A stretch of 64,000 nt of DNA from Cheilinus undulatus (Eukaryota; Chordata; Actinopteri; Labriformes; Labridae), in assembly GCF_018320785.1 (NCBI RefSeq), contig NC_054881.1:42074424-42138423 (forward strand), written 5' to 3'. Shown piece by piece: positions 1 to 64,000 of the stretch (positions are counted from its first letter, which is position 1; the number at the start of each line of letters is the position of its first letter). The position numbers and the translations under genes were made by a program. The notes beneath the pieces are model-generated. The model saw nothing but the letters and a program-made list of their open reading frames with translations, had not been told where the DNA came from and ran no database searches.

Positions 1-10616
<10,616 letters not shown>

Positions 10617-11007
10617 AGCACCAGGCTATCCCAGCAAGCAGATAAACCAGCCTTAGGTGTTGAAGAGTAATTCTCCATGTTCTGCGAATGTTTTCTTATA
10701 CAGGTTCTCTAGGATTTGACGTTTTAGGCCATTTTTGCACCTTTTAAGCACAGTTCACTGTAGAATTCATCCAATTTTCTGTTTTAGAGAAATTTGTAAC
10801 TGTAAGGAACGTTTAGGAGCACAGTTAATGTTTGTGAAGCCAGCAGGCAGCATTTATGATTGCTTGCACTGAGATAAAAACGTTAGTCACCTCTGTCCAA
10901 ACTTATTTGGTTTTACTTGACTACATGGGTGCGTGGGGGCAACTGACACACCAATAATTCTGCCCTCAAATCAGCTGATTTACAGTTACTCCTGATTTTG
11001 TTCTACT

Positions 11008-11013
11008 AATAAA
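11008..11013 (+). terminator. Candidate ppp1r26 polyadenylation signal AATAAA
   Basis: AATAAA lies about 390 bp after the predicted ppp1r26 stop and about 1 kb before mrps2. It is the first good match downstream of the stop. Motif only. Confidence 0.4.
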
Positions 11014-11514
11014 TACACTTTAAGGTAAATAACCGGTTCATGTGCTGTAATTTTCAATGATTCATTCTGGAAAAGAGTTTTAACGAGCTTCAGTGCAAGG
11101 ATCTAGTTTAGTCTGTAGTTATAATATACATAGACGCTGCATTGGCCAGTGGGCCATATGGCAATGCCGCCGCCATTTTGCCAGAGGCATTCCTGGGCAA
11201 GATACCTCCCTCCTGTGCTGTGATGCACAGAGGAGACAAGATTGCATGGAATAACACTCCATGGGTAAGCTAAACAGTTTTACTGTCATATTTGGCTAGA
11301 ATAACAACACGTTCAGAGCCAGTTTCCCTAACGTTGTTGTTTAGTGGATTAATATCCGTGGTTAAGTTAGCGTTTTTAACTACATTTTGCCTAATAGTTA
11401 TTTTGTTAGGTCGGTTAAGTTGGTAAAATAAGATCTGATGTAAAACTTATAGAGAAAGACAAAAGTGTCCAAATAAACAATGTAACTGTATAGATACAGA
11501 TCATTATTATGATA

Positions 11515-11517
<3 letters not shown>

Positions 11518-11565
<48 letters not shown>
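11518..11565. repeat. (TA)n microsatellite
   Basis: Uninterrupted AT dinucleotide run of about 46 bp in the ppp1r26-mrps2 intergenic interval. The remainder of 10617-11880 shows no gene. Confidence 0.95.
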
Positions 11566-11566
<1 letters not shown>

Positions 11567-11884
11567 TGTACAGTAACTTCACCATGGCATGTCATTGTGA
11601 AAATAATAATTTAGTAAAATTTTCTACGAGCATGTACGTGTCATTTAGTTCTAAAAAGGAAGGAACAGACGCATTTCCAGTTTCAGTAAATTAATACATG
11701 AATTATCCACATTTTTTAGCTCTCTGATAGTCATTTTGAATCATTTATTTAACAAAAAAATATACCTGTAAACCACTTTATATATAAACAACTCATTACA
11801 TCATTAAATGTAAACGTGTGTGTTTTTAAATCAGAAAAGCCTTCATCCCTCATTTACTTGCATTTGTTTAAGGAACGGTCTTGC

Positions 11885-12022
11885 CTCTGGCAATATGGCG
11901 ACTCTCAGCCCAGTAGGTGGCGGTAAAGAGCACAAAGCTAGGCGCTAGCACCAGCTCAGCGTGAAGAAGAAGACGGCCTCTGTCCACGCATGCGCAGCTT
12001 GTTGACCTTCCATAGGAGCAGC
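11885..12022 (+). promoter_or_regulatory. mrps2: mrps2 5' flank / probable promoter
   Basis: This 140-bp stretch upstream of the mrps2 ATG is GC-richer than its surroundings and contains caatatggcg, close to a YY1-type AANATGGCG element common in promoters of mitochondrial and ribosomal protein genes. The words cagtaggtggcggtaa and gaagaagaag are also seen in a widespread fish repeat, so the promoter may be partly repeat-derived. No TATA box is visible. Function is inferred. Confidence 0.4.
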
Positions 12023-15000
12023 ATGGCAGCCCGGGCGCTGGCGAAAGGTAAACTCATATCAAAGGTTTAATTCTGTGGCAGACCTACGCTACAGTCAGGA
12101 ATCAGTGTTCTGTCTGATCAAATAACAGTCTAGCTGTTTCATTTTCTGTGTCGCTGAAACAAAAATGGCGATGTAGCTCACAGTTAGCATGATAGCCAGA
12201 GCTAGTAAAGTAACGCGCTCACTCTGAGTTGAAGTCGCTGTTTGAATCGGAGTTTGTGTTTTTTAGGTCTTTGTGGGCTGCGACCCCTCAGGGGGGTTCC
12301 AGTCGGGTTCTCCTGTGGGGGACATCAGTACGCCACCGCAGCCTCCATAAAACCTCCTCAGCCCCAGGTAGACGACGGGACAGGTGAGCTAGAGACCAGG
12401 GAGCTACAGGATCAGTCCGCGGTGTTTTCTGCTCTTTGTCAACAATGTTCTTTATTTCACTCAGAGAAAATGTTCAGCCAGACCCTGGAGAAGCCGGACT
12501 ACTTCCGTGTGTCAGAGCTGATCTCCCTGAAGGAGCTGTTTGATGCCAGAGTCCACCTGGGCCACAAGAAAGGCTGCAGACACAGGTTTGTGTTTAATCT
12601 ACAGACACAGGTTTGTGTTTAATCTACAGACACAGGTTTGTGTTTAATCTACAGACACAGGTTTGTGTTTAATCTACAGACACAGGTTTGTGTTTAATCT
12701 GCAGACACAGGTTTGTGTTTAATCTACAGACACAGGTTTGTGTTTAATCTACAGACACAGGTTTGTGTTTAATCTGCAGCTGTATGCAGACACAGGTTTG
12801 TGTTTAATCTACAGACACAGGTTTGTGTTTAATCTGCAGACACAGGTTTGTGTTTAATCTGCAGACACAGGTTTGTGTTTAATCTACAGACACAGGTTTG
12901 TGTTTAATCTACAGACACAGGTTTGTGTTTAATCTACAGACACAGGTTTGTGTTTAATCTGCAGACACAGGTTTGTGTTTAATCTACAGACACAGGTTTG
13001 TGTTTAATCTACAGACACAGGTTTGTGTTTAATCTGCAGCTGTATGCAGACACAGGTTTGTGTTTAATCTACAGACACAGGTTTGTGTTTAATCTGCAGA
13101 CACAGGTTTGTGTTTAATCTGCAGACACAGGTTTGTGTTTAATATGCAGACACAGGTTTGTGTTTAATCTACAGACACAGGTTTGTGTTTAATCTACAGA
13201 CACAGGTTTGTGTTTAATCTGCAGACACAGGTTTGTGTTTAATATGCAGACACAGGTTTGTGTTTAATCTACAGACACAGGTTTGTGTTTAATCTACAGA
13301 CACAGGTTTGTGTTTAATCTGCAGACACAGGTTTGTGTTTAATCTACAGACACAGGTTTGTGTTTAATCTACAGACACAGGTTTGTGTTTAATCTACAGA
13401 CACAGGTTTGTGTTTAATCTACAGACACAGGTTTGTGTTTAATCTGCAGACACAGGTTTGTGTTTAATCTACAGACACAGGTTTGTGTTTAATCTACAGA
13501 CACAGGTTTGTGTTTAATCTGCAGCTGTATGCAGACACAGGTTTGTGTTTAATCTACAGACACAGGTTTGTGTTTATCTCTACAGCTGTATGCAGACACA
13601 GGTTTGTGTTTAATCTACAGACACAGGTTTGTGTTTAATCTACAGACACAGGTTTGTGTTTAATCTACAGACACAGGTTTGTGTTTAATCTACAGACACA
13701 GGTTTGTGTTTAATCTGCAGACACAGGTTTGTGTTTAATCTACAGACACAGGTTTGTGTTTAATCTGCAGACACAGGTTTGTGTTTAATCTACAGACACA
13801 GGTTTGTGTTTAATCTACAGACACAGGTTTGTGTTTAATCTACAGACACAGGTTTGTGTTTAATCTACAGACACAGGTTTGTGTTTATCTCTACAGCTGT
13901 ATGCAGACACAGGTTTGTGTTTAATCTACAGACACAGGTTTGTGTTTAATCTACAGACACAGGTTTGTGTTTAATCTACAGACACAGGTTTGTGTTTAAT
14001 CTACAGACACAGGTTTGTGTTTAATCTACAGACACAGGTTTGTGTTTAATCTACAGACACAGGTTTGTGTTTAATCTACAGACACAGGTTTGTGTTTAAT
14101 CTGCAGACACAGGTTTGTGTTTAATCTACAGACACAGGTTTGTGTTTATCTCTACAGCTGTATGCAGACACAGGTTTGTGTTTAATCTACAGACACAGGT
14201 TTGTGTTTAATCTACAGACACAGGTTTGTGTTTAATCTGCAGACACAGGTTTGTGTTTAATCTGCAGACACAGGTTTGTGTTTAATCTACAGACACAGGT
14301 TTGTGTTTAATCTACAGACACAGGTTTGTGTTTAATCTGCAGACACAGGTTTGTGTTTAATCTACAGACACAGGTTTGTGTTTAATCTACAGACACAGGT
14401 TTGTGTTTAATCTGCAGACACAGGTTTGTGTTTAATCTACAGACACAGGTTTGTGTTTAATCTGCAGACACAGGTTTGTGTTTAATCTACAGACACAGGT
14501 TTGTGTTTAATCTACAGACACAGGTTTGTGTTTAATCTACAGACACAGGTTTGTGTTTAATCTGCAGACACAGGTTTGTGTTTAATCTACAGACACAGGT
14601 TTGTGTTTAATCTGCAGCTGTATGCAGACACAGGTTTGTGTTTAATCTACAGACACAGGTTTGTGTTTATCTCTACAGCTGTATGCAGACACAGGTTTGT
14701 GTTTAATCTACAGACACAGGTTTGTGTTTAATCTACAGACACAGGTTTGTGTTTAATCTACAGACACAGGTTTGTGTTTAATCTACAGACACAGGTTTGT
14801 GTTTAATCTGCAGACACAGGTTTGTGTTTAATCTACAGACACAGGTTTGTGTTTAATCTACAGACACAGGTTTGTGTTTAATCTGCAGCTGTATGCAGAC
14901 ACAGGTTTGTGTTTAATCTACAGACACAGGTTTGTGTTTATCTCTACAGCTGTATGCAGACACAGGTTTGTGTTTAATCTACAGACACAGGTTTGTGTTT

Positions 15001-17644
15001 AATCTACAGACACAGGTTTGTGTTTAATCTACAGACACAGGTTTGTGTTTAATCTACAGACACAGGTTTGTGTTTAATCTACAGACACAGGTTTGTGTTT
15101 AATCTACAGACACAGGTTTGTGTTTAATCTACAGACACAGGTTTGTGTTTAATCTACAGACACAGGTTTGTGTTTATCTCTACAGCTGTATGCAGACACA
15201 GGTTTGTGTTTAATCTACAGACACAGGTTTGTGTTTAATCTGCAGACACAGGTTTGTGTTTAATCTACAGACACAGGTTTGTGTTTAATCTGCAGACACA
15301 GGTTTGTGTTTAATCTACAGACACAGGTTTGTGTTTAATCTACAGACACAGGTTTGTGTTTAATCTACAGACACAGGTTTGTGTTTAATCTGCAGACACA
15401 GGTTTGTGTTTAATCTACAGACACAGGTTTGTGTTTAATCTGCAGACACAGGTTTGTGTTTAATCTGCAGCTGTATGCAGACACAGGTTTGTGTTTATTC
15501 TGCAGCTGGTAATCTGCTGAGAATTTTCAGATGTGCACTCATCAGTGACATGGATGTGGGATTGGTTAGGTCAGTCTGGTTAGAGAATGCAGTGTCCACG
15601 TCTTTAATATCAAACATACACAGCAGTATCCGTGACCATTACTTAAGCTGGCTGAAAATGCTAAGAACTTAAAGGATTCTGGAGATGTAAACAGGTTTTA
15701 GCATGAAAAATCGTCTTTAGGGTGTTAATTTTATGTGTCTGTTGTTATCACAAAGCAAGACTTTTTGTTGAGTGCCTTCATGTCATATTATTTAGGTCTT
15801 TGTGTTTTATTGTATCATCTATATTGTCTTGTATTCTTACGTAAATTTTTAATGTACTTTTTTCTTGTATATTCCATCATCCTGCCGGGGACTACAGATG
15901 GAAATTCAACATTTTGGCAAATTCGCCCATTGCCATAATTCCTATAGTCTTAGTAAAAGGTTCGTTACCTTTAGTTGTCCGTGCAAGCTATTTTTAGATC
16001 GGCGCTGCCGAGTTCGGAGCTGCTGTGCCAACTCAATGGAAGCAGACGGTATTTTTGCTTTCCCTCGTCAAACGCATCAAAAACACAATCCAACAACTCC
16101 AAAACACTCTCGTGGACAAGTTGTGACCTGCACATTCACCACGCTCACCACTATAGGAAGTATGGCAATGGGCCGATTTGGGTGAGTCACGAGTTTAAAC
16201 ACACCATGAAGCAGTTATTTAAGCTGAATCACTACAACGCTACCAAGAGTGTTGTCAGTTGTCACAAGTGTGGTGGTTAATGGCTAGAGTGAAATATGAC
16301 CTTCATGGTAACAGTCCTGATCATAGAGAGAAATATAGAGATTACTATGAGCATCACTTCACCAGCTATGTTCTCTAAGATGGAAGGCCACTAGGGGTGC
16401 ACCAATCGATCGGCCAAAATCGATATTGGCGCCGATTTCCTTAATTTTAGGAGATCGGCGATCGGCTGATCCTTGTAATAATAATAATAATAATAATAAT
16501 AATATCTTGAATTTATATAGCGCCTTTAAAGAAACCCAAGGATGCTTTACAGGAACACATATACATGGACAAACTATGTGAGGGGTAGGATGAGTGTAAG
16601 GGGTGGTCTAGTGAAGACTGTAGGCTGTGGTGAACAGGTGGTGCTTGAGACGTTTTTTTGAAAATGTCCAGAGATGGAGCGCTACGAATGTCTGCAGGAA
16701 GAGTGTTCCTAGAGTGTAAATAAGACCGGGGGATAAGATCGGTTTCATATGCCTCTACCTACTAAAACGTGAAAAATGAAAGACTAAAGGAACTGATATA
16801 ATTTGTTAGTTTGGACAGCAATGCTTTAAACTTTTCATTTATATTTGAGAGAACTACCTCATGTGCAGTTAAAACAACAAGTTTGTATTGTTTCCCGGGT
16901 ATTGTTCAATGTTATTTAATAAAATAAGATTGGACCGTTGAAGGTGGATGCTGTCAGTTATAAAAAAAATCGATATCGGCCAAAATCGGAATTGGCAGGT
17001 CAGGCTTTTTAAAGATCGGTGATCTGCCAGAAAATTGCAATCGGCGCACCCCTAAAGGCCACGTTTTTTCTTTCCCTTTAAATTCTCCTTCTCTTAGGCT
17101 TATGGAGCCTTACCTGTATGGCTGTCGTTTGGACCAGGACATCATAGATCTGGACCAGACCATGCAGCACCTCCAGCAGGCTCTGAACTTCACAGCCCAC
17201 ATAGCGTTTCGTGGTGGCGTGATCCTGTTTGTCAGCCGTAGGCGTCAGTTTGTCCACCTGGTGGAGAGTACAGCTAAGGACTGCGGAGAGTACGCACACA
17301 CTCGGTACTGGCAGGGCGGCCTCCTCACCAACGCCCCCATCCAGTACGGCCCAGGAGTCCGCTTACCGGACCTCGTGATCTTCCTCTCCACTCTCAACAA
17401 CGTGTTCCAGCAGCACGTGGGAATCCGGGACGCTGCTAAGATGAACATCCCGACAGTGGGTGTGGTGGACTCGAACTGCAACCCCAGCCTGGTGACGTAC
17501 CCGGTGCCCGGGAACGACGACACCCCAGCCGCCATGGAGCTGTACTGTCGCTTATTCAAGATGACCATCAACCGCGCCAAAGACAAGCGGAGGCAGATGC
17601 AGATACTGCAAGGCCTGTCAGCACCCTCCACAGCAAACTCATGA
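12023..17644 (+). CDS. mrps2: mrps2, mitochondrial small ribosomal subunit protein uS2m, complete
   Basis: Exons are 12023-12047, 12267-12383, 12465-12585 and 17098-17644. They total 810 nt, or 269 aa, against about 296 in human. The start [18 protein letters not shown] is Arg-rich and acid-poor, as expected of a mitochondrial presequence. Mature uS2 signatures are [17 protein letters not shown], the exon 3/4 join [69 protein letters not shown] and YPVPGNDD. The product is part of the mitoribosomal small subunit in the matrix. The exon 3 donor CACAG|GTTTGT is weak, and the same motif is tandemly repeated for 2.9 kb immediately downstream. Intron 3 also holds a hAT element. Phases agree and no stop interrupts. 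Confidence 0.95.
12575..15510. repeat. 25-bp minisatellite made of the mrps2 exon 3 splice junction
   Basis: The unit is cacaggtttgtgtttaatctacaga (25 bp), with TCTACAG/TCTGCAG alternation. A longer variant inserts ctgtatgcag about every 10-20 units. Over 2.9 kb this gives roughly 110-115 copies, estimated from length. The first copy overlaps the last coding bases of exon 3 (TGCAGACACAG) and its donor. Every unit therefore carries CACAG|GTTTGT, and most also carry an acceptor-like TTTAATCTACAG. Confidence 0.97.
15511..16391. other. mrps2 intron 3, unique portion
   Basis: Between the minisatellite and the hAT element I see no transposon ends, tandem repeats or convincing exon. The open frames here are short and in no recognisable family. 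Confidence 0.5.
16392..17054. mobile_element. hAT-type non-autonomous element with perfect target duplication
   Basis: The termini taggggtgcaccaatcgatc and ...gcaatcggcgcacccctа-type inverse are flanked by a perfect 8-bp duplication aaggccac (16384-16391, 17055-17062). The interior contains GATCGG-rich subterminal words, a TAA microsatellite (16477-16502) and a segment containing ttatatagcgcctttaaag, which is a widespread repeat. No transposase is present. It lies in mrps2 intron 3, ending 35 bp before the exon 4 acceptor tract. Confidence 0.9.
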
Positions 17645-17950
17645 CATGATCAATCAAAACAAAAGACTTCAATAGGTTAATATCAGTCCGGACTGTCTGC
17701 TGCATCACATGGTCATGCATCTGTGCTGTGATTGGTCACCCACTGTCCTTCAAGGCTGGCGTCAATGTATATGCTACTCATTACCCATAAATCTTTGTTT
17801 TTTCACTATGATGCGTCATCCTTGAGTGCTAAGTTGTTCAAGATAGCTGTCCAAATTAAAATCTGTCACACCCCTGATGGAGCGTTGATTTACTGTAATA
17901 GGCTGCAAGAAAATAACCTGAATATTAACAGAAAGGGTAAATCTGTCTAA
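17645..17950. other. mrps2: mrps2 3' flank / UTR
   Basis: Probable 3' UTR. No AATAAA is visible. ATTAAA at 17855-17860 is the best candidate for a polyadenylation signal. Otherwise nothing is recognised. Confidence 0.35.
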
Positions 17951-17954
17951 AAAT

Positions 17955-18205
17955 AATGCATCTGTATCTATTCTGCCTCTCAGCTGTAGAAAGCAGGGAC
18001 CCCAGGTTTGGCAGAGAACACACTACCATGATTTGGTACCAGATTTAGACAAGAGAACAAATGCTTGGACTAAAAGTAAAGACTAAACTGTGAGGACTTT
18101 TATGGACTAAAACTGAAAAGGATATAAATGACTAAAATGTGTCTAAAACTAAAATGCATTTCATTTAAAGACTAAAATTAAAAATAGCTGCCAAAATTAA
18201 CACTG
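17955..18205. mobile_element. Truncated copy of the hAT-type element found whole at 56.8-57.3 kb
   Basis: Shares tgcctctcagctgtagaaag, accatgatttggtaccagat and the end gccaaaattaacactgg with the complete element at 56812-57331. The left end is missing. Confidence 0.7.
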
Positions 18206-18660
18206 GTGTGGAGATGGGACAGAGCTCCAGAAGGACAACCATCACTGCAGTGCTCCACTCTTGTGGGCTTCATGGCAGAGTGGCTAGACCGAGGCCTCTC
18301 TCTAGTGCAAACCAAATGAAAGCCCACTTGGAGTTTCCAAAAAACTCAGAAACATGCATTCTATATAGAGGAGTGTGTTTTTCCACATCATGTCTGATCA
18401 GTTTCAGTTACCACTGCTGGACTCCATCCAAGGTGCAGAAAAATCTCACCAAGGATTCAGAGAAATGGAAGGAACCTGAGCCACATTTCGAGTGTTTTTT
18501 GCGAAGGGTCTGAATACTTTCAGTTTTTTATATTTAATACATTTGCAAAAGTTTATACCGAGTGTAGATTAACGAGGATAAAATTAATTTTTTCAGCTGT
18601 AACATCAGGCCAAAACAAAATTGAACTAAGTGAAGGAGGTCTGAATACTTTATAAATGCA
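18205..18660. mobile_element. Tc1-like transposon remnant
   Basis: Contains ctccaagg-type Tc1 words, gaagggtctgaatactttc and ggtctgaatacttta, which are typical terminal sequences of fish Tc1 elements. The coding region is degraded beyond reading. Confidence 0.5.
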
Positions 18661-18665
18661 CTGCA

Positions 18666-19079
18666 CAGGGGCGTAGCTAGGGATTTTGGGCCCCCAGAGA
18701 GAATACTGCACAGGGCCCCCTTAACTGGCTAGCCGAGCAACAAATGTGTAATTTTTACAAATATCTATGAATTTTAATGTATTTTTGAACCATAATTTCC
18801 TCACGTATGAGTAATATTTTTACATTGAATACATTTAATTTACTTGCATTATTTTGCAGCACTGGACTGGATTATACCATTTGGACATTTTTAGTGGAGA
18901 AGCAGCCCCCCACACACAGTTTTTTATTTGTTCTATTTGATACAAGTTTCATTCAGTTGGCTGATTGATTTAGTCACTTTTGATTCAATGACAACATTAA
19001 TTACTTATAAAAAATAAATGAAAACACATTTTTTACTGGAGGGGCCCCTCAGTACCCCCCACCCCGTGCTACGCCCCTG
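18666..19079. mobile_element. hAT-type MITE
   Basis: The ends caggggcgtagctaggg and ...gctacgcccctg are inverted. The flanks gcactgca (18658-18665) and gtactgca (19080-19087) form an 8-bp duplication with one mismatch. 414 bp, non-coding. Confidence 0.8.
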
Positions 19080-19294
19080 GTACTGCATATCAAAAATATC
19101 TGAACTTTCAGGTTGGCATTTTAATGAATGAATGAATGAATTCAGCTACCATGTGCAGGCTGACAATGGTTTTGTATTTTAACTTTTTCCCCTCACAAGG
19201 CCCCTAATAAACATTTTAACGTAATACATTTTTTTCTTTTATGAAATAGAATAAGCTTTAGCTAAATTTCAATAAAATATTTTAGTGATTAGAC

Positions 19295-20155
19295 CAGTGA
19301 TACTCCACATGTGGCTCTTTTGGGATTATTTGTGTCTCTTTTATGTCTTAATTTAAATATTATTTACCCAGAAAAACTTTTTTCCTACTTTCTGCCCATT
19401 TTTTTACTTTTTTTTTTACTTTTTGCCACTTTAATCCCATTTTTGCCCTTTTTCACCATTTTTCCTCCCCCTTTTAACCAGTTTAAGCTCCCTTTTGCCA
19501 TTAAATACCATTTTCATCCTATTTTTCAACTTTTTACCCATTTTTGCCACTTTTTTTCTAATATTTTCCACCTTTATACCAATTTTTGCTTATTTAAGCA
19601 CATTTTTTGCCCATTTTTGAGACTTTTTGCAACTTTTTACCCATTTTTTTGCCACTTTTATCCCATTTTCACCATTTTTTCTTGCTATTTTCACCCATTT
19701 AAGCTACCTTTTGTCGTTAAATACCAATTTTTTCCTAGTTTCGGTGCGTTTCAGCCCCTTTTTTTGGCCATTTTATCCCATTTTTGCCCCTTTTCACATA
19801 TTTAAGCTACCTTTTGCCAATAATTACTACTCATTTCCTAATATTTCGCCCATTTTTGCCACTCTTGACTGTTTTTTGTTCACTTTGGTCAATTTTCACT
19901 TTTTGTCATATTTTTGCCACTTTTGGACCATTTTCTGCCACCTGTAATTTTTTTTGTCACTTCTCACCCATTGTTGATACTATGACGCTTTTTCCTCACC
20001 ATTTTCACCCATTTTAACACATTTTTGCCACCTTTAACTTATTTTTATTGCTGCTTGAAGCCGTTTTTGCCACTTTTCACCACTTAGATTGTGGCTCTTG
20101 CAAAGGTATTTTTCAACACTTTGGCTCTTTGGTGTGGTAGGGTTGAGTAACAGTG
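19295..20155. mobile_element. hAT-type element with a pyrimidine-rich tandem interior
   Basis: The ends cagtgatactccacatgtgg and ...gggttgagtaacagtg are flanked by gattagac (19287-19294) and gatcagac (20156-20163). The interior (about 19380-20060) is a degenerate array of words like ccatttttgccactttta on one strand. Long open frames rich in Phe, Pro and His arise from this composition and are not genes. A related inverted copy lies at about 21214-21946. Confidence 0.75.
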
Positions 20156-20263
20156 GATCAGACCCACACTCTCAGCTGTTAAACCCATTTCTTTCACTGT
20201 TTGAGGGAGTAATGAGAGAATGAGTGAAATCCAAAGGTAAAGGACGGGGTTGGTTGTTCTAAC

Positions 20264-20312
20264 CATAGATATCTATAGTATTGGCCATTACTATAGATAT
20301 CTGTGGTTCTAA
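20264..20312. repeat. Short hairpin: inverted AACCATAGATATCTATAGTA
   Basis: Two 20-bp arms (aaccatagatatctatagta and its near inverse) flank an 8-bp loop. It could be a tiny MITE or a cruciform-prone site. Confidence 0.7.
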
Positions 20313-21213
20313 CGCGCTGCATTGAGCCCTAAACGCCATTATGAGCGCTTCGCGAGACAGATGAAGTTTGGTCGCTCTCGGACTCCGTAGACACAACAAG
20401 TGTCAGTTGTAATGACGTTTTCAGCGACGACCACCAGGGAAACTGCTGCGACGGCAAAACGGTGAGTGGGAGGAGGTATATAAAAGAAATTACTGCGGTA
20501 AATAAATTCTTATTGATCATATTTTAATCCTGAAACGCCATTTTCACTAGTCCTCGTCACTTTGCCTCATCCTGGAGACAAACGCGTTCGTTAAATGTTC
20601 GTGTTTTTGTCTTACAGTACTTCATCAGTATTTATGCTGTCGATGTTTATCCCAGCATACCTGCCTCAGGTGTTTTTTCTTGTACATGGTTATGGTTCAC
20701 AGCTTTTGTCTGTCCTTCTTCCACGTGGCGTTCAACAGTTGGTGTTCAGTTTCAGTCTATTTTTGTCGTTGGAAGAATTAACGACTCCAACTCAATTTCA
20801 CCTTTTAATTTTCTGTAGCCTCAGTGTTAGTAGTAATTTCTGCACCTTTGAGTCGAGACTCAGGTGAGATTAGTAAAGGGTAGCTCTGGGAACATTTGGA
20901 GTTATCCTTCAGCTCTGCTAAAACCGGACATTAGATAAACAGGAGCTCAGGTTTGAGTCTCTGAGGGGACAGAATATTAATCTAGCAGCTTATTTATGTG
21001 TTTAAGTTTCAGTCATATTCTCACAGCTGGCCTTTGGCGGGAGGAGATATTTTAAGTGTCAACATTGGGTTAAAAGTAATTTTCACGTCATAGCTACAGG
21101 AGTACACGCCTCCTGCTGTCGCCTCCTGCTGGTGGCCGCCTGTCTCTGTTGAAATGTTGATCACGTGGTTTAATAATGTGGTTGAACAACTGCTGTTTTA
21201 AAAACAAGGTTTA

Positions 21214-21946
21214 AAGTCAGTGTTACCCAACCCTGCTCAACCAAAGAGCCAAACTGTTGAAAGATATCTTTGCAAGAGCCACAATCCAAGAGGAGAAAGT
21301 GGCAAAAATGGGTTAAACTGGCAATAAGGATAAGTTAAAGAGTAAAAGGTGGTAAGACGGCAGCCAAAGAGGGGCAAAATGGGGGGGGTAGCAAAAAATG
21401 AGTGTGAATGTGAAAATGAGAAAAGTGACTAGAATGGGCAAAAAACAAGAAAGAGTGGTAAAAATGGGAGGAAATGGTATTTAATGCTGCTTAACCCCTC
21501 AAAGCCTGCTGTATCATATTTCATACTTTTATGACACCTCTGTCTCATCAATAGGATCAATAAATTACTAAAAACAATCTAAATACAATCTGATGAATGA
21601 TTTAAAAAATGCCCTAAAGTGGATTATCAGTTTCCAAAAACACCCAATGTATCAAATGAGATACAAAAAATATGTATGTTAAATTTTATGGAAATATTGA
21701 TTTTTTTGGATTTCAGCAGAAAGTGAAAAAACATTTCAGTTCCAAAAAGGAGAATTTTCTGGCTCTAATCTGTGTTTTCAGGCTTTAAGGGATTAAATGA
21801 GTGAGAAGAGGCAACAAAGGGTAAATTTTAAAATAGCAAAAAGCAGGAGAAACATGGTAAAAATGGATTAAAAGTGGCAAAAAAATGGGACAAAAGGACA
21901 AAAAAAATCAAATAAAAGCCTAAGTGTGGGAAACAAACTGATTCAT
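21214..21946. mobile_element. Degenerate hAT-type element, opposite orientation to 19295-20155
   Basis: Starts cagtgttacccaaccctgct, followed by aaagagccaaactgttgaaa, the reverse complement of the right end of the 19.3-kb element. The interior is the purine-rich complement (gtggcaaaaatgggttaaa words). The right end is decayed, so the limit is approximate. Confidence 0.55.
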
Positions 21947-22599
21947 GTGACTTGAAATGGATAATTTCTGAGGTCAAAGTTTGCTTTTTGGCTCAACTAT
22001 GAAAGGAATTAATTAATTGGGTTTTTTTTTCAGTTGCATAAATGCTGGCTAAAAACAAACATCAGATAAGATCATTTTACATAAATATTGGCCAGTCAGT
22101 AACAAAGAAAGAACCACACTGAAGCCAGTGGTGTGTTTTAGACTATCCTGCTAACCCAGGAAATCATCAGCACAGTGACAAATAAAAACAATACTTTGTG
22201 TGATGAGTTTTTGAATGCAAAATAGAATTTTCTTACAGAATATAATTTGTAGTGTTTTTGAATATGCAGTGTTCAGAATCTGGGTGTGAATGATCAATTT
22301 ATTTAATCAAATGTTTAACAGGGATAGTACACTTCCTTTAACATGTTTCTGAATATGCCAGAATCAGCCAAAAAGCTGGTTTCCATCTGCAGTCCCTAAC
22401 CAAATGTTCAATTTAGCTCCCTGAAAAATGCAGAAAAGGTGGAGATGAAAAACAAAAGAGTGCCAACAACACCCTGCAATGAAAATTACTCAAAATGAAT
22501 ATTTAACACATCATCATCAGTGGGTGGGTAAGGAGCCACAGTCACAAAACACATAGAACATTTATGAAACACATAAAGCAGCGTAAGACAAAGTTAAAC

Positions 22600-22870
22600 T
22601 AGAATGGCCGTCTGAGGCGGCAGACCCACGCCTAAGCAGCGCCACTGAGGAACTCACGAAAAACCGAACGGGTGCACGGCTTATCACCAAAATCTAACTG
22701 ATTCTCCCCCGTCACTATCCCAATATTCCCTGAAAGTTTGGTGAAGATCCAACTTTCCATTCTCTAGTTATCTTGTACACATACAAACAAACAAACAAAG
22801 ATACGGAGCCCTTCACATAACCCCCTGCCGATTTCATTGGCGTGAGTAAATAAATCATAAAGCAGTATAA
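22600..22870. repeat. Dispersed repeat fragment
   Basis: Contains tgaaagtttggtgaagatcc, ttgtacacatacaaacaaac and cccctgccgatttcattggc, words I associate with a common dispersed animal repeat. The class is unknown to me. The surrounding 21.95-23.5 kb has no other recognisable content. Confidence 0.35.
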
Positions 22871-23532
22871 ACAAATGTCATAAAATTCATGCAATGTGCA
22901 GGACAAAGCTGCTTCAGCAAATACATGCATGCAGGAAAAATGCAACATGCAAGACAAATCATGAAGCAGAACAGGCAAATGTTTTAAAAACCCTATGAAA
23001 TATGCAACACAGACACTACGCAGCATTAGGAAAACACCAATATAAACATTCAGACCAGACTCTAACCCAACATACGTCTGATGAAGGGTAGCAAGCATCA
23101 GCACATTAAAACAAACAGATGTCTAGAGACATGCATGCTGCAGCTTACCAAAGAATGCTACACGTGTACAGCAGGACACTCTTACACAACAATGCAGAGG
23201 TATCAGTGTCAATAAGCAACACATGAACAGGGCTGCACATAGGCACATACAGTGGACAGTTCAAGAAACAGGCTACAGAACCCAGGACAGAATCACAGAC
23301 AGACACTAGGTGGCAGCACGACTAGGTGGATTCACAACATCCAACTTTATGATCCCAGCAGCTCTTTATTGAACTTTGTTTCCCCAAATTTCAGCACAGT
23401 AATTCATAAAAGGAAATACAAGTGAACAGCACAGTATAAGACTGCAGTTTTTATTTATATTATAATCATCAATGTGCATGCATGAAAAGATAGTTATTAT
23501 TGAAAATAACTGAGATGTTTTTTCCTTTACAG

Positions 23533-24964
23533 ATGAGGCTCTCAGCTCTGCCTCATGAACTCCAAAAACTAAAGCATCCACAGCCAGTGGCTGCAGGTAA
23601 GTAGAATATTTTATTAGTTATAACCTATGATTGAGATTTAGTCTCTTCTGTCTTGTATTGCTTTTCTTCTTGCAGGTGGATCCACAACATGATGATGAAT
23701 GGCTTTGCCCTCTTAAGGAGCTCTTGTCCCATATTGAAACTTCAGTGTTAAAGATAACTGGTAATGGTAAAAAATGGTATTTTTTTCTCTATTAAGGATT
23801 AAAATCTGCCCCTTGAGACTCAACTCTGGCTGCAGTGTCTCTGTTGTGCAATATGTGGGCAGACAGTAATCAATTGGCTCACGATGGCTCAATTTCCACT
23901 GCTTGGTGGACTTTGGGTATGGAACCGGGCCAGATATTTAGTTTATCACAAGTATTACAGATAGTTTAATTGTTTTTAATACATTGTCGTTACTGAATCC
24001 ATCCATACGGGGGTTTCTAGCTCACTGTCTGGATAGTCAAAGCGGCTGCTTAACTAGCTCAGAGCTTTCTATGCCAAGTTAAACTGTAGATCCTGCAAAT
24101 CATTCAGCCCTAGCATTGATATTATTTTTTACTTATCAATCAACGTCTAAATAGCAGCAGCAGCCTTTATAAATAAGGCAACCTATTAAACTTTGAAGTA
24201 AAAGCTCTTTTTCAGTTCTAACAACTGATTTTGTCATCTGCAGTGTTCATGTTGAGTTTTATTTACATTTTGAAGCTTAAAATAATTTAAATTCCAGCTG
24301 AAAGCCCATACAACCCTCCTGTCAGAGCAAGCCCTTCATACTTTCAGGCATCAGCAGGCTAACAGATGTAGTGAACAACTGTCTGGCATGTTTAAACTTG
24401 TAATAAATGCTATTTTAACACTAGACACCCAGGATGCACCTCTGCTGGAGCAGATAAACCTGTGGAGCAGCAGCACGGTTGTTGGGTAAGATTCCCGCTA
24501 GTATGGAGAAGAGTAGCTGGCGTTTTTGTCTTTGCCTTCATGCCCCTTGAGGCGTTGCAGTCCAACTTTGTGTTGAGCCTGTGTCATGAGGTGGCAGAGA
24601 ATAAACGCTGTAGGCGACCATCATCACGTTTAAATCCTGCACCAGTTGGGATTTAGACTGATGTAGTTTACAAACAGATGCTTTTCATAGAAATCAAGTA
24701 AATTAAAGTTTATTTTAACCTTTGTTAAACATCTTAAACATTAGTACAGGATCTGAGCGGCTTTGTCCTCATGCTTTGGTTTTGCTTTTTATTTTTAGGA
24801 CAAGATGTTTGAAGATTTCTGAAGATAGAAGACGAGCTGAAAAGGATTTATTTCTCAACAACTTTCTGTTTTTTTTGTTTTGTTTTGTTTTTTTTATTTT
24901 AGATGTTTTAGAGTCATCTTTTAGTATATTCATTTTTTCTAAATGTTTCAAATTTTTTCACTAA
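23533..24964 (+). CDS. Unrecognised small spliced gene (tentative)
   Basis: Four exon-like blocks have good splice sites: 23533-23596 (tttacag|...GCAG|gtaagt), 23676-23760 (cttgcag|...CTG|gtaatg), 24425-24485 (aacactag|...TTGG|gtaaga) and 24799-24964 (tttttag|). The last three join in one open frame: VDPQHDDEWLCPLKELLSH..., then TQDAPLLEQINLWSSSTVVG, then TRCLKISEDRRRAEKDLFLN and a Phe-rich tail to TAA. The first block fits this frame only through an in-frame TAA. Its own ATG frame (MRLSALPHELQKLKHPQPVA) stops early in block 2 but would join block 3 if block 2 were skipped. AATAAA follows at 25051. I do not recognise the family. It could be a small fish-specific protein, a decaying gene or a long non-coding RNA. 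A possible upstream exon ends at 20461 (AAAACG|gtgagt). Confidence 0.35.
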
Positions 24965-25050
24965 AAATTTGTAATTATTTTCTGTCTTGTGTTTTTTTAA
25001 GAACCGTGTAAATATATTTAAGGGGCTATATAAGTATCTAATTTTATTTC

Positions 25051-25056
25051 AATAAA
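25051..25056 (+). terminator. Candidate polyadenylation signal AATAAA
   Basis: Lies 87 bp after the stop of the tentative spliced gene and supports a transcript end here. Confidence 0.4.
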
Positions 25057-25184
25057 AGCAAAGTCACATTTAAATAGTCATTGTCCTTCTTAATGATAAT
25101 ATTTAGCTTTGCTTTTTTAATTTAGCCGTAACTCGTCAGCGTGGAGCAGCACAGCTCTGGTGCCGCGGTATGGTTAAACTCTTA

Positions 25185-25711
25185 AGTCTGATTTATGCTT
25201 CTACGTCGCGTCGACGGCGTAGCTACACGTAGCCCTCTGCGTCGACATGGACCCCTACGCCGTAGCCTGACGCACACCTCAAAAAAATCCTAACTGCGCG
25301 ACGCGGACCGCAAGGTCTGTGATTGGTCCGCTCAAAACATCATTTCTTCATCCAGGTCCCTCAGTGGGTGAACCAGTGTGGTAAATTCACCCGTTCTCAG
25401 CCTCAACTCGTTTAGTGGTTTGACAGACCGCCTCCGCAAACGTCTTCCCCATCGCCTGCGCTTCAATATTCAACAAAAGAATTTGTTCATTGATATCAAT
25501 ATCGATGAGCTCCAACTCCAAACAGACCCGATCCACCTCGGTCGCCCTTGTTTACTGTGACCGGATAAACAAGGATTCGGATGTGACCCCTCTGAAACCA
25601 CACACACACAGCCACGTCCCCCTAGTGGCATGGCGGTGAATTGCAGAGCCCTCGATGGAGAACTTTGAATGGTCAACGCCGTCGACACGACGCAGAAGCA
25701 TAAATCAGGCT
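25185..25711. mobile_element. PIF/Harbinger-type MITE
   Basis: The ends agtctgatttatgcttctac and ...agaagcataaatcaggct are inverted, flanked by the 3-bp duplication TTA (25182-25184, 25712-25714), which is the Harbinger signature. The subterminal regions are CpG-rich (cgcgtcgacggcgtagc), unlike the AT-rich surroundings. No transposase is present. Confidence 0.75.
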
Positions 25712-25714
25712 TTA

Positions 25715-27372
25715 GACGTGCACCGCTGGCTCTAGTGTGATCTGAAACAACTGTCCCATCCAGTGCGCTTAAACTCAAACCCAGAGCTGACTGCGTAAAT
25801 TGTTTGTGCATGCTCCTTTATATTTGTTTAAAATTATACAGATATTTACAGCACAAACAGAGTCAGGGAAGATGGAGTTGGATGATGGTACATCAATCGT
25901 AATGGAGGTAAAAAGTTCAAATAATTGTGAAAAGTTACTTTCCAACTCGGAATGTGAACTTGAAATTATGAAACTGGAGCTTGGATTTACAATCTTTTGA
26001 CTGGAACTTGGAATGTATCTTGAGTTTTAAACCACACATGCCAAAGGAACAATTTTTAGAAAAATTTACCTTGCAAAGTTGGTACCAGTCAACTCCACAT
26101 GACCTGAAAGATGTGCCGTGGTGAAGTGTTTTGGTCATGACAGTTTTTTAGATCCCGTTTATTTACAAAGAGGGAGAGCTTGCCTTTTAATTCAGGGGCC
26201 GATGGTCCTAGAAGCTTGCAACCGAGATAAACCCACCACAATCTGGGGGCACTTTGGGTTCTTCCATTATGTTGGTCTAAATTAACAGGCTTTTGTTACA
26301 ACAAACCCCCGTTCCCCTAGTACTCTGCTGGCATTCTGTGAGGGACCGTTCATTTCCTCGCTCTTGGGGGGCCCCCAGGTTGTAATGGGGCCCTGAGCTA
26401 ATTACATGGCTCAGGCCAGCTCTGATGAGAAACACTACAAAAGCAGCCTTGTGGTGTTTCGCCACATTCTTCAATTCCAGTAGTCCCTATCTGCAGACTG
26501 GCAGGCAGCAGATTCAGAACCATAGAACCAGGACCAGTGTTTTCACAACAGCGCCACCCAGCAAAGTCACTGAGCATTACAGTTAAGTTGCTTGAGTTTA
26601 CACGACTTTGATAGGCAGGAGTTTAAAGTTAACTTACTTATTCGTGTTTTTATCTGTTTTATTTAACTGTTTAATACATGTTAAGCCGTTGTTTCCCCAT
26701 TAAATTCATGAAATCTTTTTTTCCAAACGTTCCTTTATTTTCCGCTGAATACAACACGAAAACAAGAGAACGACCAGAACATTTAGAACAGAACCGGGGA
26801 TTAGTGGGGACAGGGCTCACTGAAGGCTTCAGGGCAGCTGATGGAGAAATGCAAGGAAATATAAGTGTAATATTTAGGTGTTCAAAACGCCACGAATAGT
26901 GACAGAGATCTGGAATGACAAACACCGCACAGCCAATGGTGGTGGAGGCCGCCTGGTGATGTCAGAATATGCAAATTAGATGAGTGAATTTACTACCATC
27001 ACAAAGTTTGGTTCATACTGAAGATTTTCTAAAGGATTCTTTACTACTGGGAGATAGGGCTAATGGTGGAGGTCTGCGCTCTCTGAGTGCTTTTCTAGTT
27101 AAATATGAGAATGACAAAAATTATAACTCATCAAAATCATCACAATTAGATATTTTTAAAAAATGTTCAGCTCTAGTTTTATCTAATGTTGTGTTTGTTA
27201 TAATATAGAAGGTTTATTGCTTGTGTTTGTAGGTAAAAAATTTAATGTAAGGAAATTAAGAGATAATCACATAAATCACTAGATTATTGTTGGAGTAACA
27301 GCCAACACCTTAATAAGCACGATTAGATCCATCATGCTAACAGTCCACGATGAGATGCCCGGTAGATTCTGC
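25715..27372. other. Intergenic interval before fshr
   Basis: No gene is recognised. A fragment at about 27025-27105 (gggagatagggctaatggtg) matches a dispersed repeat also present at about 41550. Confidence 0.5.
27213..27218 (-). terminator. Candidate fshr polyadenylation signal
   Basis: TTTATT on the given strand is AATAAA on the minus strand, about 155 bp past the receptor stop. Motif only. Confidence 0.35.
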
Positions 27373-30300
27373 TTATTTTGATGCGGGGTGTTTGGACCGG
27401 GCTGCAGGGCCGATGTTTTCTCTCCGTAAACGTGGGGGGTAAAACTGGCTGCGGTAGTAGAGCGTTTCCTGCTGGCTCAGACCGAGGCGGCTCAGTAACA
27501 CCACCATATCTCGATGGAACGCTTTAGTGAGGAGAGCGTAAAAAAACGGGTGTGCACACGAGTTCAGAGGGTAGAAGAGGACCAGAAGAACCTGTAAAGA
27601 GATACACAGGTTGGGGCACTGTGTAAAATGTAAAAAACAGAAGTCAGAGACTGTCAAATTCTCATAAACCCACAATCGAGCATAAACAACATAACAGATT
27701 CAGGTTTTTTAAGTTTTATAAAGTGACCCAACTTTTTTGAAATTGTGATTGTAAATGCTTTATACATTGAAGCTAATATTGTATACAAAAAGAAGAAAAA
27801 TAATCTCACCTTCGAGTCGGTGACGGTCATCAGTGGTTGGTGCAGAGCTGCAGACAGACCATAGAAGCAGATGGGAACCAGACACAGGAAGTTGGTGAAG
27901 ACGAGGATGGCCATGCGTTTGGCCATGCTGGTGTCACACCTGCTGGACAGGTGCTGAGGGTTGTGCACCATGAAGTAGATGTGAAGGTAACAAAGACACA
28001 CCACCATGAAAGCAAGGACGTTAGCCATGAGGACGGAGACCACGTAGGCGCGAGCAGCCGGTGTCTCCGTGTCCATGGGTAAACAGATGCTCACTCTTTG
28101 GTAACTGCTAACGCCCACGACAGGAAGCAGAGCGAGGGTGGCACACAGAAACCAGCCGACCATTATCAGCACCGCCGCATGGCGGAGACGGATCCTCCTC
28201 TCTGGCCTCATGGCGTAGAGGATGGCGTGCCAGCGCTGAAGGCTGATTAATGTTAATGTGTACACTGATAACTCACTGGCAAACACGGATAATGTCCCTG
28301 CTAGCTTACAGCCACTTCCTGTTTGCCAGGCAATGGCGTACTGGTAATACTGGGAGCGGGTGTACAGGTCTACGGATGCAATGAGCAGCAGGTAAAGCCC
28401 CATGCAAAAATCTGCAAACGCCAGGTGGCCCATGAGGAAACGAGTGACGGACATCTTCTGTCGGCTGGTGAGCAGGATGAACATCACCAGCAGGTTAGCA
28501 AAGATGGCCGACAGACTGACAACCCAGACCAGCAACCTCAGAAAACTCTGACTCATCACGTCCTCACAGGGGTTCATGGCGTCAGGAAGAGGGGTGCAGG
28601 ATGGTCGGTCGGCGTGACGGCGGTTACAAAGAGCGAGGTCGAAAACGTCGCTGAGATGGTCGGCCGGTAACTCCACGTAAAACAAACTGTCGTTCTGATC
28701 CGCTTCAGACGGACGAAAACCACCGCTGGGATTAAAGCTGCTGGAAGCCAGGACTCCAACGGCGCCCGCCAAAGGGTCATGACCTTCCTGTTTGTCATAC
28801 CTCTGAGAGACACCCAACGGTGAGAAGTCTGGGATATTCCCAAAATCTTTCCCAATGAGGTTGCAGATCTGAGCCTCATGGTCTCTGTAACGTAGAAGAC
28901 AACAATTTTTATTTTTATAATGATCATAATTATTATCATTCTTACTATTATTATTATTATTATTATCATTATTATCGTTGTTATTATTATTTCAATTATT
29001 ATAATTATTATTATAATTGTCATGATTATTATTATAATTATAATAATTGTTATTATAATTATTATTATTAATATCATTTTTATTATTACCATTATTTTTT
29101 AAATTATTGTAGAAATATTATTATTTTGTTATTATCATTATAACTATTATTTAAATTATTATTGGTTTTTATAATAATAATAATAATCCTCCTCCTCATC
29201 ATTATTATTATTATTATTATTATTATCATTTTTATCATTATTACTACTATTCTTACTATTATTATTATTACAAAAATCTTTCAAATTATTATTTAAATAA
29301 TGTTATTATTATGTTATTATTATTTTATAATGGTTTTTATTATTGTTATTGTTGTTATTATTATCATTATATTATCATTATTATTATTATTTTGTTATAT
29401 TGTTATTTCATATTATTATTATTATTATTATTATTGTTTTTTAAATTATTTTATTATTTTTGTTATTATTGTTTTTCTTATTATTATTATTATTTTATCA
29501 TTATTAAAAACAATATTTTTATTACTATTATTATTGTTATTATTATTATTATTTTACCATGTTTTTTTATTATTATTTTATTATTATTATTGTTGTTGTT
29601 GTTGTTTATTCAGAGCAAAACCAACAAATACATACTGGATGTTACAGAACTTCAGATGTCACTGAGGTTGAAGGAGACGTACCCTCTCCATCTCTGGAGC
29701 ATTGTGAGGCCGCAGCAGTGGCTTGGGAACGTTAATTCAGCGCTCTGTAAGTGGGCGAAGGCGGTGAGGGGGGGCAGAGCTCTCAAGTTCCAAGTGTTTT
29801 TAACCCGAAGCTTTTCAACATTGGCCATTCCTGCAGAGGGTAGAGAGCGCACGGCGGTGTCTGAGAGGTCGCTGAAAACAGATGAAGAGTTAACGTTCAT
29901 TCATTTAAACTCATTCATGGACTCAGAGCAGGAGCTCTTCCTGTTCTAACAGTAGAGAGTACAGCAAACATCCCTCCACTCTTTGTTCCCTGGATTTCAC
30001 TCACAGGAGCGTCGGGCCATCAATGACGCCATCAAAAGCCAAATCATCGATCTGTATCAGATCCACGTTCCTGTGAAGATACCTTTAAAAACAGAACTTC
30101 ATGAGACGTGGAATCACACATTAACAGGACTATTTCATAAATTATACATTTAGTAGTCAGAGGTATAACAATAAAAATGGTAGAATATTTTTTCTGTGAC
30201 TTTATTGAATGAAAACGTCGTACACTTCTTCCAGGCTGCTCCCATTGAAGGCCAAACGCTCCACCTCTCTCACTCCGTTGCTGTTTAACATTCTTGAAAA

Positions 30301-31766
30301 AGGAGCGCAAAAGGAGTCATTATTTTGATAAATTCATGTTTTTACATTTATTAACTAAAACTATTTAAACTACATTTAAAGTAAACATTTAAACCAGGGG
30401 GGTCAAATTTAATCACAGCAGAGGCCGGATTCTGAACTGGCCTGCCAGGGTCGATATTTAACCATAAACTGTCAACCTTATTTTCACCAGAAATGAACTC
30501 TGGGGTAAAAAAACTGGCACTGATGATGAATGATTTGGACATTAAAGGTCAACATGAAAAGTTAAAAACTCAAAATCTGAGATAAAAAGTCAAAATTATA
30601 AGTTTGAAATGTAAAAACATGACATTTAAGTCAAAATAATGTTTTTAAAATGCTAAATATGAGATAAAATACTGAAACCATGAATTTCAAAAGTGAAAAA
30701 CTGAGATGTAATTCAAAATCATTATTTTTAACAGTCAAAATATGAGGTAGACATGGAAATCATGAGTTTCAAATGTCAAAATATGAGATAAAATTAAAAA
30801 TCCTCCATTTTTAAGGTAAAAAAATAAGATAAAATTTAAAGTTAGGATTTGGAAAAGGTCAAAACATGAAATAAAAGTCAAAAACATGACTTTCAAAGGT
30901 CTAAATAGGATTTGAGTTTTTTATTTGTGAAAAAGAAAATCGTTATCATTGGGAGGTTTGTCAGTAAAATCTGAATTATGCTCTAACGGCTGATGACTTG
31001 AAAATTATACTGACTATCATTTGCGTTGAATATTTAAGAAAAAAGAGAAAAATATCATTTGCATAATAATTTGGTGTAGTAAAATAAAACAGACTTACAA
31101 GGTGAGACGATTTTTTGAGACACCAGTGAATGCGTTAGCAGGAATCACGGTAAGGAAGATGTTCTCTACGATCTCTCTGTCAACGAAAAGTTGAATATTT
31201 GACTACAATTAGAAAATCATTTCATTGACAAATCACTTAGTGAATGATTTTATATCTATTTTTATTTACAGAATAAAATCCTCCTTTTTGGACTGAATGT
31301 GCTGAAGATCAGGGAAAGATGTGAGGCCCGTGTTGGTGATCCCTCTGGAAGAAAACACACATGTTCAATGAAATGACCTTTTAAAAACTGACTTTTTTTT
31401 GTTTTGTTTTGCTGAAATGTCCTAACACTGACTCTGGCTCTAGGTGTGAATGTGAGCGTGCCTGCTTGTCTGTGTCTTGTCTGTCTCTTTCAGTCAGCCC
31501 TGTGACTGATCGGCAGCCAGTTCAGGGTTTACCCAGTAACAGCTGGGATCGCCCAATGATTTCAAAAATAGATGGAGAAAAGAATTTTCTTACAGGTACT
31601 TTAAATGTGGCAGGTCCTTGAATGCCTCTGGATCAATGTGAGACAGTGATTTCAACCCAGACAGCTGACTGAAAGATACACAAAATAAACACACAATCAA
31701 AAACAAGCACACAAATCAACAATAAATAAATACATAAAAACCATAAAACACAAATGAGCACAGAGG

Positions 31767-31807
<41 letters not shown>

Positions 31808-33009
31808 CATATAATATCCCATATAAACAGGCTAATCATCAGAGATGCCATTCAGCTGTGCCAAGTTTATCTTAAATGTCATCGGGGTCGATTTTAATGA
31901 AATTTATTACACCAGAGCAAAATAAAGGAAAACTTTATTTAGATGAAGTATGTGTCATAGAAATCAGGTATTTTACATTCATATTAAACCTGTAAATATT
32001 TATTATAATCAGGTATTTTACATTCATATTAAACCTGTAAATATTTATTATAATCAGGTATTTTACATTCATATTAAACCTGTAAATATTTATTATAATC
32101 AGGTATTTCACATTCATATTAAACCTGTAAATATTTATTATAATCAGGTATTTTACATTCATATTAAACCTGTAAATATTTATTTAATAGGTATTTTACA
32201 TGCATGATTTAGAGGTGTAATCTTAGAATAATCAGGTATTTACATACATGTGAGTGAGTCTGGACAGGTTAAAGAAGGAATGTTTCTCCAGGAATCGTAA
32301 CGTGTCGTCCTCAGAAATAAATCTGAAACAGAAATATATTTTCTTCTTTTATTTAAATGCAATTAATCGATTAATCATGGATTACAACAGTTATTTAAAG
32401 GTTTCCAACCCTAGAAGAGGATCCTATCTCTGTTTAATATTCTTTCTATTAAAAATATCATCATCAGTATTTATTTGTCTTTAAAATTGATCAGTTTTCT
32501 ACCTACCTGTTGGAATAATATGAATCATTAAGTTCATTATTGACATTGATTATCTATCATTCATGATTAACTCAGTTATTGATAAATATTCACTACAATG
32601 ATTTCTACTCTGAACTAGGATTAAATGTTCTTTTAGTCAGTATCTTTTCTGGCATTATAAAACCCTGTTTTAGAAATAAATATAAACACTTACATATGAG
32701 ACATGTTGGCCAAATAAGAAAAAGCGTTTTGAGGAATCCCAGACAGTTTTGTCTCCATCAGCCACCTGAGATAAAAAACATTTCATCATAAATACAAGAA
32801 ACACACAAATATCTTTACCCAGAGTTTGTGAGAGGTTTAACTTACAACTCCTGAGTGCTGCGGTGGAAAAGTGGCAGGAATTCAACTCTGAAACAGGAAA
32901 CGCTGCGGTCATCGTGGTCGCAGACACACTGGGACGGACAAAAACCCAAAACTAGAGAGACGTCAACACCACAGAAGAAGAAACAAAGGAGGGTTAAATC
33001 AGGCTTCAT
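27373..33009 (-). CDS. fshr: fshr-like glycoprotein-hormone receptor, complete, 11 exons, 718 aa
   Basis: Exons, 5' to 3' on the minus strand: 33009-32846, 32765-32694, 32322-32248, 31668-31594, 31344-31270, 31176-31099, 30292-30224, 30070-30005, 29871-29683, 28884-27810, 27591-27373. They total 2157 nt with every phase consistent. Lengths such as 72, 75, 75, 78 and 69 match the leucine-rich-repeat exons of FSHR. The protein has a signal peptide ([16 protein letters not shown]...), a Cys-rich N-cap ([17 protein letters not shown]), LRRs, the hinge ([25 protein letters not shown]) and seven TM segments (about 402-680). The short 50-aa tail and the PDAMNPCED hinge favour FSHR over TSHR. SVDLYT and PMDTETP are TSHR-like, so paralogue assignment is provisional. 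It would bind FSH-type hormones on gonadal somatic cells and couple to Gs. Oddities are an intron between TM6 and TM7, LQRW in place of ERW, FTNF in place of FTDF, HPFFY in place of NPFLY, and no Tyr at the usual sulfated hinge site. Confidence 0.88.
27592..27809 (-). mobile_element. fshr intron 10 (218 bp), largely a Tc1-like MITE
   Basis: Between donor AAG|gtgaga and acceptor tttacag|GTT. On the minus strand it contains acaatcacaatttcaaaaaa-gttggg near the 5' side, and gagaatttgacagtctctga then cacagtgccccaacc at the 3' side. These are the two inverted termini of the element family at 44008-45739 and 58215-58610. The 3' terminus is cut just before the functional acceptor. The intron splits TM6 from TM7, where mammalian receptors have one uninterrupted exon. 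Confidence 0.8.
28905..29612. repeat. (ATT)n-type trinucleotide tract filling fshr intron 9
   Basis: About 700 bp of imperfect ATT/TTA runs between exon 10 (starts 28884) and exon 9 (ends 29683). The long Ile- or Tyr/Leu-rich open frames here are composition artefacts. Confidence 0.95.
30396..30960. mobile_element. Truncated hAT-type element in fshr intron 6
   Basis: Begins caggggggtcaaatttaatc and continues with ggccggattctgaactggcc and aaactgtcaaccttattttc, mirroring the right part of the 5318-6138 element. The same AT-rich tandem interior follows in the opposite strand sense. The distal terminus is absent. Confidence 0.6.
31769..31803. repeat. (TA)n microsatellite in fshr intron 3
   Basis: Run of AT dinucleotides of about 32 bp. 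Confidence 0.9.
31962..32190. repeat. 45-bp minisatellite, 5 copies, fshr intron 3
   Basis: The unit starts aatcaggtattttacattca and continues with tattaaacctgtaaatattt. Five near-identical copies. Because 45 is divisible by 3 and the unit has no stop in some frames, open frames appear on both strands. Not coding. Confidence 0.95.
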
Positions 33010-33115
33010 GGTTGAATGTTGGTGAGGGAGAGACTGATGGACCAGCAGAGAGACACAGAGTTCACACACATTCAACATATGTCACTTCCCCTCCAGAATT
33101 TCAAAATAAAGCAGG
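33010..33115 (-). promoter_or_regulatory. fshr: fshr 5' flank between the start codon and the minisatellite
   Basis: Only about 105 bp separate the predicted ATG from the 59-bp array. The stretch holds the probable 5' UTR. No TATA box is apparent, which fits the TATA-less FSHR promoters of mammals. An in-frame upstream ATG at 33078 would add 23 residues ahead of the signal peptide and is less likely. Confidence 0.35.
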
Positions 33116-36100
33116 AAATACATTCATCACTACACCAGTAACAGCTACAGACACCTACAGACCTCTGATTCACTGTAAACATTTATCACTACACCAGTAA
33201 CAGCTACAGACGTCTACAGACATCTGATTCACTGTAAACATTCATCACTACACCAGCAACAGCTACAGACGCCTACAGACCTCTGATTCACTATAAACAT
33301 TCATTATTATACCAGTAACAGCTACAGACATCTACAGACATCTGATTCACTATAAACATTCATTATTATACCAGTAACAGCTACAGACACCTACAGACCT
33401 CTGATTCACTATAAACATTCATTATTATACCAGTAACAGCTACAGACACCTACAGACCTCTGATTCACTATAAACATTCATTATTATACCAGTAACAGCT
33501 ACAGACACCTACAGACCTCTGATTCACTGTAAACATTCATTATTATACCAGTAACAGCTACAGACGTCTACAGACCTCTGATTCACTGTAAACATTCATT
33601 ATTATACCAGTAACAGCTACAGACGTCTACAGACCTCTGATTCACTGTAAACATTCATTATTATACCAGTAACAGCTACAGACACCTACAGACCTCTGAT
33701 TCACTGTAAACATTCATTATTATACCAGTAACAGCTACAGACGTCTACAGACCTCTGATTCACTATAAACATTCATTATTATACCAGTAACAGCTACAGA
33801 CGTCTACAGACCTCTGATTCACTGTAAACATTTATCACTACACCAGTAACAGCTACAGACGTCTACAGACATCTGATTCACTGTAAACATTCATCACTAC
33901 ACCAGCAACAGCTACAGACGCCTACAGACCTCTGATTCACTATAAACATTCATTATTATACCAGTAACAGCTACAGACACCTACAGACATCTGATTCACT
34001 GTAAACATTCATTATTACTACACACCAACAGCTACAGACCCCTACAGACATCTGATTCACTATAAACATTCATTATTATACCAGTAACAGCTACAGACAC
34101 CTACAGACATCTGATTCACTATAAACATTCATTATTATACCAGTAACAGCTACAGACATCTACAGACATCTGATTCACTATAAACATTCATTATTATACC
34201 AGTAACAGCTACAGACACCTACAGACATCTGATTCACTGTAAACATTCATCACTACACCAGCAACAGCTACAGACGCCTACAGACCTCTGATTCACTATA
34301 AACATTCATTATTATACCAGTAACAGCTACAGACACCTACAGACATCTGATTCACTATAAGCATTCATTATTATACCAGTAACAGCTACAGACATCTACA
34401 GACATCTGATTCACTATAAACATTCATTATTATACCAGTAACAGCTACAGACACCTACAGACATCTGATTCACTATAAGCATTCATTATTATACCAGTAA
34501 CAGCTACAGACATCTACAGACATCTGATTCACTATAAACATTCATTATTATACCAGTAACAGCTACAGACACCTACAGACCTCTGATTCACTATAAACAT
34601 TCATTATTATACCAGTAACAGCTACAGACACCTACAGACCTCTGATTCACTGTAAACATTCATCACTACACCAGTAACAGCTACAGACACCTACAGACCT
34701 CTGATTCACTGTGAACATTCATTATTATACCAGTAACAGCTACAGACGTCTACAGACCTCTGATTCACTGTAAACATTCATCACTACACCAGTAACAGCT
34801 ACAGACGTCTACAGACCTCTGATTCACTGTAAACATTCATCACTACACCAGTAACAGCTACAGACACCTACAGACATCTGATTCACTGTAAACATTCATC
34901 ACTACACCAGTAACAGCTACAGACGCCTACAGACCTCTGATTCACTGTAAACATTCATTATTATACCAGTAACAGCTACAGACGTCTACAGACCTCTGAT
35001 TCACTGTAAACATTCATCACTACACCAGTAACAGCTACAGACACCTACAGACCTCTGATTCACTGTAAACATTCATCACTACACCAGTAACAGCTACAGA
35101 CACCTACAGACATCTGATTCACTGTAAACATTCATCACTACACCAGCAACAGCTACAGACGCCTACAGACCTCTGATTCACTATAAACATTCATTATTAT
35201 ACCAGTAACAGCTACAGACATCTACAGACATCTGATTCACTATAAACATTCATTATTATACCAGTAACAGCTACAGACACCTACAGACATCTGATTCACT
35301 ATAAACATTCATTATTATACCAGTAACAGCTACAGACATCTACAGACATCTGATTCACTATAAACATTCATTATTATACCAGTAACAGCTACAGACACCT
35401 ACAGACCTCTGATTCACTATAAACATTCATTGTTATACCAGTAACAGCTACAGACACCTACAGACCTCTGATTCACTATAAACATTCATTATTATACCAG
35501 TAACAGCTACAGACACCTACAGACCTCTGATTCACTATAAACATTCATTATTATACCAGTAACAGCTACAGACACCTACAGACCTCTGATTCACTATAAA
35601 CATTCATTATTATACCAGTAACAGCTACAGACACCTACAGACCTCTGATTCACTATAAACATTCATTATTATACCAGTAACAGCTACAGACACCTACAGA
35701 CCTCTGATTCACTATAAACATTCATTATTATACCAGTAACAGCTACAGACACCTACAGACCTCTGATTCACTATAAACATTCATTATTATACCAGTAACA
35801 GCTACAGACACCTACAGACCTCTGATTCACTATAAACATTCATTATTATACCAGTAACAGCTACAGACACCTACAGACCTCTGATTCACTATAAACATTC
35901 ATTATTATACCAGTAACAGCTACAGACACCTACAGACCTCTGATTCACTGTAAACATTCATTATTATACCAGTAACAGCTACAGACACCTACAGACCTCT
36001 GATTCACTCTAAACATTCATCACTACACCAGTAACAGCTACAGACGCCTACAGACCTCTGATTCACTGTAAACATTCATTATTATACCAGTAACAGCTAC

Positions 36101-37215
36101 AGACACCTACAGACCTCTGATTCACTGTAAACATTCATTATTATACCAGCAACAGCTACAGACATCTACAGACCTCTGATTCACTGTAAACATTCATCAC
36201 TACACCAGTAACAGCTACAGACACCTACAGACCTCTGATTCACTGTAAACATTCATTATTATACCAGCAACAGCTACAGACATCTACAGACCTCTGATTC
36301 ACTGTAAACATTCATTATTATACCAGTAACAGCTACAGACACCTACAGACCTCTGATTCACTGTAAACATTCATCACTACACCAGCAACAGCTACAGACG
36401 CCTACAGACCTCTGATTCACTATAAACATTCATTATTATACCAGTAACAGCTACAGACACCTACAGACATCTGATTCACTGTAAACATTCATCACTACAC
36501 CAGCAACAGCTACAGACGCCTACAGACCTCTGATTCACTATAAACATTCATTATTATACCAGTAACAGCTACAGACATCTACAGACATCTGATTCACTAT
36601 AAACATTCATTATTATACCAGTAACAGCTACAGACACCTACAGACATCTGATTCACTATAAACATTCATTATTATACCAGTAACAGCTACAGACATCTAC
36701 AGACATCTGATTCACTATAAACATTCATTATTATACCAGTAACAGCTACAGACACCTACAGACGTCTGATTCACTATAAACATTCATTATTATACCAGTA
36801 ACAGCTACAGACACCTACAGACCTCTGATTCACTGTAAACATTCATTATTATACCAGTAACAGCTACAGACACCTACAGACCTCTGATTCACTGTAAACA
36901 TTCATTATTATACCAGTAACAGCTACAGACACCTACAGACCTCTGATTCACTGTAAACATTCATGACCTCTGATTCACTGTAAACATTCATTATTATACC
37001 AGTAACAGCTACAGACACCTACAGACCTCTGATTCACTGTAAACATTCATTATTATACCAGTAACAGCTACAGACACCTACAGACCTCTGATTCACTGTA
37101 AACATTCATTATTATACCAGTAACAGCTACAGACACCTACAGACCTCTGATTCACTGTAAACATTCATCACTACACCAGTAACAGCTACAGACGCCTACA
37201 GACCTCTGATTCACT
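33116..37215. repeat. 59-bp minisatellite, about 69 copies, upstream of fshr
   Basis: The unit contains ccagtaacagctacagacac, ctacagacctctgattcact and gtaaacattcattattata. Variants alternate ATTATTATACCAG with CACTACACCAG, GT with AT before AAACATTC, and acctctg with acatctg. One unit is truncated at about 36960. The copy number is length divided by period. The array occupies the entire proximal upstream region of the receptor. Confidence 0.97.
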
Positions 37216-37487
37216 AACTACATGAGTAATTGTAATGACTGAAAAGTAAACTTTCCCTAAATATGAAGTTTAACGTGTTTGTCAAGTGTTTAATTTGTTA
37301 CTATCATCTTTATTTAAGCTTCTACTTTATTGTGTAAGAGCTAAACACTTCATGTGTGCCTGTTTCTGATAAAATAAACATTTGAACTCGTTTGATTGTT
37401 TGTTACTTGTATGAAAGCATCTATCTTACCAACAACTATCTTACACCACAACTTTGTTAGGTGACTAAAGTTGGTGACAACTATCTA
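37216..37487. other. Spacer between minisatellite and palindrome
   Basis: Unique-looking sequence. The last 70 bases (accaacaactatcttacacc, gttaggtgactaaagttggt) resemble the centre of the adjacent palindrome. Confidence 0.5.
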
Positions 37488-39521
37488 AGAATCTTTGGGG
37501 GCTTCTAGAAATGTCAGTCTCTGTGGTTGAGCAGAAGAGAGGTCTGTCTGAGAGTCTGAAGGTTGCAGGTTCAAAGCTTTCTTTGGTTTGGTCATGTTTT
37601 TAAGAGCTGAGTCTGAAGAAAGAAGGGAAAGGCTTTAGGAGATGTTAGGTGTCTGTCTATGTGAGCTTGGGAGGTCGAGGTCTGTCTGTGAGTCTGAAGG
37701 TCACAGGTTCAAATCTTAATATGGCTTTGTCAATTTTCAAACTTTGATTCCAAATAAAGAAGAGGAAACCCCTGGAAGACCACTGCAAGTGTCTGTTTCT
37801 GTAGTCTAGTGAGATAAAGGTTTGCTTGGGAGTCTGAAGGTTGTGGGTTCAAGTCTTACCATGGTTTGGTCAGTTTTCCAGATTTGAGTCTAAAGGGAGA
37901 ATGTAAAAACCTTTGGAGGACTTCAGCGAGCGTCTCTCTCTGTGGCCTTGGGAGAGAGTGGGCTGCCTGGTAATCAGGAGGTTGCTGGTTTGAGTCTTCC
38001 CATGGCTTGGTGACAACTTGAGTTCAAAGTGAGAAGGGGCAAACCTCTGGAAGTCTAGGGGTGGAGGTTGTGAATTTTAAAGGTCTACATCCCAAATGAA
38101 GAGGATAAAAGCACCAGGAGAAGATCCCCCAGTGTGAAAGGTACTGGTGGCGCAGTGGGTTTAGCACACTCTCAAGCACCCAAGCAGGCACGAGCACCTG
38201 TGGCGGGAGAGGCTGGGGTTTGGAACTTGGTGTGGCCGGTACCTGGATCAAGCAGTGCCCTGTGGGATGGGGTCAGGGGGGGCCGTGTCCCCCCTGGTGT
38301 TCTGTGACATGCATCAGCAGGGGTTATGGAAAACATTTAAAGTTAACTTATTGATAGTCATCACCTACTATAGTTGTCTTCACTGTTGCCAACAATATCT
38401 TAGGCAACAACTGTAGTTGGCAACAATTTCAGTTGCCTTGAATACAGTCGTCGCCTGCTATAGTCATAGGTTTATATTCGTCTAAAACAGTCATTGCCTA
38501 CTACAGCTCAAAGACTATAGAAGGTGCCCAAAGTTGGTAACAACTTTAATAGGCGACGACTGCATTCAGGCAACTTCAGTTGTTGCCTAAGATATTGTTG
38601 GCAACAGTGAAGACAACTATAGTAGGTGATGACTATCAATAAGTTAACAACTTTTAACAGTCTTTATTTAAAAAAATTTTCATAACCCCTGCTGATACAT
38701 GTCACAGAACGCCAGGGGGGACACGGCCCCCCCTGACCCCATCCCACAGGGCACTGCTTGATCCAGGTACCGGCCACACTGAGTTCCAAACCCCAGCCTC
38801 TCCCGCCACAGGTGCTCGTGCCTGCTTGGGTGCTTGAGAGTGTGCTAAACCCACTGCGCCACCAGTACCTTTCACTCTGGGGGATCTTCTCCTGGTGCTT
38901 TTATCCTCTTCATTTGGGATGTAGACCTTTAAAATTCACAACCTCCACCCCTAGACTTCCAGAGGTTTGCCCCTCCTCACTCTGAACTCAAGTTGTCACC
39001 AAGCCATGGGAAGACTCAAACCAGCAACCTCCTGATTACCAGGCAGCCCACTCTCTCCCAAGGCCACAGAGAGAGACGCTCGCTGAAGTCCTCCAAAGGT
39101 TTTTACATTCTCCCTTTAGACTCAAATCTTGAAAACTGACCAAACCATGGTAAGACTTGAACCCACAACCTTCAGACTCCCAAGCAAACCTTTATCTCAC
39201 TAGACTACAGAAACAGACACTTGCAGTGGTCCCCTGGGGGTTTCCTCTTTTTTATTTGGAGTCAAACCTTGAAAATTGACAAAGCCATATTAAGATTTGA
39301 ACCTGTGACCTTCAGACTCACAGACAGACCTCGACCTCCCAAGCTCACATAGACAGACACCTAACATCTCCTAAAGCCTTTCCCTTCTTTCTTCAGACTC
39401 AGCTCTTAAAAACATGACCAAACCAAAGAAAGCTTTGAACCTGCAACCTTCAGACTCTCAGACAGACCTCTCTTCTGCTCAACCACAGAGACTGACATTT
39501 CTAGAAGCCCCCAAAGATTCT
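37488..39521. repeat. 2.0-kb palindrome with arms of about 970 bp containing tRNA-like units
   Basis: Bases pair as i and 77009-i throughout. For example 37491/39518, and two mirrored 75-codon open frames at 38024-38251 (-) and 38758-38985 (+). The arms therefore have no net indels. The divergent centre lies near 38460-38550. Each arm has four units of 138-141 bp with a Pol III B-box-like word (ggttcaaagct 37568, ggttcaaatct 37706, ggttcaagtct 37846, ggtttgagtct 37987). Unit 1 also has an A-box match tggttgagcag (37524), 33 bp before its B box. A fifth, different tRNA-like segment (tggcgcagtgggtttagcac) lies near 38148. No terminator-defined tRNA gene is claimed. Confidence 0.85.
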
Positions 39522-40000
39522 CCTTTCTTTCTTTGACTCAAGACTCAAATCTTGAAAACTGGGAAAGTGTTAAGATTTGAACCTGGACCCTGCAGTCCTG
39601 GACCCCTTTAGGCTACAGAAAGAGTTACAGATGAATGTCTGAGGTTTTCATCACTTCCTTTGGACAATGGACTTCAAAATCAACCCTCCACACCAGGATT
39701 AGGTTTGAACCAGGAACCTTTGGACTGCCAGTCAGTCTTCGATCATCTTCAGCCATAGGATCAGAGACTTGCTCAACTTTCTCCAAAGCTTTCAGTGTTT
39801 TATTTGGATGTTGGACCTCCAAACTCAGCAGTAGTGAATGAGAATCAGTCACACAACCTGCTGACTGCCAGGTAATGAGCCAGACGGTAGATAGGGTTTC
39901 CAAGAACGTTTTCACCTTCCTGTGGTCTCCGTCTCTCCCTAAGGATCAAACACAGGACCTCAGATATCTCAGGCAGTCCTTTATGCCTCTGGCCTTTTGA
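39522..40000 (-). repeat. Further tRNA-like units beyond the palindrome arm
   Basis: Additional B-box-like words on the minus strand (gatttgaacct about 39571, ggtttgaacca about 39702, gatcaaacacaggacc about 39943) continue the 130-140 bp periodicity of the right arm, without a mirror on the left side. Confidence 0.55.
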
Positions 40001-40029
40001 GACAGACACTTAGTTTTACATTTTTTCTG

Positions 40030-40275
40030 GCAATTTAAGGAACGATGCAGCCATAATGACCCAATGCACACAGCCAAAACAACAAAGGAGTTTATCCGGG
40101 GCAAGAAGAGGAAGGTTTTAGACTGGCCAAGTCAACCTCCAAACTTAAGGATGCATTTAACCTGATAAAGAGGAGACTGAAGGCAGTAACCCCCCAAAAT
40201 AAATAACCAAACCAGGCTGCAGTGAAAGCCTGGGAAAGCTGCAAAAGTTTGCAGTTATTGAAAGTCGTATTCACT
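40030..40275 (+). pseudogene. Tc1-like transposase fragment
   Basis: Reads, with stops, [19 protein letters not shown] then [12 protein letters not shown], matching the second and third catalytic regions of fish Tc1 transposases (DPKHTA...WPSQSPDLNP). Too short and broken to function. Confidence 0.65.
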
Positions 40276-41335
40276 TCAATGGCTCACTTTGAAATGCAGT
40301 GTTCTGTAACCAATAATGCTATCTTCTCAGTTGTGTGTCAGATCCAGATGTAAATAGCTGTAAATAAAAGCTGAAATGTTGATCTCTTCTCTCATATTCA
40401 TCTTTTCACGTCAAACCCAAACATTTTCAGTCTACAGCAGAAATAAAGGAATCACTGTTCCAGTACTTTTGGAGGGGAGAGTACCTGTGAGCAACGAGGG
40501 ATTCAAGTCCAGCTGTGCTCTTTTTTTTTTCACTAAGAAACAGTCGACATTGAACAACGGCTCACGCCAAGGACAGTCTGAAAATCCTCCTCCAAAGTCA
40601 ATATTTCAAAACCAAGAGAGTGACAAGAAGAGGGTCCTTTAGATTTGCAACAAAGACACTACTTTTGGCTAAATTTTGAAAGGACACAGCTGGGTGTTCT
40701 CTGCAATATTTAGTTTCCCAAAAACTGTAGCAGACCCTGTCATTGTGGACTCTCCTAGTCTGGAGCGGAGTGGAGTGCATTTATTATATGTAGGACGACT
40801 CTGAGAGCGTCACTTTGAATAAAAAAAATGCAGCAGACAGAAAATCTGATAATATGAAATACAAATTCAGTAAAACTGTTTCTGTGATCTTCTTGTCTCC
40901 TTTGGTGCATTACCAGTAGTTTTCATCGGTTCCATGGTTACACGGATATTTCCTGAGACGGTCCGGTCTTTACGGAAAACTTTTCCAGAAAAAAACGTCA
41001 ATATTTCTTTTTCGTCTCCATGTGGACGGGGCCTCAGTCTGTCTGCTCATGCTTGGGATATTTACAACGCACAAAACAATCAACAGTTGAAAAGACGATA
41101 CTTTTGGTAAAAAGATGTTAACCGAGTACTTTCACGTGTCCAGAAAGCTTACAGTTCATTTTTTAAGTATTCAGACCCTCTTCACTTTTTTATGTTGACA
41201 ATTAAAACAACAATTTAAATTCAGGTTTTTTCTCATTGATCTGCCTAATGCTGGGTCTTGCATTGAGCTAAGAGCCTAGCAGCACCCTTTTAACAGCTTT
41301 TCTCCTTTGTTTTGCCATAAGCATGCTTTCAGTGG
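40276..41335. other. Intergenic interval
   Basis: No gene, tandem array or clear transposon termini are seen. Confidence 0.45.
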
Positions 41336-41339
41336 ATCC

Positions 41340-41615
41340 CAACAGTTCCCTTTTTACCTCCTCCAAGGAGGTCATGTGATCGGCAGGGTTTGTTAGTTTG
41401 TTAGCAACATAACTCAAAAAGTTACGGATGGATTTTCATGAAATTTTCAGGAAATGTCAGAAATGGCATAAGGAAGAATTGATTAGATTTTGGGACTGAT
41501 CCCAATCACCAACTGGATCCAGGATTTTTTTTTTTAAGGATTCTGTACTATGGGGAGATAGGGCTAATGGCGGAGGTCTGTGCTCTCTGAGTGCTTTTGT
41601 AGTTTTAATTTGTGA
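41340..41615. repeat. Dispersed repeat, cctccaaggagg type
   Basis: Begins acctcctccaaggaggtcat and includes gggactgatcccaatcacca, ccaggattttttttttta and gggagatagggctaatggcg. A fragment of the same repeat lies at about 27025-27105. The class is not certain. Confidence 0.55.
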
Positions 41616-41737
41616 TAATTTTGTTAATTTTACAGTTTGTGGCATGAATTTTTACAGGAACGTTTCTTTTCTCTAGTTAAATTTTTGAAATCCAACATGT
41701 TTTACTCTTAAATGTCATTCATACTCTCTCAATGAAT

Positions 41738-42863
41738 TTACTACCCTCTGGACACCTTCGAGGCAAAAATGTACACGTACAAAAAAACTGCCATTAAATC
41801 AGCATACATCAATATTTTTTTCTACTTTTTTTCATAAATCTCTTTAACGACTTCAGACTTGCTCAAATCTACCAAACATTCAGTAATTCTCAGAATTTTA
41901 ACCCTTTTAAACTCACACAAAACTCTCCATAATATAACGGGCAAAAATACAAGAATGTGGTGCATGGTCCTACAATGAGTAAATGGTTGAATCTGGTGGA
42001 ATATGGTAAAAATGTCAAATTTCACTAGACTTCTTCACATTAAAATGCTGACATTAGAGAATGCATGATTTTATACTGCAGCAACAGAAAGATTAAAAAA
42101 CCTGGTTTAAATGGAAGTCAATGGGGGCATTTTTGCCTCAAAGATGTCGAGGGTATTTCTGACATTACGTAAAAAATACTAATGCAATCAAATCAATTTT
42201 GTTGCTAATCTTTGACCCATCCAAGACTCTTATCACCACCAAAGCCCCATCTTTCTAATATTTATTATACAGAAAATAATTCACTTATTGTGGTTTTTGC
42301 AGTAAAAAATAATCAAACTGGCATTAAAAGGGTTAAAATTCTAAGAATAATTGATTTTTTTTTTTTGTAGTTTTTAGCAGGTCTGAAGTTGTTAAAAAGA
42401 TTTATGAAAGAGAAGTAGAAAAAAATATAGATGCATGATGATTTAATAGCAGTTTTTTTTGTACGTGTACATTTTTGTCTCTAAGGTGTCCAGAGGGTGC
42501 CTTAATGTTAAAGCTGGCACTACATAAAAAATACAAATGCAATCAAATCAATTTTGTTGCTAATCTTTGACCCATCCAAGACTCTCACAAGCACTAAAGC
42601 CCCATATTTCTACAATTTATTGTATTTTTCTGTATTTTTCTGTTTTTTAATAAAAAAAATAAAATATTTCAAATAATCAAACTGGCATTAAAAGGGTTAA
42701 AATTCTGAGAATTATTTAATATTTGGTAGATTTGAGCAAGTCTGAAGTTGTTAAAGAGATTTATGAAAAAAAAAGTAGAAAAAAATTTTGATGTATGCTG
42801 ATTTAATGGCAGTTTTTCTGTACGTGCACATTTTTGCCTCGAATGTGTCCAGAGGGTAGTAAA
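41738..42863. mobile_element. Fold-back element with internal duplication
   Basis: The ends tttactaccctctggacacc and ggtgtccagagggtagtaaa-like are inverted, and the inverted match runs about 280 bp inward (gcaaaaatgtacacgtac, ttcagacttgctcaaatcta). The right arm is present twice in tandem (about 42170-42500 and 42530-42863, sharing caatcaaatcaattttgttg). No coding sequence. The subterminal repeat and palindromic form suggest a MITE. Confidence 0.75.
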
Positions 42864-44007
42864 TGTGAGGAGGGCACAAGGGTTAACGATGATTATAGAG
42901 AGAGAAACACGAGCAGTTAAGGTTTTCAGGTGTATTTACATCATTAAAGACTAAAAAGGAATGAAATGTGATTTATTTTTACATACAGGAGAAAAAATAT
43001 GTACATTCATATTTTAATAAGCAAACAGATGGCGTTATATCTGCTAACCTTCGTACGTCTCCTTCTGTCATATTTAAATGCATTAAATTCTAACAGCAAC
43101 CAATGCTTGAATGAGCCGTCTCCATTAAATCAACACAAAATTAACCAGAGAAAACACAGAAGTTTGGCTGCTGTAGAAACACTCATTATCATGATTTTAT
43201 TCTCTGAAATAAACACGACTTTATTCTGGAGTTGAAGCCTGCAGATGGTCATTATTCGTGGTAATGTGAATACAACGTGATCAGAAAAGAAAGAGTGCAA
43301 ATACAGTTCCATCAGAAAACAAGCAGAAGTCACCAGAAAATATAAAAATAAAGCAGCTTATTCATGTATTTAGCAGTTCATTGAATCCCATTGCTTAGGA
43401 ACACACCATGTCTCTGAAAAACAGACATTCTTCCACTTAGTGCACATTTATGGATGCGATCAGACACGATGGACGGCACTCAGTCTCTTTGGATGAATAA
43501 AGCTGCTGGTCTCCATGCTAATGTTCATTTTTAACGTAACGCCCCTTTAAAAAAGAAATTAAACTTTTAAAAGGCATTTAAAAGCTTTGGTGAAAATCAC
43601 ACAATCCAGCATAGTTTGTTTTTTACTCCAGGACATTTTAGGCTGCTTCTTTACATTCTTCTTGGTTTTTTTTTGTTTGTTTTTTTTGTTTGTTTTTTTC
43701 TTTTTTGATGTGCACATTTTTAAAACATGGCGTTTTCTGTATCAGTTATCAGTGCAGTTCTCTGTTCTATAAAAATGGTAAATCAGCTTCACTCAGACTG
43801 TATGGGATGATTTTAGCATGTTATTAGTAATAATTAGTAACCGTTTACTGATTGCTCCTTCATTTATTTATGTCTGTATTTAAAACGGATGAGCTGATTC
43901 ATTATTCAGATGTTCAGGGTTGGATTTCACGATAAAAGAGAATATTCAGTGCAGGGGAAATTTTAAAAAAGACTGTACTCATGATGCCTTCACAGGGAAC
44001 TCATGAA
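42864..44007. other. Intergenic interval
   Basis: AT-rich, with a poly-T/TG-rich run at about 43663-43705. No gene is recognised. Confidence 0.45.
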
Positions 44008-45739
44008 ACCCAAATTCCAAAAAAGTTGGGGCACCATGTAAACGGTAAATAAAAACAGAAGTCAAAGATTGTCAAATCTCATAAACGCATATTTGATTCA
44101 CAACAGAACAGAAATAAAATGTCAGAAGTTTTTACCATTTCATGAAAAATATTAGCTCACTTTGAGAAACAAATCCCAAAAAAGTAGGTACGGCACAACA
44201 AAAGGCTAGAAAAGTAAGTGGTATTAATGAAAAACATTTTGCCACTTATTGGATTAATTATCAACAGGTCAGTCACATGACTGGGTATAAAAGGAGCATT
44301 CTAGAAAGGCAGAGTCTCTAAGAAGTAAAGATGGGCAGAGGTTCATCAATCTGTGAAAAACTGAGTCTAAAAACTGTGGAACAACTTCAAAAAAGATGTT
44401 CCTCAATGTAAAATCGGGAAGACTTTGAAAATCTCATGGCTGTGCCATCCACAAATGACTGGAGAAGAAGATAAATGTGAACAGGATCCAGAAACACTGC
44501 CGTCTTCTCTGGACCAAAATTCATTTAACATGGACTGAGGAAACATGGAAAACTGTTCTGTGGTCAGAGGAAACCACAGACGCCGTGTCCTGTGGACTAA
44601 AGAGGAGGAATGGGACCCAACTGCAGTCAAGATGGCCGACAGGGGCGTCGCTATACATCCAATCCATGCCGGAAGTCCCAAGCAGAAGTTTCTTCTTCGT
44701 GTTGGACTCACCTGCCAGTGTTTGTCAGTCTTTTCACGCCTAAGCCTAACCCTTGGTGCTGAATCTCGGGTTTAAATGCATAAGTCTAACCTTAGACGTA
44801 CGGACTTCTGGTTGAGACTTCCGGTATAGATTGGATGTATATCGGCCATCTTGTCTGCTCTGCTACTCTTGAAAAGGAGAGGGAGCATCCAGCTTGTTCT
44901 CCTGGCTCAGCTCTAAACCTGCATCTCTGATGGTATGGGGTTGCATTAGTGCCTATGGCGTGGGCAGCTCTAACGTCTGGAAAGGAACTATCAATGCTGA
45001 AAAGTAGAGAGAGGTTTAAGAGCAACATATGCTCCCATCCGGACGACATCTCTGTCAGGGAAGGGCTTGACTATTTCAGCAAAGACGATGCTAAGCCACA
45101 TACCACATCCATCACAACAGCATGGCTTCACAGGAGAAGAGTCCAGGTCCTGAAATGGTCTGACTGCAGTCCAGACCTATCACCAATAGAAAACATTTGG
45201 AGCATCAGAAAAGGAAAAGACTGTTGTTAAAGGTCACATATTTTACCCCTTAATGACAAGTTTATATCGGTCTCAGAGGTCCTCAAAACATGCCTGTAAA
45301 GTTTGTTGCTGCAAAAGCACTCCAGTATTGGATGTTTGCATGTCTAAAAACTCCTCTGTTTCAGCCCTGCTCAGAACCAGCTGTTTCTGTGTCTGTGGCT
45401 TTAAATCTTACTGAGCTGTCTGACCCCGTCCCCCTCAGAAATTGATGTGGTTCTCCTTAGAGGAGGATCAGGAGAGGAGGGTGGGACTTTCTTCCAAGTG
45501 AGGAGGACCAACAGAACCTGGGGGCGGGACTATCTCCCCACTTGACATCATGAGGGGAAAATCTGAGAACGGCTTGTTTCAGAATGTGTTAATATTATTC
45601 ATGAAATGGTAAAATGTCTTAGTTTCAACTTCTGATATGTTGTTTCTGTTCTACTGTGAATCAAATATGGGTTTATGAGATTTGACAATCACTGGCTTCT
45701 GTTTTACACAGTGTCCCAACCTTTTGGAATTGGGATTGT
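44008..45739 (+). mobile_element. Tc1-like composite element with decayed transposase
   Basis: The termini share ccaaaaaagttggggcac and ttgtcaaatctcataaac and are inverted at the two ends over about 150 bp. Between them lie transposase remnants on the + strand: ETWKTVLWSEETT at about 44540-44580 and VLKWSDCSPDLSPIENIW at about 45147-45200. The latter is the third catalytic region of Tc1 elements. Two later insertions are visible: an inverted-repeat MITE (44628-44865) and a repeat starting aaaggtcacatattttaccc (45230-45590). Confidence 0.75.
44628..44865. mobile_element. Inverted-repeat MITE nested in the Tc1-like element
   Basis: The left arm contains aagatggccgac and atacatccaatccatgccgg. 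The right arm is the reverse complement (gattggatgtatatcggcca). The arms flank about 130 bp. Confidence 0.6.
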
Positions 45740-45904
45740 AAAATATGTGAGCATGGTTGCTAGAGAGCAGAAACAAGGTTTACCATTAACTGTTCTTCTC
45801 CTGGCTTTCTTTAGGGAAATGTTAACATTCCATTACTTCATTGTGTTTGAAAAACAGACGTCAAAGGTGACGATCTCCATGAATTCGCTATCATTTCTCT
45901 CTTT

Positions 45905-48900
45905 CCCATACAGCATCTACAGACTGACATCTATAGGCTGATGTCTACAGACAGACGTCTATGGGCTGATGTCTACAAACTGACGTCTATGGGCTGATGT
46001 CTACAGACTGACATCTATGGGCTGATGTCTACAAACTGACGTCTATGGGCTGATGTCTACAGACTGACATCTATGGGCTGATGTCTACAGACTGACGTCT
46101 ACAGACTGACATCTATGGACTGATGTCTACAGACTGACGTCTATGGACTGACATCTATGGACTGACGTCTACAAACTTACGGTTAATGGGTGACGTCTAC
46201 AGACTGATGTCTACAGACTGACGTCTATGGACTAATGTCTACAGACTGACATCTATGGACTGACGTCTACAAACTGACGGTTAATGGGTGACGTCTACAG
46301 ACTGATGTCTACAGACTGACGTCTATGGGCTGACGTCTACAGACTGATGTCTACAGACTGACGTCTATGGGCTGACGTCTACAGACTGATGTCTACAGAC
46401 TGACGTCTATGGGCTGACGTCTACAAACTGACGGTTAATGGGTTACGTCTACAGACTGATGTCTACAGACTGACGTCTATGGGCTGATGTCTACAGACTG
46501 ACGTCTGTGGGCTGATGTTTACAATCTGACGTCTATGGACTGATGTTTACAATCTGACATCTATGGACTGATGTCTTCAGACTGACGTCTACAATCTGAC
46601 GTCTATGGACTGATGTTTACAATCTGACATCTATGGACTGATGTCTTCAGACTGACGTCTACAATCTGACGTCTATGGACTGATGTTTACAATCTGACAT
46701 CTATGGGCTGATGTCTGCAGATTGACGTCTATGAACTGATTGTCTACAAACTGACGTCTATGGGCTGATGTCTACAGACTGACGTCTGTGGGCTGATGTC
46801 TACAATCTGACGTCTATGGGCTGATGTCTTCAGACTGACGTCTGTGGGCTGACGACTTCAGACTGACGTCTATGGGCTGCTGTCTACAGACTGACGTCTA
46901 CAACCTGACGTCTATGTGCTGATATCTACAGACTGACATCTATGGGCTGACGTCTACTAACTGACGTCTATGGACTGATGTCTACAATCTGACGTCTATG
47001 GGCTGATGTTTACAGACTGACATCTATGGACTGATGTCTACAGACTGACGTCTACAAACTGACATCTATGGGCTGATGTCTAAAAAATGTCCGTGGGTTG
47101 ATGTCTACAGACTGACGTCTGTGGGCTAAAGTCTAAAAACTGACGTCTACAGACTGATGTCTATGGGCTGATGTCTACAGACTGACGTCTATAGGCTGAT
47201 GTCTACAGACTGTCTGATATCTATGGGCTGATGTCTACAGACTGTCTGATATCTATGGGCTGATGTCTACAGACTGTCTGATATCTATGGGCTGATGTCT
47301 ACAGACTGTCTGATATCTATGGGCTGATGTCTACAGACTGTCTGATATCTATGGGCTGATGTCTACAGACTGTCTGATATCTAAGGGCTGATGTCTACAG
47401 ACTGACGTCTATGGGCTGACGTCTACAGACTGATGTCTACAGACTGACGTCTATGGGCTGACGTCTACAAACTGACGGTTAATGGGTTACGTCTACAGAC
47501 TGATGTCTACAGACTGACGTCTATGGGCTGATGTCTACAGACTGACGTCTGTGGGCTGATGTTTACAATCTGACGTCTATGGACTGATGTTTACAATCTG
47601 ACATCTATGGACTGATGTCTTCAGACTGACGTCTACAATCTGACGTCTATGGACTGATGTTTACAATCTGACATCTATGGACTGATGTCTTCAGACTGAC
47701 GTCTACAATCTGACGTCTATGGACTGATGTTTACAATCTGACATCTATGGGCTGATGTCTGCAGATTGACGTCTATGAACTGATTGTCTACAAACTGACG
47801 TCTATGGGCTGATGTCTACAGACTGACGTCTGTGGGCTGATGTCTACAATCTGACGTCTATGGGCTGATGTCTTCAGACTGACGTCTGTGGGCTGACGAC
47901 TTCAGACTGACGTCTATGGGCTGCTGTCTACAGACTGACGTCTACAACCTGACGTCTATGTGCTGATATCTACAGACTGACATCTATGGGCTGACGTCTA
48001 CTAACTGACGTCTATGGACTGATGTCTACAATCTGACGTCTATGGGCTGATGTTTACAGACTGACATCTATGGACTGATGTCTACAGACTGACGTCTACA
48101 AACTGACATCTATGGGCTGATGTCTACAAATGTCCGTGGGTTGATGTCTACAGACTGACGTCTGTGGGCTAAAGTCTAAAAACTGACGTCTACAGACTGA
48201 TGTCTATGGGCTGATGTCTACAGACTGACGTCTATAGACTGATGTCTACAGACTGTCTGATATCTATGGGCTGATGTCTACAGACTGTCTGATATCTATG
48301 GGCTGATGTCTACAGACTGTCTGATATCTAAGGGCTGATGTCTACAGACTGACGTCTATGGGCTGATGTCTACAGACTGACGTCTTTGGGCTGATGTCTA
48401 CAGACTGACGTCTATGGGCTGCTGTCTACAGACTGACGTCTACAACCTGACGTCTATGTGCTGATATCTACAGACTGACATCTATGGGCTGACGTCTACT
48501 AACTGACGTCTATGGACTGATGTCTACAATCTGACGTCTATGGGCTGATGTTTACAGACTGACATCTATGGACTGATGTCTACAGACTGACGTCTACAAA
48601 CTGACATCTATGGGCTGATGTCTACAAATGTCCGTGGGTTGATGTCTACAGACTGACGTCTGTGGGCTAAAGTCTAAAAACTGACGTCTACAGACTGATG
48701 TCTATGGGCTGATGTCTACAGACTGACGTCTATAGGCTGATGTCTACAGACTGTCTGATATCTATGGGCTGATGTCTACAGACTGTCTGATATCTATGGG
48801 CTGATGTCTACAGACTGTCTGATATCTATGGGCTGATGTCTACAGACTGTCTGATATCTAAGGGCTGATGTCTACAGACTGACGTCTATGGGCTGACGTC

Positions 48901-49955
48901 TACAGACTGATGTCTACAGACTGACGTCTATGGGCTGACGTCTACAAACTGACGGTTAATGGGTTACGTCTACAGACTGATGTCTACAGACTGACGTCTA
49001 TGGGCTGATGTCTACAGACTGACGTCTGTGGGCTGATGTTTACAATCTGACGTCTATGGACTGATGTTTACAATCTGACATCTATGGACTGATGTCTTCA
49101 GACTGACGTCTACAATCTGACGTCTATGGACTGATGTTTACAATCTGACATCTATGGACTGATGTCTTCAGACTGACGTCTACAATCTGACGTCTATGGA
49201 CTGATGTTTACAATCTGACATCTATGGGCTGATGTCTGCAGATTGACGTCTATGAACTGATTGTCTACAAACTGACGTCTATGGGCTGATGTCTACAGAC
49301 TGACGTCTGTGGGCTGATGTCTACAATCTGACGTCTATGGGCTGATGTCTTCAGACTGACGTCTGTGGGCTGACGACTTCAGACTGACGTCTATGGGCTG
49401 CTGTCTACAGACTGACGTCTACAACCTGACGTCTATGTGCTGATATCTACAGACTGACATCTATGGGCTGACGTCTACTAACTGACGTCTATGGACTGAT
49501 GTCTACAATCTGACGTCTATGGGCTGATGTTTACAGACTGACATCTATGGACTGATGTCTACAGACTGACGTCTACAAACTGACATCTATGGGCTGATGT
49601 CTACAAATGTCCGTGGGTTGATGTCTACAGACTGACGTCTGTGGGCTAAAGTCTAAAAACTGACGTCTACAGACTGATGTCTATGGGCTGATGTCTACAG
49701 ACTGACGTCTATAGACTGATGTCTACAGACTGTCTGATATCTATGGGCTGATGTCTACAGACTGTCTGATATCTATGGGCTGATGTCTACAGACTGTCTG
49801 ATATCTAAGGGCTGATGTCTACAGACTGACGTCTATGGGCTGATGTCTACAGACTGACGTCTATGGGCTGATGTCTACAGACTCACGTCTTTGGGCTGAT
49901 GTCTACAGACTGACGTCTATGGGCTGATGTCTACAGACTGACGTCTATGGGTTCC
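45905..49955. repeat. Minisatellite of TGACGTCTAYRGRCTGA-type units with higher-order structure
   Basis: The basic period is about 28 bp (gactgacgtctatgggctga + tgtctaca), with many variants. Marker variants recur at long spacing: ggttaatgggttacgtctac at about 46434, 47478 and 48955, and tgaactgattgtctacaaac at about 46730, 47775 and 49252. The intervals are therefore about 1044 and 1477 bp. A third marker (atgtccgtgggttgatgtct) recurs at 47086, 48128, 48629 and 49606. Long segments have been duplicated as blocks. The array lies 3' of nrg1. Confidence 0.97.
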
Positions 49956-50680
49956 ACCATTTCTGAAAACATCAACTCATGACCTCCAAGCTTTCTGAAA
50001 AAAGATATCAGGACTATCAGAATAGGGTACAATTCATTTGGTCTCTTCTCGGTAAACCTTGACTCCATTTGAAGGCACCATCAGTACAGATGACGTCACA
50101 AAATAAAAGCCCATTCCCAGCAGACAGGAAATTCCACAATAAAAGCCCATACTGTGTACAGAGACATCAGATAATCGACCAGCAGAGAAAAACGTCTTTG
50201 ACAGCATAAAGAGCGCAGCATGCACCTCGAAGGCGTTTCTTAAGGTCAATCTGTCGTAACGCTTCAAACTGCAGCCAGCAGGTCGCTGATTACTGGAGCT
50301 TTAAGATGGCTAATATATGGCCCAGAATGCATTGCTGCAGTTAAGCATACCAAACAGAAAGGCACCATTGATTTTAGTTCTGCACTGAAATTTACTGTGA
50401 ACCATTGCTACATACCAGCGTATGGCACTTTACCTACAAGACATTAACACATTTGACTTTTTATAAAACTTTATATTTCCTACTTCACTAAAATAAAAGT
50501 TTATTTTTCATTTACAGCAAATAATTTATAGAAAATAAAGGTTTAATAGTGGCTATTCCTTTTCTATGACAGACTCTCAACCTGGAGGAACTCCATGACT
50601 TTTCCTTGACTTCTTGTCATGCAGGGCCATCAGTGACTCGATGACTCGTCCTGCAGTTCATGTTTGACTTGTCTGGCAGG
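49956..50680 (-). other. nrg1: Probable nrg1 3' UTR and flank
   Basis: Follows the last nrg1 coding exon. TTTATT on the given strand at about 50501 gives a minus-strand AATAAA. No other gene is seen. Confidence 0.35.
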
Positions 50681-53600
50681 TCACAGATGACCCGACTCGC
50701 CGTGCGGGTTGCTGAGCGGTGCTGTTGGGTTAGTCCTGCCGCCGTCCGAAGCAGGTGGACTTCTTGTAGTGATGAAGGGCATTTCGTCCTCCTGAACGTC
50801 GTCTGTTAGCACGCTGTTACAACTGGACTTCACCTCCTCTTGCTGCGTGTTGGACCCCTGTAAATCATCCGAAGGGAACACCTGGCTGCCAGCTGTTCCA
50901 TGCTCACCTTTGTCCACAGGTAACAGCGGGCTGGGCGGTAAACTGTGAGCCATGTGGCCGTGGTTGTAGTGGGCTGACGTCCTCTTCTGGTCATCTCGTG
51001 CCCGACGTTTGTTCAACAGCAGCAGGGGGCGCTCCTCCTCTCCAGAGGGGCTTAAAGCCACAGAAGGGACAGAGACGGCAAGGCTGGAAAGAGGGGCGGA
51101 CATCTCAGATGGAGGAGAACCTGGAGTTGGTAGAGATGTCCTAGACCCCGAGGAACACCTGGTCGGAGACGTCAGGACGGACACGAACCTAGGATAAAAA
51201 CACAACAACCAAAATGATTGGACATCGATAAAGATGAAAAATCAGAGACACCCTAGTGAATTAGAGACACACGCATGCAGAGCAGAACTAGGACCAAAAA
51301 TGAGCCCCACACACTCCATAACAAAGCCCTAACTTCCAGAGAGACTGCTGAGAGTGTCCCCCTCAGGTTCTGTTCACCTGCAGAGTCCTCAGACACAAAC
51401 CCAGCCAGCTGAAACCAGATTATTCAACAAGAAGGCAGGAATCGACCAAAAACAAAGCTACCTGGAGTGCTAGTTGTCCCTGAAAGGAAATATGCTGCAA
51501 GGAATTGAAGCACTGAGACTGATCCACAGCTCAGTCAACACAACCTCGCCATCAAGACAGGGCGCCGTTGACAAAGGCGGGTCCAACAGAGGAACGACCG
51601 TGCACCCACTGCAGCCAACAGGAGGTGGAAACAGAGCTCTTCTTTCTAACCACCCGTTCTTTATATGGGGAAATCAGAGAATGTTCTTTCCTCTCTTCAC
51701 CAGAAAAACAAAAATAATTCACCAGGATGAACAAACAGAAGCTTCCAGATCTGCTGGTTGAAGATCAACAACGTGCAAATGTTGCAGCACATTAGTGAGC
51801 AGCTGTGACCAAAGAGGATCCTCAATGTCTACATCACCACCATCAAATGGACTTTGGATTTTTTCTTTTTAAATTACATTTCTTAATTATGAAATGTAAA
51901 ATGATTTGGCAATGTAACCCTTTAGTTTTCATGCCAATAAATAGATTCAGGGTCTGGCTGATGGTTTGATCAGGGTCTGGCTGATGGTTTGATCAGGGTC
52001 TGGCTGATGGTTTGATTAGAGTCTGGCTGGTGGTTTGATCAGGGTCTGGCTAGTGGTTTGATCAGGGTCTGGCTGATGGTTTGATCAGGGTCTGGCTGGT
52101 GGTTTGATCAGGGTCTGGCTGGTGGTTTGATCAGGGTCTGGCTGTATCTGGTGGTTTGATCAGGGTCTGGCTGTATCTGGTGCTTTGATCAGGGTCTGGC
52201 TGGTGCTTTGATCAGGTCCTGGCTGGTGGTTTGATCAGGGTCTGGCTGGTGGTTTGATCAGGGTCTGGCTGGTGGTTTGATCAGGGTCTGGCTGGTGGTT
52301 TGATCAGGGTCTGGCTGGTGGTTTGATCAGGGTCTGGCTGATGGTTTGATCAGGGTCTGGCTGGCGGTTTGATCAGGGTCTGGCTGGTGGTTTGATCAGG
52401 GTCTGGCTGTATCTGGTGCTTTGATCAGGGTCTGGCTGGTGCTTTGATCAGGTCCTGGCTGGTGGTTTGATCAGGGTCTGGCTGTATCTGGTACTTTGAT
52501 CAGGGTCTGACTGTATCTGGTGCTTTGGTCAGGGTCTGGCTGTATTTGGTGGTCTGGTCAGGGTCTTGCTGTATCTGGTGGTTTGATCAGGGTCTGACTG
52601 TTGGTTTGATCAGGGTCTGGCTGGTCTTTAGATCAGGGTCTGTCTGATGGTCTGATCAGGGTCGGACTGTATCTGGTGGTTTGATCAGGGTCTGACTGTA
52701 TCTGGTGCTTTGATCAGGGTCTGTCTGATGGTTTGATCAGGGTCTGTCTGATGGTTTGATCAGGGTCTGACTGGTGGCTTGATCAGGGTCTGTCTGGTGG
52801 TTAGATCAGGGTCTGTCTGGTGGTTAGATCAGGGTCTGACTGGTCTTTAGATCAGGGTCTGTCTGATGGTCTGATCAGGGTCTGACTGTATCTGGTGGTT
52901 TGATCAGGGTCTGACTGCATCTGGTGCTTTGATCAGGGTCTGACTGTATCTGGTGGTTTGATCAGGGTCTGACTGTATCTGGTGCTTTGATCAGGGTCTG
53001 ACTGTATCTGGTGCTTTGATCAGGGTCTGGCTGGTCTGTAGATCAGGGTCTGTCTGATGGATTGATCAGGGTCTGACTGTATCTGGTGCTTTGATCAGGG
53101 TCTGTCTGATGGTTTGATCAGGGTCTGACTGTATCTGGTGCTTTGATCAGGGTCTGTCTGGTGGTTAGATCAGGGTCTGGCTGGTCTGTAGATCAGGGTC
53201 TGTCTGATGGTTTGATCAGGGTCTGACTGTATCTGGTGCTTTGATCAGGGTCTGTCTGGTGGTTAGATCAGGGTCTGGCTGGTCTGTAGATCAGGGTCTG
53301 TCTGATGGTTTGATCAGGGTCTGACTGTATCTGGTGCATTGATCAGGGTCTGTCTGATGGTTTGATCAGGGTCTGACTGTATCTGGTGCTTTGATCAGGG
53401 TCTGTCTGATGGTTTGATCAGGGTCTGACTGTATCTGGTGCTTTGATCAGGGTCTGGCTGCATCTGGGTGTCATATAAACATTTCAAAGTTAAACTGGTC
53501 AGTTACCTCGGTCTTTAAGCCATGTCGGAGCTGTCTGTGTCACGGCCCTTCTTTGAATGAGCTCTTAAATCTCTGGTGCCAGCGGTGGCATTCAGACGAC

Positions 53601-56600
53601 CCCTGCCGCGCTGCGGGGCACGCTGGCTATTCTCAGTCAGTGACGTCACGGAGACGGACTCGTTGTCCGACAGACTGTCGGACCAGTCATTATTCCAGCT
53701 GCAGAGACAGGGAGGGGCGTTACCACGGAGACAGACGAGAATATAGCGGTGTTTTATTACACCTGAATCAGAGCCAGCATGGCGTCAGCGTTGTGTTCAG
53801 CGATTGGGCAGTTTATCATTTAATCAGCTGATTCAATCAACAGCCACAAGCTTCCTGTTTATAAATGAGGTCTCACAAGGGAGGACGGTGCTGACCTTTT
53901 AAATATTCATGATGAAATGTAGTCTTTAGGATCAGGTTCATCTGTTCCAGTCTTAATTTGTTATTAATAATCAATCTTTGATAATTGAACAAAACACTTG
54001 AAGGTGGTCTGCCCCCCTCTGAGGGGTTTTAATTCAGACCTCTTGGAATATTTTTGGAGTTTTCTGAAATGATGTAGATAAATAAAATAATCTGAGCCAC
54101 AAATATTGAATACATATTTAGTATACATTCATTAGGCATTTTTAAAGCATAGTCTGTTTTTTGGCCACCAGGGGGCTCTCAATTAAAACAGTCACAAAAG
54201 ACTGCTGTTTGAACTGTTTGAGTTTGTCTGGCTGAGTCATGATCGCAACTGTTAAAACAGCGTTACTAGAGGAAACCACAAGAGGGTGCCAGAGAGGGCA
54301 TTTTCTAAAAATAAATAAATAAATAAAAGCAAAAAAACAAAACACAAAAAAGCAGACAAAGACATCTTGCAACTGGCCTCTGATCTAAAGCCGGGCGTAC
54401 ACTGCACTCTCTCAAGCCTGTTCTCATCTGATGATTTCTGAGTCCTGGAGCTGGTTTGTGGTCTGTAGTTTGAGGGGACACAACAGCGGACCTCGACTAA
54501 ATTACATTGATAATAATAAGCCCAGACAAAGTTGTAATCCTGCGCTGCTCCTATGAGCACATAAATCTCAAATTTTGTATCATGTGTCATAAACGTTTCA
54601 ATCTCACAGTGAACCCTGAGATTAGACCACCAGAGTAGGATGCCTCAGGCCGAGCAGAGGCAGGGATGAGAGAGACCATGTGTCAAATGCTGAGGTGTTC
54701 AGGAGCCTGAGGATGGGAAAGGTTAGATGCTGGATACGGGAGCAGAAGCTGCACTTCTAGGGGCACCTTGCATGCTTTCCCAGGCCTTAAAACATACTGG
54801 CTGCCCAGGACCCAGTAGGTTGGGCTGGACACTGGGGATGGCAAAATGCGTCATGGACGGGCGGGTTCCTGGAGAGATGAGGCATGGTCTTGGATTGGGA
54901 CTGGACAACGTCCATCAGGACACCAGATACCGCAGCTGGAGTTAGCTGTGTGGCTTTTACATCTGATATCAAGAGTGCTTTGTGTGTTCAAATGATGTAT
55001 GACACTGAGAAGCTGATGTTTCCTCACACAGCTGAATGAAAGAAGAAAGCCCTCTAGTTATATCTCTCTTCTAAAGGGGTTGTTGGCAAACATACAGGAG
55101 CTTTATTTGGACTGAGGTGTTCTGAGTGGTCCTTAAATGTTCACAGGTATGTCTGAGTGAAAACACCAAACTGACCAAAGAATGAACGACTCAAACTAAT
55201 GTCAGATCAACAGGTCATCGACTCACAATAAAAATTATTAAAAAGTCCTGGGTAACACCTGCAAACGTAATAAACTACAAACGTGTAAACTACAAACATT
55301 CAAACTACAAACATTCAAAACTACAAATGGAATAAACTACAAATGTTCAAAACTACAAATTTGATAAACTACAGACCTAATAAACTACAAACATAATTAA
55401 GTACAAATGTTTAAAACTACAAACGTAATAAACTACTAACATAATAAACAACAAACAAAAGAAACTACAATTATAATAGACTGCAAACATAAACTACAAA
55501 TGTTCAAAAGTACAAACAGAAACCATAATTATAATAAACTACAAATATAATAAACTACATACGTTCAAAACTACAAACATAATATACTACAAATGTAATA
55601 AACCACAGACGTAATAAACTACAAACGTTCAAACTACAAATGTTCAAAGTTACAAACCTAATAAACTACAAACATTCAAAACTACAAATGTAATAAAATG
55701 CAAACGTAATAAACTACAATCGTTCAAAATTACGTCACTACCGGTTTTGCTCACCTCTGGCTTGAGACGTTGGTGAATGTGGTGTGATCATGAGCAGAGA
55801 AGGCATTTTTACTGGTGAAGGTTGTTTCTGTGTCGTTCTCAGCAGCGTGCCGTGTGACTGTCCCGTTACATTGCTTTTGGAAAAAGAGAGAGAGGTTGAG
55901 ACTGAGATTGTTTGATTTCAAAGTGAAGATGACAAAGATGAAGATGATGAGTTCACTGACAGGCTGAAGCTCCTGCAGAGGCATATTTCCGATGTTAGCC
56001 TCGTGTCGTCCTCTGACCGAGTTCTGCTGTTTGGCTCCGCTGTTAATCTGTTTCTTTTTCTTCTTCTTCGTCCTCAGACTTTGCCTCAGACGATCCTGAA
56101 GTTTCTTCCTCTGCTTCCTGTTTTGGAACAAAAGGAAAAACATGAATGACCTCAGAGAAAAAAAACGAAAAGCAAACGGAGTTATGAAAGTGTTTATTAA
56201 CAAATGATGACAGGAAACTGGGTGTCCTTCTTCGCTGAGGATTTAGGACCATGTTTTTCATACATTTTCTAAAGTTTTCTTTTTTTTAATGTATGAATCT
56301 AAAAATACATTAGACTCATAATCCCACCCATGTCTGCATTATTATTGAGTTTAATATCAAACATCTGATTTTAAAAAAGCATTCGGCTTTGAAAGACTAA
56401 TCTAACTAGACAAGCATGTTTACTGTGTTTCACTCATTTTTCTGTCCATACTTTTTTAAAAAGGGAATTATTAAGTTGTAGCCTTCAGTGTTGAAAATCG
56501 AGCTGAATTAGAAAAAAGCTGCCGATCCTCTCATGTCCACAAGAGGGTGTCTGCATCTATCCCCATGTTGAAATGTGGATGGATGCAGACACAATGATGC

Positions 56601-59600
56601 ATGTGTTTTTGGACAGTCTGTTCTACGCTGCAGCAGGTAGGCGATGGCATCGTCCACCCCCAGGTGTAGAGGGTAGATGATCTCACCAGCAGCCTGATGT
56701 GCGACAAGACCAGCCTCTCCAGCACCTTCATCACACGCGGTGATAGCGACCGGCAAATAGTCCTTGAGGTTGGATGGAGTTGTCTTCTTCAGTAACAGTA
56801 CCAGGCGGGATCAGTGTTAATTTTGTCGACTAAAACTATTCATTGACAGCCTTTTTTCCATGATAAAAACTAGACTAAAACTAACAAAAACAGATCTGTG
56901 ATGACAAAAACTGACAAAAATTAAGTTTAGTTTTCATCAAGATAACTAAAACTAGACTAAAATGTAATTTATTTTTTCGTCAGACATTCAAAATCCATGA
57001 TATTTCTTTACTGTGAGTAAATCTGTCAAATAACAATGCAGCTGTAGCTAGTCTGCCTCTCAGCTGTAGAAAGCAGGGACCCCAAGTTTAGCAGAGTGCA
57101 GAGAACACACTACCATGATTTGGTTCCAGATTTAGGCAAGAGAATAAATGCTTGGACTAAAAGTAAAGACTAAAATGTGAGGACTTTTATGGACTAAAAC
57201 TAGACTAAAGTTTTCGTTGACTAAAACTAAAAAGGGTAGAAATGACTAAAATGGGACTGAAAATAAAATGCATTTCATTTAAAGACTAAAACTGAGACTA
57301 AAATTAAAAATAGCGGCCAAAATTAACACTGGGCAGGATGTCTTCCACAGTACCAGTATCCTCTCCTGGCTCAGACATCAAGAGATGTTGAAGAACAGAA
57401 GACAGCTGGCTGGAACTGGTCTTCAGAACCCTGGGGCTGATGCCGTCAGGGCCTGAGGCGGAGTCTCTCCAGCTGTCTCTTAACCTGGCCAGTGGTTACA
57501 GTCAGTACCTCCTGTACCTGGAGAGAACCCATGCGTGCATGGGGAGAACATGCAAACTCCACACAGAAAGACCCTGACCAGGAAGCGAACCAAGAACCTT
57601 CTTGCTGTGAGTCAACAGCGCTATCCCCTGCGTCGCCGTGCAGCCCATTCTCTAATTCTTTGATATTATGGACTGTAGATGGGGGATACTCAAAGTAGAT
57701 AGATAGTCATTTATTGTTGTTGCATTGTAAAAACACAATGAAATTATGTTTGGCAGTCTCCTCTGTAGCAGCAAACACAGTGGTCCAAGCAGTGGTTAGA
57801 AATCCGCCTCCCGTCATCTATCCTGCTGGCAAGAGAGCGGGCATCTGGGAGAAAGATGCTCAGTACGACAGGTTTGTGTGGGGCTGCTCTTAGCCTAGCC
57901 TGCAGCCCCGCTTCTTTGTCCCGCTATCACCTTCTCTCACAATCCCGTCGCTGCCTCCTCCCCACTGGCTGTAAGTGTGCAGCTCCACGTCCTCCTCCTG
58001 TCAGTCTCCAAGCGCCCCATTCTCCAAATTATCGCCATCAGGAAAGATGTAAACGCCGTTGGGATGCTGTCAGTTCTGGTGTTAGTGTAGGGCTTTGTTT
58101 TGCTGCTAGTGATGGAGCGCCAGGCCGCTGCGTTCATACGCGCCCCCCATGCCACCTCAATAGGTAGCATTCAGTAGTCTCCCCAGTAGCCTTCACTATT
58201 TTACATTTAGGAACATTTTTCTGAAGTTGTTCCACACCTGTTAGACTCAGTTTTTCACAGATTGGTGAATCTCTCTGCTTCTATGAGACTCTGCCTGTCT
58301 AAAATGCTCCTTTTATACCCAATCATGTGACTGACCTGTTGACAATTAGCTTAATTAGGGATAAAATGCTCCTCCAGCTGTTTTTCATTAGAACCACTTA
58401 CTTTCCAGCCTTTTGTCACCCTGTCCCAACTTTTTTGAGATGTGTTGCAGCCATCAAATTCAAAACAAGCTAATATTTTCATGAAATGGTAAAATGTCCC
58501 AGTTTAACATCTGATATGTTGTTTATGTCCTGTTGTGAAAAAATAAAGGTTTATGAGATTTGACAATCATTGTTTTTCACATTCTACATAGTGCCCCAAC
58601 TTTTTTGGAATCAGAGATGTATAAGCCAGGGTGTTGTAGCTGTTTTTCAGGGAGCTGCCACCTATTACACATGTATTGATAGAGTTGAGAGTCTGGGGAT
58701 GTTTGGTACTGATAGACACTAATTAGAACATAAAGTCTATTATCATCATCTTCATGTACACCTTTACCACTACTAATAAATGTGAATATCCAATCAGCCA
58801 ATCACATGGCAGCACAGATGTGTGCCGGCATGTAAACATGGTGAAGACAATTCTGATGATTATGTTTTAGATCAGCTGTCTGTGAAATGTCTGAGCAGCC
58901 GCCATGCTCAAGAAACCACCTTTCTTCCCCGTTCTGATGCTGGCTTTGACTTTCAGCACATCGTCTTCACCACGTGATTGGTTGATTAGAGTTCTGTACT
59001 AATGGGAATTTGAGTAGGCGTGAGTGTGAATAACCTTTAAATATTAACATGAAATTATGATGAATGAATTACTTTGTTTTGTAGTAGGCGACCACACACA
59101 TGATCCCAACGACGAGGAGAGCAATGCAGATTCCAGATATCGTTAAAATACGTTTCTGATACATCTCCTCAGCTTCTGAAAAAGATGAAGATACACCTTC
59201 AAATATCAGCGGTATAAACATGCACAGCAGGCAAAAAGAAAAAGAAAAGTTCAGAGTGAGTTTGACATCCACAGCAGCCAAAAGTCCACATGCAGCTACA
59301 ATGAAGGGAATTTCCTTCCATTCATTATCTGGACAGATTATCCCATCTGTTTTTGTTTGTTGTTGGTTTTGTCCTTCACATTCATACTCACACCTACGAG
59401 AAATTTAGTCAGCAGTGAGCCTAACAAGTATGTCATTGGTCTGTTGGAGGGAGCCGAGTACTCAGAGCAAACCCACACATGCACTGGGAGAACATGCACC
59501 CTGTAGAGAAAGGCCCGGTCTGACTGGGATTCAAACCAGGAACCTCCATACTGCCAGGACAGTGCTATCCATCATACCACCATGCAGGAGGATTGGGCTG

Positions 59601-62600
59601 AAATATGAATGTGAATGTTCAATTTCATCAACCAGTGTGAAACTGTTTGTTAAACCATATCTACAGTGTGGTTATACTGCCATCATGCGGCTGACCCATG
59701 GTTCATTAATCACTAACACGGTGACGCCAGGAATCCCAGGCTCATGGTAAAAATGTTAAAAAGAAAGCAGGAAAGGCTGATCATTTCTAGATGAAACCAA
59801 GAAAATGAGGAGGTCAAGAATTCCATCTTGTCCATCAGAATGGACGAGACTTAAGGACAAGAACCATTAGGATGGACAAGACTTAAGGACAAGAATCATC
59901 AGGATGGACAAGACTTAAGGACAAGAACCATTAGGATGGACAAGACTTAAGGACAAGAACCATCAGGATGGACAAGACTTAAGGACAAGAACCATCAGGA
60001 TGGACAAGACTTAAGGACAAGAACCTTCAGGATGGTTGAGGATTTACAGACAAGAACCATCAGAATGTAAAATGCTTTAGGGACAAAACCATCAGGATGG
60101 ACAAGACTATCCAGGAACCACCAGGATAGACGCAACTTTTCGGACAACCATCATCATGGACAAGACTTTATGGACAAGAACCATCAGGATTGACAAGACT
60201 TTACAGACATACCACCAGGATGGACAAACACTACAGACAAGAACCACCAGGATGGACAAGACTTTATGGACAAGAACCACCAGGATGGACAGGACTACAA
60301 ACAAGAACCATCAGGGTGGTTAATACTTTACGGACAAGAACCATCAGGATGGACAAGACTTCATAGAGAGGAACCATCAGGATGTACAAGACTTTACAGA
60401 CAAGAACCACCAGGATGGACAAGACTTTATAGACAGGAACCACGAGGAGGGAAGAGACTTTACGGACCAGAACCATCAGGATGGACAAGACGTCATAGAC
60501 AGGAACCATCAGGATGTACAAGACCTCATATACAGGAACCATCAGAATGGACAAGACTTTACAGACAAGAACCACCAGGATGGACAAGACTTTATAGACA
60601 GGAACCGTCTGGATGGACAAGACTTTATAGACGGGAACCATCAGGATGGACAGGACTCTATAGACAAGAACCATCAGGATGGACAAGACTTTATAGACAG
60701 GAACCATCAGGATGGACAAGACTTTATGGACAAGGACCACCAGGATTAAGAAGATTTACAGACAAGAACCATCAGGATGGACAAGACTTTACAGACAGGA
60801 ACCATCAGGATGTACAAGACTTCATATACAGGAACCATCAGAATGGACAAGACTTTACAGACAAGAACCACCAGGATGGACAAGACTTTATAGACAGGAA
60901 CCGTCTGGATGGACAAGACTTTATAGACGGGAACCATCAGGATGGACAGGACTCTATAGACAAGAACCATCAGGATGGACAAGACTTTATAGACAGGAAC
61001 CATCAGGATGGACAAGACTTTATGGACAAGGACCACCAGGATTAAGAAGATTTACAGACAAGAACCATCAGGATGGACAAGACTTTACAGACAGGAACCA
61101 TCAGGATGGACAAGACATTACAGACAGGAACCATCAGGTTGGACAAGACATTATAGACAAGAACCATCAGGATGGACAAGACTTTACGGACAATAACCAT
61201 CAGGATGGACAAGACTTAAGGACAAGAACCATCGGGATGGACAAGACTTAAGGACAAGAACCATCAGGATGGGCAAGACTTTATAGACAAGAACCATCGG
61301 GATGGACAAGACTTTATAGACAAGAACCATCGGGATGGACAAGACTTTACGGGTAAGAACCATCAGGATGGACAAGACTTTATAGACAAGAACCATCGGG
61401 ATGGACAAGACTTTACAGACAAGAACCATCAGGATGGACAAGACTACAAACAAGAACCATCAGGATGGACAAGACTTTTTAGACAGGAACCATCAGGATG
61501 GACAAGACTTTAAAAACAGGAACCGTCTGGATGGACAAGACTTTATAGACAGGAACCAACAGGATGGACAAGACTTCATAGACAGGAACCATCAGGATGG
61601 ACAAGACTTTATAGACAGGAACCACCAGGAAGGACAAGACTTCATAGACAGGAACCATCAGGATGGACAGGACTCTATGGACAAGAACCACCAGAATGAA
61701 CAGGACTTTACGAACAAGAACCACCAGGATGGACAAGACTTTATGGACAAGAACCACCAGGATGGACAAGACTTTATGGACAAGAACCATCAGGATGGAC
61801 AAGACTTTACAGACAAGAACCACCAGGATGAACCAGACTTTACAGACAAGAACCATCAGGATGGCCAAGACTTTACAGACAGGAACCATCAGGATGGACA
61901 AGACATTACAGACAGGAACCATCAGGTTGGACAAGACTTTATAGACAAGAACCATCAGGATGGACAAGACTTTACGGACAAGAACCATCAGGATGGACAA
62001 GACTTAAGGACAAGAACCATCGGGATGGACAAGACTTTACGGACAAGAACCATCAGGATGGGCAAGACTTTATAGACAAGAACCATCGGGATGGACAAGA
62101 CTTTATAGACAAGAACCATCGGGATGGACAAGACTTTATAGACAAGAACCATCGGGATGGACATGACTTTACGGACAAGAACCATCAGGATGGACAAGAC
62201 TTTATAGACAAGAACCATCGGGATGGACATAACTTTACGGACAAGAACCATCAGGATGGACAAGACTTTACGGACAAGAACCATCAGGATCAACAAGATT
62301 TAAGGACAAGAACAACCAGGATGGACAAGATTTTACAGACAAGAACCATTAGGATGGACAAGACTTTACAGACAAGAACCATCAGGATGGACAAGACTTT
62401 ACAGACAAGAACCACCAGGATGGACAAGACTTTACATGCAAGAATCATCAGGGTGGACAAGACTTTACGGACAAGAACCATCAGGATGGACAAGACTTTA
62501 CGGACAAGAACCATCAGGATGGACAAGACTTTATAAACAAGAACCATCAGGGTGGACAAGGCCATTAAGGCTCATCTCTAGATTTTCATTGTAAATTAAA

Positions 62601-63823
62601 CACTGTAAGTATGTTTAAGTCTTGCTCTGCTTAGTTTCCCCTAGATTCTTCATGAATCTGGTTCTTCTCCAGGTTTCTTCTTGTCAAATACAGTACAGAC
62701 TGTAACTGCTTCTCCACTTGACTGTGTTAACTTACATACCCAAACTAAACCCGTCATTAGTTACACCTGTTAAACTGCTCATGTCCTGACGTTAAACCTT
62801 GAAGCAGATGCTACAGCAGCAGAGGATGCCACCAGGGGTCCTGTTAGATTGAAAACATGTTTCATAATTTCAGCTGCCTCCTTCAAATGTTAGGGTCAGA
62901 ATCTGGTGTGAACAACATGAAAGCATGGATCCATCCTGTCTTGTATCATTAGTTCAGACTGCCACTGGTGCAACAATGAGGTGGATATTTTCTTGGTGCA
63001 CTTAGGGTACCTAGCATCAATTGAGAGTTGCTTAAATGCCAAAACCTACCTGAGTATTGTTGCTGACCATGTCTAGTCCTTTTTGACCACAGTGTTCTAC
63101 TGATGGCTACTTCCAGCAGGATAACGGCCCATGTCACAAAGCTCATACCATCTCAAGCTGGATTCTTTAACATGACGATGAGTTCACTGTGCTTGAATGG
63201 CCTCCATAGTCACCAGATCTCAATTCAACAGAGCTCCTTTGGGATGGGGTGGGACAAAAGATTCACGTCATGGATGTGCAGCCTACAGATCTGCAGCAAC
63301 TATCTGATGCTATCATGTCAATGTAGACCAAAATCTCTGCGGAATGTTTACAACACCTTGTTGAATACATGCCGCAAAGAATTCGCGAAAATCTAAAGGC
63401 AAAAGGTGGTCCAACCTGATCTTAGCAAGGTGGACCTATTAAAGAGGCTGGTGAGTATATGTAACCCTAGAGATTCTAAAGGGAAATGTTAATACTATGT
63501 TCTAATGGAAAAGGCCTAATCCAAGTCTCCGTGAGTGTAAAGGATTCATATCATTCATCACTTTAAAATGGCTCTCATTCATTTTTTTGTCATTTGTGAT
63601 GGACATTAATGGGTCAAACATGCAATGTCTAATGTAAACACAGACAAAGAAAACATGCAGGGAGGTTCAGACGGCATTACTACAACTGAAAAGACACATG
63701 AAGCGCAAGAACACCACTGAGCATGCTCAGAAAACAAAGCAGTGAGAAGAAGAAGTAAACATACTGTAAATGCTGGCCATTACATAGTTTTGGCAGCGAT
63801 CACCTGTGAACTCATTTGGACAC
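50681..63823 (-). CDS. nrg1: nrg1, 3' half (neuregulin 1), partial, with an in-frame stop in the penultimate exon
   Basis: Exons on the minus strand: 63823-63765, 59175-59073, 56117-55961, 55873-55755, 53698-53507, 51188-50681. The first encodes the beta-type end of the EGF domain (CPNEFTGDRCQNYVMASIY). It joins directly to AEEMYQKRILTISGICIAL, the juxtamembrane and TM exon (103 nt, as in mammals), giving a beta-2-like form. KQRKKLQDRLRQSLR begins the cytoplasmic tail. The last exon has PPSEMSAPLSSLAVS, VALSP and EEERPLLLL, typical of NRG1 rather than NRG2. Neuregulin 1 is a membrane-anchored ErbB3/ErbB4 ligand released by cleavage just outside the TM. All six exons keep phase, but 53517-53515 is an in-frame TAA, eight bases before the donor. 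The full tail would end there unless this is allelic, an error or bypassed. The N-terminal exons are beyond 64000. Confidence 0.88.
51955..53465. repeat. 23-bp-type minisatellite in the last nrg1 intron
   Basis: Units resemble gatcagggtctggctggtgg + ttt, with a 29-bp variant containing ctgtatctggtgctt. About 1.5 kb. It ends about 40 bp from the donor of the exon at 53507-53698. The rest of the intron (51189-51950) shows nothing recognisable. Confidence 0.97.
53699..55250. other. nrg1 intron, no recognised content
   Basis: Holds a short ATAAATAAAT run near 54310. No gene, clear transposon ends or tandem array are visible. Confidence 0.45.
55255..55735. repeat. Degenerate tandem array of ACTACAAAYRTAATAA units
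   Basis: About 480 bp of short, irregular units such as taataaactacaaacgttca, 14-17 bp each. It ends about 20 bp from the donor of the nrg1 exon at 55755-55873. Confidence 0.9.
56510..57480 (-). pseudogene. LINE reverse-transcriptase fragment, interrupted by a hAT element
   Basis: Minus-strand pieces read KVLERLVLSHIRLLVR and LGVDDAIAYLLQR in different frames, matching the non-LTR reverse-transcriptase region before the catalytic FxDFxxAF motif. The rest continues at about 57340-57480. The frame is broken by shifts and by the 56812-57331 insertion. It lies in the nrg1 intron after the TM exon. Confidence 0.6.
56812..57331. mobile_element. Complete hAT-type MITE
   Basis: The ends cagtgttaattttgtcgact and ...caaaattaacactg are inverted, with 8-bp flanks ggcgggat (56804-56811) and ggcaggat (57332-57339). 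Internal short words (gactaaaact) repeat many times. A truncated relative lies at 17955-18205. Confidence 0.8.
57495..57650. repeat. SINE-like fragment
   Basis: Contains ggggagaacatgcaaactcc, cacacagaaagaccctgacc and the tail gcgctatcccctgcgtcgcc, the hallmark of a widespread fish retroposon with a tRNA-like B-box remnant. A second copy is at 59445-59590. Confidence 0.6.
57700..58175 (-). repeat. Probable LINE 3'-end fragment
   Basis: The word tagtcatttattgttgttgc followed by cacaatgaaattatgtttgg resembles the 3' ends of fish LINEs on the minus strand. A partly open minus-strand frame continues to 58170. Assignment tentative. Confidence 0.35.
58215..58610 (-). mobile_element. Copy of the Tc1-like element end (44.0-45.7 kb family)
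   Basis: Includes acctgttagactcagttttt, acccaatcatgtgactgacc, tgaaatggtaaaatgtccca and the terminus gtgccccaacttttttggaa. It matches both outer parts of the 44008-45739 element, with the centre deleted. Confidence 0.7.
59445..59590. repeat. SINE-like fragment, second copy
   Basis: Contains tgggagaacatgcaccctgt, gggattcaaaccaggaacct (B-box-like) and atcataccaccatgca. Lies in the nrg1 intron just upstream of the TM exon. Confidence 0.55.
59820..62570. repeat. 33-bp minisatellite in the nrg1 intron between EGF and TM exons
   Basis: The unit is gacaagaaccatcaggatgg + acaagactttata, 33 bp in most of the array, with shorter variants (gacttaaggacaagaacc) at the left end. About 2.75 kb, so roughly 80-85 copies. 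Blocks at about 60370-60740 and 60750-61050 are near-identical, showing duplication of multi-unit segments. A 33-bp period is 11 codons, so long repetitive open frames occur on both strands. They are not genes. Confidence 0.97.
62930..63470 (+). pseudogene. Tc1-like transposase pseudogene
   Basis: In shifting + frames it reads YFQQDNGPCHKAHT, then a broken FTVLEWPP-type stretch, LQQLSDAIMS and the tail KAKGGPT, in the order of a Tc1 transposase C-terminal half. Several frameshifts and a TGG/TAG-type stop are present. It lies in the nrg1 intron, antisense to the gene. Confidence 0.7.
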
Positions 63824-64000
63824 CTGAGGAAAAAAGACGAGAAGAGAGAGAAGAGAAGACACAAAGGGTTAGTACAGGAAGGAGATGATTCAAACCCACA
63901 TCATCATCACTGGTGTTAAAACGAAAGGCCAAAGGTGCCACGATTAATGTGTCAGACTGATCTAAGACAGGACGGGCCAAAGAGACAACGATTAATGTGT
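63824..64000. other. nrg1 intron, start of the next upstream intron
   Basis: Pyrimidine tract of the EGF-exon acceptor (minus strand), then unremarkable sequence to the window end. A short direct repeat cgattaatgtgt occurs at about 63941 and at the end. Confidence 0.4.

Follow-up and report, generated by a model that had tools for sequence, protein, structure and literature searches.

A minisatellite at the exon 3/intron 3 junction of mrps2 in Cheilinus undulatus carries 112 copies of the splice donor and probably arose from that junction

The third exon of mrps2 in Cheilinus undulatus continues directly into a minisatellite (...GGCTGCAGACACAG/GTTTGT; here and below the slash marks a splice boundary) that extends up to position 15508 of the window, i.e., the whole 64,000-nucleotide stretch of contig NC_054881.1 analysed here. 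This raises two questions, namely how such an array was born at a coding boundary, and which of its many equal donors the gene would use. The explanation that we consider best as a whole, with a probability of about 70%, is that the array was born by slippage between two CTGCAG hexamers and that its first donor would be the main one, the array being removed with intron 3.

The window contains a complete mrps2 coding sequence on the plus strand, whose four exons, established from the joined translation, give 810 bases with a single, terminal stop and encode 269 residues:

12023..12047, plus strand: exon 1, coding part, with the donor AAAG/GTAAAC
12267..12383, plus strand: exon 2
12465..12585, plus strand: exon 3, 121 nt, its last 12 bases (CTGCAGACACAG) lying within the repeat
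12586..12591, plus strand: native intron 3 donor GTTTGT, donor 1 of 112
17098..17644, plus strand: exon 4 with the stop codon, acceptor TTCTCCTTCTCTTAG/G

The open frame containing the last exon matches the Pfam family Ribosomal_S2, and residues 37-267 of the joined protein align with chains of mitochondrial uS2m/MRPS2 from solved structures (best E = 8.7e-110). Since residues on both sides of the exon 3/4 junction take part in this match, 12585 is the correct end of exon 3. Intron 3 thus covers 12586-17097 (4512 nt), its acceptor lying about 1.6 kb beyond the array. A PPP1R26-like frame was observed upstream of mrps2; PPP1R26 and MRPS2 are neighbours in vertebrates. Intron 3 also holds, outside the array, an element that we take to be hAT-like, whose first and last 12 bases are inverted with 11 of 12 matching and whose target duplication is exact:

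16392..17054, no strand assigned: hAT-like (our label) non-autonomous element in intron 3, with the 8-bp target duplication AAGGCCAC, ending 44 bp before exon 4

The array itself was delimited as follows:

12577..15508, plus strand: minisatellite with 112 donors CACAG/GTTTGT, units of 25, 35 and 36 bp and an incomplete last unit
15487..15508, plus strand: last, incomplete unit GTTTGTGTTTATTCTGCAGCTG, followed by unique intron sequence

The original prediction, made from the letters alone, had placed about 110 copies of the exon 3/intron 3 junction at 12575..15510; our counts bear this out with 112 exact donors and refine the end to about 15508. The motif CACAGGTTTGT occurs in 112 exact copies, all of them on the plus strand and inside the array, with no further copy on either strand of the 64-kb window, against a chance level of 0.09 per window on average (100 dinucleotide shuffles). 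The first donor G is at 12586 and the last at 15487, and the spacing between donors is 25 bp in 99 cases, 35 bp in six and 36 bp in six. Independently, TRF reported 12577-15470 with a period of 25 and 111.1 copies. The 111 complete units fall into five types: 74 read GTTTGTGTTTAATCTACAGACACAG, 23 carry TCTGCAG and two carry AATATGCAG, these three classes being 25 bp long, while six units are of 35 bp (numbers 8, 18, 37, 79, 89 and 111) and six of 36 bp (numbers 39, 51, 61, 81, 91 and 100). Around the donor start, a stretch of at least 9 bases on the exon side and 11 on the intron side is the same in every copy, the differences between units being confined to the AATCTRCAG part and to a 10-bp insert, CTGTATGCAG; in the first copy, CAGACACAG is coding sequence. 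The same prediction had stated that most units carry an acceptor-like sequence, a fair description given that TTTAATCTACAG is found 74 times, in 74 of the 111 complete units (TTTAATCTGCAG is found 29 times). The order of the unit types was also searched for higher-order repeats, which were not established, because the longest recurring run (14) was reached by 93 of 1000 shuffles.

Regarding the origin of the array, we reconstructed the single-copy junction by joining both array flanks, GGCTGCAGACACAG to GTTTGTGTTTATTCTGCAGCTGG, and examined 65 bases of it. In these 65 bases, CTGCAG is the only direct repeat of at least 6 bp; one copy lies on the exon side of the donor and the other on the intron side, at a distance of 25 bp, which is the period of the array. 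In the present-day sequence, these hexamers are located at the two ends of the minisatellite:

12574..12579, plus strand: CTGCAG, exon-side copy of the 6-bp direct repeat and probable seed of the array
15500..15505, plus strand: CTGCAG, intron-side copy of the seeding direct repeat

According to PMC3389668, two models for the birth of minisatellites (Haber and Louis, 1998; Taylor and Breden, 2000) are marked by slippage involving direct repeats of 5-10 bp and by a terminal unit that is left incomplete; birth by slippage or unequal exchange is also presented in PMC6162428. The mrps2 array resembles such cases in that the reconstructed empty site has a 6-bp direct repeat, within the 5-10 bp class, at the spacing of the unit, and in that the array closes with an incomplete unit of 22 bases with one mismatch, followed by unique sequence. 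This last unit is shorter by more than 10%, the counting limit used in PMC3389668 itself. Relative to the slippage-born minisatellites of that source, the difference is that at mrps2 the segment between the direct repeats contained a splice donor.

Slippage (or unequal exchange) between the hexamer at the end of exon 3 and the one in intron 3, 25 bp apart, would therefore have duplicated a 25-bp segment carrying the exon end together with the donor, because the donor sat between them, and later amplification would have led to the 112 copies, all of which except the first lie within the intron. The direction of the copying can be approached from the exon bases that the first copy shares with the others: 12 in the case of the 23 copies preceded by a TCTGCAG unit, 11 (TGCAGACACAG) for each of the 12 copies standing after a 35- or 36-bp unit, 11 for two others and nine for the remaining 74. 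This exon part encodes GCRHR, and GCRHR and MEPY are conserved in all four MRPS2 alignments listed of 78 matches, two of the four being near-identical chains; this makes the exon the likely source, with the array derived from it. Over 22 bases the last copy agrees with the 35-bp unit at all positions but one, after which it diverges. The 35-bp unit may be parsed into 11 exon bases, 22 intron bases (with the one mismatch) and two filler bases (11 + 22 + 2 = 35). A simple slip between the two CTGCAG copies nevertheless leaves the second breakpoint and the 2-base filler of the 35- and 36-bp units unexplained. We infer a single-copy ancestor from the joined flanks and consider it very probable that the array originated from CTGCAG slippage at the mrps2 junction. 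The earlier suggestion that the array grew from the gene's own splice junction is thus supported, as the repeated unit reproduces the native boundary between exon 3 and intron 3, and the CTGCAG pair stands at 25 bp. The array looks like the outcome of ordinary slippage between short repeats that bracket a donor by chance.

The duplication of a segment containing AG/GT is also the basis of the model of Rogers (1989) as given in PMC4974935, in which a tandemly duplicated AGGT segment gives rise to a new intron; in the fission-yeast cases of that source, a 24-bp segment has been duplicated several times. In contrast to that model, an existing intron has been lengthened from its own donor at mrps2, where we found no Rogers-type new intron in formerly exonic sequence, intron 3 ending at an ordinary acceptor outside the array.

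Five minisatellites longer than 1 kb, each with a different unit, make up 24% of the window:

12577-15508: unit of 25 bp (the mrps2 array)
33120-37215: unit of 59 bp
45916-49951: unit of 28 bp
51947-53460: unit of 23 bp
59832-62560: unit of 33 bp

By eye, no splice junction was seen in the units of the other arrays at both ends of the 23-bp and 33-bp arrays and at the low end of the 59-bp array. On the minus strand, the start of the 59-bp array precedes a likely start codon by about 110 bp. The frame beside it has no Pfam match and resembles, presumably, the first exon of a gene of the glycoprotein-hormone-receptor type; a seven-transmembrane exon (Pfam 7tm_1) is present at 27657-28991. A neuregulin intracellular region (Pfam) lies at 50684-51241 on the minus strand, with a second possible neuregulin exon, recognised by eye only, at about 53530-53700 on the same strand; the 23-bp array is located about 55 bp past the likely stop codon of this second frame. 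The only Rfam hit of the window at the gathering threshold is SNORA17 at 24539-24621 (38.4 bits against a gathering score of 29).

Turning to the use of the donors, we computed the coding outcome of each in silico, joining it directly to exon 4. Donor 1 is the sole donor of the 112 that gives the full normal protein. Donor 2 adds 25 nt and shifts the frame, with a stop 141 nt into exon 4, and all 110 donors from the third to the last read a TAA within the array:

12620..12622, plus strand: TAA in the exon 3 frame, met if donor 3 or a later one is joined to exon 4

According to the usual rule of nonsense-mediated decay, a stop more than 55 nt ahead of a junction makes the transcript a decay target. 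The stop lies at more than 55 nt from the new junction for 108 of the 112 donors, the fifth onward, and not for donors 2-4; transcripts from donors 5-112 are therefore predicted decay targets, and those from donors 2-4 are not. The original prediction had anticipated that any other donor would add codons or stops, and indeed 111 of the 112 spoil the protein when joined to exon 4. Its further statement that the first donor must be chosen holds as a requirement of the protein (one donor in 112) rather than as an observation, and re-splicing of a wrong choice could also yield the normal mRNA.

Donor 1 is probably the main site used, since it alone is immediately preceded by genuine exon sequence and delimits the normal exon of 121 nt. 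The array would then be removed along with intron 3 and would be near neutral, with some cost in mis-spliced RNA, while errors at donors 5-112 would end in nonsense-mediated decay or be repaired by re-splicing, the extra piece being a GT...AG segment. As a measure of donor strength we used the pairing energy with the 11-nt 5' end of U1. The array donor (-9.9 kcal/mol) is intermediate between those of exon 1 (-6.8) and exon 2 (-11.6), and background GT sites pairing U1 as well as the array donor are rare, with 10 out of 1180 across 21.9 kb taken from elsewhere in the window (0.46 per kb) and one out of 105 in the rest of intron 3. Among competing donors, SRSF1 favours the intron-proximal site and hnRNP A1 the intron-distal one, as stated in PMC5585400. 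By analogy, the SRSF1 preference would point to the wrong end of the mrps2 array, against donor 1.

The first alternative to be weighed is that donor choice is leaky, early donors (2 to about 5) being used as well, so that array length would tune mrps2 output through frameshifted or stop-containing mRNA. The 112 donors share the same 9 bases on the exon side and 11 on the intron side, and the U1 pairing of the array donor is only intermediate, both of which would favour leakage, as would the precedent of human IFI6 (6-16, G1P3). The IFI6 minisatellite has a unit of 12 bp in 26 copies and begins near an exon end. A 12-bp unit keeps later donors in frame, whereas the 25-, 35- and 36-bp units of mrps2 break it; mrps2 also differs in having 112 copies against the 26 of IFI6 and an acceptor-like AG in each unit. 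That minisatellite provides multiple splice donor sites (Turri, Cuin and Porter, 1995), two downstream repeat units serving as donors and giving rise to three mRNA species according to PMC4526556. The mrps2 array resembles it as a minisatellite supplying several splice donors, with one donor in each tandem unit (112) and the start of the array at the donor of exon 3 itself. Minisatellites of this kind are therefore already known, and the novelty of the mrps2 array is reduced accordingly. None of the literature matches listed, judged by title and the start of the abstract, concerned the mrps2 array, and none of the 10 papers listed, of 16, for an mrps2 minisatellite contains 'mrps2'. A strong loss of MRPS2 is, however, expected to be selected against, and leaky choice seems to us possible but rather unlikely from the sequence.

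A second alternative, which we regard as unlikely, is that the array acts as a ladder of dual-specific sites, in which ACACAG/GTTTGT would serve both as acceptor and as donor, intron 3 being removed stepwise or re-spliced and sometimes leaving a 6-nt ACACAG exon (His-Arg). All 111 segments from donor 1 to any other donor start with GT and end with AG, and 109 of them are at least 70 nt long; the surplus piece left by a wrong donor choice being such a segment, the RNA would in principle be re-spliceable to the normal mRNA. An acceptor-like AG precedes the donor by 6 nt in all 112 copies (CAGACACAGGTTTGT); in copy 1 this AG belongs to the exon, and 12 copies have CTGTATG in front of it instead of TTTAATCT. 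For the commonest acceptor-like site (CTACAG), the 14 bases available contain pyrimidines at a fraction of 0.71, which falls between the values for the acceptors of mrps2 itself (0.62, 0.75 and 0.81 for exons 2, 3 and 4); by this measure the site is not clearly inferior to the weakest genuine acceptor. All 111 complete units contain a yTnAy motif resembling a branch point. The claim made for the micro-exon also proved right in silico, a 6-nt ACACAG exon keeping the frame and adding His-Arg per copy when one, two or three copies were tried. On the other side, the tract before the acceptor-like site amounts to just 14 bases, two AGs stand 6 nt apart, and the acceptor of intron 3 itself lies outside the array.

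Such a ladder would have counterparts in human genes: AGGT sites used both as donor and as acceptor, enriched among tandem-repeat introns, have been described in UBC and VCX3A, among others (Duan et al., 2024; PMC10809524). As in these genes, every mrps2 repeat contains the AGGT core (112/112), and a whole number of repeats forms a segment that opens with GT and closes with AG. In UBC and VCX3A, however, the intron itself consists of whole repeats and is bounded on either side by a dual-specific site, whereas the mrps2 intron 3 is 4512 nt long and has its acceptor outside the array; therefore, the mrps2 array may work like those introns without being one of them. By extension, the array could be a self-correcting splice site, any of the 112 donors being usable and the surplus whole-repeat GT...AG piece being removed in a second round to restore the normal junction, a reading that we find doubtful. 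If it were true, a frame-breaking repeat could expand at a coding boundary without cost, and it would leave its mark in mRNAs that encode at least one additional His-Arg pair.

It is very unlikely that the fold of the array RNA hides the surplus donors and protects donor 1. The unit does contain an 18-nt near-palindrome (AGACACAGGUUUGUGUUU) across each donor, and 150 nt of the array (12575-12724) fold with -51.7 kcal/mol, none of 200 dinucleotide shuffles being as stable. However, shorter stretches are less striking (8 of 200 shuffles as stable for 41 nt and 35 of 200 for 60 nt; 4 of 200 for the reverse strand), and shuffled units repeated in tandem in the manner of the array were as stable in 272 of 2000 cases with dinucleotide shuffles and in 257 of 2000 with plain ones, which shows that the fold is not special for a repeat. 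Nor is donor 1 more open than the others: its probability of being unpaired is 1.4e-4 (6e-6 to 2.5e-4 with only 20-160 nt beyond it present), the median for donors 2-112 being 2.0e-4 (range 1.4e-5 to 4.9e-3). The corresponding values are 1.6e-3 in the single-copy control, 0.064 for the exon 1 donor and 0.006 for that of exon 2, donor 1 thus being about 11-fold less open than in the single-copy control. In these folding models the array would, if anything, hinder access to donor 1, and RNA structure as a donor-selecting device was rejected on the grounds of the tiled shuffles and the lack of greater openness at donor 1. Finally, near-identical tandem arrays are frequently mis-sized in assemblies, but the unit types are intermixed rather than copied as one block, and the longest run of them that recurs is the above-mentioned one of 14. 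We consider an artefactual copy number highly improbable, even though the length could still be wrong.

We therefore return to birth by CTGCAG slippage with donor 1 as the main site, and regard the array as real, its origin as well explained and its interest as moderate; it would be of greater interest if repeated splicing were demonstrated, the usage of the donors being a prediction from sequence. To our knowledge, donor choice among equals has mostly been studied with two or a few competing sites. mrps2 is a housekeeping gene with 112 donors that are identical over 20 bases and differ in position alone, and 112 identical start points for one intron make it a clear natural test of how the right donor is chosen. 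The outcome for each donor would be readable from cDNA: a normal product for donor 1, a frameshift for donor 2, stops near the junction for donors 3-4, and predicted decay targets for donors 5-112. Differences in array length among individuals, if they exist, would give a dose series. The mrps2 array also offers a simple illustration of a minisatellite arising, most probably, exactly at a splice junction.
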